This document shows, in pieces, positions 1 to 64,000 of a DNA stretch of 64,000 nucleotides. This stretch comes from Candidatus Saccharimonadota bacterium (GTDB taxonomy: Bacteria > Patescibacteriota > Saccharimonadia > Saccharimonadales > Saccharimonadaceae), in assembly GCA_017480035.1 (NCBI GenBank), contig JAFVBJ010000003.1:124001-188000 (forward strand), read 5' to 3'. The notes below the pieces were generated by a model. It saw only the letters and a list, made by a program, of their open reading frames with translations, was not told where the DNA came from and did no database searches. Position 1 is the stretch's first letter, and every line of letters starts with the position of its first letter. The position numbers were made by a program, and so were the translations under genes.

Positions 1-1
1 C

Positions 2-1570
2 TCTGGCGCAAAAAAACTTTATGATGCCGTAAAAGTCACTTACGGTCCAAAAGGCCAAAATGTCATCATTGAAAAAGAATATGGTGCACCAGTCATCACT
101 CATGACGGCGTCACCGTAGCCGAAGCCGTTGATCTTGGCTCTACAAAGGAAAACATGGGCGAAAAAGTTGGTGCAGATTTAATCAAAGCTGCCGCCCAAA
201 AGCTTAACAAAGTTGCCGGCGACGGCACCACCACTGTCACTGTCCTGACCTACAATATTCTCGCTGAAGCAAATAAACTTATCGCTGCTGGCGTAAACCC
301 AATGGAGCTAAGAAAGGGAATTGAAAAAGCTGGTGCCGAAATCGTCAAAAAAATCGACAGTCTCTCCGAAAAAATTGAAGGTGATGATAAAAAAGTCGCC
401 GAAGTTGCAACCATTTCCGCTGGCGACAAAGAAATTGGTGAACTTATCGCTGACGTCATCAGTAAAATCGGCAAAGACGGCGTCATCACCGTCGAAGCCG
501 GCCAAGGTCTCGACATGGAAGAAGAAATCGTCGAAGGTTTCAACTACGACAAAGGGTTTGCATCTGCTTTCTTCGTTACCGACGTCAACCGTCAAGAAGC
601 TATCATGGACAAACCTCTCATCCTCCTAACCGATAAAAAAATTACTGCTTCTTCTGACATTCTCCCACTTCTTGAAAAAGTCGCCCAATCTGGAAAGAAA
701 GATCTCATCATTATCGCTGAAGAAGTTTCTGGCGAAGCTCTCAGCCTTCTAGTTCTCAATAAATTAAAAGGCGTCTTTAACACTATCGTTCTAAAAGCTC
801 CTGCATTCGGCGATCGCAGAAAAGAAATCATGGAAGACATCGCTGTCCTAACTGACGCAACTGTCGTTTCTGAAGATAAAGGCATGAAACTTGAAGAAGT
901 TGGTCTCGAGGTTCTAGGCTCCGCCAAGAAAGTCATCGCCACAAAGGATGACTCAACCATCATCGAAGGCGCCGGCAGCAAAAAAGCCGTTAAAGACCGC
1001 ATCAACCTCATCGAGTCCCAAGCTGCTGTCGCAAACAGCGATTACGAACGCGGTGAATTCGAAAAAAGAAAAGCTGCACTCTCTGGTAAAGTTGCCGTCA
1101 TCAAAGTCGGTGGTGCCACCGAACCAGAAATCGACGAAAAGAAATATCGCGTCGACGATGCAGTTTCTGCAACTCGCGCCGCTCTCGCCGAGGGAATTGT
1201 CGCTGGTGGTGGCGTCACTCTCGTCAACCTCGCAAAGACCCTAAAAGGAACCGACAACGGTACTAAAATCATCAAAAACGCCTTAAAAGCCCCATTTATT
1301 CACATCCTTGATAATGCCGGCCTAAATAGCCAAGCACTTCTTGCGGAAGTTGAAAAAGCTCGTGATGGTTTTGGTTTTAATGTTATGGAACCAGAAAAAG
1401 GCATCCTCGACATGAAGAAAATCGGCGTCATCGATCCAGCTCGTGTCACTCGTGAAGCCGTCCAGAACGCCGTCTCTATCGCCGCCACCACAATAACCAT
1501 GGGGGCAATGATCACTATCGTTCCAGAACCACCAAAATCAGAAACTCCAGACATGAGTGGAATGTACTAA
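2..1570 (+). CDS. groEL: Chaperonin GroEL (Hsp60), 5' truncated by window edge
   Basis: This is the 60-kDa chaperonin subunit that forms the ATP-driven folding chamber in the cytoplasm. The frame is open from base 2, so the start lies outside the window; about 522 residues are present and probably 15-20 are missing. Seen: the SGAKKLYDAVKVTYGPKGQNV region, the nucleotide-binding GDGTTTVTVL motif (about base 220) and the DGVTVAEAV segment. The C-terminus ends in PDMSGMY rather than the long GGM-repeat tail common in other bacteria. A strong terminator follows at once. groES is not in the window. Confidence 0.98.
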   Translation, partial: SGAKKLYDAVKVTYGPKGQNVIIEKEYGAPVITHDGVTVAEAVDLGSTKENMGEKVGADLIKAAAQKLNKVAGDGTTTVTVLTYNILAEANKLIAAGVNPMELRKGIEKAGAEIVKKIDSLSEKIEGDDKKVAEVATISAGDKEIGELIADVISKIGKDGVITVEAGQGLDMEEEIVEGFNYDKGFASAFFVTDVNRQEAIMDKPLILLTDKKITASSDILPLLEKVAQSGKKDLIIIAEEVSGEALSLLVLNKLKGVFNTIVLKAPAFGDRRKEIMEDIAVLTDATVVSEDKGMKLEEVGLEVLGSAKKVIATKDDSTIIEGAGSKKAVKDRINLIESQAAVANSDYERGEFEKRKAALSGKVAVIKVGGATEPEIDEKKYRVDDAVSATRAALAEGIVAGGGVTLVNLAKTLKGTDNGTKIIKNALKAPFIHILDNAGLNSQALLAEVEKARDGFGFNVMEPEKGILDMKKIGVIDPARVTREAVQNAVSIAATTITMGAMITIVPEPPKSETPDMSGMY

Positions 1571-1582
1571 ACAAAAACCTCA

Positions 1583-1617
1583 GAGAGTGTTGTAAAAAAT
1601 ACAACACTCTCTTTTTT
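1583..1617 (+). terminator. Rho-independent terminator of groEL
   Basis: Perfect 11-bp stem (1583-1593 with 1601-1611), 7-base loop, then six T residues. It closes the groEL transcript before the pgsA promoter. Confidence 0.93.
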
Positions 1618-1621
1618 AATA

Positions 1622-1630
1622 TGATATAAT
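1622..1630 (+). promoter_or_regulatory. Extended -10 promoter of pgsA
   Basis: TGATATAAT, exact extended -10. The start codon is 38 bases downstream, so pgsA has a normal leader with a ribosome site. Confidence 0.8.
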
Positions 1631-1667
1631 AACATTTAAGTGGGAGCATCTTAAAAGGAGGTGCTAT

Positions 1668-2204
1668 ATGAATCTTCCGAACAAGTTAACCATGCTTCGA
1701 ATTTTTCTGGTACCAATCTTCGTCGTCCTCCTCTTAAATCCATTCTTAAAAGAGGGAACAAAATGGCTCACGCTCACTATCTTCATCATCGCGTGCCTAA
1801 CCGATTTTCTCGACGGAAGAATCGCCAGAAAACGTAACCTAATCACCAATTTCGGCAAATTCATGGACCCGCTCGCGGACAAACTTCTTGTTTGCTCCGC
1901 CCTCGTCGTCCTAACAGGACTCGGAAGAATCCCGTCATGGTTTGTCACAATCATCATCGCCCGCGAATTTGTCGTTAGCGGCCTCAGACTCATCGCCGTC
2001 GACAACGGCATCGTCATCGCAGCCAGCTGGTGGGGAAAGTTCAAAACAACTTTCCAGATGCTCTACATTATTCTCGTCCTTATGGACCTTCAAGAGCTCG
2101 ACATCATCACCACCATCGCTTTCTGGCTCACCCTTGCCCTGACCGTCATCTCTATGGTTGATTATCTCTGGAAAAACCGTTCGGTCATATCACAGACCAA
2201 ATAA
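1668..2204 (+). CDS. pgsA: CDP-diacylglycerol--glycerol-3-phosphate 3-phosphatidyltransferase
   Basis: Transfers the phosphatidyl group from CDP-diacylglycerol to glycerol-3-phosphate, the committed step to phosphatidylglycerol, in the membrane. The CDP-alcohol phosphatidyltransferase signature D-G-x2-A-R-x8-G-x3-D-x3-D is visible (DGRIAR ... GKFMDPLAD, about residues 49-70). Several hydrophobic helices follow; 178 residues is normal. An AAGGAGG site seven bases upstream fixes the ATG. Single-gene unit between two terminators. Confidence 0.93.
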   Translation: MNLPNKLTMLRIFLVPIFVVLLLNPFLKEGTKWLTLTIFIIACLTDFLDGRIARKRNLITNFGKFMDPLADKLLVCSALVVLTGLGRIPSWFVTIIIAREFVVSGLRLIAVDNGIVIAASWWGKFKTTFQMLYIILVLMDLQELDIITTIAFWLTLALTVISMVDYLWKNRSVISQTK

Positions 2205-2215
2205 CACCTCCCACG

Positions 2216-2248
2216 AAAAAGCCCCACAATTTTGTGGGGCCATTTTTT
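2216..2248. terminator. Bidirectional terminator between pgsA and the convergent acidic-protein gene
   Basis: An 8-bp GC-rich stem (2221-2228 with 2233-2240) has an A-run before and a T-run after, so it can serve both pgsA and the minus-strand gene ending at 2252. Confidence 0.88.
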
Positions 2249-2251
2249 ACA

Positions 2252-2821
2252 TTACGCTGCTTCGTCAATCAAATAGAGCAAAGCCTCTGCACGTGTTGCG
2301 TCATCCGAAATTTTCTTCGCTGCCGTATAAGCACCCGGAACTAAATCTTTATTATGAGTTGCATCAATCAATTCTTTATAAAACCCAAACTGTTTTTCTG
2401 GAGCAAGCGAGACCTTATCCATCAACGGGATGAGATCCGAAATCATGTCCTTCTTTATGTCCGAGATTCCACCATTTCCACCGCTCGGCATTTTCTCAAC
2501 ACTTTCCGCAATTGTATCAACTGCAGTTTCTGAGAGTGTGCCATCCACTGGTTCTGGCTCGACCGCCTCCGGCATCTTTGGTGCTTCCTCCGCTGCTGCT
2601 TGATCTTCGATCGATTCTGGCGCTGCATTCATCAGTCCTGCTGCCGGATCTGGCACAGGCATTGTTGGCAAAGCCATCTCTGGCGTCGCATCACCCGTCA
2701 TCGGCGGCACTGGCGCTTCGCCCAAATCAGGCATCGTCGCATCAGCTGTTGCGCCATCCACTGTTCCGTTTACAATTCCGTTGATTGCATTCTGCAAATC
2801 ATCATTCTGAGTATCACTCAT
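2252..2821 (-). CDS. Acidic, proline/alanine-rich hypothetical protein
   Basis: Family not recognised. The 189-residue protein has a low-complexity N-terminal half rich in Pro, Ala, Glu, Met and Asp (about residues 25-105). A glycine patch follows, then a compact predicted-helical C-terminal domain (about residues 115-189: SDIKKDMISDLIPLMDK ... ATRAEALLYLIDEAA). No signal peptide or membrane segment. I chose ATG at 2821 over an upstream in-frame GTG at 2830 because an AGGTGG site sits five bases before the ATG. The promoter at 2872-2885 leaves a leader of about 45 bases. Cytoplasmic location is inferred. Confidence 0.75.
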   Translation of the reverse strand: MSDTQNDDLQNAINGIVNGTVDGATADATMPDLGEAPVPPMTGDATPEMALPTMPVPDPAAGLMNAAPESIEDQAAAEEAPKMPEAVEPEPVDGTLSETAVDTIAESVEKMPSGGNGGISDIKKDMISDLIPLMDKVSLAPEKQFGFYKELIDATHNKDLVPGAYTAAKKISDDATRAEALLYLIDEAA

Positions 2822-2871
2822 TTTTCCCACCTTCGTGTTTTAATTTAATATAATGACCTAATATTACCCTA

Positions 2872-2885
2872 ATTTTAGCATAAGC
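2872..2885 (-). promoter_or_regulatory. Extended -10 promoter with GCTTATG box, acidic-protein gene
   Basis: Minus-strand GCTTATGCTAAAAT. The TG of the extended -10 is the end of a GCTTATG box that recurs at other promoters here. Confidence 0.65.
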
Positions 2886-2888
2886 GTT

Positions 2889-3365
2889 TTAAATACGCAA
2901 CTTTCGCACTAATTTATCGAGTACATCAAGTTTCACTTCTTCCATCGGCAACCTTGCGCCAAACACGTCGACAATTTCTTCACCTTTTTCTTTCGGGAAA
3001 TAAACTGTCACAGACGGCGCAAATCTCTTTCTCGGCATCAAAACAATCGCAAAGTTTGTATCATCTTGCAAAATCCCAAACGCTCGATAGTCATCAAACA
3101 AATAAGTTTTTTCTCCCTCGGTTAAGCCTTTCGCATCCACCGAATATTTCAATTTTCGTGGTGGGCGAATCACGTAAACTAATAGTGCAACCACTGAAAC
3201 TACCACTAGTGCTGTAAAGGTCCACCATTGCAACCAAACCGAAAGTGCCACTAGTGCCAATCCCACAATTGCCAAACCGATATACCATCCCGCATTTTTA
3301 TCGTGCGTGATATATTCTTTTGCTTCCCACTTCACAGTTTTCGATTTTAGTTCAGCCTTTGCCAT
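2889..3365 (-). CDS. Two-helix membrane protein, function unknown
   Basis: 158 residues. A short charged N-terminus (KVKWEAKEY-like) is followed by two adjacent membrane helices (about residues 26-65) and a basic RPPRKLKY turn. A soluble C-terminal domain has alternating strands (about 70-158: YSVDAKGL, TYLFDDYRAFGIL, FAIVLMPRKRFAPSVTVYFP). That layout resembles small membrane-anchored PH-like domain proteins, but no family is named. AAGGAGG lies three bases before the ATG. It follows the 3380-4033 gene by 14 bases and is probably co-transcribed. Confidence 0.8.
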   Translation of the reverse strand: MAKAELKSKTVKWEAKEYITHDKNAGWYIGLAIVGLALVALSVWLQWWTFTALVVVSVVALLVYVIRPPRKLKYSVDAKGLTEGEKTYLFDDYRAFGILQDDTNFAIVLMPRKRFAPSVTVYFPKEKGEEIVDVFGARLPMEEVKLDVLDKLVRKLRI

Positions 3366-3379
3366 TTTCCTCCTTCGCC

Positions 3380-4033
3380 CTAAATCGTATTGCTCTTGAA
3401 ATTAAAGAATTGGTTATAAAGATTTCCAAGGTTACTTTCTGTTTTCTCCGCAAAATCTTTCACCCCAGACTTACTCGTACGTTCCTTGATTTCCGCCTGA
3501 TAAGACCTAAGGTGCGCAATCTGAAGCGTCATCTCTCTAAGATAAACCCTATCAAGAATCCCATTCAGTCGCCCATCTTCAAGTGTGTCATTTAGCTTCG
3601 TATTTACTTCTTCTACCTTCGCTACAATATCGTTATTCTTCGCGTTGAACGATTCAACTTTCACAGAATAAACCGAGTTCATAATCTCTTTATAATTCTG
3701 AATTATCTCTTGTAAAACGCTATTTAGCGATGCTGACATATTGCGAATATCTGAATTTTTTACCTGATTTGCGTATTTCGTGATAGTTTTCAAAGATAAA
3801 TTCGACGCCGTCCAGTAGCTCTGAACCATATAATCTTGGTCTTTTGTATCAACTTGATTCATCGAGTTTACTACCACCGCGACAACGACTAAAATCACCG
3901 TCAGAACCACCACGCCAAGCAGCGTCCAAACGTTGAAGATTTTTTTCAAAATACCACTACTATTTTTGCCTGCTTTTTGTGCAGCGCTATTATCAACACC
4001 AGCAATCTGCTGGAGATAGGCCATATTATCCAT
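3380..4033 (-). CDS. Single-pass membrane protein, function unknown
   Basis: 217 residues with one membrane helix (about residues 31-56, VVVLTVILVVVAVVVN) and a long, mostly helical, Asn/Lys-rich outer region without cysteines. No family recognised. The start is taken at the ATG exactly six bases after TATAAT, which would make the message leaderless. An in-frame ATG at 4039 touches the -10 box and would lie upstream of the transcription start, so it is rejected. A further in-frame ATG follows three codons later (4024). Likely operon with the 2889-3365 membrane protein. Confidence 0.78.
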   Translation of the reverse strand: MDNMAYLQQIAGVDNSAAQKAGKNSSGILKKIFNVWTLLGVVVLTVILVVVAVVVNSMNQVDTKDQDYMVQSYWTASNLSLKTITKYANQVKNSDIRNMSASLNSVLQEIIQNYKEIMNSVYSVKVESFNAKNNDIVAKVEEVNTKLNDTLEDGRLNGILDRVYLREMTLQIAHLRSYQAEIKERTSKSGVKDFAEKTESNLGNLYNQFFNFKSNTI

Positions 4034-4039
4034 AAGCAT

Positions 4040-4048
4040 ATTATATCA
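4040..4048 (-). promoter_or_regulatory. Extended -10 promoter, leaderless type
   Basis: Minus-strand TGATATAAT, six bases, then the ATG at 4033. Confidence 0.8.
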
Positions 4049-4088
4049 CGACAAAACACAATTCCGCAATATTTTAACAGAGATAATA

Positions 4089-4097
4089 TGATATAAT
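4089..4097 (+). promoter_or_regulatory. Extended -10 promoter of dnaG
   Basis: TGATATAAT with the dnaG ATG ten bases after the hexamer, leaving a leader of about four bases. Divergent from the promoter at 4040-4048. Confidence 0.8.
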
Positions 4098-4107
4098 AAA
4101 AACAGAT

Positions 4108-5730
4108 ATGCAAGATGCCAAGGAGGAAATCAAAGCCCGCTTGCCCGTCGAAGATGTCATTGGCGAATATATCGAACTAAAACGTGCTGGACGTACTTTG
4201 AAAGGGCGCTCGCCATGGGGTGTAGACAAAACCCCTAGCTTCATGGTGTCCCCAGACAAAGGCATTTGGCACGATTTTTCTGCCGGCAAAGGCGGAGACA
4301 TCTTTACTTTTATCATGGAAGTCGAAGGCATCTCTTTCCGCGAAGCCCTCGAAAAACTCGCCGAAAAAGCCGGCGTCGAGTTGAAATCATTCAATCGTGA
4401 CGACAGAAACCTCGCCGCAAAAAAACGCCGCATTAAAGAAGCCCTTGAACTCACCACGAAATATTACCAATTTTGCCTCAGTAAAAACAAATCCGTTTGC
4501 GAATACGTCTTCTATAAACGCAATTTAAACAAAAAAACCGTCCTTGATTTTCGCATCGGCTACGCCCCAAACGGTCGTGACCATCTCGTCAAATTCTTAA
4601 AATCAAAAGGCTTCAAAGATTCCGAGCTAAAAGATGCTGGCCTCCTGAACCAATACGGCGGCGACCTTTTCCGCGGTCGCATGATGATTCCATTTTTCGA
4701 CAATTCCGGCGACGTCATCGGTTTCACCGGTCGTATCGTCGGTGATGGTGAACCAAAATACCTCAACACTCCCGAAACCCTCCTTTTCAACAAATCTCGC
4801 TTTATTTTCGGCCTCGCCCAAGCTAAAGAATACATCCGTCATTCCGGTTTTGTCGTCATCGTCGAAGGGAACATGGACGTTATCTCATCTCACCAGGCCG
4901 GTGTCTGCGAAGCTGTCGCAACTTCCGGTACCGCCATGACCGAACAGCACTTGAAAATTCTAAGCCGCTTAACTGACGACATCCGTCTCGCTTATGATGG
5001 CGACGAAGCTGGCATCAAAGCCGCCGAACGCGCCATTGATCTCGCCAACAAAATTGGTCTTTCTCTAAAAATCATTTCCGGCTATGACGGCGCCAAAGAC
5101 CCCGACGAACTTATCCAGAAATCTCCTGAATCTTGGCAAAAATGTGTCGAAAAATGCGAACCAGCCATCGATTGGCTTCTTAAAAAATATGAAAACACCA
5201 TTGATATTTATTCTGGTCCCGGCAAAAAGCAATATTCCGACATCGCCATTAAACTTATCGACAAAATCTCCGACCCTGTCGAAAAGAAACACTATTTGAA
5301 ATTCGTCGCCGACAAAATCGACGTCGAAGTCGAAGATTTAACCAATAAAAAGCTTAAACCCGAGCAAAAACGTCGCTTAAAAGAAGTAAAAACTAAAAAA
5401 ATCACCAGTTCCGAAGAAAAATCTCTGCGCGATTCACTCGAAGCAATTTTAGTTTATGGTGGCGAAGCTGGCGGGGAAGTAAAACTCGACTTTCCGGAAG
5501 ACGAAACTCGCATCGCCGAGCTCGAGCTGATTTTTGAAAAAAACTACAAAAATTTCAAAGATGAAGATTTAGTCCGCGAAGCTCGCGATTTGATGCGCCG
5601 TTATGAAGACGAGGTCATAAAAACCAAAATCGACGAACTCACAAAATCTCTTGAAGAAAACGAAGACAACGACGAAGAAACCGCAAAAATCCTGAAAAAA
5701 ATCCAAGTTCTCCAAAAACAAATCAATTAA
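4108..5730 (+). CDS. dnaG: DNA primase, zinc-binding residues lost
   Basis: Makes RNA primers at the replication fork. The N-terminal domain keeps the DnaG-specific frame (LKGRSP..DKTPSF.VSPDK ... GGDIFTF..E.EGISF, about residues 30-80), but the Cys/His ligands of the usual CPFHxExTPSF ... CFGCGxGGD motif are absent (SPWGVDKTPSF ... WHDFSAGKGGD). The core is intact: GRIVGDGEPKYLN, then the TOPRIM motifs VEGNMDVI (about 250) and YDGDEAG (about 297). A short charged helical C-terminus may contact DnaB. 540 residues. The start has no ribosome site and lies near the predicted transcript end. Its stop overlaps the convergent neighbour's stop in a shared TTAA. Confidence 0.95.
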   Translation: MQDAKEEIKARLPVEDVIGEYIELKRAGRTLKGRSPWGVDKTPSFMVSPDKGIWHDFSAGKGGDIFTFIMEVEGISFREALEKLAEKAGVELKSFNRDDRNLAAKKRRIKEALELTTKYYQFCLSKNKSVCEYVFYKRNLNKKTVLDFRIGYAPNGRDHLVKFLKSKGFKDSELKDAGLLNQYGGDLFRGRMMIPFFDNSGDVIGFTGRIVGDGEPKYLNTPETLLFNKSRFIFGLAQAKEYIRHSGFVVIVEGNMDVISSHQAGVCEAVATSGTAMTEQHLKILSRLTDDIRLAYDGDEAGIKAAERAIDLANKIGLSLKIISGYDGAKDPDELIQKSPESWQKCVEKCEPAIDWLLKKYENTIDIYSGPGKKQYSDIAIKLIDKISDPVEKKHYLKFVADKIDVEVEDLTNKKLKPEQKRRLKEVKTKKITSSEEKSLRDSLEAILVYGGEAGGEVKLDFPEDETRIAELELIFEKNYKNFKDEDLVREARDLMRRYEDEVIKTKIDELTKSLEENEDNDEETAKILKKIQVLQKQIN

Positions 5731-6398
5731 TTCGTCGCACAAATAAACTGGTCACCTTCGACCACCGCAAAAATCGCCGCTCGACGCAATCTTGTACTCG
5801 ATACAATCACATTTTCTTTCGTCGAACCTTTGCAATCCGCATTATAAAGCACATAAATTTCGTGCGCATTCTTTTCCCAAGACAACGTCGAAATATCGAC
5901 ACAATCTTCGCCAAATTTACAAACCGCACCCATCTTATATAAGTCTCCGGTCGCACCGTCAACAATTTCTCCATTCGGCACAAACAACTTAATCACTGTC
6001 TCCCATTCTTCAGTGTCAAGCCCAGGCAACTGCCCTTCCGCTTCCGGTTGAGCCTGATAAGTCTGGATAGCTGTTCCAAGCGGCACCAAATCATTCGCAC
6101 GCAATTTATTTCGTGCAAGCGCTGCTTCATCAATCTCGTCTCCGTCGTCATCATCATCCCAAGTTTGCGTCACAGTCGGTTTCGTTTCAGTTTTACCAGA
6201 ATTCATCACTAAAATCGCACCAACAATTCCGCCAATCATTGCCACTACACCAACCACAATTCCAATAATCATGCCTTTCGACATCTTCTTTTTCGGCGGT
6301 TCAGCAGGAGCTGGATGATTCACTGCATCCATACGCGACAAAAAATCATTCGTCGGAGGAACCGGCGCAGTCTGCGTAGGCTGTTGTTGCGGATTCAT
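5727..6398 (-). CDS. Membrane-anchored protein with pilin-like C-terminal region, unknown function
   Basis: 223 residues. A Pro/Gln-rich N-terminus (about 1-35) and a PPKKKMSKG basic stretch lead into one membrane helix (about 41-66). An Asp-rich linker (TWDDDDDGDEIDE) is followed by a soluble domain (about 95-223) starting ARNKLRANDLVPLGTAIQTYQ. That segment recalls the helix after the cleavage site in type IV pilin-like proteins, but no prepilin peptidase site is visible. Four cysteines sit in the C-terminal part. The ATG is six bases after TATAAT, so the message is predicted leaderless. Confidence 0.75.
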   Translation of the reverse strand: MNPQQQPTQTAPVPPTNDFLSRMDAVNHPAPAEPPKKKMSKGMIIGIVVGVVAMIGGIVGAILVMNSGKTETKPTVTQTWDDDDDGDEIDEAALARNKLRANDLVPLGTAIQTYQAQPEAEGQLPGLDTEEWETVIKLFVPNGEIVDGATGDLYKMGAVCKFGEDCVDISTLSWEKNAHEIYVLYNADCKGSTKENVIVSSTRLRRAAIFAVVEGDQFICATN

Positions 6399-6404
6399 GT
6401 TTTT

Positions 6405-6413
6405 ATTATATCA
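6405..6413 (-). promoter_or_regulatory. Extended -10 promoter, leaderless type
   Basis: Minus-strand TGATATAAT, six bases, then ATG at 6398. Two GCTTATG copies lie just upstream. Confidence 0.8.
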
Positions 6414-6430
6414 CATAAGCATAAGCAAAT

Positions 6431-6491
6431 AATACCAAACGTTCCATCCGAAGATTGCTCTTTTATATCTTCGAATGGAACGTTTGGTATT
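6431..6491. repeat. 25-bp inverted repeat between two divergent leaderless promoters
   Basis: Arms 6431-6455 and 6467-6491 are complementary with a single mismatch (C6448 against A6474), around an 11-base AT-rich loop. The repeat fills the space where both divergent promoters (6405-6413 minus, 6495-6503 plus) would have their -35 regions. It is not followed by a T-run suited to termination. Operator, structured DNA site and small mobile-repeat remnant are all possible. Confidence 0.85.
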
Positions 6492-6494
6492 ATA

Positions 6495-6503
6495 TGATAT
6501 AAT
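6495..6503 (+). promoter_or_regulatory. Extended -10 promoter of methyltransferase-phosphoesterase operon
   Basis: TGATATAAT, seven bases, then ATG at 6511. It directly abuts the right arm of the inverted repeat. Confidence 0.8.
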
Positions 6504-6510
6504 ATATGAT

Positions 6511-7260
6511 ATGAAAAAAGCAAAAGAAGTCGTCTCCGACTACAACGGCTACGATTACCGCAAAATTTTCTGGGAAGACGCCGACCGTGAATACGAAGAT
6601 TTAGCCGATCGCCTCGCCATCCGTCGCTTACTTCCCGAAAAAATGGATGAATTTGTCGACATCGCCGGTGGCTACGGTCGCCTCGCTAAAGAATATCTCG
6701 ACCGCGCGAAAAAAGTATGGATTTTCGACTACAGTCAAACCGAACTCGACGACGCAAAAAAAGAATTTGGCAAAAAAGTTAACACCAAACAAGGTGACAT
6801 CTACGACATTCCGTTCAAAGACAACACTTTCGATGGAATGATTATGGTTCGCGCCACTCACCATTTCAAAGAAATGGATAAAGTCATGAAAGAACTCCAC
6901 CGCATCTTGAAACCCGGCGGAATCCTTGTCATTGAAGTTGCAAACAAGAAAACTCTCCCGAAAATGTTCCGCTATTGGTTTAAAAAGTCCGACGTCAATC
7001 CTTTCGACAAAAACCCTAGTAACCTGAAGGAGCTAAACGGTGATGGTTTCTTCAACTACCACCCAAAATGGATTGAAGATTTATTTAGAAAAACCGGTTT
7101 CGAAATCAAAGAAATTCTCTCTGTTTCCAACTTCCGCTCCGCGCGCATGAAGAAAATGTTCAAAGCCAAAACTCTTATCAAAATGGAAAAAGCCGTCCAA
7201 AAACCGCTCGCAGCTGTCCGTTTTGCTCCGAGTATCTACTATAAACTTGAAAAGAAATGA
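6511..7260 (+). CDS. Class I SAM-dependent methyltransferase
   Basis: Predicted cytoplasmic methyltransferase of unknown substrate (Methyltransf_11-like). Seen: SAM motif I as VDIAGGYGRLAKEY (about residues 47-60), the acidic end of strand 2 (IFDYSQTEL), DIYDIPFKDNTFDGMI for motif III/IV, and LKPGGILVIEVANKK for motif V/VI. An in-frame ATG at 6475 lies inside the inverted repeat upstream of the -10 box, so the start is placed at 6511. 249 residues. Its stop overlaps the next gene by ATGA, so the two are translationally coupled. Confidence 0.88.
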   Translation: MKKAKEVVSDYNGYDYRKIFWEDADREYEDLADRLAIRRLLPEKMDEFVDIAGGYGRLAKEYLDRAKKVWIFDYSQTELDDAKKEFGKKVNTKQGDIYDIPFKDNTFDGMIMVRATHHFKEMDKVMKELHRILKPGGILVIEVANKKTLPKMFRYWFKKSDVNPFDKNPSNLKELNGDGFFNYHPKWIEDLFRKTGFEIKEILSVSNFRSARMKKMFKAKTLIKMEKAVQKPLAAVRFAPSIYYKLEKK

Positions 7261-8213
7261 AACTTTTTCACGAAACGACAATTAAACTTTACTCAAAAAA
7301 CGAACTAAAAATCTGCATTCTCTCGGACATCCATTTTTCGTATCGCGTTAAGAACAAAAAACTCGAATCGCTCCGCAGAAAACTTGAACGCAGAAAACCA
7401 GATTACATTTTCATTCCTGGCGACCTTGTCGATTCAAATAACATGATTGAAAAAGCGTCCGAAGAGAAACGGCTTCTTCGTTGGCTCGAGAGTCTCGGCA
7501 AAATCGCCCCGACCATTCTCTCCGAGGGGAATCACGACGTCTATAAAAAGACCGAAAAAGCAGAAAGAAAGAAAACCGGCGACCATTGGAAAATCTACAA
7601 AAATTCCAAATTCGAGAAAAAAGTCAACGACCTCGAAAATGTTTTTTATCTCGACAACGCCGTTTACGAAGATAAAAATGTCTATGTTCTCGGCTTCACT
7701 CTACCTCCAAAGGCCTATTGTTTACTAAAAGCCGAGGAACCAATAATGAAAGCTTCAAAAACCGGCGAAGATGTCCCCGAAATCTTAAAAGCCTTAAAGA
7801 AAAACCAAAAATTAATCAAAAATCTCCCGAAAAACAAGAAAACTTTCGCCCTCGTCCATTCTCCTTCTAGTCTTTCCGAAGAGAGCGTCAAATCCGAACT
7901 TTCTGAGTTCGATTTTCTCGTCTCTGGACATATGCACAACGGCCTTGTCACTCCAATTTTCTTTGAACTCTGGCCGAGCGACCGCGGCATCGTCAATGCC
8001 GCTAGGAAAATTGCCGCCAAAAACACTCGCTTGAGCAAAAGCACTTTGAAAGAAGGTCTAATCATTACCGGCGCTGTCACGACTTGGCATGAAGCCGTCG
8101 GACAGTTCCACAACCTAAATCTACTCTACCCGAGTTATTTCACCACCGTAAAATTCATCAACGACAAAAAATATAAAAAACCAAAAGTCACGAAAAAATA
8201 CTTAAAATATTAA
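7257..8213 (+). CDS. Calcineurin-like metallophosphoesterase
   Basis: Binuclear-metal phosphoesterase of unknown substrate. Ordered motifs: LSDIHFS (about residues 22-28), IPGDLVDSN (about 52), LSEGNHDVY (about 91), LVHSPSS (about 198) and VSGHMHNG (about 222). Together these give the D-x-H, G-D, G-N-H-D, H and G-H-x-H ligands. 318 residues, very Lys-rich, with no signal peptide. YaeI/LpxH-like relatives act on membrane or nucleotide pyrophosphates; which applies here cannot be told. Overlaps the methyltransferase by four bases. Confidence 0.9.
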   Translation: MKLFHETTIKLYSKNELKICILSDIHFSYRVKNKKLESLRRKLERRKPDYIFIPGDLVDSNNMIEKASEEKRLLRWLESLGKIAPTILSEGNHDVYKKTEKAERKKTGDHWKIYKNSKFEKKVNDLENVFYLDNAVYEDKNVYVLGFTLPPKAYCLLKAEEPIMKASKTGEDVPEILKALKKNQKLIKNLPKNKKTFALVHSPSSLSEESVKSELSEFDFLVSGHMHNGLVTPIFFELWPSDRGIVNAARKIAAKNTRLSKSTLKEGLIITGAVTTWHEAVGQFHNLNLLYPSYFTTVKFINDKKYKKPKVTKKYLKY

Positions 8214-8223
8214 ATTCCGCTTA

Positions 8224-8232
8224 TGCTATAAT
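8224..8232 (+). promoter_or_regulatory. Extended -10 promoter with GCTTATG box
   Basis: GCTTATGCTATAAT (8219-8232 with the box), then ATG eight bases after the hexamer. Confidence 0.75.
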
Positions 8233-8240
8233 TTAGCTAT

Positions 8241-8783
8241 ATGGGCAATGAAATTCTAGTTTTTGTTCTCGGCCAAGCTTTTGGCATTTTCGCTCTCATC
8301 TGCACAGTCGTCAGCATGCAGCTAAAAAAGCATCGTCCGCTCATGATTCTCCAGACCGCCTCTGAAGCTTTCATTGTTGCTCAATATCTCGTCAAAGGCG
8401 CTTTTACCGGCATGTTTCTCGCCATGGTCAGCTTCGTTCGTGACGTTATCTTCACCCACTACGGCAAAAAACGCGCTCCATTCTGGATTCTTCTCATAAT
8501 TTATGCCTTAATGACCGCTCTCACCGCGCTCAGTTGGGCCGGCCCGCTCTCAATTTTACCGTACGTCGGTTCTCTAGTTTACGCCTACACTCTCTGGTAC
8601 GGCAAAGTCAAATGGATTCGTTTCGGCAACGCCGTCGGCAACACTCCTTATCTCGTTTACACCATCTTGACAGGGAACTATGTGCTTTTTGTGATGACTC
8701 TATTTGAGGTTCTCTCCGCCGCCATCGGCTTCATCCGCATCGATCTTCTCGGTAAAAAAACAGCCAAAAAACGCAAAAAATAA
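8241..8783 (+). CDS. YgjV-like multi-pass inner membrane protein
   Basis: 180 residues with about five or six hydrophobic helices and a very basic C-terminal tail (GKKTAKKRKK). The pattern (GQAFGIFALICTVVSMQLKKHR near the N-terminus, then SEAFIVAQYLVKGAFTG, FVRDVIF, GNTPYLVYTILTGNYV) resembles the bacterial YgjV membrane protein family, whose function is not known. Predicted leader of only about two bases and no ribosome site. Monocistronic by spacing. Confidence 0.75.
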   Translation: MGNEILVFVLGQAFGIFALICTVVSMQLKKHRPLMILQTASEAFIVAQYLVKGAFTGMFLAMVSFVRDVIFTHYGKKRAPFWILLIIYALMTALTALSWAGPLSILPYVGSLVYAYTLWYGKVKWIRFGNAVGNTPYLVYTILTGNYVLFVMTLFEVLSAAIGFIRIDLLGKKTAKKRKK

Positions 8784-8857
8784 AATTCTACCTACAGTTT
8801 GTGGTCTTTTTGATGCATATACCCTAAAATTAAGGTAAAATTTAATCAAGGATAAAT

Positions 8858-9460
8858 ATGGATTTAAAGAAAATTGGTAAATTCATCGCCGAAAATCGCA
8901 AAACCGCCGGCCTTAGCCAAGAAGCTCTCGCCGAAAAACTCGATATTTCAGACCGCTCAATCTCGAAATGGGAACGTGGTATCTGCCTTCCCGATTCCGA
9001 TAACATGACAAAGCTCTGCGAGCTTTTTAATATCAATTACAACGAACTCCTTTCTGGCGAAAAACTCGAAAAATCCGAATACGAAAAACGTGCCGAAGAG
9101 AATCTAAAAGAGTTTAGCGAAATAGAATCGAAACAAAACAAAAAACTCTTCCTCTATGAGAATGTTATCGGCTACATGGCAAGCATCTCATTCGTCATCC
9201 TCGTTTTTGTCGCAAGTTACGCCGAACTCGAAACTTATATTCGCGTCATCTTGTTCGCTCTTGGATTCGTTCTCCTTATCGTCGGCGTCAGCTTTTGTCT
9301 AAAGATTGAGACTGAAACAGGGAAGTATGAATGTCGACACTGCGGAAACCGCTACGTCCCGAAGTATTCAACCGTCTATTTCGCCAAGCATTTCGGCCGC
9401 ACCAGAAAGATGCGCTGCCCAAAATGTGGCAAAAAATCTTGGCAGAAAAAAGTTATCTAA
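8858..9460 (+). CDS. XRE-family HTH protein with two membrane helices and zinc ribbon
   Basis: An N-terminal Cro/C1-type HTH (about residues 5-60: IAENRKTAGLSQEALAEKL, then DRSISKWERGICLPD) is followed by a charged linker. Two membrane helices come next (about 105-145). A C-terminal zinc ribbon has CRHCG (about 153) and CPKCGKKSW (about 188). A DNA-binding domain tethered to the membrane suggests a sensor-regulator; target and signal are unknown. A weak AAGG precedes the ATG by six bases, and TAAAAT lies at 8836-8841. A terminator follows. 200 residues. Confidence 0.85.
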   Translation: MDLKKIGKFIAENRKTAGLSQEALAEKLDISDRSISKWERGICLPDSDNMTKLCELFNINYNELLSGEKLEKSEYEKRAEENLKEFSEIESKQNKKLFLYENVIGYMASISFVILVFVASYAELETYIRVILFALGFVLLIVGVSFCLKIETETGKYECRHCGNRYVPKYSTVYFAKHFGRTRKMRCPKCGKKSWQKKVI

Positions 9461-9471
9461 TCATAAAAAAC

Positions 9472-9493
9472 GAGGCGAAAGCCTCTTTTTTAT
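9472..9493 (+). terminator. Terminator of HTH-zinc-ribbon gene
   Basis: 5-bp GC-rich stem, GAAA tetraloop, then TTTTTTATT. It faces the minus-strand tRNA-Arg genes. Confidence 0.8.
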
Positions 9494-9568
9494 TGGTAGG
9501 GCAGGTTGGAATCGAACCAGCATTGTATCCTTAGAGGGGATATGTCCTATCCGTTGAACGACTGCCCC
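9494..9568 (-). tRNA. tRNA-Arg (anticodon UCU), CCA encoded
   Basis: 75-base cloverleaf on the minus strand: acceptor GGGGCAG/CTGCCCT (one G-U), discriminator A and encoded CCA. D-stem GUUC/GGAC; anticodon stem UAUCC/GGAUA; T-loop UUCGAUU. The seven-base anticodon loop reads CCUCUAA, giving UCU (Arg, AGA codons). Two departures: position 33 is C instead of the near-universal U, and the T-stem has a C-A mismatch at its second pair. Confidence 0.8.
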
Positions 9569-9616
9569 GAGTTTACGAGGGGAAGAAAGCTTCAGCTTAC
9601 CACCCCAAAATAGTTT

Positions 9617-9693
9617 TGGTGACCCGGGCGGGAGTTGAACCCACAACCTTCTCCTTAGGACGGAGCTGCTCTATCCAATTGAGCTACCAGGCC
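9617..9693 (-). tRNA. tRNA-Arg (anticodon CCU), CCA encoded
   Basis: 77-base cloverleaf: acceptor GGCCTGG/CCGGGTC, D-arm GCUC..GAGC, anticodon loop GUCCUAA (CCU, Arg AGG codons), T-arm GUGGG UUCAACU CCCGC, discriminator A, encoded CCA. One G-A mismatch at the top of the anticodon stem. Lies 48 bases upstream of tRNA-Arg(UCU) on the same strand, so probably one transcript. Confidence 0.93.
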
Positions 9694-9792
9694 AAACACA
9701 GAGAGAAAGCCATAGCTTACCAGTCCCGGTTCCTATATTATAACAGATATACCATCTTTTTTCTAGTTCTCCCTTGAAATATTTAAAAATTT

Positions 9793-9801
9793 TGCTATAA
9801 T
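9793..9801 (+). promoter_or_regulatory. Extended -10 promoter of tRNA-Glu
   Basis: TGCTATAAT ending 19 bases before the tRNA 5' end. Confidence 0.75.
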
Positions 9802-9820
9802 ATATCTAGCGTAATTAACC

Positions 9821-9895
9821 GGTCTCGTAGTATAACGGTTAGTACAACGGGTTTTCATCCCGTCAACGCGGGTTCGACTCCCGCCGAGATCACCA
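9821..9895 (+). tRNA. tRNA-Glu (anticodon UUC), CCA encoded
   Basis: 75-base cloverleaf: acceptor GGTCTCG/CGAGATC, anticodon loop UUUUCAU (UUC), T-arm CGGG UUCGACU CCCG, discriminator A and CCA. It stands at the left edge of the accessory island. Confidence 0.95.
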
Positions 9896-9899
9896 TTCC

Positions 9900-9929
9900 A
9901 GAGTCAGGGCCAGAAATAGGCTCTTTTTT
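9900..9929 (+). terminator. Probable terminator after tRNA-Glu
   Basis: AGAGTC pairs with GGCTCT (one mismatch) followed by a T-run; a weak stem, but well placed. Confidence 0.5.
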
Positions 9930-9934
9930 GGTGA

Positions 9935-10026
9935 TGCGGTAAATACTATGTAGGTTATCCTGCGCTATCGCGTGATGATAATAAGACCGAGATTTGTCCG
10001 GAATGTGCGTTAAAGAAGCGCTGGAA
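9935..10026 (+). pseudogene. Remnant of a small zinc-ribbon protein, frameshifted
   Basis: The plus strand reads C-G-K-Y-Y-V-G-Y-P-A-L-S-R, then D-D-N-K-T-E-I-C-P-E-C-A-L, without a start codon. After position about 10011 the match continues in another frame as K-E-A-L-E. This resembles, from memory, the P-A-L-S-R-x-D-N-x-T-x-I-C-P-x-C-G-x-x-E-A-L motif of small phage or Firmicutes zinc-ribbon proteins. The 3' part lies inside the end of the convergent gene at 10010. It looks like a decayed mobile-element gene at the island boundary. Confidence 0.45.
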
Positions 10027-10978
10027 ACATATCTTTACCATCGTCGCGGTTTACAACGATAGTTGCGATATTCTTTTCCATATTTAGCTTAATATGGTCC
10101 ACTAAAACATCTAGACTCTCTGCACCAAGTTTGTCGAAAGTTCTTTCATTGTCGTAGTCGCCAAATAATAAGTTCAATTCCACTTCGGTTGCGGCGTTGT
10201 TTTTGCTGTATTTTTTCTTGAACTTATCTAGACTCTGTAAATATTCTGGTGTCAGTTCGGCTTTGAATAGGCATTCTTTCGGTTTTTGCTCGCGAAATTT
10301 TATCTTCAGATTCTTCTCACATTGTGATAGCATATCGGCAACGCACGATTTCTTGCTTTTGTTTACCGCATCGATTTTCATTGCTAGAAAAATGATTGAT
10401 TGTTCTGCGTAGGCTAGCTGTTTATCGTATACATTAGCGGAGAAGATTTCTGAATTATATGTAAAGGTGTATGGAGTTTTGGATTCGAATATGTTGTTCT
10501 GCAATGGAGTCCATTTGTCGTCGAATATTACGCAGAGGGCGTAAAAGGCCGCTAACGTGCGTAACAGAAAATGGATATTTGCTTTCTTTATATTCTTGCT
10601 TCTATTGTGTTTTAGTGCGTTATAAGCGGAATAATAATCGTTCTCGTCGCCTGTCTTATAATCAAATGGTTTAATACTAATTAGTGACTTTTTGAAATGA
10701 AAATTATCGTTGGAGATGTGTATTACCTTGTCTTTAAGTGAAAATATCTCTCCAATTTTTGTTATCATTGGGCCGATTTTGTTTTCGGTTTTCTTGAACT
10801 CGTCTCGATAGACGTCTTCATAAAGTGATTCGATATTCGTGCTGATTCTAATTATTAAGTCCAAGATTTCATTAGAATAAACTTTTAGTTGAGAGTCATC
10901 GAAATAAATACTATGAGACAGTTCCAGGACTTCTTTTTCGATTCTTTTGTAAGTAGACCAGTATACACTTCCGAACAT
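10010..10978 (-). CDS. Defence-island protein of unknown function, possibly HEPN-like
   Basis: 322 residues, no signal peptide or membrane helix. A largely helical N-terminal half has Y-N-A-L-K-H-N-R at about residues 116-123 beside DYYSAY. An asparagine/lysine/histidine patch of that kind occurs in HEPN-type RNase and abortive-infection proteins, but the R-x4-6-H motif is not clearly met, so this stays a suggestion. It is the last gene of the five-gene R-M/Shedu operon and begins directly after the Shedu stop. Codons are A/T-ending, unlike the core genes. Confidence 0.75.
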   Translation of the reverse strand: MFGSVYWSTYKRIEKEVLELSHSIYFDDSQLKVYSNEILDLIIRISTNIESLYEDVYRDEFKKTENKIGPMITKIGEIFSLKDKVIHISNDNFHFKKSLISIKPFDYKTGDENDYYSAYNALKHNRSKNIKKANIHFLLRTLAAFYALCVIFDDKWTPLQNNIFESKTPYTFTYNSEIFSANVYDKQLAYAEQSIIFLAMKIDAVNKSKKSCVADMLSQCEKNLKIKFREQKPKECLFKAELTPEYLQSLDKFKKKYSKNNAATEVELNLLFGDYDNERTFDKLGAESLDVLVDHIKLNMEKNIATIVVNRDDGKDMFPALL

Positions 10979-11959
10979 TTATCGATCCTTTGCTAGATTC
11001 AATGTTTTTCTGGCTCGCGCTAACACCTGGTCGTATGTAAGGATTGTCAAATCCTTATATCCATCATTTAGAATTCGGAAGGCTTTACGCTCTTCGTCTC
11101 CCCAATCTAATGAGCGACCGAAAATAAGAGTGGCTCTGGGCTTTACGATTGATGCATTCCCGATCCTTTTCAGCATTTTGGCGCTATTCATTTCTTCTTC
11201 TAGGGATTGGATGTAGTTTTGCGTTTGAGTAATCGCCTTAATCAAATCTTGCGAAGGTATAAGATTGTTGTGATCTTGTTTTGTATTCCAAAATTTTAAT
11301 TGTCCATTTGGTCTTTTTAATTCGACAATATCCACAAATCCATCAAAAGTCTCTACTAGATGGTCAGCTATGTTTTTGGTATCGATATCACGTTCATCGA
11401 TGATTCTTGTAAATTCATTACCCAGGATCCAATCGTTGTCTTCGAACCATTTTTGCCAATATGCTTCTGAGCGATCTTCTGTTAAAGCTTGTTTAAAATC
11501 ATTTAAGGCTTCTTCGCGACGACAAAATTCTACAATGTTCGTGACATCAGAGGATAAAATACTGTTTTTTACAAGAAAAGAACCAATTTCGTTCGCATTT
11601 TTATTATTGAATACTCCTTGGAGTTGCAACGCGAGATTATTGTCTAGGGAATCAGCTTTTATGTATTTACCAACACCAATTTTTAATAGCTCGTAATAAT
11701 CGTTTAAAAATTGCATCAAATTGTTTAGTTCATCACCTTTTAAAGTTAATGCACTTTTTGGCGAATCGGATTCCAGATCTTCCCATCTATTTTTATATCT
11801 CGCGATTTTTAATGATGGTTCTGGTTCATGATTTTTATGTGGTATTTTCCATAAGGTTGCTTTTGTTATCGCATTTTTGGTTTCTCTTAAAGTGACTGTG
11901 TCTGAGTACCCAATGCCATTTTTACTTTCGCGTATTACTTTTAATGAATTATTACTCAT
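10979..11959 (-). CDS. Shedu-type (DUF4263) anti-phage nuclease
   Basis: The C-terminal half carries the DUF4263/Shedu pattern: AYWQKWFEDNDWILGNEF, then DGFVDIVELKRP (about residues 209-220), a PD-(D/E)xK core with D, E and K placed as expected, and a C-terminal ATLIFGRS ... GYKDLTILTYDQVLARA. The N-terminal about 160 residues are a separate domain that may sense infection. Shedu (SduA) proteins are single-gene phage-defence nucleases. Here the gene overlaps the upstream methylase by ATGA, which ties it to the R-M operon. 326 residues. Confidence 0.88.
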   Translation of the reverse strand: MSNNSLKVIRESKNGIGYSDTVTLRETKNAITKATLWKIPHKNHEPEPSLKIARYKNRWEDLESDSPKSALTLKGDELNNLMQFLNDYYELLKIGVGKYIKADSLDNNLALQLQGVFNNKNANEIGSFLVKNSILSSDVTNIVEFCRREEALNDFKQALTEDRSEAYWQKWFEDNDWILGNEFTRIIDERDIDTKNIADHLVETFDGFVDIVELKRPNGQLKFWNTKQDHNNLIPSQDLIKAITQTQNYIQSLEEEMNSAKMLKRIGNASIVKPRATLIFGRSLDWGDEERKAFRILNDGYKDLTILTYDQVLARARKTLNLAKDR

Positions 11960-12729
11960 TTCTTCGACTCCTTTTCGAAAATAAATAAGTACTCATGTGC
12001 TAACAAGAGGAAGTTATATTTTATACTGTTGGTCTTCCAATATCCAGTTGCGCGGCAATTATGTTGTTTTTTCATGATTATTTCTTTTAGCTTAAAACCA
12101 GCATCTTCGAATACTTGCATCGTTTTGAAACTAAGAGGAATAACGTGGCCTTTCTGGCGTGTGTCACCCATTAGAATTGCGCAGAATTTGCCGAACTTTA
12201 ATACGCGATAGCTTTCTGATGCCACGCTTTTCATCTGTTCTAGGAAATCATTGACTTTAAAGTTTGATAAATCCTGTGGAATATCTTGACCCTCACTATA
12301 ATGAATAATATTTGCATATGGAGGATGCGTACAGATTAGGTCGATGCTTTCGTCCGGAATTGGTTTTAGGTTACGCGCATCGCATTTTGATACCTTGACT
12401 ATACCGTCTGCACCATCATACTTAAAATTTACTTTTTCGCGGCACCTTTGAAGTGCGACTGGGTTAACGTCCATCCCAATTATGTTGCGGTTTAGTAGTT
12501 TTGCCTCTACTAATGTAGTACCGCCACCAGCAAATTGGTCTAATACCCAGTCGCCCTCTTTTGAATAACGAAGTAAAATATTTCTTGGAATATATGGCGA
12601 CCAGTTTCCGCGCCATTTTGCATCGTGGGTAGCCCAGTTACCACGATTAGGAAAACTCCAGACGCTAGTCATTTCTAACTCAAAATCGTCTGGCCCCCAT
12701 TTCTTTATTTCTTTCTTTCTATCGGGCAT
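11956..12729 (-). CDS. DNA adenine/cytosine-N4 methyltransferase (N6_N4_Mtase-like)
   Basis: 257 residues. SAM motif I appears as VLDQFAGGGTTLVEAKLLNRN (about residues 62-82), followed by NIIGMDVNPVALQRC, and the catalytic motif IV appears as HPPY (about 136). The N-terminus (VWSFPNRGNWATHDAKWRGNWSPYIPRNIL) is typical of methylases that pair with restriction enzymes. This is not the DpnA-type second methylase of classical DpnII systems, which has motif IV before motif I. It begins five bases after the dpnII stop and overlaps the Shedu start by four bases. Its recognition sequence cannot be read from the sequence. Confidence 0.88.
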   Translation of the reverse strand: MPDRKKEIKKWGPDDFELEMTSVWSFPNRGNWATHDAKWRGNWSPYIPRNILLRYSKEGDWVLDQFAGGGTTLVEAKLLNRNIIGMDVNPVALQRCREKVNFKYDGADGIVKVSKCDARNLKPIPDESIDLICTHPPYANIIHYSEGQDIPQDLSNFKVNDFLEQMKSVASESYRVLKFGKFCAILMGDTRQKGHVIPLSFKTMQVFEDAGFKLKEIIMKKQHNCRATGYWKTNSIKYNFLLLAHEYLFIFEKESKK

Positions 12730-12734
12730 ATAGG

Positions 12735-13589
12735 CTAAAATCTCCCTATTACGCCGCTTTCAAGGTCGTTGATATTATAAACGTCATCCAATACATCAAA
12801 AGTTTCTTCGAGGTTGTTTCTAGCGCTATTCCAGCCTTTTCCGTCGGTAAACCATGCAAACTTAAAGCCCTCTATCGTTTTAGCTTCAAGTGCGAGTGTT
12901 TTATAGCTACGAGCCGTTTCATTAAGTTTAGAGCCACCACTACCATAGAAATTAGTTTCGATTCCATAGATGTTGCTGTCGGTTTTAATTACGAAATCAA
13001 AGCGTTTTTCGGCCTTGCCCTGATTAGAAATTGCAGAAAGGTCGATATTCCATTTGCTTTCAATTTCGCTAAGATTCATTTCTTTAAAATAATCTTTACC
13101 TTTGACATAGCCAGCTTTCTGAATATATCCCTCTACAAGATTCTCCATTAAATGACCACCACGATTCTTGCGACCGTTGGAATCTAGGCCGGTTTCTACG
13201 CCAGTAGTATAATCTACCAAGTTGCTAATAATATGATTTGCGATAAGGTCGAATAGACCAGTCTTTCGCATAAAGACCTTATATTGTTCGGCAGAGTAGT
13301 TCATTTTACTGAAGTTGTAGTTATACTCGCCATCTTCGTCTATTGCATATATTTCGTTAGAACGAACTGCCAGCAAAATAGGAATACACTTTAGTGTCTC
13401 AGGATATTTAGCGATAAGGTCGTCAAATTCTTGCTCAATGTTTTGCGAACCGACAAGCGCGTTCAATATATTTAATTCTACCTTGATGGCGTCTACGTTT
13501 TTATGAATCTTAGGAAAATCGATATAGTAGCCATAGTCAGCAATGCTTTCCCGAAACTCCCCCAGCCACTCGTTAAAATTTCTTTTCAT
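12735..13589 (-). CDS. Type II restriction endonuclease DpnII family (GATC)
   Basis: 284 residues matching DpnII along its length as far as memory allows: N-terminal FNEWLGEFRESIADYGYYIDFPK, central SNLVDYTTGVETGLDSNGRKNR, nuclease-domain KRFDFVIKTDSNIYGIETNFYG, and C-terminal DGKGWNSARNNLEETFD. DpnII cuts unmethylated GATC. Catalysis probably uses the acidic residues of the DFVI...YGIETN strands. AAAGGAG lies four bases before the ATG. It sits between the Dam-type methylase and the second methylase in one operon. Confidence 0.94.
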   Translation of the reverse strand: MKRNFNEWLGEFRESIADYGYYIDFPKIHKNVDAIKVELNILNALVGSQNIEQEFDDLIAKYPETLKCIPILLAVRSNEIYAIDEDGEYNYNFSKMNYSAEQYKVFMRKTGLFDLIANHIISNLVDYTTGVETGLDSNGRKNRGGHLMENLVEGYIQKAGYVKGKDYFKEMNLSEIESKWNIDLSAISNQGKAEKRFDFVIKTDSNIYGIETNFYGSGGSKLNETARSYKTLALEAKTIEGFKFAWFTDGKGWNSARNNLEETFDVLDDVYNINDLESGVIGRF

Positions 13590-13602
13590 TTTGCTCCTTT
13601 CT

Positions 13603-14667
13603 TTAAAAATTTGATATTAATAATTCGTTAATTTTTCCGCGTTTGTCACTATTTCGGTTTATCATGCGTGTTGCGGATACGCGCTTGATATTCTGTTTTG
13701 CGTAGGCGTCGTCAAAGAAGTTATCGTCTTCATTAGTATTCTTTGGATCGGAATTACTTGCGACTATCTTGGCACCCTTTTTATCTAGCTCTTGAACGAA
13801 TTTTGCAAGCTCTAATTGGTTCTTATCGTCAAACATGCCCTCTGTATAGGATGTGAAGTTGGCGGTCGGTGTTAGTGGACGATATGGTGGATCAAAGTAG
13901 ACAAATGTTTTATCATCTATAAAATCACCGGATTCCTTATAATCGCCACATACTATCTTCACGTTCTGCAGTTTCTTAGATACTGCCTTTAAATTATGCT
14001 CGTTGCAGATAAGCGGATTCTTGTATGCACCCATTGGTACGTTATATTCGCCTTTGCGATTTACGCGGTATAGCCCGTTAAAGCAAGTCTTGTTAAGGAA
14101 TATCATCAGGACGGCTAGCTCGACTCCATTTTCTTTTTTTCTCTTAAGCTCGTTGAATCGCGCACGTTTGGCGAGATAGGCTTCTTTGCGCTCATCATTA
14201 TCTAATGCTAGGTAATCGCTCTCAAATCGCCTTAAAACGTCTAGTAGTGCGTCGATATCGTCTCGGATTATCGTATATGTATTTATTAGTTCTGCGTTGA
14301 TATCACTAATATAAACTTCTTGAAGTTCGTACTTATTTAAGATGTCGAATAGAACTGCGCCGCCACCAACAAACGGTTCTGCGTATTTTGTTATAGTAGT
14401 ATCTTTGGTAAAAGGGTAGTATTGCTCGATTTCTTTGAGCAATTGTCCTTTACCGCCGGCCCATTTTAGAAATGGCTTTGCTTCGTTATTAATTAAGGAT
14501 GCGGCTTTTGTTCGTGCGTCCATTGGCTTTACGGCATCGCATGGAATTACCCATGAATTTCCGACGAACATAGCACCGATAATGCGCCCCTCAGAGCATA
14601 AAGTAGCTACTCTTCGTTGAGAGATATCCCATTTTGTAGCAGTTTCTTTTGCTGAAATATAATTCAT
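13603..14667 (-). CDS. Dam-type DNA adenine methylase (GATC) with N-terminal HTH
   Basis: Methylates adenine in GATC and protects the host from the DpnII-like enzyme. Core (about residues 62-354): FLKWAGGKGQLLKEI (motif X/I), AEPFVGGGAVLFDIL, ISDINAELINTY, and catalytic VYFDPPYRPL (DPPY, about 255). The first 55 or so residues are an added helix-turn-helix (ISAKETATKWDISQRRVATL, then GRIIGAMFVGNSWVIPCDAVKP) of the excisionase/MerR type, which could repress its own operon. 354 residues against about 280 for plain Dam. GAGGT lies before the ATG. Confidence 0.93.
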   Translation of the reverse strand: MNYISAKETATKWDISQRRVATLCSEGRIIGAMFVGNSWVIPCDAVKPMDARTKAASLINNEAKPFLKWAGGKGQLLKEIEQYYPFTKDTTITKYAEPFVGGGAVLFDILNKYELQEVYISDINAELINTYTIIRDDIDALLDVLRRFESDYLALDNDERKEAYLAKRARFNELKRKKENGVELAVLMIFLNKTCFNGLYRVNRKGEYNVPMGAYKNPLICNEHNLKAVSKKLQNVKIVCGDYKESGDFIDDKTFVYFDPPYRPLTPTANFTSYTEGMFDDKNQLELAKFVQELDKKGAKIVASNSDPKNTNEDDNFFDDAYAKQNIKRVSATRMINRNSDKRGKINELLISNF

Positions 14668-14691
14668 TTTACCTCACTTGTTCCACTTACT

Positions 14692-14697
14692 ATTATA
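14692..14697 (-). promoter_or_regulatory. -10 element of the R-M/Shedu operon
   Basis: Minus-strand TATAAT, 24 bases before the dam ATG, leaving a leader with a GAGGT ribosome site. The expected -35 falls within the palindrome at 14704-14722. Confidence 0.65.
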
Positions 14698-14703
14698 TTC
14701 CAA

Positions 14704-14722
14704 ATCTAGAATAATACTAGAT
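14704..14722. promoter_or_regulatory. Palindrome at the -35 position of the R-M operon, next to a GATC
   Basis: ATCTAG, seven bases, CTAGAT: a perfect 6+6 inverted repeat, with a GATC at 14720-14723 overlapping its end. Its position suits an operator for the HTH domain on the methylase, and its state could report GATC methylation. Confidence 0.55.
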
Positions 14723-14829
14723 CTGAAAATGCTTATCTTAAAACATTTTTTACCGTCTCGCGTCAAGAAAAATCCCACCCCTATTTTCCGCACAATAACT
14801 TTCAAAACCCGATTGTGTCCAAGTGGATA

Positions 14830-15327
14830 CTATCTATTGACTAAATGATAGAATGTTTTGTTAGAGTCGTCGCCATAATGGTTAATATCTTCCGGTTCGG
14901 CCCAAAGCGAAAGCTTGTGGACACGCCACTTGCCTATGAAAAACATCTGAACTATCGCGTCATTCACGTCGCGGTTATTTAAAGCGCGTGGAATATATGC
15001 GAGGGAAAAGTAGTACCATTTGTCGTCTTCGGCATCTAACCGTGCAAAAACGCGCTTACCACCCCTTGGGACGTGGAAGAACGAAGGTCTACCGCGCCCA
15101 AAAAGACGCACATCGAAGCGCTGTGTTAGTGTTTCCAGGGAATAAGTCTTTAATTCATGAATCGCGTCACGAACGGGCAACTCCATTAACTCCATGCGCT
15201 CGAATTTATCGTAATCGCGCGAATTGAATCTGCCGTTATGTTCGAGCATAAAACTTTCAAGTTGCCGAGCGGTAACCGGTATTGGCTTGCTAGGTTTAGT
15301 TTTCTTGAATGGGTGGCGTTTTGCCAT
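14830..15327 (-). CDS. Hypothetical protein, third gene of ClpP-class protease operon
   Basis: 165 residues, basic N-terminus (KRHPFKKTKPSKP) and no membrane segment. Conserved-looking aromatic stretches follow (FNSRDYDKFERMELMEL, KWYYFSLAYIPRALN, IGKWRVHKLSLWAEPEDINHYG). No family recognised. It starts two bases after the stop of the 74-residue gene, so it is translated from the same message. Island codon usage (A/T-ending, AGG and ATA present). Confidence 0.75.
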   Translation of the reverse strand: MAKRHPFKKTKPSKPIPVTARQLESFMLEHNGRFNSRDYDKFERMELMELPVRDAIHELKTYSLETLTQRFDVRLFGRGRPSFFHVPRGGKRVFARLDAEDDKWYYFSLAYIPRALNNRDVNDAIVQMFFIGKWRVHKLSLWAEPEDINHYGDDSNKTFYHLVNR

Positions 15328-15328
15328 G

Positions 15329-15553
15329 CTATTTTAATTTGGCTGCTTCGTGTGAGGGCTTATTAGTCGTATTATTTTTATTACCTGCTTTTTTTTTCTG
15401 CAAATCACCTATTATTCTATCTTTGATGTCTTCGGAACGTTCATTCCTAAGGGCCCTAATCAGGCTCAAAACATCCTCAGTTGAATTAGAACGTGATGTA
15501 CTAATTCCGGAGAAATTGGATACATTATTTGTATACGAGATTAGATTTAACAT
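15329..15553 (-). CDS. Small hypothetical protein, second gene of protease operon
   Basis: 74 residues, Asn/Ser-rich N-terminus, then an amphipathic helix (TEDVLSLIRALRNERSEDIKDRI) and a Lys/Asn-rich tail. No family recognised. Its ATG overlaps the protease stop by one base (TAATG) and its stop is one base from the next ATG, so it is embedded in a tightly coupled operon, the main evidence that it is real. Confidence 0.65.
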   Translation of the reverse strand: MLNLISYTNNVSNFSGISTSRSNSTEDVLSLIRALRNERSEDIKDRIIGDLQKKKAGNKNNTTNKPSHEAAKLK

Positions 15554-16380
15554 TATCTGTTTTCCTTTTTATTTTTTACTTGCGATTCTTCGCTTTTTCT
15601 ATTATCGGTAGGTACGAATATGACATTCTCAAGCGGAACTTGGTCATAGAGACTTTTGATTTTGTCTAAATCTATAATATTTGACAGCTCCTGTTGTTCC
15701 ATTATTTTTAAACCTAGACCTTTAGCTTCTTCTTTTATTATAGCATAACCATGATCGAAATAGTCGTTTGCTAAATGAGTACTAATCTGGGCTGCTTCAA
15801 AACGATTTTTAATCATACCCCCTAACAGTAATGTCGCTCCATAGCTGGCGCTTAGCTCGGCGTTTCTGTAACTTTCGTGCAAGTGAAATGGATCAATTTT
15901 ATCCATAATGGGCTTAAAAAGGTCTGATGCCATTCTTATCGCTGCATTCATAGCAATCGATTTCGACAGCCCCTCCTTTCGGTTTTTGTTATATAATTGC
16001 AGCATGACGACAGACGCTTGTTGCACTGTCGCTGAAGCCGTATCTCTAACATCAAGCGTAGAGATTATAGAATCATCTGTAGGGTGAGATATTTGCAAAT
16101 CAAGTGGCCCCAAACAAGCTCCATTTTCAAGATAGATAGAGTCTGATCCAAGAGCCATAAGCGTACCGGCGCTCATAGCCTCATCAAATACAACGAAAAA
16201 TATTTTTTTATAGATGGATCTTAGAAAGACCATAGTTCTGTAGGCATGCATTGGAGAACCGCCAAGAGTTCCGACTACCATTACTAAAGTTTCTGACGAG
16301 TGGGATATAGTTTGTCTGCGTATTTCGCTAAACATCTTGGAGTCAACGCCAGCTTTCACGATTAATAAGTCATTCTTCAT
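15553..16380 (-). CDS. ClpP-class (SDH_sah / SppA-fold) serine protease
   Basis: 275 residues with the ClpP/crotonase fold pattern: LVMVVGTLGGSPMHAYRTMVFL (about residues 32-53), then FFVVFDEAMSAGTLMALGSD (about 61-80), in which the Ser of MSAG is the expected nucleophile, and a GPLDLQI strand. A His/Lys general base cannot be assigned with confidence. No signal peptide, so cytoplasmic. Proteins of this kind are annotated as serine dehydrogenase proteinases. It leads a three-gene operon beside the R-M island, with the ATG six bases after TATAAT (leaderless). Confidence 0.82.
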   Translation of the reverse strand: MKNDLLIVKAGVDSKMFSEIRRQTISHSSETLVMVVGTLGGSPMHAYRTMVFLRSIYKKIFFVVFDEAMSAGTLMALGSDSIYLENGACLGPLDLQISHPTDDSIISTLDVRDTASATVQQASVVMLQLYNKNRKEGLSKSIAMNAAIRMASDLFKPIMDKIDPFHLHESYRNAELSASYGATLLLGGMIKNRFEAAQISTHLANDYFDHGYAIIKEEAKGLGLKIMEQQELSNIIDLDKIKSLYDQVPLENVIFVPTDNRKSEESQVKNKKENR

Positions 16381-16386
16381 ATCTAT

Positions 16387-16395
16387 ATTATATCA
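16387..16395 (-). promoter_or_regulatory. Extended -10 promoter of the protease operon, leaderless type
   Basis: Minus-strand TGATATAAT, six bases, ATG at 16380. Confidence 0.8.
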
Positions 16396-16816
16396 CTCTG
16401 TGCATATATTAAAAGCTTAGCCTTTATCATCCACAAGGTCTATGTGAGTTTGTATTTTTACTGTAATCATTGACAGTGTTAATAAGATATTTAATAAGTA
16501 TTCAGGCTATCTTGACACTAAAACCGTTTTTACTCTAGAAATCCTTAAAAGTTCGAATCTCTTTGCCTGTATATGTATACCTCAGAATTCGCACGGCATC
16601 AGCACCGGATAATCTTTCTTAGGTATAACCTTGATCTTAGCCGTGTATTCGGGGTGGCCGATACACCAGTCCACCACCATGCAAAGTCGAGCAAATATCT
16701 CCGGTCGCCCCTCACCAACTGCAAAAATCTTGAACCCGCCGCGACACCTGACACCAGCCAAATTTTCCGTTTAAAACTAACATAAACAGCAATTTTAAAC
16801 GCAAAGTTGGCAGAAT
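16396..16816. other. Gene-poor spacer with remnants
   Basis: About 420 bases without an intact recognised gene. 16540-16566 resembles the T-arm and 3' side of a tRNA (AAAAG TTCGAAT CTCTT) with no matching 5' part. 16582-16761 on minus holds a short open frame. The rest shows nothing recognisable. It marks the right edge of the accessory island. Confidence 0.6.
16582..16761 (-). pseudogene. Possible gene fragment or TTG-started small ORF (59 residues)
   Basis: A minus-strand frame reads ...FKIFAVGEGRPEIFARL..., VVDWCIGHPEYTAKIKV and IPKKDYPVLMPCEF before a stop. The composition looks protein-like. There is no ATG, ribosome site or promoter, only a TTG at 16761. Most likely the 3' end of a decayed gene. 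Confidence 0.35.
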
Positions 16817-17188
16817 CTATTTTCCCGAAAGCAAATAACTTTTCCGAATCAACTCAAACACCATCTCATCCGCCAGAGTCCCATCGAGCCAAACCGTAAT
16901 CCAGTTATTCTTATTCATATGGTAAGCAGGGAAGATATGGTCACTCGTTTCGGCAAAGTCATAGGTCTGGTTCTTATCGAATTTGAGATTAATCACGTCA
17001 ATTTCATCATCATTTTTCAGCCCTAAACTCTTGCCAGAAATAGTCGCAACTAGCGCAAACCATTTCCGATTATCGCCATGTCGAAAAACCGCATACCCCG
17101 GATACCGCTCCGGCCACAAAAACTCCGGCTCAGCGCCATACTCGGCCCTGACGTAATCTATCACTTTTTCCATTTGACTATTTTTCAT
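16817..17188 (-). CDS. MmcQ/YjbR-like (CyaY-fold) protein
   Basis: 123 residues resembling the YjbR/MmcQ DNA-binding-like family: YVRAEYGAEPEFLWPERYPGYAVFRH, then KWFALVATISGKSLGL, INLKFD and HIFPAYHMNKNNWITVWLDGTL. Molecular function in this family is uncertain. An in-frame upstream ATG at 17227 overlaps the promoter, so the start is placed at 17188, about 22 bases after the -10 box; no ribosome site is seen. Confidence 0.85.
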   Translation of the reverse strand: MKNSQMEKVIDYVRAEYGAEPEFLWPERYPGYAVFRHGDNRKWFALVATISGKSLGLKNDDEIDVINLKFDKNQTYDFAETSDHIFPAYHMNKNNWITVWLDGTLADEMVFELIRKSYLLSGK

Positions 17189-17210
17189 AATCTTTTGAAT
17201 TCTAGTTACT

Positions 17211-17219
17211 ATTATACCA
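17211..17219 (-). promoter_or_regulatory. Extended -10 promoter of YjbR-like gene
   Basis: Minus-strand TGGTATAAT, 22 bases before the ATG. Confidence 0.7.
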
Positions 17220-17228
17220 CCAAGCAAC

Positions 17229-17257
17229 TTGAAAATACCTAAAAAATATGTTAAAAT
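17229..17257 (+). promoter_or_regulatory. Full -35/-10 promoter of pyrE
   Basis: TTGAAA (17229-17234), 17-base spacer, TGT-TAAAAT (-10 at 17252-17257). The leader of about 65 bases is unusually long for this genome and T-rich. Confidence 0.7.
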
Positions 17258-17327
17258 AGTCTCACATTGAGGCTCTTTTTTATTGTCTCTTGTTGCACAT
17301 TTATTTTTGTTTTTAGGAGGTGGAATT

Positions 17328-18041
17328 ATGGATTTCTACAAAGAAGAATTCGTCAAGTTTCTACTCGAGAGCAACGCTCTCAAAATCGGTTGTAACCCTG
17401 CTCGTGAAGATGGTAATTTCGTCCTGAAATCTGGTCGCATCAGCCCCTTCTTCATGAATTTGGGTGACTTGAATAGCGGAGAACAGCTACTATCTCTTGG
17501 CTCAGCTTACGCCGAAGCCATCAACGATCACTTCAGGAGCGAGTTCAATGTTGTTTTCGGACCGGCCTACAAAGGCATTCCGCTCGCCGTTGCAACCGCT
17601 ATGCAATATAACAGCATGTTTCATCATCACGTTGATTTCTGCGCAAACAGGAAAGAACTGAAGGACCACGGCGACTCCGGCATCATTCTCGGCCACAGGC
17701 CAAAGAGAGGAGATCGCGTCGTACTCGTCGAAGATGTTACAACCTCGGGCAGGTCTATCGAGGAAACTGTGCCAATCATCTTCGCCCAGGACAACGATAT
17801 CGACATCGTCGGTCTTGTCGTTGCTTTCGATCGCATGGAATACGGCAAAGACAAGTCAAAAACCGCACTCGCCGAAATCGCCGAGAATTATGGCATCAAA
17901 ACCTATGCTGTCGTTTCGATGAAAGATGTCATGGAATATCTCCGCGAGCACAAACGTCTCTCTGCCGGCACCCGTCAATCAATCAAGGACTACTACGCTA
18001 AGTACGGTCCACAAGGTATTACTGACGACTGGAAATGGTAA
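17328..18041 (+). CDS. pyrE: Orotate phosphoribosyltransferase
   Basis: Joins orotate to PRPP to give orotidine 5'-monophosphate in pyrimidine synthesis. Seen: the PRPP-binding motif VVLVEDVTTSGRSIEE (about residues 126-141), FGPAYKGIPLAVA (about 78) and the RISPFFMNLGDL substrate loop. AGGAGGTGG just upstream selects this ATG over an in-frame ATG at 17283. 237 residues. No other pyr gene is near, so it may act in salvage or on imported orotate. A terminator follows. Confidence 0.93.
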   Translation: MDFYKEEFVKFLLESNALKIGCNPAREDGNFVLKSGRISPFFMNLGDLNSGEQLLSLGSAYAEAINDHFRSEFNVVFGPAYKGIPLAVATAMQYNSMFHHHVDFCANRKELKDHGDSGIILGHRPKRGDRVVLVEDVTTSGRSIEETVPIIFAQDNDIDIVGLVVAFDRMEYGKDKSKTALAEIAENYGIKTYAVVSMKDVMEYLREHKRLSAGTRQSIKDYYAKYGPQGITDDWKW

Positions 18042-18054
18042 CCTAAAAACCAAA

Positions 18055-18080
18055 AAGACCCGCATCTCACGGGTCTTTTT
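18055..18080 (+). terminator. Terminator of pyrE
   Basis: 8-bp stem AAGACCCG/CGGGTCTT with a 7-base loop, followed by a T-run. Confidence 0.9.
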
Positions 18081-18093
18081 CTTGCTATTTTTT

Positions 18094-18186
18094 TGGCGGA
18101 GGGTGGGAGATTCGAACTCCCGCTCCAGGTTTCCCCAGACTAACGATTTAGCAAACCGTCCCCTTCAGCCACTTGGGTAACCCTCC
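18094..18186 (-). tRNA. tRNA-Ser (anticodon GCU), CCA encoded
   Basis: 93-base minus-strand tRNA with a long variable arm. Acceptor GGAGGGT/ACCCTCC, anticodon stem ACGGT/ATCGT around loop TTGCTAA (GCU), T-loop TTCGAAT, discriminator G, encoded CCA. Confidence 0.95.
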
Positions 18187-18228
18187 AATACCAATAATTC
18201 TACCACAAAACAGGGAACTTCGCCACCC

Positions 18229-18666
18229 CTATTTCTCAAGATTTGCCACAACATTCATCTTTAAAATTTCATAGCGCATCTTCGTATTTTCATTCGTTCC
18301 AACATATTCTCGGTCCATCTCTTCGTTTGGCTCATATGAAAGCGGAATATTATAAAGAGAAAATTGATCGCTTGTTAAATCAAAATATCTCCCGTCAATC
18401 TTATTAAAATAGTGTGTCCCACCGCCGTTCACTCGTACACGGTGGATTGTGCCACCAAATTCATCCTGTACTACCATCGCTGTTACTGTGCATTGTCCAT
18501 AGCTCGGATCGTTGTCAAAATTGTATTCTGGATCATTTTGACTTGCCGGATAAGCAGATCTCTTTACCCAACTCTTGAGCAAAACCCCAAAAAACTTATC
18601 TAAATCTTCGCGTTCGCCCGCCCCATAAAACGAAATTTCTCGACCGCTTTTTGTGACATATTTCAT
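18229..18666 (-). CDS. YunG-family protein
   Basis: 145 residues. The central segment DPSYGQCTVTAMVVQDEFGG ... GGTHYFNKIDGRYFDLTSDQF is the pattern of the YunG family (uncharacterised; a Cys/His pair in a cysteine-peptidase-like arrangement is inferred from GQC and THYFN). No signal peptide. TATACT with TGG before it lies six bases from the ATG, so a leaderless message is predicted. Confidence 0.82.
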   Translation of the reverse strand: MKYVTKSGREISFYGAGEREDLDKFFGVLLKSWVKRSAYPASQNDPEYNFDNDPSYGQCTVTAMVVQDEFGGTIHRVRVNGGGTHYFNKIDGRYFDLTSDQFSLYNIPLSYEPNEEMDREYVGTNENTKMRYEILKMNVVANLEK

Positions 18667-18672
18667 ACCTTA

Positions 18673-18681
18673 AGTATACCA
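18673..18681 (-). promoter_or_regulatory. Extended -10 promoter with GCTTATG box, leaderless type
   Basis: Minus-strand GCTTATGGTATACT, six bases (TAAGGT), ATG. The same TAAGGT-ATG junction occurs at 22802. Confidence 0.72.
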
Positions 18682-18723
18682 TAAGCATTTTTATTTTTTA
18701 AAACTTGCATAAAATTTTCAGCA

Positions 18724-18732
18724 TGATATAAT
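18724..18732 (+). promoter_or_regulatory. Extended -10 promoter of first pilin gene
   Basis: TGATATAAT, 36 bases before the ATG; no ribosome site is evident in the leader. Confidence 0.72.
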
Positions 18733-18768
18733 AGAAACATAATCTAAATGCGAGATTAAAACTTTATT

Positions 18769-19197
18769 ATGAAAAAAATCATCAAAAACATCTCTCAAAT
18801 CCTCACCGGTGCTGGTGCGGCCCTCTGTATTTGGACCGGAAAAGCTATGGCTGTTTACGCTGAAGAAGCGACTGAAGAAGCCGCAAAAACCTCTGTTGAA
18901 CAAGGTGCAGAAGCTGCTCGTGCCTCTGGTATGCCTGCCGAACTTATCGGCGATAATGGAGTCTTCGGACGTATTACGAACGTCATTCTCTTGATTGTCG
19001 GTATTGTCTCTGTTGTTATGTTGATTTATGGCGGCCTCCGCTATATTTTATCTGGTGGCGACTCAAAGAAAGTCACCGACGCAAAAAACACAATTCTCTA
19101 CGCAATCATCGGTCTAATCATCTCTCTCCTCGCTTACGCAATCGTCAACTTCGTCCTGACCTCTGTTGTCGGCGTAAACTACATCCAGGGCGCCTAA
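18769..19197 (+). CDS. VirB2/TrbC-like T4SS pilin, paralog 1
   Basis: 142 residues. Signal peptide-like N-terminus (KKIIKNISQILTGAGAALCIWTGKAMAVYA), acidic spacer, then two membrane helices joined by the family turn GGLRYILSGGDSKKVTDAKNTILYAI (about residues 86-111). VirB2-like pilins are processed and assembled on the outer face of T4SS machines. This copy stands apart from the other five and on the opposite strand. It lacks the cysteines of its paralogs and has SGGDSKK where they have S-x-G-x-P-G-K. Confidence 0.85.
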   Translation: MKKIIKNISQILTGAGAALCIWTGKAMAVYAEEATEEAAKTSVEQGAEAARASGMPAELIGDNGVFGRITNVILLIVGIVSVVMLIYGGLRYILSGGDSKKVTDAKNTILYAIIGLIISLLAYAIVNFVLTSVVGVNYIQGA

Positions 19198-19207
19198 AAC
19201 CCTAAAA

Positions 19208-19903
19208 TTACGAAAATCCTCGTCCGCCATTCTTCGCTAAACAGATGGCGGATATTTTTATTTCACTCTTTTTTGCGCCTAAACGCATTAGTTCCGCTTC
19301 TAAAACACCTCTAGCGGCCCTCATCGTCGCCCCTGTCGTCCAAACATCATCAACTAGCAGGAAATGGCTCTTTATATCGAGAACCGCCTTAGAATTGATT
19401 ATATAAGCCCCTTTCGCTTGTTCTAAGCGCGTTTTCGCATCCGCCCCGACTTGTACGCTACTATTTTTCCTGTTTAACGCTAAAACGACCGCAAACCCCA
19501 TTTTTTCTGCAAAATCCCGACAGAGTAGACCAATATGGTCAAATCCTCGTTCCCGAATATGTTTCCGAATCGTCGGCAAGGGAACGACAACAAATTTCTC
19601 CCCCGGTGCAAACTCCAAAATCGTCTCCGAAAGATACCTTGAAAGCGCTTTTCGATAATGCCTCCGAGACTGGAATTTATACTGTGAAATCAGCTCCGAA
19701 AGCACCGCCTGTCGTCTCCCGCAGGCAAAAATTCTGTGAAATTCCTTGTCAGAATCACTAAAAAATGGCATATTTTTCGCCCTGTTGTCAAAAAAACAAC
19801 GCCGACAAAAAATCGTTCCAATTTTTCCGCATCCCTTGCAATAACAGGGGTAAATAAGGTCGAGTAGCCACTCAAATGTTGTAATTTTTACTGAATTTTT
19901 CAT
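19208..19903 (-). CDS. comFC: ComF-family phosphoribosyltransferase-like protein
   Basis: 231 residues. N-terminal four-cysteine zinc site (YPCYCKGCGKIGTIFCRRC, about residues 18-36), PLPTIRKHIRERGFDHIGLL, then the PRPP-loop pattern HFLLVDDVWTTGATM (about 183-197). ComFC proteins support DNA uptake and recombination during natural transformation. Convergent with the pilin gene and divergent from hsp20. No other com gene is visible in the window. Confidence 0.9.
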   Translation of the reverse strand: MKNSVKITTFEWLLDLIYPCYCKGCGKIGTIFCRRCFFDNRAKNMPFFSDSDKEFHRIFACGRRQAVLSELISQYKFQSRRHYRKALSRYLSETILEFAPGEKFVVVPLPTIRKHIRERGFDHIGLLCRDFAEKMGFAVVLALNRKNSSVQVGADAKTRLEQAKGAYIINSKAVLDIKSHFLLVDDVWTTGATMRAARGVLEAELMRLGAKKSEIKISAICLAKNGGRGFS

Positions 19904-19911
19904 AAAATCTC

Positions 19912-19940
19912 TTGAAATTCCTTATGTTTACGTTTATAAT
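19912..19940 (+). promoter_or_regulatory. Promoter of hsp20
   Basis: TTGAAA, 17-base spacer, TATAAT; no CIRCE-type inverted repeat is seen. Confidence 0.72.
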
Positions 19941-19975
19941 AAGCATAACAATAGTAATTTAGTGGAGGAAAGCAA

Positions 19976-20458
19976 ATGGCTCGTTCGAATAACGACGACA
20001 TGCTTATGGAAGACGAATTAGCTGCTGCATTTTTGGACGACGCTTCTGACGAAGAAGCTGAGACAAAAAACGTAGCTGTTGATGATGTCCCAGCAGAAGA
20101 TGAAGAGTGGGAAGAACCTGAGGATTTCCCAGGTCAATTAGCCGTAGACGTATACGAAACCGCAGACAAGCTCGTTGTGAAAGCTCGCACTGCTGGAATC
20201 TCGAAAAACGATCTCGACGTCACAATCAGCGATAACATCTTAACTATCTCCGGTGTTCTCTCCGGCGGCGAAGATGAGCAAACCACTCGTTGGCACATCC
20301 AAGAGTGCTATTGGGGTGAATTCTCCCGTACAATCGCTCTTCCTGTGCAAGTTCGTGAAGAAGACGGTTCCGTCAAAGCCGAACTAAAAGACGGTGTTCT
20401 CACCATTACCTTCGACAAGGAGAAAGTCGAAGCGCCAAAGAGAATCGACGTCCAATAA
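19976..20458 (+). CDS. hsp20: Small heat-shock protein, Hsp20/alpha-crystallin family
   Basis: ATP-independent holdase that binds unfolding proteins. An acidic N-terminal arm (about residues 1-55, rich in Asp/Glu) precedes the alpha-crystallin domain (about 58-150: LAVDVYETADKLVVKART, NILTISG, CYWGEFSRTIALP, VKAELKDGVLTITF). The usual C-terminal I-x-I is absent; it ends KRIDVQ. 160 residues. GTGGAGG upstream fixes the start. Confidence 0.92.
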   Translation: MARSNNDDMLMEDELAAAFLDDASDEEAETKNVAVDDVPAEDEEWEEPEDFPGQLAVDVYETADKLVVKARTAGISKNDLDVTISDNILTISGVLSGGEDEQTTRWHIQECYWGEFSRTIALPVQVREEDGSVKAELKDGVLTITFDKEKVEAPKRIDVQ

Positions 20459-20476
20459 TTTTCACCTAGAAAGCAT

Positions 20477-20505
20477 AAATCTCCCACTAATCCGGGAGAT
20501 TTTTG
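20477..20505 (+). terminator. Terminator of hsp20
   Basis: 9-bp stem AAATCTCCC/GGGAGATTT around an 8-base loop, followed by further T residues. Confidence 0.9.
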
Positions 20506-20532
20506 TATATCCAAAACACCTCTATCATACCG

Positions 20533-20563
20533 AAAAAATTCCCCCGGGTCAAGCCCGAGGGAA
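20533..20563 (-). terminator. Terminator of pilin cluster
   Basis: Minus-strand 10-bp stem (TTCCCTCGGG/CCCGGGGGAA, one G-U) followed by AATTTTTT. Confidence 0.85.
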
Positions 20564-20579
20564 TAATCTTCGTTAAAAT

Positions 20580-20999
20580 CTACGTCGTTGTTGGTGATGG
20601 GGTTCCACCTCCACCAGCCCCGCCAGAGAAGAATGTCGAGAGTACGAAGTTGACAATCGCGAACGCGAGAATCGCCACGACAAGCCCAACAATTCCATAA
20701 AGAATCGTGTCTTTAGCTTTTTTCGTCTTACCCGGATCACCCGCTGATGTCACATAAGTCACACCACCAAGCACAATCACAACCACGGCTACAAGCCCTA
20801 GCACGCCGATAATAACATTAATAATCTGATTAATCGTCGGAATAAGCGAATTATCCTCTTTTACATTACACTCGCCGAGTGTGTTTGCAGAACTGCGTAC
20901 ACTTCCTTTTGGACAGTCCACCGCAAATGCCGGCGTCGCAGTAACGACTGCCGTAAAAAGCATCATCGCTCCAGCCACCATCATATTTTTGATTTTCAT
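20580..20999 (-). CDS. VirB2-like T4SS pilin, paralog 2
   Basis: 139 residues. Signal peptide with a likely AFA cut (TATPAFAVDC), a short exposed region with two cysteines, two membrane helices, and the diagnostic turn GGVTYVTSAGDPGKTKKAKDTILYGI (about residues 79-104). It ends in a Gly/Ser/Pro/Thr tail. AAGGAG six bases before the ATG. It lies 91 bases after paralog 3, with a terminator between, so it may be made mainly from its own message. Confidence 0.88.
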   Translation of the reverse strand: MKIKNMMVAGAMMLFTAVVTATPAFAVDCPKGSVRSSANTLGECNVKEDNSLIPTINQIINVIIGVLGLVAVVVIVLGGVTYVTSAGDPGKTKKAKDTILYGIVGLVVAILAFAIVNFVLSTFFSGGAGGGGTPSPTTT

Positions 21000-21054
21000 A
21001 CTATCTCCTTAATATTCTATCTCTATTGTACCATAAATCCCCCCAGTTTAAAAC

Positions 21055-21076
21055 AAAAAGAGCCCCGAGAGGCTCT
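21055..21076 (-). terminator. Terminator after pilin paralog 3
   Basis: Minus-strand AGAGCC/GGCTCT stem, then a T-run. Confidence 0.8.
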
Positions 21077-21089
21077 TATTTTTGTCTCT

Positions 21090-21515
21090 TTATTGAGAAG
21101 TTTTGAGAATTGATGAAAGCACGAAGTTGACAATCGCAAATGCGAGAAGTGCAACAACAAGACCGATGATGCCATAAAGAATCGTGTCTTTAGCTTTCTT
21201 AACTTTACCTGGATCACCAGCTGATGTTGTGTATTGAACACCGCCGAGAATAATCACAACGACAGCGACGAAGCCAATCACACCAATAACAACGTTAATA
21301 ATCGTATTAAGCGTCTTCATAAGGTCATTTGTGTTGCTTTCACTAGTTAATGCATTATCACCATTAGTACAGTTAGCAAGACTTTGACCATCATCCAATG
21401 GCGTGCCGTCAGGGCAATATCCCTTAGCTGCGAAAACGGTACCTGCATTAAGTCCCGCACCGACGACCGCTGCGCCACCTGCGGCAAGAGTTTTTACTTT
21501 ATTTGAAATCTTCAT
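21090..21515 (-). CDS. VirB2-like T4SS pilin, paralog 3
   Basis: 141 residues; the closest relative of paralog 2. N-terminal hydrophobic export segment (KTLAAGGAAVVGAGLNAGTVFAA), Cys pair in the exposed part, then GGVQYTTSAGDPGKVKKAKDTILYGIIGLVVALLAFAIVNFV. Own promoter (21549-21557) and AAGGA site, with a terminator after it: an independent unit inside the cluster, perhaps the major pilin. Confidence 0.88.
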   Translation of the reverse strand: MKISNKVKTLAAGGAAVVGAGLNAGTVFAAKGYCPDGTPLDDGQSLANCTNGDNALTSESNTNDLMKTLNTIINVVIGVIGFVAVVVIILGGVQYTTSAGDPGKVKKAKDTILYGIIGLVVALLAFAIVNFVLSSILKTSQ

Positions 21516-21548
21516 TTAGAAAGTTCCTTTGTTTATTACTTTAATATT

Positions 21549-21562
21549 ATTATATCATAAGC
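21549..21562 (-). promoter_or_regulatory. Extended -10 promoter with GCTTATG box, pilin paralog 3
   Basis: Minus-strand GCTTATGATATAAT, 33 bases before the ATG. Confidence 0.78.
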
Positions 21563-21588
21563 ATTCGAGCATGCAAGAGCTTTTCTTC

Positions 21589-22050
21589 CTAGGTCGTCGT
21601 CGGAGCTGGGCTTCCGCCCGTGTTTGCATCCGAATTAATATTACTCGAGACAAACGATACAATCGCCCACGCTAACCCCGCTACAACTAGCGCCACTATC
21701 GCATAGAGAATCATATCTTTCGCTTGCTTAACTTTCCCTGGATCGCCCGCCGAAATCACATATCTTACCCCACCAATCACAATCACAAGCACCGAGATAA
21801 TCCCGACGGCCGCCGCCGCAAGCTCAATAATACTATTTATCCTAAACGGCAGTTGGTCTTTTTTATCACCCGACATCGTACATCCCGCCGCTTGTTTCTG
21901 CGCCTCGTCAAGGTCGCTCGACGAACAGATTTTATTACAATTCGCATCACTCGAACCAGTACATCCCGCCGCAAGAGCCGGCGTGCTCACAAAAAGTCCG
22001 CCAAAAACCATCCCGAGAATAATTACTAAATTTCCTAGAATCTTTTTCAT
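21589..22050 (-). CDS. VirB2-like T4SS pilin, paralog 4
   Basis: 153 residues. Signal peptide ending TPALAAGC, a cysteine-rich exposed region (Cys in GCTGSS, NCNKIC, GCTMSG), two membrane helices, and GGVRYVISAGDPGKVKQAKDMILYAIVALVVAGLAWAIVSFV. Pro/Thr-rich end. GAGGAG before the ATG. Third gene of the 22802-21589 operon. Confidence 0.87.
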   Translation of the reverse strand: MKKILGNLVIILGMVFGGLFVSTPALAAGCTGSSDANCNKICSSSDLDEAQKQAAGCTMSGDKKDQLPFRINSIIELAAAAVGIISVLVIVIGGVRYVISAGDPGKVKQAKDMILYAIVALVVAGLAWAIVSFVSSNINSDANTGGSPAPTTT

Positions 22051-22060
22051 ATTTCTCCTC

Positions 22061-22354
22061 TTAAACTGTTGCTCCTAAAACAAAGTTCGTAATCGCCGCC
22101 GCAATCAGGACCACGACCAGCCCAATCACAGCGAAAACAATCGTCTGACTAGCTTGCTTGATTTTTCCAGGATCGCCTTGTGTCATTGCATAGTTCACCG
22201 CCCCATAAATGATAAACCCGACCGCCACAATCCCCGCAAACGCGTACACCCAGTTCAAAACTGTCTGGATATTAAATTGAGTATTTTGTGGGATGTTTTT
22301 TGTCGCATTATCAATCCCACTACGCCAGTCCCCTAAAAATTTCATCATATCCAT
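22061..22354 (-). CDS. VirB2-like T4SS pilin, paralog 5, without signal peptide
   Basis: 97 residues. Two membrane helices around GAVNYAMTQGDPGKIKQASQTIVFAVIGL; the N-terminus is charged and hydrophilic (MDMMKFLGDWRSGIDNATKN), so no cleavable leader is seen. AAAGGAG upstream supports ATG at 22354 (ATG-GAT-ATG allows 22348). A longer in-frame start at 22384 would run into the preceding gene and is rejected. Second gene of the operon. Confidence 0.82.
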   Translation of the reverse strand: MDMMKFLGDWRSGIDNATKNIPQNTQFNIQTVLNWVYAFAGIVAVGFIIYGAVNYAMTQGDPGKIKQASQTIVFAVIGLVVVLIAAAITNFVLGATV

Positions 22355-22364
22355 AACACTCCTT

Positions 22365-22802
22365 TTATGATGCTGCTCCCCCAATTACAGAAATAATCGT
22401 ATTCACAATCACATTCGCGAGCAGTGCAATTATCATTCCAATCAGCGCATTCACAATAATCGTCTTCGCCTTCGCCACTTTCCCCGGTTCACCATTCGAC
22501 ATAATATAATTAAACCCACCCCAAATCACAAAGATAATCGCCGCATACCCAATCGCGACCGATAAGTCCACTAATATATTAAGCACAATTCGCCAGACGA
22601 ACGAAGGCAAACTATCTCCCTTCGCCTTATCATAATCAATCACACAGTCACCATTTACCGATTTCGTCAATCCTTTATACCACGGGCGAAAACCAATCAC
22701 ATCATCATCGCACGCCGCATATGCCATCCCAGCAGGGAACACCGCAAATGTCGCCGTCACACCCATAAATACTGCCAAAATAAACGAGACTATCTTTTTC
22801 AT
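22365..22802 (-). CDS. VirB2-like T4SS pilin, paralog 6
   Basis: 145 residues; first gene of the pilin operon. Signal peptide with AYA-A cut (PAGMAYAACDD), two cysteines in the exposed region, then GGFNYIMSNGEPGKVAKAKTIIVNALIGMIIALLANVIVNTI. It has S-N-G-E-P-G-K where the others have S-A-G-D-P-G-K. ATG six bases after TATTAT, so the operon message is predicted leaderless. Confidence 0.87.
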   Translation of the reverse strand: MKKIVSFILAVFMGVTATFAVFPAGMAYAACDDDVIGFRPWYKGLTKSVNGDCVIDYDKAKGDSLPSFVWRIVLNILVDLSVAIGYAAIIFVIWGGFNYIMSNGEPGKVAKAKTIIVNALIGMIIALLANVIVNTIISVIGGAAS

Positions 22803-22808
22803 ACCTTA

Positions 22809-22817
22809 ATAATACCA
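22809..22817 (-). promoter_or_regulatory. Extended -10 promoter of pilin operon, leaderless type
   Basis: Minus-strand TGGTATTAT, TAAGGT, ATG. Confidence 0.68.
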
Positions 22818-22928
22818 TATTTTGCCCTAAAAACACAACTTTTTAACCATAACCATATTACAACATATTTTCACGCCCAAAAATTTCGCCTAACTCCTGT
22901 TTTTAGTATTGACTATTCTGCTTATGTG

Positions 22929-22937
22929 TGATATAAT
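22929..22937 (+). promoter_or_regulatory. Extended -10 promoter of VirB6-like gene
   Basis: TGATATAAT preceded by GCTTATG two bases upstream; 28 bases to the ATG. Divergent from the pilin operon. Confidence 0.78.
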
Positions 22938-22965
22938 ATAAGCAAAGCTAATTGAGAGCTTACCT

Positions 22966-25900
22966 ATGAAAATATTAGAGAAGATCAAAAGGGCATTAAT
23001 CTTTCCGTTGATTGGAATCATTTTTGCAACTTCCGCTCTCACTTACTCCACCCCTGTTTACGCAGACCCAGTCGATGAACCAGAAACCGGAACTATTGTC
23101 CCGGGCGCACCGGATGAAACGACCGAAACGACTGAAACTAAAACTGAAGAGTCTGAAGAGAAAAAAGACGAGGGAGATAGTGAGAAAACCGAAAACGCTA
23201 CCTGTTATTCACAGGTTGGCGGTCTTGGCTGGCTCGTTTGTCCGGTCATGGCTTTTCTCGCCAAAGGTATCGACACCATCTACGGCGTCATCGAAGATTT
23301 TCTCGTCGTTGAGCCAATCTCAATGGAAAGCGACTCCCCGGTCTACACCATCTGGGTCTACGTCCGTAACATCACCAACATTGTCTTTGTCATCTTTCTC
23401 TTGTTCATTATCTACTCCCAGATTACCGGCTTTGGCATCAGCAACTACGGCATCAAAAAGGCCCTTCCGCGCCTAATTATTGCCGCTATTCTCGTCAACC
23501 TCTCTTATCTTATCTGTGTCGCCGCTGTTGATGCCAGCAACATCATCGGTAAATCTCTCCACGATTTCTTGAGTGGCGTCGCCGAAAACGCCCTCTCATC
23601 TGGCACTGTCACAGCTGACGTTTCCGTCTCGTTCTATGACGTCTTCACCACTATCGCTGCCGGTGGTGTCATCGGCGCTCTCGCAGTCGGTCTCGCCGGT
23701 GGTCCACTCGGCCTCCTTCTTGCACTCATCCCAGTCATTCTCGGTGGTATCATCGCTGTTCTTATCGGTCTTGTCACCATCTCTCTCCGCCAAGCCGTCA
23801 TCATCCTCCTCGTCGCTATCGCCCCACTCGCTTTTGTCGCTTACCTCTTGCCGAACACTGAAAAATGGTTCAAAAAATGGACCGACATGTTCTCCCAGAT
23901 GCTCTTCTTCTATCCGATGTTCAGCCTCCTCTTTGGCGCCTCAAAACTTGCTTCTTGGATTTTCATCTCCAGCGCAAACAGCATGCTCGGTATTATTCTC
24001 GGTCTCGCCGTCCAAGTTCTCCCGCTCATCCTCGCCCTCAGCCTCATGAAAATGTCTGGCACCATCCTCGGCGGTATCAGTAGCGGACTCAGCAAGCTCG
24101 GCAACAAAGCCAACTCCGGCATCCGCGGTTTCACCGACCCATACAAAGACCTCGCTCGCAGCAAGCAGCTCGCTAAAGGCATGCGCCAACCATTCAACCC
24201 GCTTTCCGTCGCTTCTTGGCGTGCCGCTTCCGAAAAACGCAAAGCGAATTTGAAATTCCGCCAAGACCAATATGACAAAACTAACTCTGGTCTTATTTCC
24301 GAGAACACTAACGCTCTCCGTCGCAACAGCCGCATTATCGGCTACGATAAGAACAACCAACCGATTTACACCCAACTCCCGGTCCGCCGTTCTAATAAAT
24401 ACATGAACGCCGAAGCCGAAGCTCGTGAAGTCGATTTGCGCGTCCAAGCCGACAATCAAGCCACCGAAAACGCCTACGGCCAACTCGGCGATTACCAAAA
24501 AGAACACGGTATTCGCTATGGCTCGGCTATCAAGAACGCTTCTCGCATGGGCGGTCATTATGTCGCCCTCCGTACTCAGATGGACGCTAAAGCTAGAAAT
24601 GACGAAGCTGACGAACGCTTCTATAACGAAACTGTGACTAAGGCCGCCGAACGCTACGACCGTGATGACGGCGTCCACCGCGCTGGCGATCTTAAAAACG
24701 TCGAAGCCTACAACCGTATCGTCAACGGCGCTCTCGGTGCAACTGGTTATAACATCAACCAAATCACCGAAGAAGGTCGCCGTCGTGCCGACGAAGCTCG
24801 CGTCAACGTGATTGGCGACGCTTACAGCCGCGCCGAATCTCAACGTGCCGCCAACATTAAACGTTTCGAATCATACATGGACAAACAAGTCACTGCCGAA
24901 GTTCTTCGCCAATACGAAGATATGATTAAATTCGACAACACTGACGGTATGGTCGCTTCCCACAACGTCCTTGCCAAACGTGGCGACTACGACCAAATCG
25001 CTAAACACATGACCGATTATATGAACTCCGGTAAGGTCAAACTCGGCGAAGATATGGCAAACACTCTTGCCATGAACTTCCTCTCAATGAAAGATGCCGC
25101 ACCAGCCCTCGCTCGTCTCGGCAAATTCATGAACATGGAAACCTGGCAATACACTTCCGGCAACCGCCAAACCGCCGAAATCACCATGGAACAATACATT
25201 ACTGGTCGTGTTGAAGGCGACGTCGATAAACATGGCAACGCCTACACCACTAAAATCAAGATGGCTTCCGGTCTTGAAGGTACTAAACTCACCGGCATTG
25301 ACCGTACTGCTTACGGTGTTAACGACGCTATCGTCGCCCAATTCGACATCAGCCAATCACGCTTCGATCATATGACCGAAAACGAACGCCGCGCCGCTAT
25401 CAAATACGCTACCGACGGTCGTCTTGAAATTGAGACTGCAATGATGCCAGCCGAAATCTCCGCTCTCCCAACCTTCGCTTCCGGCTCTGAGCAGATTCGT
25501 TCGATGGTTGGCCACTTGACCGGCACAAAGTTCAACTCAAAGACTGGTCAATGGGAAAACGTCATCCGAGATGGCGCCAACGGCGAAGTCGACCGCGCTA
25601 TCGTCGATTACACCACTTCAACCTATCTCAAATCACTCACTGTCCGTGACCTCATTAATATGAAGACGGACACTTGGAACGGTATCGTTGCTCGCTATTC
25701 TTATGATTATGAAAACAGCGCCGAAGGCCAAGCAGCTCTCGCCAATGTCGACGAAGCTGACCGCAGTCAATTCATTCTCGACAAAGTTCACGAGCGCTTG
25801 CGTGGCGACCTCAAGACTCGTATCGACAAGCTCGCCCAGGGCAACATGAACGTCGATATGATGAAAGAGAAAATCTACGACGCTCTCCAAATCAGTCAAA

Positions 25901-26022
25901 AACGCGAAGAATATTGGAATGCTCGCCGCAAGGGAACTGGCAGAGGCCATACCGACCGCGACCCTCGCCCGCATGACAATATGGACGACCCAGACAATCC
26001 GTTTGAGCCAAGCGATGATTAG
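22966..26022 (+). CDS. VirB6/TrbL-like T4SS membrane protein with long soluble tail
   Basis: 1018 residues. Signal peptide (ends TPVYADP), a Thr/Glu-rich segment (about 35-78), then about seven membrane helices between residues 85 and 380, including the Gly/Ala-rich AGGVIGALAVGLAGGPLGLLLALIPVILGG block typical of VirB6/TrbL inner-membrane channel proteins. From about 400 to the end it is hydrophilic, Arg/Asp/Ala-rich and helical (RASEKRKANLKFRQDQYDK ...). The tail is far longer than in ordinary VirB6. A weak GAGAG ribosome site. Terminator directly after the stop. Confidence 0.82.
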   Translation: MKILEKIKRALIFPLIGIIFATSALTYSTPVYADPVDEPETGTIVPGAPDETTETTETKTEESEEKKDEGDSEKTENATCYSQVGGLGWLVCPVMAFLAKGIDTIYGVIEDFLVVEPISMESDSPVYTIWVYVRNITNIVFVIFLLFIIYSQITGFGISNYGIKKALPRLIIAAILVNLSYLICVAAVDASNIIGKSLHDFLSGVAENALSSGTVTADVSVSFYDVFTTIAAGGVIGALAVGLAGGPLGLLLALIPVILGGIIAVLIGLVTISLRQAVIILLVAIAPLAFVAYLLPNTEKWFKKWTDMFSQMLFFYPMFSLLFGASKLASWIFISSANSMLGIILGLAVQVLPLILALSLMKMSGTILGGISSGLSKLGNKANSGIRGFTDPYKDLARSKQLAKGMRQPFNPLSVASWRAASEKRKANLKFRQDQYDKTNSGLISENTNALRRNSRIIGYDKNNQPIYTQLPVRRSNKYMNAEAEAREVDLRVQADNQATENAYGQLGDYQKEHGIRYGSAIKNASRMGGHYVALRTQMDAKARNDEADERFYNETVTKAAERYDRDDGVHRAGDLKNVEAYNRIVNGALGATGYNINQITEEGRRRADEARVNVIGDAYSRAESQRAANIKRFESYMDKQVTAEVLRQYEDMIKFDNTDGMVASHNVLAKRGDYDQIAKHMTDYMNSGKVKLGEDMANTLAMNFLSMKDAAPALARLGKFMNMETWQYTSGNRQTAEITMEQYITGRVEGDVDKHGNAYTTKIKMASGLEGTKLTGIDRTAYGVNDAIVAQFDISQSRFDHMTENERRAAIKYATDGRLEIETAMMPAEISALPTFASGSEQIRSMVGHLTGTKFNSKTGQWENVIRDGANGEVDRAIVDYTTSTYLKSLTVRDLINMKTDTWNGIVARYSYDYENSAEGQAALANVDEADRSQFILDKVHERLRGDLKTRIDKLAQGNMNVDMMKEKIYDALQISQKREEYWNARRKGTGRGHTDRDPRPHDNMDDPDNPFEPSDD

Positions 26023-26023
26023 C

Positions 26024-26053
26024 AAAAAGCCCCAAAATCCGGGGCTTTTTCTA
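26024..26053 (+). terminator. Terminator after VirB6-like gene
   Basis: 10-bp stem AAAAAGCCCC/GGGGCTTTTT with a 7-base loop. Confidence 0.92.
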
Positions 26054-26074
26054 TATCTTTTTTCATAATGCTTG

Positions 26075-26083
26075 TGATATAAT
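26075..26083 (+). promoter_or_regulatory. Extended -10 promoter of PrgI-VirB4 operon
   Basis: TGATATAAT (upstream GCTTGTG box), ATG ten bases after the hexamer. Confidence 0.78.
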
Positions 26084-26093
26084 ATATACATAT

Positions 26094-27287
26094 ATGGCTC
26101 AATATAAGGTCCCTCAAGATGTTGAGGCAGAAGACAAACTTCTCGGACCATTTACTTTCCGTCAGTTCGTCTATCTCCTTATTGCAGCGGCCGGTATTGC
26201 TGGAGCGTGGGGTCTTTTTCAAATCTTTCCGCTCCTAGGCTTAATCCCACTGCCGTTTGTTTTCTTTTTTGGTATTCTCGCACTCCCGATTAAAAAAGAC
26301 CAGCCAATGGAAACTTATCTCGCTGCCGTCGTCAGTTTCTATCTAAAACCAAATCGCCGTATCTGGACTGCCGGTCAACGTGAATCCACCATTAAAATTA
26401 TCGCTCCAAAGAAAGTTGAAAAATCTCGCACTCGTGACATCACCGAAGACGAAGCTTCACATCGCCTCTCATTCCTCGCCACTATCGTCGACACCGAGGG
26501 CTACGCTATTCGTGGTGATTCTGCTATGAAAGATGAATACGCCGCCGAAGCCGACACCGTCGAAGATGTTCTCGACGCCGATAACCCAGTCATCGACCGC
26601 ATTATCGAACAAGAACAAACTCAACGTAAACAAGAAATCGTTTCTCAGATGCGCACCGCGATGAATCGCACCGACGCTCTCATCGGTTCCACTCCGGTCA
26701 ATCCTGCCACGGTTACCACTGCTCCGGTCCAAAACCCTGTCCCGCTCCAAGCCCCAGGTGCAAATTATAATCCGCAACCAACCACAGTTCCCGTGCAACC
26801 AATGCCACAACAACCTCAAATGCAACCACAGCCTCAACCTGTTTATCAAGCTCCACAGCCGACTCCGGCTCCAATGCCGATGCCGATGCCACAACCGCAG
26901 CCATCCGTCCAACAGCTCACTCAGGCTTCCTTAAACCAAGCTGCCGTAAACCAACAAATGCAAAATCTCGCCAATAATAACTCTTTCAGTATCCAAACTA
27001 TCGCCCAACAAGCAAACCGCATCCAACAACAGTCTAAATTTGAACAAGATTTCATGGACCAAGTCCACACCGACCCGAACGTTCATGCTCCAGCAACCAA
27101 CAACACAATGGTAACAAACAACGAAGCTGGTCTCACTGCCCCGACTTTCACTCCGATGTCCATCCCACTCCCACACGAAGTCGAACCAGGCCAACTCTAT
27201 CGCCCAATCGAAAATGACGAAGCAGCAAAGCCTCAAAATGACCGTCCTGACCTCTATGGCCCGCCAACCGCAATATTTAGTTCATAA
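26094..27287 (+). CDS. PrgI-family (VirB3-like) T4SS protein with Pro/Gln-rich extension
   Basis: The first about 110 residues are a PrgI domain: MAQYKVPQDVEAEDKLLGPFTFRQF, two membrane helices (about 22-65), then PMETYLAAVVSFYLKPNRRIW. PrgI is the Gram-positive counterpart of VirB3, which docks VirB4 at the membrane. The rest, to 397 residues, is a charged helix and a Pro/Gln/Met-rich low-complexity region (about 200-290) ending in IFSS. Predicted near-leaderless start. The VirB4 genes follow. Confidence 0.88.
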   Translation: MAQYKVPQDVEAEDKLLGPFTFRQFVYLLIAAAGIAGAWGLFQIFPLLGLIPLPFVFFFGILALPIKKDQPMETYLAAVVSFYLKPNRRIWTAGQRESTIKIIAPKKVEKSRTRDITEDEASHRLSFLATIVDTEGYAIRGDSAMKDEYAAEADTVEDVLDADNPVIDRIIEQEQTQRKQEIVSQMRTAMNRTDALIGSTPVNPATVTTAPVQNPVPLQAPGANYNPQPTTVPVQPMPQQPQMQPQPQPVYQAPQPTPAPMPMPMPQPQPSVQQLTQASLNQAAVNQQMQNLANNNSFSIQTIAQQANRIQQQSKFEQDFMDQVHTDPNVHAPATNNTMVTNNEAGLTAPTFTPMSIPLPHEVEPGQLYRPIENDEAAKPQNDRPDLYGPPTAIFSS

Positions 27288-27314
27288 ACCGATGAAGATT
27301 AAGGAGAAAAATAG

Positions 27315-28109
27315 ATGAATCCACAACAAAACCAACCCCAAAACGTCGCCATGGCGATTCCAGAAGCGCCAGCCGGTCAGGAACATCCGGTCCCAGACAG
27401 CAACACCGCGACTCAAACCACTCTCTTGATTTCCGAGCTTCGCGATGGTCTCGTCATCATGAAAGATGGTTCTTTCCGTGCCGTTGTCGCTTGTAAATCG
27501 ATCAACTTTGACCTCATGTCCGAAACCGAACGTGAAGCTGTTGAGTACTCATATCAAGGATTCATCAACTCACTCAACTTCACCACCCAAATCATGATTC
27601 GCTCCCAACGCGTCGACATCGGTCCATATCTCGAACGTCTCTCCGACATCCGTCGTAACACCGACAATATGCTCCTCGGCGTTTTGATGGACGACTACAT
27701 CAACTTCATCGACATTCTCTCCCAAGAAGCAAACATTATGGATAAATCTTTCTTCATCGTCATTCCATATTACACTTCAAACGACGCCGAAAAGGCCTCA
27801 ACCCAAGTCAAAGGTATTTTCTCCGGAATCTTCGGTAGCAAGGAACCGCTCGTCACAAAAATCGACCGTGCAACTTACGACAAAGCTGTCAAAGAGATAA
27901 ATGACCGTGTCGAAAGCGTTATTTCCGGACTTTTCCAAATGGGAATCCACTCCGTCCGTCTAAACACCAAAGAACTTTCTGAACTCTTCTACAACGTCAA
28001 TAACCCAGACACTGCCGTCCGTGAACCGTTCATCGATTTCTCAAAAATGGCAACCACATATGTAAAGAAAGGCGCAGCCCCTAGCCAAGCTCAAGGAGGA
28101 CAACAATAA
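27315..28109 (+). CDS. VirB4/TraC N-terminal-domain-like protein
   Basis: 264 residues, no signal peptide. After a Pro/Gln-rich start, the region from about residue 35 (TTLLISELRDGLVIMKDGSFRAVVACKSINF) to about 235 (MGIHSVRLNTKELSELFYNV) matches the N-terminal, non-ATPase part of TraC/VirB4 proteins. It lacks Walker motifs. The next gene supplies the ATPase, so VirB4 function appears split over two polypeptides. AAGGAG before the ATG; its stop overlaps the next ATG (TAATG). Confidence 0.82.
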   Translation: MNPQQNQPQNVAMAIPEAPAGQEHPVPDSNTATQTTLLISELRDGLVIMKDGSFRAVVACKSINFDLMSETEREAVEYSYQGFINSLNFTTQIMIRSQRVDIGPYLERLSDIRRNTDNMLLGVLMDDYINFIDILSQEANIMDKSFFIVIPYYTSNDAEKASTQVKGIFSGIFGSKEPLVTKIDRATYDKAVKEINDRVESVISGLFQMGIHSVRLNTKELSELFYNVNNPDTAVREPFIDFSKMATTYVKKGAAPSQAQGGQQ

Positions 28110-29938
28110 TGGCAAAGAAAAAGAAACTCACCGCAGCTGAGCTTGCCGCACAAGCTCAAACCATGGAAGACGCAGAAATTCAGCGTGCTTTTGAACAAGG
28201 TATCACCACTCTCCGCGACCTCATTTCGCCAAGTTCCATCGAAATCCATTCAAGCTATTTCCGTCTCGGCACAAAATACGGCCGCACTATGTATGTCTAT
28301 GGCTATCCTCGCACTCTTTATACCGGTTGGCTTTCACCTCTGATTAACATCGACGAAGTACTCGACATTTCCATGTATATTTATCCAGTCGACACTGGCG
28401 TCGTTATGAAAAACCTCCGCAAAAAAGTCACCCAGCTCGAAGCTGACATCTCGTTAAACGCCGAGAAAGGTCGTATTAGAAACCCAGAAACCGATGCCGC
28501 TATCCAAGACGCCGAGGAACTTCGTGACGCACTCCAAGTCGGTGCCGAAAAATTCTTCCGCTTCGGCCTCTACGTCACAATCTGGGCCGATTCGCTTGAT
28601 GAACTAAACTTCGTCCAACACAAAATCGAAACTATTTTCGGCCAACAAATGGTCTTCTCAAAAGTTGCAACTTCTCAACAAGAGCAGGGAATGAACACCA
28701 CGATGCCAATGTGTACTGACCAGATGCAAATCCGCCGCAACATGAACACCGGCGCAATTTCCACATCTTTCCCATTCACTTCCGCCGACCTCACCCAAGA
28801 GCGCGGTATTCTCTATGGCATCAACATGCACAACAACGGTCTCGTCATCTTCGACCGTTTCACACTTGAAAACGCCAACATGGTCGTCTTCGCTAAATCT
28901 GGTGCTGGTAAATCCTTCACCGTGAAGCTTGAAGCTCTTCGTTCGATGATGATGGGCGCAGAAATTCTTATTATCGACCCTGAAAACGAATATCAACGTC
29001 TCTGCGACGCTGTCGGTGGTTCTTACGTTCGTCTTTCTCTTAACTCTGACGTACGTATTAACCCGTTCGATCTCCCGAAAGTCATCGACACCGAAGACGC
29101 TTCCGACGCTCTCCGTGCCAACCTCGTGACGCTTCATGGCCTCTTCCGCTTAATGCTCGGTGGTACTCAAATCGGTCCAAACGGCCAAGCCGCTCCGGCT
29201 CTCACTCCAAACGAAGAAGCCGACCTCGACCAAGCTCTTATCGATACTTACGCTCGTGCTGGTATTACTTCCGATCCACTCACTCACCAATCCACCCCTC
29301 CAACCATCATCAACCTTTATGATACCTTGCTTCATATGGGTGGAACCGGTCCGCAACTCGCACAGCGCCTCAGAAAATACACTACCGGTACTTTCGCCGG
29401 CATCTTCAGCCAACAATCAAATATCGACATCAACAATCCAATGGTCGTCTTCAACATCCGCGACCTCGAAGACGAACTTCGCCCAGTCGCGATGTACATC
29501 GTCCTTTCGCACATCTGGAACGTTGTTCGTGCCGACCAAAGAAAACGCCTGCTCATCGTTGATGAGGCCTGGCAGCTTATGAAATACGACGACTCCGCAA
29601 ACTTCCTCTTCTCCCTCGCAAAGCGTGCTCGTAAATATTATCTTGGTCTCACCACCATTACTCAGGACGTTGAAGATTTCATGTCCAGTAAAATGGGTCG
29701 TGCCATCGTCCACAACTCCTCGCTCCAGATTCTCTTGAAGCAATCCGCTGCTGCTGTCGACGTTCTCTCCGACGTCTTCAAACTCACCGAAGAAGAGAAG
29801 AAACGTCTTGCCAACTTCCCAGTCGGTCAAGGCCTCTTCTTTGCCGGTCAAAACCACGTCCACATCCAAGTCATCGCCTCAGAAACTGAGGAAGGTCTCA
29901 TCACAACAAACCCAGCAGCACGAGCAAACCAGCAATAG
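28109..29938 (+). CDS. virB4: VirB4-family T4SS ATPase
   Basis: 609 residues; the ATPase that drives pilus assembly and transfer. N-terminal about 240 residues: TraC-like domain (RDLISPSSIEIHSSYFRLGTKYGRTMYVYGYPR). Walker A FAKSGAGKSFTVK (about 263-275), EILIIDPENEYQRL, Walker B RLLIVDEAWQLMK (about 483-495), then a QDVEDFMSSKMGRAIVHNSS motif. Translationally coupled to the preceding gene. No VirD4 coupling ATPase or VirB11 is seen in the window. Confidence 0.94.
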   Translation: MAKKKKLTAAELAAQAQTMEDAEIQRAFEQGITTLRDLISPSSIEIHSSYFRLGTKYGRTMYVYGYPRTLYTGWLSPLINIDEVLDISMYIYPVDTGVVMKNLRKKVTQLEADISLNAEKGRIRNPETDAAIQDAEELRDALQVGAEKFFRFGLYVTIWADSLDELNFVQHKIETIFGQQMVFSKVATSQQEQGMNTTMPMCTDQMQIRRNMNTGAISTSFPFTSADLTQERGILYGINMHNNGLVIFDRFTLENANMVVFAKSGAGKSFTVKLEALRSMMMGAEILIIDPENEYQRLCDAVGGSYVRLSLNSDVRINPFDLPKVIDTEDASDALRANLVTLHGLFRLMLGGTQIGPNGQAAPALTPNEEADLDQALIDTYARAGITSDPLTHQSTPPTIINLYDTLLHMGGTGPQLAQRLRKYTTGTFAGIFSQQSNIDINNPMVVFNIRDLEDELRPVAMYIVLSHIWNVVRADQRKRLLIVDEAWQLMKYDDSANFLFSLAKRARKYYLGLTTITQDVEDFMSSKMGRAIVHNSSLQILLKQSAAAVDVLSDVFKLTEEEKKRLANFPVGQGLFFAGQNHVHIQVIASETEEGLITTNPAARANQQ

Positions 29939-29967
29939 CGCTTGCGCTTTCAAAAATAGCAAAAATA

Positions 29968-29976
29968 TGCTAAAAT
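29968..29976 (+). promoter_or_regulatory. Extended -10 promoter of the 902-residue gene
   Basis: TGCTAAAAT; transcription would start near 29983, inside the hairpin 29972-30002. Confidence 0.65.
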
Positions 29977-30002
29977 AAGAGACATAAAAGGTCTCTTATT
30001 TT
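29972..30002 (+). terminator. Hairpin ending at a start codon; likely terminator of virB4 operon
   Basis: Perfect 12-bp stem (29972-29983 with 29991-30002) and 7-base loop. The U-rich 3' arm abuts the ATG at 30003, and its 5' arm overlaps the -10 of the next gene. Confidence 0.6.
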
Positions 30003-32711
30003 ATGGTTAAAAGCGCATATTTCGGCAAGGATTCCATCACCCCTGACTTTTTGCGTCATGTCGAAGAAAATGCCAAAAAAACCAAACCCGTAGAAGACGA
30101 CCAAAAAGAGTCCGCCACCGACGCCGCCAAAAACTCTGAAAAAGATTTCAAATTCACCGGCTCCGGAAAATCTCTCGCCGACGCCGTCCGCGCCGCTCGC
30201 AAGAAAAAACCAAAATTACACTCCATCAAAAAAGCCACTCCTGTTTTTCTCATCACCAGCTTCATTTTTGTCGCAATTTTCTTCATGTTCTCGATGGTCA
30301 GCAACCTCGGCAACCAAATCGAAACTCTTATCACTCGTGCGACCGACACCATGTTCGGTTCTTATTCCGAAAACACCATCCGCATCACCGAAGAACTTCT
30401 TGCCGGCAAGCGTGGAGAATTCCCAGAATATTTTAAAGATCGTCTACAAGAGCAGGGCATTACTGTCGCCGGTGGCGAAGGTGGCTACACTCTCGATTGG
30501 TCCGGTATAAAAATCGGCTCCAGCACTTTCCGCGAAGTCTACTCTAACGACGTTAATTTCCGCGAGGCTTACACAAAAGCCAAACGTGGCCGCACCAGCA
30601 ACTTCTACGACATGAGCGCCAATTTTGCCTTTACCCGTCTCGGTATCTCACGCAACCTCTATCGTAGCTATGACCAAACCGGCGATTCCGAAGCCGACAA
30701 CGCCGCCTATAAAAAGACCGAATCCGACCTCTTCGAAGATGCCACTTCCGGCTCACTCAACACTGTCATTGAACAACAGAAAACTGACGAAAACGGCAAT
30801 CCGATGACTGATGATGACGGCAATCCTATCATGGAACGTATCAAATCCGGCGAAGACATTGGTAGTTCCCAAGGTGGCGATTCCAGAGTCAAAGCCAAAG
30901 GCTACCTCACCGACATCGCCGGCCGTGTCGCTGACACCACTAGCCTCGCTTGCGCCGCCTTAAAAGTCGCAAACATGGTTTCCGTAACTGTCGCCGCCGC
31001 CGAAATCTACGAAGCCATCAACTATTTCTTATCCAACGCCGAAAACATTAGTAAAACCAAAGCCGGAGACGGCAACAACGCTGCCCAAAGTTATCTCTTG
31101 AACTTCCTTAATGAATCCACGACGACGACTTACACCGACGTCAAAACTGGCGAAGAAAAAGAAATTTCCGGCGCCCCAATCGAAGCCGAAGGTTTCGCCA
31201 ATGTCCTCGCCGGCACTAATCCTGACACCTCAAAAACCAGCAACTATTCCGTCGAATCTGCTTTTGTCGCCTCTGGTTTTGCTATTGGACTTTCCGCCGT
31301 CAACAACAAAGTTTGTGGCGGCCTCCGCGCCGTCGGCGCCACTGTCAGCCTCGCTGTCGGACTTCTCGGTGGCGGCATCGTCAAGTCTATCGCCACTCTC
31401 GCCAAGACCACTTTTATCAACTTCGCTATGCAACAGGGAATTGTTGCAATTCTAGGTGTCTTAATTCCAAAAATCGCCCAATCCCTCTTTGAAAATTCCG
31501 CCGAATCTCTCGCTAGTATCCCAGCCGGAGAAACCTTCGTTAAAGGCGCCGCCCTCGGCAACAAAAAAGTCGCTCGTGGCACTTCCGGCCAAATGCTTGC
31601 CAGCAAAGAAGTCGCAGCCGCTTACTCAAAACAAACAAAAATCGCCAACGCTTATGAATCCGAACTTGGCCGCAAAAATCGCAGCCCATTCGACACCTCC
31701 TCCCCGGATACTTTCCTCGGCCGAATCGTCTCAAAACTCGCCGTCATTTCCGGCAGCAGCACGCTCTTTAGCTCTCTCTCAAACATCAGTAGTGTCGTCG
31801 GCAACACCTTCGCCAGCCTTGTCGGCACCACTGCGACCAAAACTTTCGCAAACAGCATCACCGACCCAGATTACACTGTCGATTATGAACTCGCCGGCAC
31901 CGATTACTCAGAAGTTTTCGCCGATGAATCCGACTGTGAATATTTGACCGACATCGGCGCCGCTTGTGGCATGTATGGCGAAGAAATTACCGCCACCGAC
32001 CCAAATGTCATGAAAGTTAGCTCCGACGACCCGAAATATCTCGCCGTTCTCGAGGAAAACGTCCGCAAACTCGACGACGGCACTTATGAAGTCATCCCAA
32101 ACTCCCTCCTCGCCAACAAAATCATGTATTGCGATGAACGCGACAGCCCATTCGGCGTCTACGACAGCAACATCGCCAGCGCTTTCGAAACTAGCCTTGG
32201 TTTCATGGACAACATCCCAGTCTTAAACGACGTTGTCGATCTCGTCAATGCCGTCGAAGACATGGATCCAGAAACCGAAGGTTGGGCGCGCGGCACTTTC
32301 TGTGTCATGAACCCAGCCACCAACTACCACTACGAAGACCTCATTTATCTCCAACATTTCACCGAAGACCAACGTATCGCTGTCCAAATTGAACTCGACG
32401 AAGTTCGCAAAGAAGACGGCAGTGTAAAATCTCCAACTCTCGCCTACAAAGAAGCTTGGTATGCAAAAAATCCTATCGACACCACCGAAGCTGGTCTTCT
32501 TGCCCGCTACACCGGCACCACGAAAAAAGAAGCCGAAGAGTTTCTCGCTCTCCTCGAATACTACGAATACCTCTCAAATTACACCCCGCCAGCCGAAGAA
32601 AAAGAGGAATATAAACTTTCTCTTGAATCATCCAACTTTGAAAATATCCTTGGTTATATCCTTCATGAAACAGAATTTATCAACCTTCGAAATAGGAGTT
32701 TTGCCGCATGA
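30003..32711 (+). CDS. Large T4SS-locus membrane protein, function unknown
   Basis: 902 residues, not recognised. Hydrophilic N-terminus (about 1-75, Lys/Asp-rich, KSLADAVRAARKKKPK), one strong membrane helix (about 78-100), a large outer region, and hydrophobic stretches near 310-335 and 425-500 (GFAIGLSAVNNKVCGGLRAVGATVSLAVGLLGGG). A C-terminal region with several Cys follows (SDCEYLTDIGAACGMYG, IMYCDERD, RGTFCVMNP). Its length and place before two wall hydrolases suggest a structural part of the transfer channel, perhaps in the VirB8/VirB10 position, but this is inference. An AAAAGG lies 13 bases before the ATG; overlaps the next gene by ATGA. Confidence 0.8.
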   Translation: MVKSAYFGKDSITPDFLRHVEENAKKTKPVEDDQKESATDAAKNSEKDFKFTGSGKSLADAVRAARKKKPKLHSIKKATPVFLITSFIFVAIFFMFSMVSNLGNQIETLITRATDTMFGSYSENTIRITEELLAGKRGEFPEYFKDRLQEQGITVAGGEGGYTLDWSGIKIGSSTFREVYSNDVNFREAYTKAKRGRTSNFYDMSANFAFTRLGISRNLYRSYDQTGDSEADNAAYKKTESDLFEDATSGSLNTVIEQQKTDENGNPMTDDDGNPIMERIKSGEDIGSSQGGDSRVKAKGYLTDIAGRVADTTSLACAALKVANMVSVTVAAAEIYEAINYFLSNAENISKTKAGDGNNAAQSYLLNFLNESTTTTYTDVKTGEEKEISGAPIEAEGFANVLAGTNPDTSKTSNYSVESAFVASGFAIGLSAVNNKVCGGLRAVGATVSLAVGLLGGGIVKSIATLAKTTFINFAMQQGIVAILGVLIPKIAQSLFENSAESLASIPAGETFVKGAALGNKKVARGTSGQMLASKEVAAAYSKQTKIANAYESELGRKNRSPFDTSSPDTFLGRIVSKLAVISGSSTLFSSLSNISSVVGNTFASLVGTTATKTFANSITDPDYTVDYELAGTDYSEVFADESDCEYLTDIGAACGMYGEEITATDPNVMKVSSDDPKYLAVLEENVRKLDDGTYEVIPNSLLANKIMYCDERDSPFGVYDSNIASAFETSLGFMDNIPVLNDVVDLVNAVEDMDPETEGWARGTFCVMNPATNYHYEDLIYLQHFTEDQRIAVQIELDEVRKEDGSVKSPTLAYKEAWYAKNPIDTTEAGLLARYTGTTKKEAEEFLALLEYYEYLSNYTPPAEEKEEYKLSLESSNFENILGYILHETEFINLRNRSFAA

Positions 32712-33982
32712 AAAATATCCTAAAACGCCTATTTTACCTCTGTGCTGTTGTGATTTTTACAACACTCTCAATCGTCACACCAGTTTCCGCCTTAAAAGAA
32801 AAAACTTGGGATATGTACGACCTCAACTACATTTATTATTACGATCCCGAAGGCGAAGAATGTACCCCAACTTCCGGCTCAGTCGTTTCTGGAGATAACA
32901 CTCTCTATAACGGCGACCCCGTTCTCTCTACCTCCTCACTCCAAAAAATCGCTGAAAACAAACCTTTCTACGAAAAATCAGCCAACAAATATAATATCCC
33001 ATGGCAAATCATCGCCACTCTCCACTACCGCGAAGCTGGTTTAAATCGTTATAATCCAAGCAACGGTCAAGGTGCTTACCAACTTTATTCTTACACCGGC
33101 GGCGGCAAAAATGGCAACGCCTTCCTCCCAGCCGGCCCAATTTCTGACGACGAATTTCAGCGCCAAACCGACATCGTCGCAAAACTCATCCGCGACAATT
33201 ATGGTGCCGGCTTAAATCTAAATACTGACGACGACGTCAAACTTTTCTTCTTCCGTTATAACGGCACCGCCAGCTCTTATATCTCCCAAGCTCGTGACCT
33301 CGGTTTTTCCGAAGCCGAAGCTCGTCGCGGCGAAGGCTCGCCATACGTCATGAATCTCGCTGATGAAAAACGTGACAGTCGCAAAAACCCGAATTGGAAA
33401 CAAATCACTCATGACGGCGGCGCTATGACCGACCCAGCCAATCTCCAACCTGGCGCATTTATCATCTTTTCATCCCTTGGCGGCAGCTCTGGTTTCTCGA
33501 GCTGTACTAATTCCGGCGCCGGTAACGGCGACTTAAATAAAACTGCTCTCGAACTTGCTTGGCCAGAACACGGTCACGGCTTAAACGCTCGCGACACCTA
33601 TAAAACTGCTCTCGCTGACGTCGGCCTCAGCAACTATGGTGATTATTACGCCCGCATCGGCGCTTCTTGCGATGCTTTCGTCGCCACCGTCTTCCGCTAT
33701 TCCGGCGTCGATCCAAACTTCGTTTGTTGTGGTGTTTCAAATCACGGCGCAACCTGGAATTATGTCGTAAACTCCGGCAAATTCGTCGAAGTTCCAAACA
33801 ACGCCAGCTCCTTGAAGCCAGGCGACATCCGCTTAAGCAACGGCCATATCGAAATGTACGTCGAAGTCGATGGCGTCGGTAAAATCGCCAGCGCTTCCTA
33901 TGGCTCCCGCACCGGCGAAATCGGTCCGTTCTACGACAACTCTGCAACATTTAAAGCCTATCGGTGGAAAGGGAATCAATAA
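32708..33982 (+). CDS. Secreted bifunctional wall hydrolase: lysozyme-like plus NlpC/P60-type domain
   Basis: 424 residues. Signal peptide (KNILKRLFYLCAVVIFTTLSIVTPVSALK). The domain at about 85-230 is a lysozyme/transglycosylase-like fold (KYNIPWQIIATLHYREAG, then NGQGAYQL). The C-terminal domain (about 290-420) has the NlpC/P60 or CHAP pattern: ASCDAFVATVFRYSGVDP with the nucleophile Cys (about 320) and LSNGHIEMYVEV with the His (about 380). It would cut glycan and peptide parts of peptidoglycan, the VirB1-like role in a T4SS. Couples to its neighbours by ATGA and TAATG overlaps. Confidence 0.85.
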   Translation: MKNILKRLFYLCAVVIFTTLSIVTPVSALKEKTWDMYDLNYIYYYDPEGEECTPTSGSVVSGDNTLYNGDPVLSTSSLQKIAENKPFYEKSANKYNIPWQIIATLHYREAGLNRYNPSNGQGAYQLYSYTGGGKNGNAFLPAGPISDDEFQRQTDIVAKLIRDNYGAGLNLNTDDDVKLFFFRYNGTASSYISQARDLGFSEAEARRGEGSPYVMNLADEKRDSRKNPNWKQITHDGGAMTDPANLQPGAFIIFSSLGGSSGFSSCTNSGAGNGDLNKTALELAWPEHGHGLNARDTYKTALADVGLSNYGDYYARIGASCDAFVATVFRYSGVDPNFVCCGVSNHGATWNYVVNSGKFVEVPNNASSLKPGDIRLSNGHIEMYVEVDGVGKIASASYGSRTGEIGPFYDNSATFKAYRWKGNQ

Positions 33983-34686
33983 TGGCAGGCAAAAACTTAT
34001 TTAGATTCGATTCAAACAAACGACAGAAGAAAATCTTGAAATATTCACTAATTTTCATGATTGCCCTTTTTCTCGGTGCACTAATTTACTCCACTATTGA
34101 AATGATTATTAACCACGACAAAACCGCCACAATCGAAATCCTTATCGCTCCGTCCGACGCTAAAGTCGAAATCGATGGTCGCACCTTCCCAACCAAATCC
34201 ACCATCAAAATCCGCCCCGGCACTTATGCTGTTAAAATCGAAAAAGACGGTTTCATCTCTTTTAACGGCTCAATCAAAGCTAACGCCGACGAAACCAGCT
34301 ATCTTTACGAATTTTTGAATGAAGAAAACGAAAACGGCACTTATTACAAAGACAACGAACAAGATTCACTTCGCGCCCAACAAATTTCCGACAAAAAAGC
34401 CGATCTCTTCCACGAGAATTACAACGGTACCGACCAAATCTGGAACGTTACGCCATACGACGATTATGCTTCTGGCTACAAAATCTGGGCCGAAAAGGGA
34501 AGCAACGAAAGCAACCTCCCTTCCGTTTCTGGAAATACCAACTCCGACCAAATCACCATCAACATCTATCTCTACACTTGTTCTGACGACCGCCTCGCAA
34601 AACTCAAACAATCCGCCCTTGATTATCTCGAAGAAAAGAAAATCAAAATCGAAAATTACACCATCAAATACTCAAATTGCAGTTAA
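33982..34686 (+). CDS. Membrane-anchored PEGA-like domain protein
   Basis: 234 residues. Basic N-terminus (SNKRQKKILKY), one membrane helix (about 22-44), then a PEGA-like beta domain (about 52-115: ATIEILIAPSDAKVEIDGRTF, KIRPGTYAVKIEKDGFISF). A second alpha/beta domain ends with YLYTCSDDRLAKLKQSALDYLEEKKI. PEGA domains occur in surface and envelope proteins. The in-frame ATG at 33964 lies inside the upstream gene; ATG 33982 has AAGGGA nearby and overlaps the stop as TAATG. Confidence 0.83.
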   Translation: MAGKNLFRFDSNKRQKKILKYSLIFMIALFLGALIYSTIEMIINHDKTATIEILIAPSDAKVEIDGRTFPTKSTIKIRPGTYAVKIEKDGFISFNGSIKANADETSYLYEFLNEENENGTYYKDNEQDSLRAQQISDKKADLFHENYNGTDQIWNVTPYDDYASGYKIWAEKGSNESNLPSVSGNTNSDQITINIYLYTCSDDRLAKLKQSALDYLEEKKIKIENYTIKYSNCS

Positions 34687-34722
34687 TTTTCTCCGTTTTC
34701 ACTACATTTTCCATTCCGTTTA

Positions 34723-34731
34723 TGCTAAAAT
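34723..34731 (+). promoter_or_regulatory. Extended -10 promoter of trimodular hydrolase gene
   Basis: GTTTATGCTAAAAT with the ATG eight bases after the hexamer. Confidence 0.72.
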
Positions 34732-34739
34732 AAAATTAT

Positions 34740-36827
34740 ATGAAGGTTAAACTTTTTTTGAAAAGATTTTTTAGAAATTTTTCGTATTATTTTGCAACTT
34801 TTCTCATCATCTTAAACGGTGGGCTTCTCCTTCCTACTCCGGTTTACGCTAAAGTTGATCTCCCGAATGGTCGTGACGACGAATTCGGCGAAAACAACAT
34901 CGTATTCTACAACCCAGAGGACAAACCTGCTGAAAAAAAATGCACCTCAACCAGTGGCAAATGTGATATTAAAGGCGACACAAAAGACGAGAAACTCTGG
35001 TCTGGTATTCGCGGCTACGGTTTCAGTCCGGAACAAACCGCTGCATTGATGGGCAACTTCGCTCATGAAGGCGGCACCCCAACCACCCAAGAGTACGCTT
35101 ACTCTACTGCTCGCAATAAAGGCTGTAAAACCATGGAAGGAAATCCATACACAATCCACACCACCACAAACGAACACCATTCTTCTTGTATGCAGTCAGT
35201 TTATAGCCATTATTCCGCCGGCAAACCTGTCGCCGGAATTGGCCTCGGTTTCGTACAATGGACTGCAGAAAGCCGTCGCGAAGGCTACCTCTCAAAGCTC
35301 GACGAATTAGGTCTAAAAGACACTTATTTTGAAGGTGACGCCTATAAAGAATACGGCTCTCTCACCGACGACCAACTAAAATCAAAAATTGAAAGCACAA
35401 CTGGTTCCGACGCAGACTATTGGGATCTCTGGTGCGCTGCAATCGCCTACATCGACGAGGAACTCCATAGCGGTTCATATTCGGCCTTCTTTAGTATGTC
35501 GGATGTTGGGGAAATGGCCGGGTATATCTCCGCTTCATATGAAGTTTGTAATGGTTGCCAAAAAGGTGCATCATCTTACAACGCCCGTGTTTCCTCCGCC
35601 ATACAATACTACCAAGATTACCTGAACGGAAAATTCGACTCTGTAGAAACTACTACATCATCATCAGAATCCGCCAAAGCCGACACAGACGGCGACCTCG
35701 CAACCACCGACGCGCCAGAAGGTGAAGATAACTCCGAAACCGGAAAAAATGTCATCATCATCGGCGATTCAATCACTGTCCGTTCCGAATCCGAAATCAA
35801 AGCTCTCCTCCCAGACGTCACAATCAACGCCGAAGTTGGTCGAAACTGGGGAACCGGCCAATCAATTCTCGATAGTTTATCAAACAAACCTGGAATTATC
35901 GTTTTCGCTCTCGGCTCAAACAACACCGGTGGTGTTAGCAAATCCGATATAGATAAAGTTCTCTCAAGCGCCAGTGGCTCAACCGTCATCTTCGCCACAA
36001 ACTATTCCCTTAAACTTCACACCACTGCCTATGAAAAAACTAATACCGCCCTAAAATCATCAGGAGCAGTTATCGCAGACTGGGCTGCTGCCGTATCATC
36101 CGACCCGACAAAATACGTAGCCGACGAATCATCTATTGATGTCCATCCAACCATCCCAGAAGGCACAAAACTCTTTGCAAAAACCCTCTATGAAGCCATC
36201 ACAAAAGGCACCCTAGATAACAACGAACGAAACCATTGTGGTGGCGATGGCGAAACAACTAAAACAAAAATCGGTGACTACGATTACGCCTTCCCACTCC
36301 AAGGCGCAACTCAATCAAACTACCTAAACCCAGGTTGGCCTGGCCCGGCAGGTGATTCAGTCCTATCGAGAGTTCCATGTGGTAGTGGCACTTGTCACCA
36401 CGATTACAACGCCGTCGACCTCGGTATTAACGTAGGAAAAGTCAAAGCTTCCGACCATCCAGGAGACGGTCTTAGCGATATGTATTATTATTCAACCGGC
36501 GCGAAAGTTGTTGCGCTCGTCGGCGGAACAATCAGTTATTATTCAACATACACCAATAAAGTTCCATCTTCCCACCATAGCCAATGTGGTCAATTAATAT
36601 TAAAAGGTGAGGACGGCAAAGATTATTGGTTTGGTCATATGAATTACCCTGGTAATGTCAGTGGCGGCGACACTGTCACTGCCGGACAAGTTCTCGGCGA
36701 AGTTGGCGTCCCGCAATGCGCTCAAGTTACCCAAGCTCACCTCCACATCAACGTTTCTCCACAATCCGCCAACGACCACTACATTATCGACGTCATTGAT
36801 AAACTTTGGGATAGCTTACCAAAATAG
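34740..36827 (+). CDS. Secreted three-domain wall hydrolase: phage-type lysozyme, SGNH esterase, M23 endopeptidase
   Basis: 695 residues. Signal peptide (ends TPVYAKV). Domain 1 (about 80-300): tail-lysozyme type, IRGYGFSPEQTAALMGNFAHEGG with the catalytic-type Glu, then IGLGFVQWT. Domain 2 (about 335-500): SGNH hydrolase, IIIGDSITVRSE (Ser), VFALGSNN and a late DVHPT (Asp/His); such domains remove O-acetyl groups. Domain 3 (about 515-690): M23 peptidase, with HHDYNAVDLG and HLHIN as zinc ligands. Together these attack glycan, acetyl groups and cross-links. Very short predicted leader. Confidence 0.88.
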   Translation: MKVKLFLKRFFRNFSYYFATFLIILNGGLLLPTPVYAKVDLPNGRDDEFGENNIVFYNPEDKPAEKKCTSTSGKCDIKGDTKDEKLWSGIRGYGFSPEQTAALMGNFAHEGGTPTTQEYAYSTARNKGCKTMEGNPYTIHTTTNEHHSSCMQSVYSHYSAGKPVAGIGLGFVQWTAESRREGYLSKLDELGLKDTYFEGDAYKEYGSLTDDQLKSKIESTTGSDADYWDLWCAAIAYIDEELHSGSYSAFFSMSDVGEMAGYISASYEVCNGCQKGASSYNARVSSAIQYYQDYLNGKFDSVETTTSSSESAKADTDGDLATTDAPEGEDNSETGKNVIIIGDSITVRSESEIKALLPDVTINAEVGRNWGTGQSILDSLSNKPGIIVFALGSNNTGGVSKSDIDKVLSSASGSTVIFATNYSLKLHTTAYEKTNTALKSSGAVIADWAAAVSSDPTKYVADESSIDVHPTIPEGTKLFAKTLYEAITKGTLDNNERNHCGGDGETTKTKIGDYDYAFPLQGATQSNYLNPGWPGPAGDSVLSRVPCGSGTCHHDYNAVDLGINVGKVKASDHPGDGLSDMYYYSTGAKVVALVGGTISYYSTYTNKVPSSHHSQCGQLILKGEDGKDYWFGHMNYPGNVSGGDTVTAGQVLGEVGVPQCAQVTQAHLHINVSPQSANDHYIIDVIDKLWDSLPK

Positions 36828-36834
36828 GAGTTTT

Positions 36835-37491
36835 ATGGAAGAAAATAATTTTAATTTCAATAACAAGACCAGCGAAGACTTAAAAAATAAGCGCATTTTT
36901 ATCGCCGGAGTTATTGTTTTCGCTATTATCGTTCTCATTATAATTATCATTTTCATCGTCTCAAAATCTCGCGAACAACATCATACCGGCGAGTCTCTCC
37001 CTGAATACGCCACTTCCTACGAAAACCGCTATTTACTTCGTTCAAAACTCGACTCAAACCCAGCAATCGAAGTCACAAGTCATATCGACCAAATCATCAC
37101 AAACCAAGGCGAAATAGATTCCGCCCCACAAGAAAATAACTCCACAACCTCAAACTACAATACTTTAACTATCACAATTTCCGAAGATTCTTTCAAAACC
37201 ACCGATGACGGCAAAGATTATACTTCCACTTTTGACTTATCAGTATCAGATGGCAGAAAATATTCAATCATAGTTTTCGAAGATGGCAGTTTCGGCCGTT
37301 TCTATCTCGGTACCATTATCAAACGCACCGACCGAGAAACTAAAGATTATGTTTTCTTTGATTACAATGAAGGCGCAGAATATTATGGCCAAGATTTAGA
37401 CTACAAAGAACTTCTCGAAAATTGGCTTAAAACTCAATCTGTTAAAAACCCAGAAATAGACTACTCTTCTCTTATCATTGAAGAAAAATAG
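36835..37491 (+). CDS. Single-pass membrane protein, function unknown
   Basis: 218 residues. Asn-rich N-terminus, one membrane helix (about 22-44, IAGVIVFAIIVLIIIIIFIV), then a soluble extracellular domain (YNTLTITISEDSF ... YSIIVFEDGSFGRFYLGTII). No family recognised. ATG at 36835 is preceded by TAGGAG; a much longer in-frame start at 36655 overlaps the hydrolase gene and is rejected. It follows the trimodular hydrolase by seven bases, so co-transcribed and possibly a partner or immunity-like protein; the role is inferred only from position. Confidence 0.8.
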   Translation: MEENNFNFNNKTSEDLKNKRIFIAGVIVFAIIVLIIIIIFIVSKSREQHHTGESLPEYATSYENRYLLRSKLDSNPAIEVTSHIDQIITNQGEIDSAPQENNSTTSNYNTLTITISEDSFKTTDDGKDYTSTFDLSVSDGRKYSIIVFEDGSFGRFYLGTIIKRTDRETKDYVFFDYNEGAEYYGQDLDYKELLENWLKTQSVKNPEIDYSSLIIEEK

Positions 37492-37502
37492 CGTAAGCTC
37501 TA

Positions 37503-37531
37503 TTGACTTTTTACATTTTTTATGATATAAT
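37503..37531 (+). promoter_or_regulatory. Canonical -35/-10 promoter of lipoprotein gene
   Basis: TTGACT, 17-base spacer, TATAAT with TG extension; leader of about 58 bases. Confidence 0.85.
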
Positions 37532-37595
37532 TAAGTTATAGGCTTTATTAGTGAACCTGTCAAACCCACTAACTCGCACATTAGGAGGTAAATTT

Positions 37596-38315
37596 ATGAA
37601 AAACAGATTTTTTTCTCTATTAACACTCTGTATCGCAGCTTTATTATTCACTGGCTGCGGACAGCAGCCTCAGGAGAAGAAAGAAGAGCTTTCGACTATT
37701 TACTACGAACCAAAAGAAACGGTTGAAGCAACAGAGAAACCAGAAGTTGAGGTTGAAATTGAGCTTAAGCCAGAACTAGAACTCAAATCAGAAACAGAAC
37801 CAGAAATCGAGGAACCAGAAGAAAATCGCATAGAAACCGAGCAATCGGAAACTAAAACCGAAGATATTGAAGATGTCGAGACAACCGAGAAAATCGAAGT
37901 TTCGATCCCAAGCCAAGAACAATATTGGAACTTGAATTATTTCGACTTATACCAATATCTCACTGATTGTGGCTTTGAGAATATTACAGAATCAACCGAA
38001 AATCTCGGACCCGAAAACTCGGTTATCTACGCCGAATATAATGATTGGGTATTCTCAATCTACACCTCTGCCTACGGTCAGTACGCAAATCTATTCATTA
38101 CGCGAAAAGACGTAACTGGTGGATTTTACCGCGCCTTCGACTATAGCGACGATAGAACAAAAATCATCATCGCCATCAACAAGCAAGCAGACATGGTTCA
38201 TCAGGTAACTATAGAAGCTCTCGAAGACGCGATAAAGGGTATCATCGAGTTTGATAATTCAAAAACTCATGAAAAACCTTACCCAATTATCGAGAATTTC
38301 ATCTATCCAGATTAA
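37596..38315 (+). CDS. Predicted lipoprotein with Glu-rich stalk, unknown function
   Basis: 239 residues. Lipobox LFTGC at about residues 17-21. A long Glu/Lys/Thr/Pro repetitive stalk (about 30-105, with repeated E-x-E and PE units) and a C-terminal globular domain (about 110-239: QYWNLNYFDLYQYLTDCGFENI, GGFYRAFDYSDDRTKIIIAINK). The stalk would lift the domain away from the membrane. TTAGGAGG site fixes the ATG over the in-frame one at 37551. Single-gene unit with its own strong promoter and terminator. Confidence 0.85.
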   Translation: MKNRFFSLLTLCIAALLFTGCGQQPQEKKEELSTIYYEPKETVEATEKPEVEVEIELKPELELKSETEPEIEEPEENRIETEQSETKTEDIEDVETTEKIEVSIPSQEQYWNLNYFDLYQYLTDCGFENITESTENLGPENSVIYAEYNDWVFSIYTSAYGQYANLFITRKDVTGGFYRAFDYSDDRTKIIIAINKQADMVHQVTIEALEDAIKGIIEFDNSKTHEKPYPIIENFIYPD

Positions 38316-38321
38316 ACCTCC

Positions 38322-38347
38322 AAAGCCCCGCACTCGCGGGGCTTTTT
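38322..38347. terminator. Bidirectional terminator between lipoprotein gene and recF
   Basis: 10-bp stem AAAGCCCCGC/GCGGGGCTTT with a 4-base loop and T-run. Confidence 0.92.
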
Positions 38348-39375
38348 CATTCACTCATTTCCACACTTGTAATAATTACTTGGTTATCTTTAAAATTTCG
38401 CGTCAGCGCTTTTTGCCGCATCTCATCCAACTCCGAAAACACATCATCAAGAAGAACTACCGGTCTTTTCGCTGTTTTCTCAAAAATCAACTCCGCTTCA
38501 ATAAATTTCATCGCCAAAATAATCGATCGCACCTCCCCGCGACTCGCCGACCCATTCGCGTCCGACCCATTAAACAAAAATTCATACCCATCTCGATGCA
38601 CTCCAAATCCCGTATGTCCAAGAATTAAATCCCTCCGAAGCTCACTCTCCAATCTCTTAAAATATTCATTCTCCGAAACTTCTTCGCCTTGTAATTTATA
38701 TAAAACAAATACTTCATCTTCATTTTCCGCAATCGAACGATAAGTCTTCGTCAATCTTTCATTCATCTCCGCGATAAATTTTTCGCGTTTTTTTCGAATC
38801 TCCATCCCATATTTCGCGAGCAATAAATTCCATGAAAACACCACGCTCGACACTTCCTCAAAATCATCTTCCGTATATTTTTTAAGCAAATCATTCCTCT
38901 GTCTCAAAGTTTTTTCATATCGATTTAATGTTGACGAATAAGAATCGTCAATCTCCGATAAAATCCTATCAAAAAAATCCCTTTTTCTCGTCGGCGAAGA
39001 TGAAACTAAATGTAAATCATCTGGCAAAAAAAGCACCACTGGATAACGATTCTTTTTCGGCAACCTCGCTGTTTTTTTATCTCCAACTAAAAATTGTTTT
39101 TTCTTCTCACCCGACTCAGAATCACCAAACAAAACCACAACCCTCTCACCATTCGAAAATTTCACCTCCACTCGATAAAAATCCGATTCTCGCTTCAAAA
39201 TATCCCCGTCTGTCGCTCGAAAACTTTTCCCTCTAAGAACTTCATAAATTGCCTCGAGCACAGATGTTTTTCCGGAACCATTTTCCCCAACAATCACCGA
39301 AGTTTTTTTCTTAAACTCAAAATCAAACTCCTCGTGACAGCGAAAATTTTTTAATTTTATCGACTTAATTACCAT
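38347..39375 (-). CDS. recF: RecF recombination mediator
   Basis: SMC-like ATPase that loads RecA at gaps. Walker A VGENGSGKTSVLEAIY (about residues 29-44), ABC-type signature around NGSASRGEVRSIILAM, Walker B VVLLDDVFSELDEMRQ (about 305). 342 residues is slightly short. It starts one base after the dnaN stop, in the classic dnaA-dnaN-recF order. gyrB does not follow. Confidence 0.95.
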   Translation of the reverse strand: MVIKSIKLKNFRCHEEFDFEFKKKTSVIVGENGSGKTSVLEAIYEVLRGKSFRATDGDILKRESDFYRVEVKFSNGERVVVLFGDSESGEKKKQFLVGDKKTARLPKKNRYPVVLFLPDDLHLVSSSPTRKRDFFDRILSEIDDSYSSTLNRYEKTLRQRNDLLKKYTEDDFEEVSSVVFSWNLLLAKYGMEIRKKREKFIAEMNERLTKTYRSIAENEDEVFVLYKLQGEEVSENEYFKRLESELRRDLILGHTGFGVHRDGYEFLFNGSDANGSASRGEVRSIILAMKFIEAELIFEKTAKRPVVLLDDVFSELDEMRQKALTRNFKDNQVIITSVEMSE

Positions 39376-39376
39376 T

Positions 39377-40480
39377 TTAGCCCTTGAGCGGCATCACAAT
39401 ATGTGTATAATCCTGATTATCCGCATTTTCAATTTTTATCGGCTGTAAGCTTCCTGAAAATCCAAATTTCACTTCATCAGACTCCAATACATTCAAGACA
39501 TCAAGTAAATATCTCGAATTAATCACTACTTTCGCATTTTTATCTACTTCAACTTCAATCTCCGAGACATTCTCCCCAAATTCATTCGCCACCGAAGAAA
39601 CCAGAAGCGCACCTTTTTCTGCTGAAGTTTCAAGAATAATCGAACCACCAACTTCTTTCGCAAACAGTGCCGCAAGCTTCGTTACTCTTAAAATTTCATT
39701 TTTATCGAGCGTAAATTCAATTTCGTTATTTTCTGGAATCATTCGACGATAAGGAGGGAATGACCCATCAATGTAATTCGAGGTAATCTCAATTTCACCC
39801 ATTCTAAAGCAAACTTGACTCTCATCAAACAATATTTCCACTTCCTCTACATCTTCCGAAATTGAAGATAAAACTTCTGCAATCGTCGAAGCTGGCACAA
39901 TCGCTTTCACTTCCGATTTTACATTCGAAATCAACTTTTTCTCCGCCAGACGATATCCATCCGATGCTGCCGCGTAGAGCGCTTCCTCATTCGTATTAAA
40001 GAACACTCCAGTTAGTTCTGGCCTCGTCGTATCATTCGACGCTGCGATTTTCACCGCACTCATTCCATTCTTAAAATCCTCCACTGGCATCTTAAAAATC
40101 ACCGCTTTTTTCTCATTTAATTCTGGCAGTTCCGGAAAATCTTCCGTACTCGCTCCATTCATCATTGATTTATATTTTCCAGAAGAAACTGTAATCTTTG
40201 TCCCATTAACCGAGATTTTCACTTCACCTTTTGGCAAATTTGCCACAAAATCTGCTAAAAGCCTTGCTGGGACAGTAATTTCTCCGTCTTTTGAACTTGA
40301 TGTCGGCAAAAAATCAACTACAGCCATATCGAGATTAGTGGTGGTAAGTGTCACTTTATTTTTCTTCGCTTTAATTAAAACATTTGAGAGAATCGGTAAT
40401 GTTGTTTTACTAGATGTTGCCACTTTGGAGACAACGGAAAGGGCTTTTGTTAACTTATTTTGGTCTACATTTATTTCCAT
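39377..40480 (-). CDS. dnaN: DNA polymerase III beta subunit (sliding clamp)
   Basis: Ring clamp that tethers the replicase. 367 residues with three clamp repeats; typical N-terminus (MEINVDQNKLTKALSVVSKV), LPILSNVLI, central GVFFNTNEEALYAAASDGYRLA and the C-terminal THIVMPLKG, close to the usual MPMR end. AAAGGAAAG before the ATG. Downstream of the oriC-like region. Confidence 0.97.
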   Translation of the reverse strand: MEINVDQNKLTKALSVVSKVATSSKTTLPILSNVLIKAKKNKVTLTTTNLDMAVVDFLPTSSSKDGEITVPARLLADFVANLPKGEVKISVNGTKITVSSGKYKSMMNGASTEDFPELPELNEKKAVIFKMPVEDFKNGMSAVKIAASNDTTRPELTGVFFNTNEEALYAAASDGYRLAEKKLISNVKSEVKAIVPASTIAEVLSSISEDVEEVEILFDESQVCFRMGEIEITSNYIDGSFPPYRRMIPENNEIEFTLDKNEILRVTKLAALFAKEVGGSIILETSAEKGALLVSSVANEFGENVSEIEVEVDKNAKVVINSRYLLDVLNVLESDEVKFGFSGSLQPIKIENADNQDYTHIVMPLKG

Positions 40481-40709
40481 TTTCTTTCCTTTCTATTAAA
40501 TAATTTTAGTAGTATTAGTAGTAGATACTGTGGAGAATGTGTAAAACTTATATTTAACAGGGAAAAATCGGCAAAAAACCATGTGGAAATCGTCGTGGAA
40601 ATTAGCTTGAAAAACTTTGCGAAAAACCCTTAAATTGTGTGTAAAATTCAATTTGCAACCTTTCCCCACAACCTTTCCCCACAACTTATTCGCAATTTTT
40701 TCCACAAAC
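40481..40709. other. Putative replication origin (oriC) between dnaN and dnaA
   Basis: A 229-base AT-rich spacer. Six T-A-G/T triplets in a row occur at 40507-40524 (TAG TAG TAT TAG TAG TAG), four bases from DnaA-box-like TGTGGAGAA (40529-40537) and TGTGTAAAA (40538-40546). This is the layout of a DnaA-trio unwinding element. More box-like sites: 40582-40590, 40594-40602, 40638-40646, 40661-40670, 40674-40683 and TTTTCCACA at 40698-40706. A tandem 13-bp repeat spans 40656-40681. No gene. Confidence 0.72.
40656..40681. repeat. Tandem 13-bp repeat in oriC
   Basis: CAACCTTTCCCCA twice without a gap; each copy overlaps a TTTCCCCACA DnaA-box-like site. Confidence 0.85.
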
Positions 40710-42074
40710 TTATTCATAGATTTCCTCCCGAAGAAGATTGATATCTTCGCGCAGCTTAAAATTCATCCGCATCTCTTTTTCGATTTTCTTCGTTCCATTC
40801 ATTACTGTCGTATGATCTTTCATTCCAATCTCTCTCGCGATTTTTGTCGTTGAAAGCCCAAGTTCATTTTGGAGTAGGTACATCGCAACTTGTCTCGCCA
40901 TACAAATATTCGCTACACGTGAACGCGAAAGCATAGTTTTTGTGTCCATCTCATAAAATTTTGCGGTCTTATCGAGAATTTTCTTCGGTGTAGTTGAATT
41001 TCTCGAGCTTGAAGTTGCTGGTCGTGCATATCCAGAGTTAATGATCTCGAGCGGTGTCACTCCGCGTAGTTCTGAAAACGCCACTAGTTTTTCATATTCC
41101 GCGTTTAAATCTCGTACATTTGTCTTCACATTATCCGCAATATATTCAATCGCTTCGCGCTCAATCTCTACCCCATCATATTCTGCTTTGGCTTGTAAAA
41201 TCGCGCACTTATCTTCGAAGGTAGGTAATTGAATATCATATGCGCCAGCTTGCGTTAATCTCGAAGAAAGCCGCACATCTAAATCTTGAATTTCATCCGG
41301 CAATCTATCTGATGTCACAATCACTTGTCGCTTCGAAAGATACATTTCATTAAAAAGTTTGAAAAATTCTTCCTGTGATTTTTCTTTTCCAATAATCATC
41401 TGAAAATCATCAACAATCAAAACATCTAAGCTACCATATTTTTTATCGAAGTTTTCTGGATGCTTTGTTTTTATCCCGTCGATATAATCTGCATAAAATC
41501 GGTTAATCGGCACATATAAAATCTTTAGATTTGGATTTTTCTTTGCAATCGCATTTCCAATCGCTTGCACTAAGTGAGTTTTACCAACCCCAGATTTTCC
41601 ATAAAGGAAAAACGGATTTCTTTTTCCGCCTGGATCATCGACCACAGCTTTCGCCGTATAAACCGCTAAATCATTATTTGTACCAATCACAAAATTATCA
41701 AATGTATAATCAGTAACTAATCCTGTCTCGGGTTTTTTAGTTGGCGTGTTTGAAATTAATGGCTTTTTAGGTTTATTTGGTTTTATATCATTAATTGAGA
41801 CAACTTCGCGCGCACGCTTTCTAATGTTATTATTTGTATCGGAAATAATATATTCTGTCGAATATACTGTAATTCCATTATGTTTTAGTGCCTCGCGGAT
41901 ATTTTTATCAAAATTTTTCCGCACGTTTGTCTGCATAAAAACGTTTGGTACGCCGATTTTTATTTCGCCATCATCGGTCGAAATTAAATTTGTTTTCTGA
42001 AGAAACGTTGTAAATTTTTCGCGCGAAGTTTCTTTCTTGATTTCTTCAAGAACATTCTTCCACACGTCAAACAT
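40710..42074 (-). CDS. dnaA: Chromosomal replication initiator DnaA
   Basis: AAA+ protein that melts oriC. Domain I at about 1-80, linker, then AAA+ core with Walker A YGKSGVGKTHLVQAIGN (about 154-170) and Walker B DVLIVDDFQMI (about 216). Domain IV DNA-binding helix-turn-helix: LSRSRVANICMARQVAMYL and the signature IGMKDHTTVMNG (about 425). 454 residues. AAAGGAGG seven bases before the ATG. Flanked on both sides by DnaA-box-like sites. Confidence 0.97.
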   Translation of the reverse strand: MFDVWKNVLEEIKKETSREKFTTFLQKTNLISTDDGEIKIGVPNVFMQTNVRKNFDKNIREALKHNGITVYSTEYIISDTNNNIRKRAREVVSINDIKPNKPKKPLISNTPTKKPETGLVTDYTFDNFVIGTNNDLAVYTAKAVVDDPGGKRNPFFLYGKSGVGKTHLVQAIGNAIAKKNPNLKILYVPINRFYADYIDGIKTKHPENFDKKYGSLDVLIVDDFQMIIGKEKSQEEFFKLFNEMYLSKRQVIVTSDRLPDEIQDLDVRLSSRLTQAGAYDIQLPTFEDKCAILQAKAEYDGVEIEREAIEYIADNVKTNVRDLNAEYEKLVAFSELRGVTPLEIINSGYARPATSSSRNSTTPKKILDKTAKFYEMDTKTMLSRSRVANICMARQVAMYLLQNELGLSTTKIAREIGMKDHTTVMNGTKKIEKEMRMNFKLREDINLLREEIYE

Positions 42075-42115
42075 CAGAAAACCTCCTTTAATCCCACCGA
42101 CCTTTATTACTCTTA

Positions 42116-42121
42116 ATTATA
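42116..42121 (-). promoter_or_regulatory. -10 element of dnaA
   Basis: Minus-strand TATAAT directly preceded by TG; leader of about 35 bases with AAAGGAGG. Confidence 0.65.
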
Positions 42122-42135
42122 CACCATTTTCAGAC

Positions 42136-42245
42136 TTTTCCACAGATTTTCCTCTAAAATTTTTTATTATATAATATAACTTTTGTATAACAGGGGTAGA
42201 ACTTTTCCACAACATTGCTCATTAATCTAAAACTCATGTGGAAAA
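42136..42245. promoter_or_regulatory. DnaA-box cluster upstream of dnaA
   Basis: TTTTCCACA at 42136-42144 and 42203-42211 and its complement TGTGGAAAA at 42237-42245, within the AT-rich rpmH-dnaA spacer. Could be autoregulatory or part of a bipartite origin. Confidence 0.6.
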
Positions 42246-42272
42246 CTCCTTGAAAAATATGGAAAACTACGG

Positions 42273-42278
42273 TATAAT
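42273..42278 (+). promoter_or_regulatory. -10 element of rpmH
   Basis: TATAAT in CGGTATAATGT, about 38 bases of leader before the ribosome site and ATG. Confidence 0.6.
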
Positions 42279-42322
42279 GTATAGTAATTTGCAAATATTA
42301 GAAAATAATTTTTGGAGAAAAT

Positions 42323-42460
42323 ATGCCTAAACGTACGTATCAACCACACAAACGTCAACGCAAACAAGAACATGGCTTCATGAAGCGTAACGCTACGAAA
42401 AACGGACAAAAAGTCCTTAAACGCCGCCGCATTAAAGGTCGCGCACGTTTAACTTACTAA
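42323..42460 (+). CDS. rpmH: 50S ribosomal protein L34
   Basis: 45-residue, very basic ribosomal protein: starts [19 protein letters not shown] and ends [12 protein letters not shown]. The [17 protein letters not shown] core is the L34 signature. GGAG lies five bases before the ATG; a strong terminator follows. Divergent from dnaA as usual. Confidence 0.96.
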
Positions 42461-42487
42461 AAAATAGCCCCGCGAGGGCTATTTTTT
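42461..42487 (+). terminator. Terminator of rpmH
   Basis: 10-bp stem AAAATAGCCC/GGGCTATTTT, 5-base loop, T-run. The next promoter starts within two bases. Confidence 0.92.
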
Positions 42488-42488
42488 A

Positions 42489-42497
42489 TGATAAAAT
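42489..42497 (+). promoter_or_regulatory. Extended -10 promoter of ABC exporter gene
   Basis: TGATAAAAT, eight bases, ATG 42506; abuts the rpmH terminator. Confidence 0.7.
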
Positions 42498-42505
42498 ATA
42501 AGCAT

Positions 42506-44326
42506 ATGAGGAATCATTTTGAGTTAATCCGCGACATCTATTTTCTTGCCCCCGGCAAAAAGCTCCAACTTGTCCTTCTTTTTGTCTCTGATATGCTCTA
42601 TAATCTCGCGACCCTCCTTCCTCCGATTGCCACTTCCGGCATTATCGCCGTCTTGACCGAGCAAGGTGAATTTTCTGCTATCTGGATTTATGTCGCCCTC
42701 TATCTTATTTTTTACTTCCTCCAATTCGCTTTTCTTGAATGGAACTACCGTATCTACGTCTCACTTTCGCACCATTATTATAGTGTTGTCCAGCAAGAGC
42801 TCTTCGAGCATATCGCAAATAACGACGGCATTCTTGAAAAAATCAGCAAAGGGAAAATCACTGATACTTGTTCCGAAGATGTCTCATATATCGTTTATGC
42901 TGTCGATGCTGCCGCCGACACTCTAACTGGTCTTATCCAGCTCATCGTTGTCTTCTTTATTTTTGCATCAAACAACATCCTCGCCGCTCTTGTCGCCTTT
43001 GTAATCGACGCTTTTTATCTCCATCTTATGAATAAAAACTCGAAGATGATTGCAAAACACTATGAAGGTACTCGCAAATATCAAGATAAAATTATCGACG
43101 TCTTGAACCAGATGCTCGGCAACCTAAAACAAGTCAAATCTCTCAACATTATGCCGAACTTGACTAAAAAACTCAACAAATCTCGCCGTTCATACGACCA
43201 ACAATACAACAAAAAATACGAATATATGACCTCGCGCTATTGTCGTATCCCGATGGTTGTTTATATCGGCAAAATCCTCCTTTATATTTTCCTCGCACAC
43301 CTCGTCTTAAAAGGCGAAATGACTCTCGATAAACTTGTCCTCCTTATTTCATATTTCGAAACCGTCATCACTTCGACCGACGAAATTCTTGAACAATTCT
43401 TAAATCTCTCTCACTACGCCGTCCGTATTAATCGTATCAAACATATCTTAAATTTCAGTAATGAATCAAGCGAAATTGATTTTGGTACTGTCGACAACGA
43501 TTATATTAACGGTGTCGTCACTTTCGATCACGTTAATTATGATTTAAAAACTAAGAAAATCTTGAAAAATGTCAGTTTTAAAGCGCTTCCAAATGAAATC
43601 ACCGCTATTGTCGGCCATCCTGGCGCAGGGAAGACCACTATCATCAATCTTCTTTATCGTTTGAATCGCGTTAAATCCGGCTCCATTTTAATCGATGACG
43701 AGAGTATTTATAATTACACTAAAAAAATTTATTCCAGCAATGTTTCTGGCGTATTCCAAAAATCTTTCGTCTTTAAAATGTCAATTCGCGACAACCTTTC
43801 GCTAGTTGATTCTGATATAAAACGCCAAATCGCCGCTATGAAACGTGTCGGCATTTACAAAGAAATTGAGAAACTCCCGTATGGCATCAACACCATCATC
43901 GATGAAGAAAATCCTGTTTTAACCGACGGCCAACTCAAAAAACTTGCGATTGCTCGCGCTTTGCTTTCTCGTGCTGAAATTTTACTCTTCGATGAAGTCA
44001 CCTCAAATATCGATCCTGCTTCGACCGCCGATGTGATTAATATCTTAAATGACCTTCGCGAAGACCACACTATTATCATCATCACTCATAAAGCCGCAAT
44101 TATGCAAATGGCAGACCAAATCGTTGTTCTTGATAAAGGAAAAGTCTCCGCCAAAGGTCGCAACGCCGAAGTGTTTGAAAAATCCGCTTTATACCGTGAA
44201 CTCCGCACCTCGAATTTTGCTGAACCGAGCATTAATAATGATTTTATTGAAAAATCCACTGATTCATCTGACGGTGGCTATATTAACGATTCTGAAAACA
44301 CAAAAACTTCAAACACGAAGCTCTGA
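42506..44326 (+). CDS. ABC exporter half-transporter (permease-ATPase fusion)
   Basis: 606 residues. Six-helix ABC membrane domain (about 1-310) and a C-terminal ATPase: Walker A IVGHPGAGKTTIINLLYRL (about 372-390), signature in the form LTDGQLKKLAIARALL (LTDGQ for LSGGQ, about 473), Walker B EILLFDEVTSNIDP, switch His in IIIITHKA. It would act as a dimer; substrate unknown. ATG 42488 lies on the -10 box, so the start is taken at 42506. Inserted between rpmH and yidC, where rnpA normally lies. Confidence 0.9.
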   Translation: MRNHFELIRDIYFLAPGKKLQLVLLFVSDMLYNLATLLPPIATSGIIAVLTEQGEFSAIWIYVALYLIFYFLQFAFLEWNYRIYVSLSHHYYSVVQQELFEHIANNDGILEKISKGKITDTCSEDVSYIVYAVDAAADTLTGLIQLIVVFFIFASNNILAALVAFVIDAFYLHLMNKNSKMIAKHYEGTRKYQDKIIDVLNQMLGNLKQVKSLNIMPNLTKKLNKSRRSYDQQYNKKYEYMTSRYCRIPMVVYIGKILLYIFLAHLVLKGEMTLDKLVLLISYFETVITSTDEILEQFLNLSHYAVRINRIKHILNFSNESSEIDFGTVDNDYINGVVTFDHVNYDLKTKKILKNVSFKALPNEITAIVGHPGAGKTTIINLLYRLNRVKSGSILIDDESIYNYTKKIYSSNVSGVFQKSFVFKMSIRDNLSLVDSDIKRQIAAMKRVGIYKEIEKLPYGINTIIDEENPVLTDGQLKKLAIARALLSRAEILLFDEVTSNIDPASTADVINILNDLREDHTIIIITHKAAIMQMADQIVVLDKGKVSAKGRNAEVFEKSALYRELRTSNFAEPSINNDFIEKSTDSSDGGYINDSENTKTSNTKL

Positions 44327-44367
44327 AGCTCTCTTGATTATCTCTTGCGAACTCAGATAAATTTTAG

Positions 44368-44373
44368 TATAAT
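44368..44373 (+). promoter_or_regulatory. -10 element of yidC
   Basis: TATAAT with the ATG eight bases on; no TG extension (TAG precedes). Confidence 0.65.
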
Positions 44374-44381
44374 TAACTCAT

Positions 44382-45428
44382 ATGTTTGAGTTAATTGATT
44401 TTTTAATTGTCAATCCAATTGTTAATATTCTTTTCGTCATCTATAATTTTATCGGTGACTTCGGTGTCGCCATTATTCTCTTCACTTTCCTCGTCAAACT
44501 TTTGACTTGGCCGCTTATGAAACGCCAACTCCACCAGACGAAATTGATGCGTGACATCCAGCCTGAACTGACCGAAATTAGAAAACGCTGCAACGGTAAC
44601 AAACAAATGGAATCTATTCAGATGATGGAACTCTATAAACGAAAAGGTGTGAAGCCGATGTCGAGCTTCTGGAATCTTTTGATTCAACTCCCGATTTTTA
44701 TCGGTATGTTTACTGCGATTCGCGTTATGGCTCTTCCAACTACGAATGATTATCTTGAAAAACGTGCTTATACTCCAGTTGCCTCGCTCGATCGCATTAA
44801 CACTGTCATCAACCAACAAAAATCTTATTTTAAAGCTATCGAAGAAAAGAAAGATGGTGACGCTGACCCAACTTATGAATTTAAGCCGCAACTCTTTGGT
44901 GTAGTAGACCTTTCTGTTCGTCCTGGTACCGGCTCGAGAGATGAATTTATTGTCTTATTATTCGCAGTTGGCTCCGCTCTGATTTCTTATTATATTTCGA
45001 AGTCCCAGATGGCTCGTAAAAATAAGAAGAATCAGTCCGCGAAATCGACTTGGAAGAAAATGGTGGCCGACGCTAAAGAAGGGAAAGATCCGAACCAAGA
45101 AGACCTTAATAATATGGTTTCCGGCCAAATGGCCTTCATGATGCCGTTGATGATGTTGATGATTACTATTAATCTCCCTGGCGCTCTCTGTTTCTACTAC
45201 CTTCTCTCCCAGATTATTTCTGCCGCTCAACAAAAACACATCTTGAATAAAGTCGACAATGAGATGGACGACAATACTGACCGTGCAATCTTAAAAGAAT
45301 TAAAACAGAAGACAAAACAAATTAAAGAAGCTGAAGTAATCGAAAACAAGAAAACTGGAACTAGAATCACCAGAATTACCGCAAAAGACGCTAAGGGTGG
45401 CACGAAGAAAGGTAAACGAAAGGAATAA
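44382..45428 (+). CDS. yidC: Membrane protein insertase YidC/Oxa1
   Basis: 348 residues, inserts membrane proteins with or without SecYEG. First helix followed by the conserved FLVKLLTWPLMKRQLHQTKLMRDIQPELTEI stretch (about 35-65), with the basic groove residue in the first helices. Then SSFWNLLIQLPIFIGMFTAIR, a soluble loop, and three further helices. The C-terminal tail is very basic (KDAKGGTKKGKRKE), as in Oxa1-type proteins lacking the long periplasmic domain. khpB follows two bases later. Confidence 0.95.
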   Translation: MFELIDFLIVNPIVNILFVIYNFIGDFGVAIILFTFLVKLLTWPLMKRQLHQTKLMRDIQPELTEIRKRCNGNKQMESIQMMELYKRKGVKPMSSFWNLLIQLPIFIGMFTAIRVMALPTTNDYLEKRAYTPVASLDRINTVINQQKSYFKAIEEKKDGDADPTYEFKPQLFGVVDLSVRPGTGSRDEFIVLLFAVGSALISYYISKSQMARKNKKNQSAKSTWKKMVADAKEGKDPNQEDLNNMVSGQMAFMMPLMMLMITINLPGALCFYYLLSQIISAAQQKHILNKVDNEMDDNTDRAILKELKQKTKQIKEAEVIENKKTGTRITRITAKDAKGGTKKGKRKE

Positions 45429-45430
45429 TT

Positions 45431-45901
45431 ATGAATAGAGACGAATCAATTCGCTTCGCCACCAAATATCTCGAAGATCTCTTGAGTTTCTTCGGAATTA
45501 ACGTTGCCGTCTGGTCAACTGTTGAGGATGATGTCATCCAACTCAGTGTTCCATCGACCAGCTTAAACTCACTTCTCATTGGTAGAAACGCCGACAATCT
45601 CCGCGCTTTACAATATATTGTTTCACAAAGCCTCGTTTCTCGTGACGCTGAAATCACTCGCGTCAACGTCGATGTTGCCGACTACAAGCGCCAACGCGCA
45701 GATAGAATCGAGCAAAAAGCTGAGAACTGGATTCGAAAGGTTCGCGAAACTGGCGAACCGATGACCGTTGAGCTTAACGCCGCTGATCGTCGTGTTGTCC
45801 ACAAACTCGCCCAGGATTATTCAGACATCGAAACCCATTCCGAAGGCGAAGGTCGTGCCCGTCACCTCATCATCTCAAAAAAAGAAGTAACTGAAGAATA
45901 A
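45431..45901 (+). CDS. khpB: RNA-binding protein KhpB (Jag/EloR), KH and R3H domains
   Basis: 156 residues. KH domain (about 30-85: LSVPSTSLNSLLIGRNADNLRALQYI, with the GxxG loop as IGRN) followed by an R3H domain (about 85-150: DYKRQRADRIEQKAENW, then LNAADRRVVHKLAQDY, SEGEGRARHLIIS). It lacks the N-terminal Jag domain. KhpB works with KhpA in cell-division and elongation control in Gram-positives. AAAGGA before the ATG, operon with yidC. Confidence 0.93.
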   Translation: MNRDESIRFATKYLEDLLSFFGINVAVWSTVEDDVIQLSVPSTSLNSLLIGRNADNLRALQYIVSQSLVSRDAEITRVNVDVADYKRQRADRIEQKAENWIRKVRETGEPMTVELNAADRRVVHKLAQDYSDIETHSEGEGRARHLIISKKEVTEE

Positions 45902-45903
45902 GA

Positions 45904-46245
45904 CTATCTTACTTTACTCTGTTCAATTAGGCCTTTTACGAGATTAACGAGGTCTGAAAATGGCATCTCTTTTATTTCTTTTGAATAAATCACAAAAATA
46001 CAATCTTTTTTATCTGTGAATTCAGGAAGTTGCAATCGAATTACTTCGTAAACTCTGCGCCTCACACAATTTCGTCCAACCGCCGACTTAATCACTTTCT
46101 TTGAAATCACTACTGCAAAACGTTGATGCCCGCGCGAATTGTCGTTATAGACTAGCGACATCTTCGGCGTGCGAATAGTTTTACCTTTTTGATAGGTATA
46201 TCTAACTCCACCTCTTGAATGAAATCTGTATTTTTTACTTAACAT
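45904..46245 (-). CDS. rnpA: Ribonuclease P protein component
   Basis: 113 residues; protein part of RNase P, which matures tRNA 5' ends. Signature AVGRNCVRRRVYEVIR (about residues 56-71, RNxxRR helix), preceded by FAVVISKKVIKSA. The true ATG is seven bases after TATAAT; a longer frame upstream to 46410 runs across the promoter and is rejected. It lies on the opposite strand to rpmH and yidC, unlike the usual rpmH-rnpA-yidC order. Confidence 0.94.
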   Translation of the reverse strand: MLSKKYRFHSRGGVRYTYQKGKTIRTPKMSLVYNDNSRGHQRFAVVISKKVIKSAVGRNCVRRRVYEVIRLQLPEFTDKKDCIFVIYSKEIKEMPFSDLVNLVKGLIEQSKVR

Positions 46246-46252
46246 TGATGCT

Positions 46253-46261
46253 ATTATATCA
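46253..46261 (-). promoter_or_regulatory. Extended -10 promoter of rnpA
   Basis: Minus-strand TGATATAAT, seven bases, ATG: near-leaderless. Confidence 0.78.
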
Positions 46262-46288
46262 TACTCCCCTGAAATAATCTCTGTTCTA

Positions 46289-46297
46289 TGGTATAAT
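46289..46297 (+). promoter_or_regulatory. Extended -10 promoter of LCP gene
   Basis: TGGTATAAT, 24 bases before the TTG start; divergent from rnpA. Confidence 0.72.
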
Positions 46298-46321
46298 AAA
46301 CATAAGAAATGTGGAGGAAAA

Positions 46322-48040
46322 TTGGCGAATAATTCTTTTATTGACGGTCTTCGCACTCGCTCTGAAAAATCGAGCGATTCTATTTCGAACAAAAAAGCGC
46401 ATTTCTCCACCGGCTATAAGAGCTATGAAACTGGCGACCCGATTATGAATCGCAGCCAGAAACGCAATATTGGCGCTGCCGTTGAACGCGCTACAAATAA
46501 AAAATCCAAAGAAAATCTTACGACAAAAATCGAAGAAACTGCCAAAAATCAGAAGACTAGTGAATTTATTAAAAGAGAGAAACGTTCAATTGATGCCGGC
46601 AGTAAACGTTCGTACGCTCGTGACGTTCTCGGCATCGAAGAAGATGAACTTGAATTTGATGACGAAGACATCAAACGTGCCAAACGCGAACGAAAACTCG
46701 CAAAAAAGCAAAAACGCAGGAAGAAAAATAAGAAAAAATTCATTTTTCGCCATAAAATCCTTTGTTTTATTTTTATCCCGCTTCTTCTCGCGCTTTCCGT
46801 TGTCTATTTCTGGGGCGACTCAATCATTTCGCGTATCACGAATGGCAATTCCGGATTATTTGATTTTATTCGTACCGTAGTTTCCGGCAACGCTACTTTA
46901 AGTGTCGGCAGCGACGGCCGCACCAATATTTTGATTTTTGGCACTAGTGGCTATGATATGGAGGGAAGTGAAGGTGATAGTTCTCATGATGGCGCTCAAC
47001 TCACCGATTCAATCATGCTTCTTTCTATCGATCAAAACTCAAAAGATGTTGCGATGGTTAGTCTCCCGCGCGACCTCAAGACCGACACTTGTACCTACAC
47101 TAGTAAAATTAACGAACTTTATTATTGCGCCAACAAAGACGGTAATCATGAAGCTGATGGCGCAAACGCTCTAAAAAATCGCGTTGCAGAAATTCTTGGC
47201 GTCGAAATCCAATATTACGCTCACATTAACTGGATGTCACTTATCAATATCGTCGACAGTATCGGCGGCATCACAGTCACGCTCGACGAAGACATTAATG
47301 ATGACTGGACTAAAACCTACATCAAAGCTGGCACTCCGGTTAATCTAAATGGCGAAGCCGCCCTCGGACTTGCTCGCGCTCGTCATGGCACTGAAAATGG
47401 CGACTTCACGCGTGGTAATTCTCAACAAAAAATCATGATTGCCATCAAAGAAAAAATCGTCGCAAACGGTCTCGGACTTTATGATTTAATCAATCTTGCA
47501 AACATTCTTGGCGACAATCTCCGTTCCGATTTTAATTCCGACACTATCTATGCCGGTGCCAAAATCTTCACCGAGCAAAGCATCGATTCTATCCGCCAAA
47601 TTCCACTCGTTGGCTCTGGCACTAACTATTTCACCACCGGCGAAATTAACCGCATCTCTTATGTTTTCCCGACCGCCGGCGTAAATAACTACTCAAATAT
47701 CAAAACTTACATCAAACAAGCTCTCTTAAAAAATCCGGTTATTCTCGAAAACGCTCAAATCGCCATTTTAAATGGTTCTGGTGTTGCTGGTCTTGCCGAA
47801 AAAGAACAACAAATGCTCGAAAAGTCTATCTTTAACGTCAAAACTGTCGGCGATGCTCCGGCTGGAAGCTATTTTGAACCAATTTATCTTTATGCTATCA
47901 CAGATAAACCGAACACTAAATCCCGTCTTGAAACTTATTATGATACAAAAGCTCTCGATGGCGACTTCATGCCATCTGGCATCGACAAACAGGGAATTGA
48001 TTTTGTCATCATTCTCGGCGTCGGCTATTCTGTCGACTAA
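46322..48040 (+). CDS. LytR-CpsA-Psr (LCP) glycopolymer transferase
   Basis: 572 residues. Transfers lipid-linked glycopolymers to peptidoglycan outside the membrane. Long cytoplasmic Lys/Arg-rich N-terminus (about 1-140), one membrane helix (about 142-165), then the LCP domain: VAMVSLPRDLKTDT (about 243), KINELYY, HINWMSLINIVDSIGGITVTL and GLARARHGTENGDFTRGNSQQ (about 350). A C-terminal LytR_C domain (AQIAILNGSGVAGLAEKE, about 479) ends the protein. Starts at TTG with GGAGG five bases before. Fits the glycan genes at 48389 and 54735 onward. Confidence 0.93.
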   Translation: MANNSFIDGLRTRSEKSSDSISNKKAHFSTGYKSYETGDPIMNRSQKRNIGAAVERATNKKSKENLTTKIEETAKNQKTSEFIKREKRSIDAGSKRSYARDVLGIEEDELEFDDEDIKRAKRERKLAKKQKRRKKNKKKFIFRHKILCFIFIPLLLALSVVYFWGDSIISRITNGNSGLFDFIRTVVSGNATLSVGSDGRTNILIFGTSGYDMEGSEGDSSHDGAQLTDSIMLLSIDQNSKDVAMVSLPRDLKTDTCTYTSKINELYYCANKDGNHEADGANALKNRVAEILGVEIQYYAHINWMSLINIVDSIGGITVTLDEDINDDWTKTYIKAGTPVNLNGEAALGLARARHGTENGDFTRGNSQQKIMIAIKEKIVANGLGLYDLINLANILGDNLRSDFNSDTIYAGAKIFTEQSIDSIRQIPLVGSGTNYFTTGEINRISYVFPTAGVNNYSNIKTYIKQALLKNPVILENAQIAILNGSGVAGLAEKEQQMLEKSIFNVKTVGDAPAGSYFEPIYLYAITDKPNTKSRLETYYDTKALDGDFMPSGIDKQGIDFVIILGVGYSVD

Positions 48041-48042
48041 TA

Positions 48043-48051
48043 TGATATAAT
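48043..48051 (+). promoter_or_regulatory. Extended -10 promoter of LexA-like gene
   Basis: TGATATAAT, nine bases, ATG. It overlaps the end of the LCP gene region. Confidence 0.78.
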
Positions 48052-48060
48052 ATATCTAAT

Positions 48061-48396
48061 ATGGGAATCAAAATTACGAAAAAACAGCAACGTCTTTTGG
48101 ACTTTATTGCTGATTACACCGCTCAAAACGACGTTTCGCCGACTTATCGCGAAATCGCGGCCGGCCTTGGGTTAAAATCAGTTTCTGGCGTAGCCGAACA
48201 TATAGATCGTTTAGTTAGTCTCGGCGCTCTCCGTAAAAACGATGAGTTTGGCCGTGTCCTCGAAGTTGTCGATTTAACCTTCCCAGAAACGACAAGTCTT
48301 TTTCGCTCTCGCATGTATATCGCCTCCGACTCCGAAAAAGAAATCTTGAGACAAGCCGCAAAAATTCTCGGCGTGGAGGGTATTGAAGATGAATAA
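48061..48396 (+). CDS. LexA-type winged-helix DNA-binding protein without protease domain
   Basis: 111 residues. The first about 70 match the LexA DNA-binding domain: KKQQRLLDFIADYTAQNDVSPTYREIAAGLGLKSVSGVAEHIDRLVSLGAL. The S24 autoprotease domain of LexA is missing; instead there is a short helix (DSEKEILRQAAKILGVEG). It cannot self-cleave, so it would act as a plain repressor or partner. Overlaps the next gene by eight bases. Confidence 0.85.
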   Translation: MGIKITKKQQRLLDFIADYTAQNDVSPTYREIAAGLGLKSVSGVAEHIDRLVSLGALRKNDEFGRVLEVVDLTFPETTSLFRSRMYIASDSEKEILRQAAKILGVEGIEDE

Positions 48397-49390
48397 ACTA
48401 ATTTCAGTCGTAATTCCGGTCTGCAACGAAGAAAAAGGTATCAAAAAATTCCTCGACGAAAGGCTTTTTAAAGCTCTCTCCGAGCTAAAATCTTATGATT
48501 TTGAAATCATTCTCGTAAATGATGGCTCAAAAGACAAAACTCTCGAAATCATCCGCGCCTACGCCGAGAAAGATAAAAACATTAAAGTCGTCTCTCTGAT
48601 TCGTAATTTTGGCAAAGAAATGGCACTTTCAGCCGGACTTCGTTATGCTACTGGCGATGCCGTTCTGACGATTGACTCCGACGGCCAACAACCTCCAGAA
48701 AGAATTAGAGATTTTTTGCAAGCTTGGGAGGATGGTGCTGAAGTTGTCACTGGCGTTCGCGACCACTACACTAAACACGGTCTTATTCCGCGTCTCGGCT
48801 CAAAACTTTTTTATCGTCTCTTGAGATTTATGGGCAACAAAACCACCGTTCCAGGTTCGACTGATTTTCGCTTGATGGATCGTGTCGTAGTCGACGAATT
48901 TAATGAGCTAACCGAGCATAATCGTATTACTCGCGGATTGGTCGACTGGCTCGGCTACGAAAAGGTCGATATTTATTATACTTATGGCGAACGCATGGCT
49001 GGCCGTCCGTCATATAATTTTAAAAAACTTTGGAGTCTTGCTATTGATAGTTTTGTCTCAATGTCGACCACTCCACTTGTTATTTTTGGTTATATCGGCA
49101 TTTTTATCACCATTGGTAGCTTTCTTCTTGGAACATTTTGTATTGTTAATCAATACCTTCTCGGCGACCCACTCGGACTCTATTGGAATGGTGCCGTCCA
49201 AATGACAATTTTCATCACATTTCTTGTCGGGCTCGTCTTAATTAGCCAAGCTATCACCGCACTCTATATTTCTCATATCCATGCCGAAACCCAAAACCGT
49301 CCGCTTTTCATTGTCAGTAAAAAGAAGTCAATCAACATCTCCACCCCTGTAAAACCGAACGGAAATATTAAAACCGAACGTAAAAACTGA
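48389..49390 (+). CDS. GT2 glycosyltransferase, GtrB/DPM-like, membrane-bound
   Basis: 333 residues. GT-A domain: ISVVIPVCNEEKGI, ILVNDGSKDKTLEI, VLTIDSDGQQPPE (DxD-type) and GSTDFRLMDRVV. Two C-terminal membrane helices (about 230-300) as in bactoprenol glucosyl/mannosyltransferases that load sugars on undecaprenyl phosphate. GGAGGG eight bases before this ATG prefers it to a TTG at 48383. Likely feeds the cell-surface glycan. Confidence 0.9.
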   Translation: MNKLISVVIPVCNEEKGIKKFLDERLFKALSELKSYDFEIILVNDGSKDKTLEIIRAYAEKDKNIKVVSLIRNFGKEMALSAGLRYATGDAVLTIDSDGQQPPERIRDFLQAWEDGAEVVTGVRDHYTKHGLIPRLGSKLFYRLLRFMGNKTTVPGSTDFRLMDRVVVDEFNELTEHNRITRGLVDWLGYEKVDIYYTYGERMAGRPSYNFKKLWSLAIDSFVSMSTTPLVIFGYIGIFITIGSFLLGTFCIVNQYLLGDPLGLYWNGAVQMTIFITFLVGLVLISQAITALYISHIHAETQNRPLFIVSKKKSINISTPVKPNGNIKTERKN

Positions 49391-49443
49391 ACAACTCGCC
49401 GAACAATTTAATCGCACCATGTGGAAAACTAAGGAGGAAAAAA

Positions 49444-50685
49444 ATGGGACTTTTCAAAAAAACCGAATTAAAAAATGATTTTAGCTATCTCGGGGAAAAC
49501 GATATATATCTTGATGGCGCTTGCCAAAGTTTGCGCCCAGAACCAGTCATCGAAACACTCGAAAAATATTATAAAGAACATAACTCATGTGGCGAACGCG
49601 TGAAATATAAATGGGGAAGAATTACCGACGAAAAAGTCAACCAAGCTCGCGAAAAAGTCTTGGAATACCTAAAATTAAAAAAGAAAGATTATTTTGTCTC
49701 ATTCACGCTCAACACAACTTATGGCCTCAACTTAATTTTGAGCCAATTCGACGCCAAAAAAGCCAAAATAAAATATATCGTGACGAGCGACATCGAACAC
49801 AACTCCCCGTTTCTCTCGAGCATTTCTTTCGCGAAAAAACATGGTCTAAAGCGTAAAGTCATCGAGAGAAATTCTGATGGCTCGCTTAACTTAAAAGATA
49901 TCCCGAAAAATTCTCTCGTCGTCGTTAACGCTGCCTCAAATATCGACGGCCGCACTCTGAAAAATATTAAAGAAGTGATTAAGCACGTTCATGACAATAA
50001 TGGCTTTATTATTATTGATGCCGCTCAAGCCATGGCCCACAGCAAAGAAATTCTTGAAAAAACCGACCCGGACGCAATTTGTTTTTCCGCGCACAAGATG
50101 TATGCTCCATCGCTCGGCGGTATCATCATGCGCAAAGATTTTGTAAAATATATCGACACGAGCTTCATTGGTGGTGGCATGGTTGATGATGTCGACCTCG
50201 AAACATATCTTTTATCGAGCGATAATCCCGACCATCTCTATACGAAATTCGAATCTGGTCTCCAGGCTTGGGGTGAAATCATCGCGCTCGGCACCGCGAT
50301 TGATTGGCTCGAAAAAATGCCGAAATCTAAAAAACAACTTCTCATCGAAAACGAAGAAAAAATCTTCAATTTCTTCAGAGAAAATGGCGTTGTCGGCGAC
50401 ATAGACCGGAAAAAAGCAGACCGCGACAATTTCAACAAAAAACTCCATCTCCTAAATCACGAACCGACTAGTACGATGAGTTTTTATGTCGATGGTCTCG
50501 ATAGTCACTTACTCGGCGGAGCTCTCGCCGAGGAGGGAATTATGACTCGCACCGGCTATTTCTGCGTCCATTATTATCTCGACCATAAAATGCATTTCCC
50601 GCCGCTTGTTCGCATTTCGCTCGGCTATCAAACCACTTCCGAGCAAGTAGATAAACTGTTAAAAGAACTAGAGAAAGTGCTATAA
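49444..50685 (+). CDS. Class V aminotransferase / cysteine desulfurase-like protein (SufS type)
   Basis: 413 residues, PLP enzyme. YLDGACQSLRPEPVIE at the N-terminus, VTSDIEHNSPFLS, FIIIDAAQAMAH (PLP-binding Asp), CFSAHKMYAPSLGG with the Schiff-base Lys (about residue 218), and TRTGYFCVHYY with a Cys at the desulfurase position. Likely releases sulfur from cysteine, for Fe-S clusters or tRNA thiolation. No SufBCD or IscU is in the window. AAGGAGG before the ATG. Confidence 0.87.
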   Translation: MGLFKKTELKNDFSYLGENDIYLDGACQSLRPEPVIETLEKYYKEHNSCGERVKYKWGRITDEKVNQAREKVLEYLKLKKKDYFVSFTLNTTYGLNLILSQFDAKKAKIKYIVTSDIEHNSPFLSSISFAKKHGLKRKVIERNSDGSLNLKDIPKNSLVVVNAASNIDGRTLKNIKEVIKHVHDNNGFIIIDAAQAMAHSKEILEKTDPDAICFSAHKMYAPSLGGIIMRKDFVKYIDTSFIGGGMVDDVDLETYLLSSDNPDHLYTKFESGLQAWGEIIALGTAIDWLEKMPKSKKQLLIENEEKIFNFFRENGVVGDIDRKKADRDNFNKKLHLLNHEPTSTMSFYVDGLDSHLLGGALAEEGIMTRTGYFCVHYYLDHKMHFPPLVRISLGYQTTSEQVDKLLKELEKVL

Positions 50686-50686
50686 T
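50678..50686 (+). promoter_or_regulatory. Extended -10 promoter embedded in the end of the aminotransferase gene, leaderless type
   Basis: TGCTATAAT ending one base after the stop codon; six bases, then ATG 50693. Confidence 0.8.
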
Positions 50687-50692
50687 ACTTTT

Positions 50693-51796
50693 ATGGTTTG
50701 TATAGCTGCGTTTATCATTTTATGTTTAGTTGGCATCGTCGTTGCCTTTATTTCTATTTTTAAAAAAGAAGTCGGGAAAAAATATCTCGCCGTTTTTAAG
50801 AAATCTTGGCACTGTGTTTTTAAGAAAGTTCGTCTCCAAAAATGTGACACGAATTTTAAAGATGATGTAAAAAACACGATTTTAAAGAAAGTTATTTTAA
50901 AGCATCCAAAATGGGTCAAGCCTCTCAGTATAATCATTGAAATTATCTCGGTTTTGATTGTTGTCATCACGATTTGGTCAATTGTTATCGCTATAAAATC
51001 TCTTCTTGCACTTTGGGTCTTTGGTACTTGTAACGTTAGCAAACCGAGTGCCTGTAGTCTGACTTCCGAGTCCTGCTCAATCGATGCTGAAGAACCACAT
51101 AATATTTTCGAACAAATCGGTCAAAATATCGGCGAATGGGGCGAAATTTTCGGCGCGATTCCAGACCGCTTGAAATCTTGGAACAAAGAAGATTTTTCTG
51201 AACTCGAAAATCTCCCAATCTTAAATAATGGCTCGTCATACGTCGATTTTATGAAAGCTGACAATGCCGCTTTCGATATTATGGACCCAGGTTGCGTTGT
51301 CTGTATGACTTCATATAAGAATCAACTTAGCTCTGGCTTCTTTAATAATCACACAGCTTATCTCGTCATCTATCCAATCCAATCTAAAGACGGCACATAT
51401 AAATTCAAAAACTCCGAAGTTGCTTCAAAGTATCTCATCGCCGTTCAACTTTATGCTGCAAAAGACGAAAAAGGATTAGAAAGTCCAAAACTTTTCTATA
51501 CTTCGAAAATCATTAGCCGCCTCTTTACCGAAAAAGATGAAGACGGTATCAGCTTCCAAACTAGATTAAACAACGACCTCGAAAAAGATGAAGTTGTTAA
51601 ATTATTTAGTAGTTGGCTCAAAGATTTCGGCGCGACTGAAAACGAAATCAAGGAAATCGAAAGTACGATTGATTCCGACGAAGTAAAAACTGCTCTCGAG
51701 AAGAATAAATCCGTCGTCGATAATAAAATCCACGCTAAATCAATCCCGACTCTCATCTACGATGGTCGCAAACACAACGGCCTCTATAAAGAATAG
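50693..51796 (+). CDS. Membrane protein with CxxC motif, possible thioredoxin-like fold
   Basis: 367 residues. One helix at about 1-22 and another at about 82-112. A Cys-containing linker (GTCNVSKPSACSLTSESCS) precedes a soluble domain with DPGCVVCMTSYKNQ (CxxC, about 203-206) and, near the end, SIPTLIYDGRKHNGLY, which resembles the cis-Pro strand of thioredoxin-like oxidoreductases. A role in disulfide formation of exported proteins is inferred; the order and spacing are not those of a standard DsbA. Predicted leaderless. Confidence 0.78.
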   Translation: MVCIAAFIILCLVGIVVAFISIFKKEVGKKYLAVFKKSWHCVFKKVRLQKCDTNFKDDVKNTILKKVILKHPKWVKPLSIIIEIISVLIVVITIWSIVIAIKSLLALWVFGTCNVSKPSACSLTSESCSIDAEEPHNIFEQIGQNIGEWGEIFGAIPDRLKSWNKEDFSELENLPILNNGSSYVDFMKADNAAFDIMDPGCVVCMTSYKNQLSSGFFNNHTAYLVIYPIQSKDGTYKFKNSEVASKYLIAVQLYAAKDEKGLESPKLFYTSKIISRLFTEKDEDGISFQTRLNNDLEKDEVVKLFSSWLKDFGATENEIKEIESTIDSDEVKTALEKNKSVVDNKIHAKSIPTLIYDGRKHNGLYKE

Positions 51797-51818
51797 TTGA
51801 AAAATCTCTAAAAGATAA

Positions 51819-51824
51819 TATAAT
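51819..51824 (+). promoter_or_regulatory. -10 element of 182-residue protein gene
   Basis: TATAAT, seven bases, ATG. Confidence 0.62.
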
Positions 51825-51831
51825 AAAAAAT

Positions 51832-52380
51832 ATGAAGAGCAAGAAAACCGACGACCGCAGTTCCAACTTCCATCTTGCATACATTTTCCTAGTTCTATTT
51901 TTTGTCGCTGGAATTACTTTTCTTGCGCTCTCGATGTTCCTTCCGAAAAAACAAAACAGTGATGACGATGCTCTTAGTACAACCGTCAACACGACTGAGC
52001 AAAAATCCTCATCAACATCGACTTCTGCTAGCGACCCTGCCGCAGACAAAACCCCAAAACAAAACGAAGATGGATCTGACGCCGCTCCGGACTCTATCAA
52101 CGCCAGCATTACTATGAACGAAATCAGCGGCGAAAAATACATGCTTCGCATCACGATTTATGAACTCTTAGATTCCGGTTCTTGCGAACTTTATATGGAA
52201 AACTCAAACGGCAGTTCCGTCAAGCGCACTGCGAAAATTATCGCCACCGGCGCAGATTCAAGCAGCTGTGAAGGTTTTGACATCGCAAAAAGCGGCATCG
52301 AGGGTGGCACTTACGATTTTACTGTAAAACTTACCTCAGGTGAAAAATCGAATACATTAAAAGGGGTCATAAAGATATAG
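51832..52380 (+). CDS. Single-pass exported protein with Ser/Thr-rich stalk, unknown function
   Basis: 182 residues. One membrane helix (about 15-37), a Ser/Thr/Asp-rich linker (about 45-88), then a small beta-rich domain (about 90-182) with two cysteines (SGSCELYM, SSSCEGF) that could form a disulfide. Looks like an immunoglobulin-like fold, not assigned. Near-leaderless start. Followed by the lectin-bearing hydrolase gene. Confidence 0.75.
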   Translation: MKSKKTDDRSSNFHLAYIFLVLFFVAGITFLALSMFLPKKQNSDDDALSTTVNTTEQKSSSTSTSASDPAADKTPKQNEDGSDAAPDSINASITMNEISGEKYMLRITIYELLDSGSCELYMENSNGSSVKRTAKIIATGADSSSCEGFDIAKSGIEGGTYDFTVKLTSGEKSNTLKGVIKI

Positions 52381-52381
52381 C

Positions 52382-52411
52382 TTGACTATAATATATAATA
52401 TATATTATAAT
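52382..52411 (+). promoter_or_regulatory. Promoter with AT-only palindrome, lysozyme-like/ricin gene
   Basis: TTGACT (52382-52387) and TATAAT at 52406-52411 (18-base spacer). The spacer and -10 include a 16-bp perfect AT palindrome at 52394-52409. Confidence 0.6.
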
Positions 52412-52466
52412 AATAAGACAAAGGACAAACACAAAAACAAAATAATTAAATGAAAGCGGGGAATAA

Positions 52467-54734
52467 TTGAAAGCAGAAAAGGTTATCTATCGCATCATCA
52501 ATGGTAAAGACGAAAATCGCCGCCTGAATCGTCGCTACGTTTTTCTCGGTACATTTATTTTTGTGATGGTCGCAACCTTTAGTTTTCTTTTGACTCGCAA
52601 CATGGACAGTGCTACTGCCGTCGATGTCTCCGGTTTCAAAGCTGGCAACATTATTTCCGACGCCGTGATGCGCGACTATACTTCAATGTCCGAATCCGAT
52701 ATCCAAGCTTTCCTAAAATCAAAAAACAGCTGTGATTTGAAAGTTAAAACTTGGAAAAGCTGGGGCTGGAGTATGTCGAATGTCATCACTTCGTATCGTG
52801 AAGTCACTTCGCCAACTAGCTGGCACGTCACTAGTACGAGCGACAATGGTACCTTCGTTTGTCTTGCCGATGAAAAAATTAACTCCGAAACTGCCGCACA
52901 TATCATTTATCAAACTGCTCAAGATTATAAAATTAACCCGAAAGTCCTGATTGTCCTCCTCCAAAAAGAGCAAGGTCTTATCACTGATACTTATCCAAAC
53001 AGCTTCCAATATCGCTCTGCGACCGGCTATGGCTGTCCAGACACTGCTGCTTGTGATTCAAAATATTACGGCCTTAAAAATCAGCTCAGAAATGCTGCTT
53101 CGCTTTTTAACACGGTACTTTCTGGCGGCTGGACCAACTATCCTGTTGGCTGGAATACTATTCGCTATTCGCCAAATTCTTCTTGTGGTAGCTCGAAAGT
53201 CTATGTCGAAAACCTCGCAACTAGCGCGCTCTATCGCTATACCCCATACCAGCCAAATGCCGCCACTTTGAAGGCCGGCTTCGGCAAAACTGCTTCCTGT
53301 GGTGCTTACGGCAATTTGAATTTCTATGCCTACTACACCGATTGGTTCGGCTCGACCCAGAAGGTTTCTCAAAAGGCCGCTTCGGCTATCCTCCCGTCCG
53401 ACAATTTCACTCTTAAAACTAGCGACGATAAATATCTCATCCCAGAAAAATATGAATCTGGCTCAAAACTCATCGTCTCAAGTAACGCCACCGAAGAACA
53501 ACGCACTTTCAAACTCACTCGAAACGGTGATTATTACACTATCACTCACGTTAAATCTGGTTTAGTGCTTGATGTCGCTGGTGCAAATGCAATAGAAGGC
53601 AAAGTCCAACTTTACGCTTCAAACGGCACAGATGCTCAAAAATGGCGCATCACACGCTCTGGTTCGAGCTACACTATTCGCTCATCACTCATCGACAACA
53701 AAGTCCTCGATACGTCAGACGATTCAATCGCTCTCGACTACTTCGTAGACTCTTCCGCTCAAGCTTTCACGCTTAAAGACGTCAGCGAAACGATCGGCGA
53801 GGGTCCATACGTCCCAGTCACAACCGGCGGCAAAGCCATGGACATCGAAGACGGCAAGACTGCTAATGGCACCAGACTTCTTACTTGGAACTTAACTTAC
53901 AGTGATCATCAGCAATACACCTTCACGCGCGATGACGATGGTTATTACACCATTAAAAATGTCTATTCTGGTAAAGTTATTGATGTAGCAAACGGCTCAA
54001 CTAGCAACTATGCTGCCGTCCAAATCTACACCAGCAACAACACTTGCGCTCAAAAATGGCTTATCGAAAAATCTGGCGAAGGTTATCATATCCTTTCTGC
54101 TTGCTCCGGCAAAGCTATTGACGTTCCGAACGGTAGTGTTAATCAAACTCTCAAGAAACTTCAGCTATACACCGCCAATGGTACTGCTGCACAAGTTTGG
54201 AAGTTCCAAACCCAACCAAAGGAAGAAAAAACCGAAACTGAATCAGATGCCAAAGACACTAAAAAATCATCTGATTCAACGCGCCTTCTCGAAGATGGTA
54301 CTTACGAAATCTATTCATCCGTAGGTAGCAACTTCGTGCTAGATGTTTACGGCTCAACCGCCAAAAACGCTAAAGACGGCACTAACATTCAGATCTATAA
54401 GTATATCAATGTTGACACCCAAAGATTTAAGGTCACTTACGATTCTTCTAAAGACGTTTATAGTATTGTCAACCCATATGCTAATCGCAGCATCGACGTT
54501 TCTGGTGCAAACATGAAAAATAGTGCTAATATCCAACTTTATACTATCAATAACACTTGTGCACAGCTTTGGAAATTGACAAAAAATAGCGATGGTACTT
54601 TCACTGTTGCTTCATCTTGCAATAAAAATATGGTGCTCGATGTCAGCGGCGCAAACGCCAAAAATGGCGCAAACGTCCAGCTCTACACTTCAAACGGTAC
54701 CAAAGCGCAAAAATGGACCTTTAAGAAAATATAG
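52467..54734 (+). CDS. Exported lysozyme-like protein with ricin-type beta-trefoil lectin repeats
   Basis: 755 residues, TTG start with a GGGG site. Signal anchor (about 23-45). Domain 1 (about 52-300): FKAGNIISDAVMRDYTSMS, AHIIYQTAQDYKINPKVLIVLLQKEQGLI (Glu as candidate acid) and RSATGYGCPDTAAC, a lysozyme-like domain well known from secreted actinobacterial proteins. Then three ricin-B/QxW regions (about 305-430, 440-590, 605-755) with repeated A-Q-K-W-x-F/I and L-D-V-S-G-A-N units. The lectin repeats probably bind host-surface glycans. Its stop directly abuts the convergent gene. Confidence 0.88.
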   Translation: MKAEKVIYRIINGKDENRRLNRRYVFLGTFIFVMVATFSFLLTRNMDSATAVDVSGFKAGNIISDAVMRDYTSMSESDIQAFLKSKNSCDLKVKTWKSWGWSMSNVITSYREVTSPTSWHVTSTSDNGTFVCLADEKINSETAAHIIYQTAQDYKINPKVLIVLLQKEQGLITDTYPNSFQYRSATGYGCPDTAACDSKYYGLKNQLRNAASLFNTVLSGGWTNYPVGWNTIRYSPNSSCGSSKVYVENLATSALYRYTPYQPNAATLKAGFGKTASCGAYGNLNFYAYYTDWFGSTQKVSQKAASAILPSDNFTLKTSDDKYLIPEKYESGSKLIVSSNATEEQRTFKLTRNGDYYTITHVKSGLVLDVAGANAIEGKVQLYASNGTDAQKWRITRSGSSYTIRSSLIDNKVLDTSDDSIALDYFVDSSAQAFTLKDVSETIGEGPYVPVTTGGKAMDIEDGKTANGTRLLTWNLTYSDHQQYTFTRDDDGYYTIKNVYSGKVIDVANGSTSNYAAVQIYTSNNTCAQKWLIEKSGEGYHILSACSGKAIDVPNGSVNQTLKKLQLYTANGTAAQVWKFQTQPKEEKTETESDAKDTKKSSDSTRLLEDGTYEIYSSVGSNFVLDVYGSTAKNAKDGTNIQIYKYINVDTQRFKVTYDSSKDVYSIVNPYANRSIDVSGANMKNSANIQLYTINNTCAQLWKLTKNSDGTFTVASSCNKNMVLDVSGANAKNGANVQLYTSNGTKAQKWTFKKI

Positions 54735-55922
54735 TTATTTCTTCAGTTTTTCAATCTCGCGTCTCAAAGCCAAAATCTCATCCATCAAAAGTTCGTTCTG
54801 ATGCATGATATCAAAATTCTGGTCTTTTAGAAATCTCGTCATTTTATAAGAGGGAAGAATTGTCGTTGCGATTTTAATCAAAAATTGTTTGAATTCATGT
54901 AAAAATTTCTTGAAAATATATTTTCGGTAGCCATTTTTTTCGAGGAAATATCTCACTGAATTATTTTCATACGTCGAAAAATATGCAAAATGAAATTCCG
55001 AGTCGTCTTTTATTTCCGCAAAAATCTCGACCAGTTCATCATAATACTTTTTCTTAAATTTCCAGGAAATTCGATTGAAAAATTCATAATTTGTCCATAA
55101 AACATGCACGAAAAACGGCTCTTTGAAAATCTCAAATTTTTTATATTTTTTCAAAATCGAAATTGCAGTTTTTGAATTTTCCGCCATGAGTAGCAATTTT
55201 TCTCCGCGTGCCGATGTTGAATTTCCTTGATTGTCATCGTTTCGCCAATGCACAAACGGGCGCTTCACGACTGATATTCTTTTTGCTCGGCAAAACACTT
55301 CCGCCATGAATGGAAAATCTTGATAACTCGCACCCGCCGTTTCTGGAATTTTAATTTTTTTGATAAAATCAGCTTTATAAATCGCGCTCCAAATCGACGC
55401 ATGAAAACCGATGATTCTCGGCCAATCTTTTGGCGCAAAAACTCCGTCCGGTGCAAACCTTAGGTCGATTCCATTCGGGTTGCGATAAACTATATTTTGC
55501 GCTCCGCCCGCTTTTGGAATCGAACGATAGATATAAAACATGCCTTTCGTCACTTCAGTTTTGTTTTTCCTTGCATTTTTATAAAGCGATTCATACATAT
55601 CATCTTCAATCCAGTCATCGCTCTCAATAATTCCGATATATTCGCCGCGCGCCATTTCGATTCCGCGGTTCACTGCCTTTGAATAGCCAGAATTTTCTTG
55701 ATGTACTGCTACTACTCGCGTATCCGTTCGCGCATACTTATCAATAATTTTTCCGCATCCGTCCGGACTGCCGTCATCCACCAAAATCACTTCAATATCG
55801 CGTAAACTTTGCTTCAAAATCGAATCCACACATTCGCGCAGATATTTTTCAACATTATAAATCGGCACTACAATCGAAACTTTTGGTTTTCGCCGAGAAG
55901 ATTTGCGGGCATAACTAGCCAT
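54735..55922 (-). CDS. GT2 family glycosyltransferase
   Basis: 395 residues. GT-A core: VSIVVPIYNVEKYLRECVDSIL (about 20-41), EVILVDDGSPDG, GEYIGIIESDDWIEDDMY (DxD as SDD, about 103-120), then YQDFPFMAEV and an about 130-residue helical C-terminus with a terminal coiled coil. Soluble; sugar donor unknown. Same domain plan as the transferase at 62143. AAGGAGG before the ATG, with an in-frame ATG at 55943 rejected. Confidence 0.9.
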   Translation of the reverse strand: MASYARKSSRRKPKVSIVVPIYNVEKYLRECVDSILKQSLRDIEVILVDDGSPDGCGKIIDKYARTDTRVVAVHQENSGYSKAVNRGIEMARGEYIGIIESDDWIEDDMYESLYKNARKNKTEVTKGMFYIYRSIPKAGGAQNIVYRNPNGIDLRFAPDGVFAPKDWPRIIGFHASIWSAIYKADFIKKIKIPETAGASYQDFPFMAEVFCRAKRISVVKRPFVHWRNDDNQGNSTSARGEKLLLMAENSKTAISILKKYKKFEIFKEPFFVHVLWTNYEFFNRISWKFKKKYYDELVEIFAEIKDDSEFHFAYFSTYENNSVRYFLEKNGYRKYIFKKFLHEFKQFLIKIATTILPSYKMTRFLKDQNFDIMHQNELLMDEILALRREIEKLKK

Positions 55923-55954
55923 GTACCTCCTTAATTCGCCCACCTGCTCCTTAA

Positions 55955-55963
55955 ATTATACCA
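55955..55963 (-). promoter_or_regulatory. Extended -10 promoter of GT2 gene
   Basis: Minus-strand CTTATGGTATAAT (box included), about 32 bases before the ATG. Confidence 0.75.
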
Positions 55964-55970
55964 TAAGATA

Positions 55971-55979
55971 TGCTATAAT
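55971..55979 (+). promoter_or_regulatory. Extended -10 promoter of DPM-like/GT-C operon, leaderless type
   Basis: TGCTATAAT, six bases, ATG 55986; divergent from 55955-55963. Confidence 0.82.
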
Positions 55980-55985
55980 TGAGTC

Positions 55986-56927
55986 ATGAAAAAGGTTGCC
56001 GTTCTTATTCCGTGTTATAACGAAGAAAAAACTATCGAAAAAGTCGTCACGGACTTCAAATCTGAGCTAAAAAATGCTGAAATTTACGTCTATGACAATA
56101 ATTCAACCGACAATTCCGTTGTACTTGCAAAAAAAGCCGGTGCAATCGTTCGATTTGAGCCGCGACAGGGAAAAGGAAACGTCATTCGTTCAATGTTTCG
56201 CGATATCGAAGCTGACGCTTATTTGATGGTTGATGCCGACGACACTTATTCTGTTAAAGACGCCAAGAAAATGCTTGACCTCATCTTAAATGAAAATGGC
56301 CCGAGTTATGACATGGTCGTTGGCGATCGCCTCTCGACCAGCTATTATAAAGAAAATAAACGCAAATTCCATAACTTCGGCAACAAACTCGTCCAAAAAC
56401 TCATCCAGAAACTTTTCCGCGTAAAAATCAACGACATCATGACCGGCTATCGCGCCTTCTCGCGTGACTTTGTCAAAGGTTTTCCAATCATCTCAAAAGG
56501 CTTTGAAATCGAAACTGAGATGACTATCCACGCTGTCGACAAAAACTTCAAAATCATCGAAATTCCAATCGAATATAGAGATCGCCCGGCCGGCTCCGAG
56601 TCAAAACTTAGTACTTACAAAGACGGCGCAAAAGTCCTCATGACTATCGGTACCTTATTCAAAGAATACAGACCTGCAATTTTCTTCAACTTTCTTGCCG
56701 CTCTTTTTTCTATTGCCGGCATTATCCTGATGCTTCCGGCCTTCACCGAATATTTCGAAACGAATTTCGTCACAAAAGTCCCAAGTCTGATTTTTGGCGG
56801 CTTCCTTCTTATTATCGGCATTCTGAATATGATTACCGGCATTATTCTTGAGGTTGTCGTGAAAAAACATCGCCAAGATTATGAAATTTATCTGAACGAG
56901 ATTCATAAAAATGCTGAAAAACATTAA
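55986..56927 (+). CDS. DPM1-like polyprenyl-phosphate glycosyltransferase
   Basis: 313 residues. VAVLIPCYNEEKTIEKVV, IYVYDNNSTDNS, PRQGKGNVIRSMF, YLMVDADDTYSV (DAD/DD metal site), MTGYRAFSRDF, EIPIEYRDRPAGSESKL, then two C-terminal membrane helices (about 225-285). It probably makes a polyprenyl-linked sugar that the two downstream GT-C-like proteins use outside the membrane. Overlaps the next gene by 17 bases. Confidence 0.9.
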   Translation: MKKVAVLIPCYNEEKTIEKVVTDFKSELKNAEIYVYDNNSTDNSVVLAKKAGAIVRFEPRQGKGNVIRSMFRDIEADAYLMVDADDTYSVKDAKKMLDLILNENGPSYDMVVGDRLSTSYYKENKRKFHNFGNKLVQKLIQKLFRVKINDIMTGYRAFSRDFVKGFPIISKGFEIETEMTIHAVDKNFKIIEIPIEYRDRPAGSESKLSTYKDGAKVLMTIGTLFKEYRPAIFFNFLAALFSIAGIILMLPAFTEYFETNFVTKVPSLIFGGFLLIIGILNMITGIILEVVVKKHRQDYEIYLNEIHKNAEKH

Positions 56928-58533
56928 ATCTTTTTTCAAAAAACTTGAAAAACGTCGCCTCGTTTTTAGCGCAATTTTTGGATTTTTCTTGTCGATTTTT
57001 CTCGTCATCGGCAAACAAATGAACGATGACGGAGCAATAACTTTTGGTTTTACTACTCCGCTTAATCTTATGATTGTTTTTATTCTTCTTACTGCGGTCA
57101 CATACTATTTAATCAGCAAGATAAAATATAAAAATGGCAAAAAATTTGATTTGAAACGTTGGCAGATTTTCCTTCCGCTTGCTATTGTCTCAGTTTTTAT
57201 ACTTTTTGCCGTATATCCGGGGAATTATAACATTGATATAGCTTGGCAATGGGCGGCATATAAAACCGGAAATCTTGGCACCCACTATCCGATTTTTTAC
57301 AATTTTATATTTTGCAGCTTAATGGAGTTCCTCTATAATATTTTTCATAGTTGGGAGTTTACAATATTCATCCTCAATCTAATTCAAACGCTGCTTGTTA
57401 ACTTTGTCGTTATGGAAATTGTTATGTTCTTCGGTAAGCGTATCAAAAGCAAAAAATTTACCATTATCGCCATGCTTTTTTACCTCACGAACCCACTCTA
57501 TCAATGTCTGATTATCTCAACCGGACACGATATTGGCTTCTCCGCAATCTTTGCTCTCATTATTATCGAAACAATCAAGATGGTTGAAGAAAAAGAATAC
57601 TTCTTGAAAAAGAAAAATTGGGCAAAATTTATTATTTTAGTCTTTGTTCTTTGTATTTTTAGAAACAACGGTAGTTTTGCAATTATCCCAGCCTTAATTC
57701 TCGGACTCTTTGTAATCGGAAAAGGGAAACGCCTGAAACTTACTGCGATTGTTATGATTCCGATTTTACTTTTTACCGGATACAACCAGTTCATCGTCAA
57801 TAATGTTGTAAAAGAAAAAGAATCAGTTTTGCGAGAGTCTTTAAACATCCCAGTAAATCAACTAGCTCGCGCTCTGTATTATAACCATCCTAGTGTTTGG
57901 AGTGAAGAACTAGAGCTTTATTTTGAACCGGAATGCAACTGGGCTCTGTATGGCAAGTGGCCGGCAATTTCGGATTTCCAAAAAACTTGTCTAAAAACTG
58001 ATTATATTGAATCGCATTTAACTGATTTTGTCGCATATTGGGCAAAAATAGGACTAAAAGTGCCACATCGTTATATAGAAGCGCCATTTCTTTTCGATCT
58101 CGGAGCTTACTATCCGTTTATCGATTATGCAACCGAGCCAGATACTGATGCTACGCGTCATGGTTATGTGCAATACGGTGTCCACATTAAAAAATATCTT
58201 GGCGAATACATCGAAATCTATCGCTACCCGAATATTCCAGTGGTTGATAAGATAATGGAACAACTTATCGTCTATCAAAAATGGAACAAAATCGCGTTCT
58301 TCCGCGTGATTTGGGGGGGCGCATTCACAACTATCTTGCTTCTTTTCACCGCTTGCTACGTCGGTTGGAAGAAACAGAAACAATATTTTGTTCCACTCGC
58401 TTTCATCTTTGGTATGCTCCTAACCGTTTTGCTCTCGCCAGTTATTCTATATCGCTATATGTTCCCAATTGTTCTTTGCATCCCAGCCATGTTCTATATA
58501 ATTCTAAAATGTGTAAATGAAAAAGTTCGATAA
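56911..58533 (+). CDS. Multi-pass membrane protein, GT-C-like (DUF6020 type), copy A
   Basis: 540 residues with about ten to twelve membrane helices. The first outer loop holds YPGNYNIDIAWQW with an acidic residue, and the motif HYPIFYNFIF follows. A large extracytoplasmic loop (about 295-435) holds RALYYNHPSVWSEELELYF and GLKVPHRYIEAPF. Acidic residues at the first outer loop fit GT-C glycosyltransferases that use polyprenyl-phosphate sugars. Substrate unknown. Overlaps both neighbours. Confidence 0.8.
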   Translation: MLKNIKSFFKKLEKRRLVFSAIFGFFLSIFLVIGKQMNDDGAITFGFTTPLNLMIVFILLTAVTYYLISKIKYKNGKKFDLKRWQIFLPLAIVSVFILFAVYPGNYNIDIAWQWAAYKTGNLGTHYPIFYNFIFCSLMEFLYNIFHSWEFTIFILNLIQTLLVNFVVMEIVMFFGKRIKSKKFTIIAMLFYLTNPLYQCLIISTGHDIGFSAIFALIIIETIKMVEEKEYFLKKKNWAKFIILVFVLCIFRNNGSFAIIPALILGLFVIGKGKRLKLTAIVMIPILLFTGYNQFIVNNVVKEKESVLRESLNIPVNQLARALYYNHPSVWSEELELYFEPECNWALYGKWPAISDFQKTCLKTDYIESHLTDFVAYWAKIGLKVPHRYIEAPFLFDLGAYYPFIDYATEPDTDATRHGYVQYGVHIKKYLGEYIEIYRYPNIPVVDKIMEQLIVYQKWNKIAFFRVIWGGAFTTILLLFTACYVGWKKQKQYFVPLAFIFGMLLTVLLSPVILYRYMFPIVLCIPAMFYIILKCVNEKVR

Positions 58534-60133
58534 ACGTCGCGCAGTCTATAGCATCGTTGCCGGTTTAAATTTTTCACTGATTTTCGTCTGCGGCTTTCAA
58601 CTGAATAAAGACCATGAAATCTATTTTGGCCTGAAAACTACCGCAATAATTCTTTTGTTTTGGTTAGTACTCTCAGCGCTTTTTTACTTTGTTCTAAATC
58701 TTCGAAAATCCATTAAAGCTGATAAAAATTTCAAACTAAAACGTTGGCAAATTTTCCTCCCGCTTTTTCTACTCTCGCTTTTTCTTCTTTTTGCTATTTA
58801 TCCAGGAAATTATTGCTACGATTCTGGTGCACAATATCGACGTTATGCTACAGGCGAATATACTACCCACTATCCTCCAGCTTTTTGTTTTTTGCTTGGC
58901 GTAATCATCGATTTTGGCGTCAACGTTTTTGGAAATGCTAATGCCGGTGTTGCCCTCGCGTGCTTATTTCAATCGCTCATCGTTAATCTCGCAATTACCG
59001 AAACAATCTTTTACTTATCAAATAAGGTTAAAAACAAAAAGTTTACCATCATAAATGTTACTTTTTTCATTGTGCATCCACTAGTCCAGATTCTCATACT
59101 TTCTACCTGCCATGACGTCGTTTTTGGCGCCACGTTTCTTCTAATTGTCCTAGAACTACTAAAACTGTCCGAAGACGACCTCTATTTATACAAAAAATCT
59201 AATTGGTTTAAGCTTTTTGTCTACATTTTTACGATGTGTATTTTCCGAAACAACGGATTTTTCGCTCTTATCCCGGCACTCATTATCGGTCTAATTGTTT
59301 TGAAGAAAAACCGCGTTAGATTTGCTACAATTTTGCTTATTCCTATGCTAATCTTTCAAATTGGTTATAATATAATTTTTCTGGGACTTATCAACGTTAA
59401 AAGAGAAAGCCTCGTTCACGAATCATTAAATGTTCCAGTCATGCAAATCGCACGCGCCCTTTATTATAATCATCCAACTGTCTGGAGTGACGAATTAAAT
59501 ACGTATTTTCATGAAGTTTGTGATTGGCGAAGATATGGCGAATTTCCGAGCATTTCAGATGGAATTAAAAAATGCATTAATGACGAGTATCTAGAAAGTC
59601 ATCTATTCGAGTTTGTTGGTTACTGGGCAAAAATCGGCATGAAAGTTCCTCATCGCTATATTGAAGCTCCAGGAATGCTTACGATTGGCATGTGGTTCCC
59701 GTGGACTGAATATCCCGAAAATCCATATAAAAATTCGCCTATGTATCATGCGTATGTCGAGCACAATCTTCATACTTACGCTTACACTACATATGAATCC
59801 GGCGAAGCCGTGCAAGTCAGTCGTGAAGCCGGCATTCCGGAGATTAACAAATTTTTCGAATGGTTTTTTCAAAATGACCAAGCATGGAGCAAAGTTCCAG
59901 TCATGCATTTGATTTGGAGTGGTTCTTTCTCAACCTTCCTATTTGTCATCTCTGTCTTTTTCGTCCTGTATCGAAAGCAAAGGTGCTATATTATCCCGCT
60001 TAGCTTAATATTCGGTATGTTACTCACAGTTTTCTTATCACCAGTTGTCTTCTTCCGTTATCTTTTCCCAATCGTCCTGACCGTCCCAATTATGTTCTAT
60101 ATCATCATCAAGTGCGCTTCTGCAAAAAGATGA
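58517..60133 (+). CDS. Multi-pass membrane protein, GT-C-like (DUF6020 type), copy B
   Basis: 538 residues, a paralog of copy A along its whole length: RWQIFLPLFLLSLFLLFAIYPGNYCYD, THYPPAFCF, MCIFRNNGFFALIPALI, RALYYNHPTVWSDELNTYF, GMKVPHRYIEAPG, and the same C-terminal LSPVVFFRYLFPIVLTVP. The outer loop differs most, which may mean a changed acceptor. It overlaps copy A by 17 bases. No independent promoter seen. Confidence 0.82.
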   Translation: MKKFDKRRAVYSIVAGLNFSLIFVCGFQLNKDHEIYFGLKTTAIILLFWLVLSALFYFVLNLRKSIKADKNFKLKRWQIFLPLFLLSLFLLFAIYPGNYCYDSGAQYRRYATGEYTTHYPPAFCFLLGVIIDFGVNVFGNANAGVALACLFQSLIVNLAITETIFYLSNKVKNKKFTIINVTFFIVHPLVQILILSTCHDVVFGATFLLIVLELLKLSEDDLYLYKKSNWFKLFVYIFTMCIFRNNGFFALIPALIIGLIVLKKNRVRFATILLIPMLIFQIGYNIIFLGLINVKRESLVHESLNVPVMQIARALYYNHPTVWSDELNTYFHEVCDWRRYGEFPSISDGIKKCINDEYLESHLFEFVGYWAKIGMKVPHRYIEAPGMLTIGMWFPWTEYPENPYKNSPMYHAYVEHNLHTYAYTTYESGEAVQVSREAGIPEINKFFEWFFQNDQAWSKVPVMHLIWSGSFSTFLFVISVFFVLYRKQRCYIIPLSLIFGMLLTVFLSPVVFFRYLFPIVLTVPIMFYIIIKCASAKR

Positions 60134-60139
60134 TATAAT
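60131..60139 (+). promoter_or_regulatory. Extended -10 promoter of galE operon
   Basis: TGATATAAT across the stop codon of copy B; 34 bases to the ATG, with GTGGAG. Confidence 0.8.
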
Positions 60140-60173
60140 ATATATAGTATTTCTAACAAAAAGTGGAGAAAAT

Positions 60174-61172
60174 ATGGGAAAAATCTTAGCAACTGGGGGA
60201 ACCGGTTATATCGGTTCACACACTGTCATTGAATTAATTAAAAAAGGTTATGAAGTCGAAATTCTCGACAATCTTTTTAACTCAAAAATCGAAGTTCTAG
60301 ACAAAATTGAAAAAATAACCGGCGTAAAGCCAAAATTTCACGAAGTCGACATGCTTGATGCTGAAAATGTCGAGAAAGTTTTTGCTGAAGGAAATTTCGA
60401 CACTGTGATTCATTTTGCCGGTCTTAAAGCCGTCGGAGAATCCGTCGAAAAACCACTCGAATATTATAAAACCAATATCGACGGCACTTTGAATATCTTA
60501 AATTCGATGAAAAATAACGGTGTTAAGAAAATCATTTTTAGCTCCAGCGCAACTATTTATGGCGACCCAGGCCAGCCACAATGTGTCGAAACTCTCGAAA
60601 CCGGCAGAGAATTAACTAACCCATACGGCAAAACCAAATACATGATTGAAGAAATCTTGAAAGATGCCGCTTTTGCCGACAAAGAACTCTCCGTCACACT
60701 CCTCCGCTATTTTAATCCAGTCGGGAACCACGAATCTGGTCTTATCGGCGAAGATCCAAACGGCATCCCGAATAATCTCATGCCAATCATCATGAAAGTT
60801 TACAAAAAAGAAATCCCGGAGCTTTCTGTTTTTGGTGATGATTATGACACTCGCGATGGTTCTTGTATTCGCGACTACATCCACGTCGTTGATCTCGCAA
60901 ACGGCCATATTCTCGCGATGGAAAAAATGCAACCTGGCGTTTCAATTTATAATCTCGGCACCGGGAACGGTACAACTGTTTTTGAAATGATTAAAGCTTT
61001 CGAAAATGCCAGTGGCGAAAAATTGCCATATAAAATCGCTCCACGTCGTGCCGGCGACCTTCCGGTCTTGACCGCAAATGCCGAAAAAGCCGAAAAAGAA
61101 CTCGGCTGGCGCGCCACCCATACCGTCGAAGATGCGATGCGCGACACGATTAACTTTTTGAGGAACGCTTAA
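60174..61172 (+). CDS. galE: UDP-glucose 4-epimerase
   Basis: Interconverts UDP-glucose and UDP-galactose (or the GlcNAc forms) for glycan synthesis. Extended SDR: NAD motif ATGGTGYIGSHTVIELI (about residues 6-22), FDTVIHFAGLKAVGESV, catalytic Ser region FSSSATIYGDP, catalytic NPYGKTKYMIE (Tyr-x3-Lys, about 150), and RYFNPVGNH. 332 residues, full length. First gene of the glycosyltransferase and export operon. Confidence 0.96.
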   Translation: MGKILATGGTGYIGSHTVIELIKKGYEVEILDNLFNSKIEVLDKIEKITGVKPKFHEVDMLDAENVEKVFAEGNFDTVIHFAGLKAVGESVEKPLEYYKTNIDGTLNILNSMKNNGVKKIIFSSSATIYGDPGQPQCVETLETGRELTNPYGKTKYMIEEILKDAAFADKELSVTLLRYFNPVGNHESGLIGEDPNGIPNNLMPIIMKVYKKEIPELSVFGDDYDTRDGSCIRDYIHVVDLANGHILAMEKMQPGVSIYNLGTGNGTTVFEMIKAFENASGEKLPYKIAPRRAGDLPVLTANAEKAEKELGWRATHTVEDAMRDTINFLRNA

Positions 61173-62141
61173 TTGGAAGACAAAGTTTCTGTCATCATTC
61201 CAGTTTATAACACCGGGAAAGAAGCGGTCAAACTTATTTTGTCGATTGCAAAAGGGAATTATAAGAACCTCGAACTGATTTTAGTTGATGATGGCTCGAC
61301 CGACGATTCACTGAAACTTCTGAAAGAATTTGCTCGCCAGTATAAACTAAAATTCAAAGGTAAAAAAGTTCCTGAAATAAAAGTTTTTGAAAAAGAAAAT
61401 GGCGGCGTCTCAACCGCCAGAAATCTCGGCCTCGAAAAAGCTACTGGCAAATACATTTCTTTTACCGACTCCGACGATTTTGTCGACAAAGATTTTTACA
61501 AAAAACTCGTCGAAGCTATCAAAAAATATGAAAATTTAAAATCTCGTGATTTAAAAATCGCGCTTGCCGTTTCGGGAGTCCATTATAAACGTCTCGGCAC
61601 TAAACATGAAAAAGATATTTATGTTAATGCAATCAAAGGGCGCGCTCCCGACGAGACTTTCAAGGAATATGTTCTTCGCGTCATGTATACCGACGGCCGC
61701 CTTTATGCTGTCTCAAACAAACTTTTTCGGGCCGACATTATTAAGCATTTTAGCATCAGATTCGATGAATCAATGTCTTTCGCCGAGGACACTAAATTTA
61801 CACTCGAATATCTTTCTGCTGCGAACCGCGTCCACTACAAACAAATTGAATATGTTCTCGAACCGCTCTATCACTACAATTTTGGCACCCCAACCAGCAT
61901 CGTTGGCGATTCGTCGCTCTCTTGGGGAAATTGGCTAAAAAGTTATGATGATTTTGAAAAATTTATTGGCAAAAAACGTAGTAAACGCGCCGAAAAATAT
62001 CTCCGCCGCATTTATCTGCGCTGGAAAATTTCCCATGCACTTGCCGTCGCTAGAAGTAACCAATCTTTTGGCCACAAAACCCAGCATGTCGGTCTCCCGA
62101 AACTCATCCTCGCCGAACTGATCATCAAATTCAGGAGATAA
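61173..62141 (+). CDS. GT2 family glycosyltransferase, TTG start
   Basis: 322 residues. VSVIIPVYNTGKEAVKLI, LILVDDGSTDDSLKLL, NGGVSTARNLGLEKATGKYISFTDSDDFVDKDFYKKL (DxD as DSDD), and EDTKFTLEYL. Basic C-terminus. The TTG follows the galE stop directly, with GAGGA about nine bases before. Soluble or membrane-associated; sugar specificity unknown. Confidence 0.9.
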   Translation: MEDKVSVIIPVYNTGKEAVKLILSIAKGNYKNLELILVDDGSTDDSLKLLKEFARQYKLKFKGKKVPEIKVFEKENGGVSTARNLGLEKATGKYISFTDSDDFVDKDFYKKLVEAIKKYENLKSRDLKIALAVSGVHYKRLGTKHEKDIYVNAIKGRAPDETFKEYVLRVMYTDGRLYAVSNKLFRADIIKHFSIRFDESMSFAEDTKFTLEYLSAANRVHYKQIEYVLEPLYHYNFGTPTSIVGDSSLSWGNWLKSYDDFEKFIGKKRSKRAEKYLRRIYLRWKISHALAVARSNQSFGHKTQHVGLPKLILAELIIKFRR

Positions 62142-62142
62142 A

Positions 62143-63186
62143 ATGCCGAAAAAATCCCCGAAACTTTCCATTCTCGTCCCAGTTTATAATGCCGCAGAAT
62201 TTCTCCCACTTTGCCTTGAATCAATCATAAATCAAACCTACAAGGATTTTGAATGTTTCTTAATTAACGATGGCTCGACCGACAATTCACTAAAAATCTT
62301 GCAAGACTACGCCAAAAAAGATAAACGCCTAAAAGTCCTCGACAAGAAAAATTCCGGCTATGGTGCTAGCCTAAATTTTGCGATGAAAAAAGCCATCGGC
62401 GAATATATTAGCATCGTTGAACCGGACGATTTTCTAAACACTAAATTTTATGAGCTGCTCCTAGCACACGATGCCGACATCATAAAATCAAGTTTCATGA
62501 AATTTTATGGTAAAACTTGGAAAACTATTCCTGAGCGCGTTTTTCATGAAGTAAGAAAAGATTTTCCAATTAACGGCACAAAAATCCGCCCAATAAAAAA
62601 TCAAAAAATTTTCCTCGCCGACCCAACAATTTGGTCTGCTATCTACAAAAGAGAATTACTCGAAAAAAACCACATTAAATTCCTCGAAACTCCCGGCGCA
62701 AGCTACCAAGATGCTGGTTTCCAGTTCAAAACTTTTGCTTCCGCTAAAGAAATTTTCTGTCTCGAAAAACCACTATATTATTATCGAAAGGACAATGAAA
62801 ATTCGAGCGTAAAATCTGCAAAGAAAATCACTGCCGTTAAAACAGAATTTGATGAAATCGACGATTTTTTGAAGAAAGCCAAAAAACAAGAATACGAAAC
62901 TATTGCTGATGCTTGTCGGTTCCGCAGTTATAACTGGAATTTGAATCGCTTGAAAATAAAAGAGGCTTTGAAGTTTGCGAAAATCGCCAAAAAAGACTAT
63001 AAAAACAAATCTTTTGACCCAAATTATTTCAAAAATGAACACCATGCTCGTGCTAACGAACTGAAATTCAGCACCAAGTACCCGACCGCATTCGTTTTTC
63101 TGCGTCCGTTTTTCCATTTCAAAAATTTCCTAAAACATTTACTCTGGAAAATCTTAAAACGTAAAAATGATATAATAAAAATATGA
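62143..63186 (+). CDS. GT2 family glycosyltransferase
   Basis: 347 residues. LSILVPVYNAAEFLPLCLESI, CFLINDGSTDNSLKIL, NSGYGASLNFAMKKAIGEYISIVEPDDFLNTKFY (EPDD in place of the DxD), SYQDAGFQFKTF. Very Lys-rich. Plan and local motifs resemble the gene at 54735. AGGAG before the ATG. Its 3' end contains the promoter of the ABC permease and overlaps it by four bases. Confidence 0.9.
   Translation: MPKKSPKLSILVPVYNAAEFLPLCLESIINQTYKDFECFLINDGSTDNSLKILQDYAKKDKRLKVLDKKNSGYGASLNFAMKKAIGEYISIVEPDDFLNTKFYELLLAHDADIIKSSFMKFYGKTWKTIPERVFHEVRKDFPINGTKIRPIKNQKIFLADPTIWSAIYKRELLEKNHIKFLETPGASYQDAGFQFKTFASAKEIFCLEKPLYYYRKDNENSSVKSAKKITAVKTEFDEIDDFLKKAKKQEYETIADACRFRSYNWNLNRLKIKEALKFAKIAKKDYKNKSFDPNYFKNEHHARANELKFSTKYPTAFVFLRPFFHFKNFLKHLLWKILKRKNDIIKI
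63168..63176 (+). promoter_or_regulatory. Extended -10 promoter inside the GT2 coding end, leaderless type
   Basis: TGATATAAT, six bases, ATG 63183, all within the last codons of the upstream gene. Confidence 0.8.
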
Positions 63187-63983
63187 AGGTCTTAAACCGT
63201 AAAAACCGTATTCTGCTGACCGAACTGACGAAGACCGATTTTAAGCTTCGCTATCAGGGTTCAATTTTGGGCTATCTTTGGGCAATTATCAGACCGCTTT
63301 TAATGTTTGGAATTTTGTATCTCGTTTTTGCGAAATTCCTCCGCTTCGGCGCCGAAATCCCACATTATCCGGTCTATCTTCTCATCGGCACAGTCCTCTG
63401 GAACTTCTTCACCGAGTGTACTAGCCAAGGTATCCAATCGCTCATCATTCGCTCCGACTTGATGCGTAAAATTTCTTTCCCGAAATGGATTATCGTCCTC
63501 TCTGCGACCGCCACCGCCCTCATTAATCTCGGAATTAATTTAGTTGTCGTGATTATTTTCAGCCTCCTTTCTGGCGTCAGTATTTCGTGGACGTGGCTCC
63601 TCGTTCCGCTCTTAATTCTCGAACTTTATCTTTTGAGTTTTGGCCTCGCACTTTTTCTCGGTAGTATTAACGTCAAGTTTCGCGACATCCAGTCGATTTG
63701 GGAAGTTCTCATCCAGGCGCTTTTTTACGCTATCCCAATCATCTATCCGCTTCCAATGGTTATCCAATATAGCGATTTCGCCGCAAAAATCTTGATGTTA
63801 AATCCTATCGCCCAAGTCATCCAAGACGTGCGTTTTGCGCTCATCACTCCCGAAACTATCACCGGCTGGGAAATTCTCCCACATCTTGCTAAAAATATCC
63901 CGCTCGCTCTCGTTTTCATTATCCTACTAATCGGCATCCTCGTTTTCAAGAAAAAATCAAAATATTTTGCGGAGGAAATCTGA
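63183..63983 (+). CDS. ABC-2 type polysaccharide export permease (Wzm/TagG type)
   Basis: 266 residues, six membrane helices. TKTDFKLRYQGSILGYLWAIIRPLLMFGILYLVF at the N-terminus, LWNFFTECTSQGIQSL, LMRKISFPKWIIVLSATATALINL, FRDIQSIWEVLIQALFYAIPIIYPL and MLNPIAQVIQDVRFALI are the conserved blocks of O-antigen/teichoic acid exporters. It flips lipid-linked glycans made by the preceding transferases. The ATPase partner is expected next. Confidence 0.92.
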   Translation: MKVLNRKNRILLTELTKTDFKLRYQGSILGYLWAIIRPLLMFGILYLVFAKFLRFGAEIPHYPVYLLIGTVLWNFFTECTSQGIQSLIIRSDLMRKISFPKWIIVLSATATALINLGINLVVVIIFSLLSGVSISWTWLLVPLLILELYLLSFGLALFLGSINVKFRDIQSIWEVLIQALFYAIPIIYPLPMVIQYSDFAAKILMLNPIAQVIQDVRFALITPETITGWEILPHLAKNIPLALVFIILLIGILVFKKKSKYFAEEI

Positions 63984-64000
63984 TGAAAAAATCTAAAAAA
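63983..64000 (+). CDS. Start of next gene, probably the export ATPase partner; truncated
   Basis: ATG overlaps the permease stop (TGATG) with GGAGG before it; only M-K-K-S-K-K is in the window. Identity is inferred from the usual permease-ATPase order alone. Confidence 0.5.

Follow-up and report, generated by a model that had tools for sequence, protein, structure and literature searches.

A chromosomal type IV secretion locus of Saccharibacteria combines a nearly constant core with repeatedly exchanged wall-cutting enzymes

In pCF10 of Enterococcus faecalis, the secretion genes follow the order VirB3-VirB4-VirB1-VirB8. The hydrolase of this system, PrgK, carries LytM, phage-tail-lysozyme-like muramidase, and CHAP domains, and PrgL is the single-pass partner that binds it (PMC11323569). 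A type IV secretion system (T4SS) has already been published for Patescibacteria (PMC10633639, PMC12102498). According to these reports, the locus is essential for the growth of Southlakia epibionticum ML1 on its host (PMC10633639), the peptidase and lysozyme genes just 3' of virB4 are likewise essential (PMC12102498), and proximity to dnaA occurs in several Patescibacteria classes (PMC10633639, PMC12102498). In the laboratory, ML1 is paired with Actinomyces israelii, and genetics are available for this pair. A 2024 review (PMC11665869) calls the function of the Saccharibacterial T4SS completely unknown.

We analyzed a stretch of 64,000 nucleotides (JAFVBJ010000003.1, positions 124,001 to 188,000), referred to as the window here. 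Coordinates are window positions unless one of the genome contigs G000:C2 or G000:C3 is named. The locus in this window encodes the T4SS that Saccharibacteria carry on the chromosome, a relative of monoderm conjugation machines of the MPF-FATA type, and comprises the following features.

18769..19197, + strand: VirB2-like T4SS pilin, apart from the array (PF18895, E 1.2e-12)
20580..20999, - strand: VirB2-like pilin (PF18895, 8.9e-14)
21090..21515, - strand: VirB2-like pilin (PF18895, 1.1e-13; TrbC/VirB2, 4.3e-5)
21589..22050, - strand: VirB2-like pilin (PF18895, 1.8e-13)
22061..22384, - strand: VirB2-like pilin (PF18895, 9.2e-11; true start probably an internal ATG)
22365..22802, - strand: VirB2-like pilin (PF18895, 7e-9)
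22909..22937, + strand: promoter-like sequence ahead of the operon (a consensus match only; 11 of 12 bases agree, with TG)
22966..26022, + strand: P0001, VirB6/TrbL-like polytopic protein with a long cytoplasmic tail (TrbL, E 0.0058)
26094..27287, + strand: P0002, VirB3/PrgI with two transmembrane (TM) segments (PF12666, 3.5e-12)
27315..28109, + strand: P0003, TrsD, the VirB4 N terminus as a protein of its own (NF041427, 1.3e-6)
28109..29938, + strand: P0004, VirB4 ATPase (NF045971, 2e-112; PDB 4ag5 VirB4, 1.3e-47)
30003..32711, + strand: P0005, 902-amino-acid membrane protein U902 (TM 81-99; no family)
32708..33982, + strand: P0006, VirB1-like hydrolase (signal peptide; lysozyme-superfamily-like ∼69-215; CHAP/NlpC-like ∼280-404)
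33964..34686, + strand: P0007, single-pass partner with a PEGA domain (PF08308, 4.4e-6; likely start ATG at 33982)
34740..36827, + strand: P0008, VirB1-like hydrolase (Phage_lysozyme2 84-293; SGNH 334-487; M23 584-674)
36655..37491, + strand: P0009, single-pass protein after P0008 (one TM 81-99; translation probably starts 3' of the P0008 stop codon)
38347..42074, - strand: recF, dnaN, and dnaA (sequence and homologues)

The first-pass annotation had described VirB6-, VirB3-, and VirB4-like genes followed by a 902-residue membrane protein and two wall hydrolases with a PEGA protein between them, and these parts, their order, and their coordinates were all recovered. For P0001, the TrbL/VirB6 match (E 0.0058) lies below the Pfam cutoff, and its hydrophobic segments and synteny (77 of 80 loci) agree with VirB6. 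The VirB3 adjoining VirB4 is of the PrgI type (PF12666, 3.5e-12), and VirB4 is of the Gram-positive type, with an above-cutoff match to the NCBIfam CD1110 family (2e-112). The TrsD homologue, whose NF041427 score is below the model's own cutoff, ends in a stop codon that overlaps the VirB4 start (TAATG). Five tandem T4SS_pilin (PF18895) genes at 20580-22802, divergent from the operon, form the VirB2-like pilin array that is a feature of Patescibacteria; the match of the separate pilin (G000:C3:142967-143155) corresponds to window positions 18967-19155. The system is not the "minimal" one that had been proposed: it has TrsD and six pilins in the window (seven genome-wide), and a coupling protein is encoded on another contig. 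Nor is it a candidate new machine, being the published Patescibacteria T4SS that is essential in S. epibionticum ML1 (PMC10633639, PMC12102498); the idea of a Saccharibacterial T4SS with dedicated wall hydrolases was itself right. The five-gene pilin array, the sixth pilin, TrsD, and the downstream recF-dnaN-dnaA had been missed.

P0006 and P0008 are predicted to be Sec-exported VirB1-type wall enzymes of this T4SS. Both N termini are signal-peptide-like; as to a possible membrane anchor, a hydrophobic-segment scan placed an N-terminal segment in P0006, and that of P0008 stayed under its threshold. P0006 itself has no Pfam match, so its domains were assigned by homology to relatives with Glucosaminidase/CHAP matches, and a PDB search with its subfamily profile gave chance-level matches only. 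Its catalytic letters E109, C321, and H380 are in place (E109 does not vary, and in A5 the conservation of C321 and H380 is 90% or more). P0008 matched PF18013 (3.3e-11) and PF01551 (2e-7), its SGNH domain matched the acyltransferase 5ufy/5ug1 (1e-6), and its matches in PHROGs were to M23/endolysin only. Its catalytic letters are also present: E110, S344/D467/H469 in the SGNH domain, and HHDYNAVD and HLH in the M23 domain. Further matches of the hydrolase profile were 3csq, a wall enzyme from the phi29 tail (5e-7), and 7cfl, an NlpC-type hydrolase. The lysozyme, NlpC/P60, SGNH, and M23 domains read from the sequence at first pass have intact catalytic letters, and the VirB1/PrgK-type combination of an exported lysozyme/SLT domain with CHAP or LytM and catalytic residues was found in both proteins, with the domains of P0006 identified by homology only.

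The hydrolases usually come with a partner: a single-pass protein is encoded immediately 3' of 54 of the 64 hydrolase genes, in 53 of these 54 cases within 30 nucleotides. The pairs are diverse, and some are tandemly duplicated; homologues of P0009 come after hydrolases in loci L036, L041, and L113. The PEGA stalk is conserved in 25 of 34 partner-family members. For P0007, the AF2 model (pLDDT 87) shows a helix/TM at 19-51 and PEGA at 55-121, with TM 24-42 in the segment scan, so that it has the single TM segment of a VirB8. Profile searches for VirB8 in the partner, including PDB, returned nothing convincing, and for a VirB8/NTF2-like fold of P0007, the matches listed by Foldseek and VIA are all PEGA/transthyretin-like and cover the PEGA part only.

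U902 had been called unknown, which holds in that profile searches returned no family match, but a paralogue of 1056 amino acids exists at G000:C2:∼104417-107587. The AF2 model of U902 (pLDDT 67.7) had no PDB match and a best VIA Z of 3.5. In 16 of 22 loci the U902 and hydrolase genes share an ATGA overlap, as they do in the window, where the P0006 start overlaps the U902 stop, and loci L125, L130, and L131 contain VirB6-like/U902 pairs without VirB4. Because the U902 family is usually translationally coupled to a hydrolase and is paired with VirB6-like genes elsewhere, U902 probably belongs to the translocon or spans the wall. We rejected a role as cargo, or as an accessory gained and lost along with the cassette, since U902 is kept in 22 of 23 same-genus genomes and a form of ∼750 amino acids was left beside recF when the T4SS moved from the origin.

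The less expected part of the comparison is that the secretion core is nearly constant across species and the wall-cutting enzymes have been exchanged repeatedly. VirB4 is 84 to 98% identical across 80 loci. On the VirB4+TrsD tree (53 loci; the VirB4 tree was built among close relatives only), the first hydrolase switched fold class at least 17 times and the full architecture changed 29 times, against a single change of locus site. The catalytic families involved are lysozyme, glucosaminidase, CHAP, NlpC, C39, SGNH, M23, and M15, and the relative L036, with VirB4 at 98%, is without the SGNH domain present in P0008. Low hydrolase identity as the sole sign of an arms race was rejected: ComF (38%) is equally divergent and DnaA is at 50%, and VirB4 (87%) is the outlier in conservation. 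For this reason we rely on the fold-class changes, and such swapping against a near-fixed VirB4 core lends indirect support to a host-facing role. In some loci the hydrolase is not beside VirB4, so that a fixed hydrolase-T4SS complex is no more than possible; all 16 such genomes tested carry a hydrolase elsewhere. The locus in the window abuts the putative replication origin, and of the 70 loci whose boundary could be seen, 30 have such an origin-side site. The fold-class changes on the core tree, the hydrolase-partner pairing, the U902-hydrolase coupling, and the U902-VirB6 pairs are new here; main-text passages of PMC10633639 and PMC12102498 did not mention the coupling, the U902-VirB6 pairs, or how often the enzymes are exchanged.

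We consider it reasonably likely that these VirB1-type enzymes are held at the channel and open the epibiont's own wall, and possibly the host wall too. VirB4/TrsD, VirB3, and the VirB6-like protein, as identified above, would assemble into a membrane translocon, and the array of VirB2-like pilins may contribute a pilus. P0006 and P0008 would be exported by Sec and probably held at the channel by the neighboring single-pass partner, as PrgL is thought to hold PrgK. Judging by their families and intact catalytic letters, the substrate of the lysozyme-type domains would be glycan and that of CHAP and M23 peptide; for the SGNH domain, O-acetyl groups that protect against lysozyme are a possible target. 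A local opening of the epibiont's own wall would then allow the channel and pilus to be built and to pass. The host wall may be thinned as well, because the enzymes would be exported and located where the two cells touch, and such action of the hydrolases is plausible. This overall reading is in keeping with the component families, the PrgK domain kinds, the phi29 and NlpC profile matches, the signal-peptide-like N termini, and the catalytic letters, and also with the partner pairing, the U902 ATGA overlap, the U902-VirB6 pairs, the hydrolases elsewhere in all 16 genomes tested that have none beside VirB4, and the essentiality of the homologous locus in ML1. Against it stand the sub-threshold family match of VirB6, the partner fold without a VirB8 match, the hydrolases that are not beside VirB4, and a repeated change of enzyme class that exceeds the need of a purely self-directed VirB1.

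This last point bears on a possible but rather unlikely alternative along the lines of the first-pass annotation. Here the hydrolases would work chiefly in trans, breaking down the host wall at the point of contact in the manner of a phage tail lysozyme and thereby giving the T4SS access to the host membrane. The fold-class and architecture changes against one change of locus site, the spread of catalytic families from lysozyme to M15, the SGNH domain of P0008 and its absence from L036, and the homology to 3csq all speak for it, as do precedents: donor-delivered hydrolases aid nanotube entry into recipients in B. subtilis (PMC7176660), and host-wall attack was proposed for Vampirococcus (PMC8080830). 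However, the muramidase domain of PrgK is phage-tail-like too, yet PrgK is a donor-envelope T4SS component (PMC11323569), and exported enzymes in general may exchange their domains rapidly. An extension that we regard as speculative and doubtful is that the hydrolase-partner pairs form an exchangeable drill on a fixed T4SS, with U902 and VirB6 as the docking base; lysozyme, glucosaminidase, amidase, and esterase domains would be swapped per lineage to suit the wall of the current host, and the enzyme set would predict or limit host range.

The tight pairing, diversity, and tandem duplication could also point to an antibacterial effector/immunity pair delivered by the T4SS, and loci for T4SS-killing effectors have adjacent immunity genes as well (PMC8262851). 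We find this very unlikely, given Sec signal peptides instead of a cytosolic T4SS signal, a conserved PEGA stalk that is more scaffold-like, and the little gain that host lysis would bring to an obligate epibiont. Continued DNA conjugation, mobilizing elements such as one upstream of the window, is highly improbable. The first-pass annotation had argued against conjugation from the lack of a relaxase, VirD4, and VirB11, none of which was noticed in the window, and its conclusion that conjugation is not the main purpose is probably right. The genome search it proposed showed that the VirD4 argument fails genome-wide: a VirD4-like coupling protein of 1055 amino acids lies on a different contig (G000:C2:87449-90616), with TrwB_AAD_bind (6.5e-7) and TraG-D_C (3.4e-5) both over cutoff. 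The three relaxase families searched for, PF03432, PF08751, and PF01076, had no match in the genome, an argument that loses force in view of a small integrated element lying 3.6 kb ahead of the window (G000:C3:115955-120432). This element encodes a HUH-type Rep with motifs HTH and YIKK and an SF3-helicase-type domain, an FtsK-like ATPase (6e-19), and a serine recombinase; a HUH Rep alone, however, may be just a replication protein. The coupling gene is moreover remote, and its ML1 counterpart is not essential (PMC12102498).

If the pattern of fixed core and exchanged enzymes reflects a fit to the host wall, it would make the way in which epibionts gain access to the contents of the host directly testable and allow host range to be approached from sequence. 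For the missing parts of the machine that span the wall, U902 and the partner family give the search defined targets.

Compared with known systems, the locus shares with the T4SS of S. epibionticum ML1 (SEML1_0006-0019), as described in PMC10633639 and PMC12102498, the pilin array, a VirB6-like protein, PrgI, TrsD, and VirB4, a peptidase and a lysozyme just 3' of virB4, the lack of a relaxase (here among the three families searched), and a remote coupling protein, whereas the exact hydrolase architectures and partners differ. The phi29 tail wall-degrading enzyme gp13 (PDB 3csq) has a lysozyme-type domain matched by the hydrolase profile (E 5e-7), but gp13 is a phage structural protein, while the enzymes here are chromosomal and predicted to be Sec-exported. 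With PrgI-PrgJ-PrgK-PrgL of pCF10 (MPF-FATA), the locus has in common VirB3, VirB4, a multidomain hydrolase, and a single-pass partner. P0006 and P0008 jointly hold the domain kinds of PrgK (lysozyme/muramidase, CHAP, LytM/M23), here split over two secreted proteins with SGNH added; pilins are present, and the partner has a PEGA domain instead of a recognized VirB8 fold. Among characterized proteins, the nearest equivalents are PrgK, TraG, and Orf14, all of them VirB1 enzymes that belong to the donor envelope.

The T4SS locus of the window is a further member of the T4SS already published for Patescibacteria. Wang et al. (2023; PMC10633639) describe the T4SS of Southlakia epibionticum ML1 (SEML1_0006-0019) as essential for epibiotic growth by Tn-seq, as containing pilins and resembling Gram-positive conjugation systems, and as having no recognisable coupling or relaxase proteins, with protein export proposed as a possible role. 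A Patescibacteria survey (Quinonero-Coronel et al. 2025; PMC12102498) reports T4SS with TrsD, PrgI, VirB6 and pilin arrays, often sited near dnaA, with relaxases rare, coupling proteins remote and, directly 3' of virB4, peptidase and lysozyme genes, essential in ML1. A 2025 review speculates that the pilus serves uptake or signal exchange (PMC12857230). In the Saccharibacterial source genome (772.8 kb, three contigs), we found every gene named in the first-pass annotation within the window (G000:C3:124001-188000), together with a TrsD gene and six pilin genes that it had overlooked.

Features of the T4SS locus (window positions unless a contig is named)
18769-19197: sixth pilin (PF18895)
20580-22802, divergent from the operon: array of five VirB2-like pilins (PF18895, 7e-9 to 9e-14)
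22966-26022, +: VirB6-like (TrbL match 0.006, below cut-off)
26094-27287, +: VirB3/PrgI (PrgI 3.5e-12)
27315-28109, +: TrsD (family match 1.3e-6)
28109-29938, +: VirB4 (CD1110 family 2e-112)
30003-32711, +: U902, 902-aa membrane protein
32708-33982, +: hydrolase P0006
33964-34686, +: PEGA partner P0007 (PEGA 4e-6)
34740-36827, +: hydrolase P0008 (Phage_lysozyme2 3e-11, M23 2e-7)
after P0008, +: P0009, single-pass protein
38347-42074: recF-dnaN-dnaA, toward which the operon heads
C3:80590, outside the window: seventh pilin (PF18895)

A terminator-like hairpin in the VirB6/VirB3 gap (26024-26050) might tune how much VirB6 is made relative to the other operon products. The pilins, TrsD, a VirD4-type coupling protein on contig C2 and two paralogues show that the system is not minimal, as it had been called. 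The VirB6-like paralogue (1139 aa; L168:4954-8373, on contig C3) is preceded by single-pass proteins, with VirB4 and U902 absent nearby, and the U902 paralogue (1056 aa; L035:6418-9588) has no second VirB4 adjoining. The coupling protein also removes, at genome level, the earlier argument from a lack of VirD4 in the window. Relaxase families PF03432, PF08751 and PF01076 gave no match in the source genome. This absence speaks against DNA transfer, while a small integrated element 3.6 kb before the window (C3:115955-120432, or L170:3956-8433), encoding an HUH-type Rep with an SF3-like helicase domain, an FtsK/SpoIIIE-like ATPase and a large serine recombinase, speaks for it, so that occasional mobilisation is a slight possibility. 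The element is itself a possible mobilisable element in a Saccharibacterium. Elsewhere, L004:1-2940 (G000:C2:80000-82939) resembles a diversity-generating retroelement: a reverse-transcriptase-like gene (L004:1458-2576) is flanked by two similar stretches (L004:3-419 and L004:2635-2940), one Asn-rich where the other has Tyr/Ser, which would be the variable and template repeats.

A scan with VirB4 yielded 80 loci (84-98% identity), in which the block pilin-VirB6-VirB3-TrsD-VirB4 is near-universal. Median identities to the window proteins were 87% for VirB4 (favoured, because it was used to pick the loci), 73% for TrsD, 47% for VirB3, 39% for VirB6, 41% for P0006, 33% for P0008, 32% for U902 and 29% for the partner. 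Among local control genes, DnaN reached 59%, RecF 56%, DnaA 50% and ComF 38%, the last showing that low identity by itself is little proof.

U902 is a multi-site family in the genus, where 22 of 23 genomes retain it; searches of 16 genomes from other families of the order did not find it. In the window, as in 16 of 22 loci, its gene and the hydrolase gene share a four-base overlap (ATGA). A form of ~750 aa lies directly beside recF at the origin where the T4SS is elsewhere (L013, L014, L019, L020, L022, L028, L029, L031), a relic of a single relocation of the T4SS locus. In relatives, outside T4SS loci, U902 pairs with VirB6-like genes with no VirB4 adjoining (L125:2473-7956, 2e-60; L130:2058-7806, 5e-63; L131:2978-7989, 3e-53); these pairs are possible alternative translocon modules. 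Further paralogues (~870-1070 aa) recur at chromosomal sites, adjoining a pheS-pheT-like pair, as judged by eye (L011, L012, L024, L126, L127, L128, L132), or genes for a vWA-like and a P-type-ATPase-like protein (L015, L018). The structure model of U902 is weak and has no match among solved structures; its coupling to the hydrolase and its pairing with VirB6-like genes suggest a translocon or wall-spanning part.

The 64 hydrolase genes carry Phage_lysozyme2 (33), CHAP (18), Glucosaminidase (17), NlpC/P60 (7), C39 (6), GDSL/SGNH (up to 7), M23 (2) and M15 (1) domains; profiles made from the hydrolase set itself yielded an architecture per gene. In P0006 and P0008, catalytic letters are intact and N-termini are Sec-type. 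On a quick VirB4 + TrsD tree, the first hydrolase underwent at least 17 fold-class changes (among the 53 loci whose hydrolase was classed) and the full architecture 29, against 4 for U902 adjacency and 1 for locus site (origin or dnaJ). Weak support on 27 of 77 inner branches inflates such counts, and the enzyme counts cover T4SS-locus hydrolases; the fold classes may also be distant relatives of each other. All 16 searched genomes without a hydrolase beside VirB4 have a homologue elsewhere, and thus hydrolase presence is general and adjacency alone varies. Among relatives whose locus is complete, L036 is the closest, and its P0008 counterpart is without the SGNH domain. In P0008, that domain matches the solved acyltransferase structures 5ufy and 5ug1 (1e-6) of pneumococcal OatA, an enzyme that O-acetylates peptidoglycan.

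Directly 3' of the hydrolase gene, in 54 of 64 cases, lies a partner gene (product ~140-350 aa, one TM segment at the start), separated by at most 30 nt or overlapping in 53 of the 54 pairs, commonly as TAATG. PEGA matches were found in 25 of 34 PEGA-type partners. The AF2 model of P0007 (pLDDT 87) comprises a TM helix, a PEGA sandwich and an alpha/beta portion at the C-terminus; the sandwich, whose fold is widespread, aligns with 5aq0 (VIA Z 7.6, rmsd 1.8 over 67 residues).

We propose that P0006 and P0008 would act as VirB1-type enzymes kept at the channel by their partners, the lysozyme domain cutting glycan and CHAP/M23 cutting peptide, while the SGNH domain may strip O-acetyl groups that hinder lysozyme. 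By analogy, the epibiont's own wall would be the default target, because VirB1 and PrgK have that accepted role. The host wall could plausibly be attacked as well: pointing that way are the swapping of catalytic domains, the likeness of the hydrolases to a phage tail drill (PDB 3csq) and precedent (PMC7176660, PMC8080830). In the Enterococcus faecalis pCF10 system, the hydrolase PrgK binds PrgL, a single-pass, VirB8-like protein thought to position PrgK at the channel (PMC11323569). The fold matches of P0007 cover its PEGA part, and no VirB8 fold was found among them, yet the hydrolase and partner of the window follow a logic similar to that of PrgK and PrgL.
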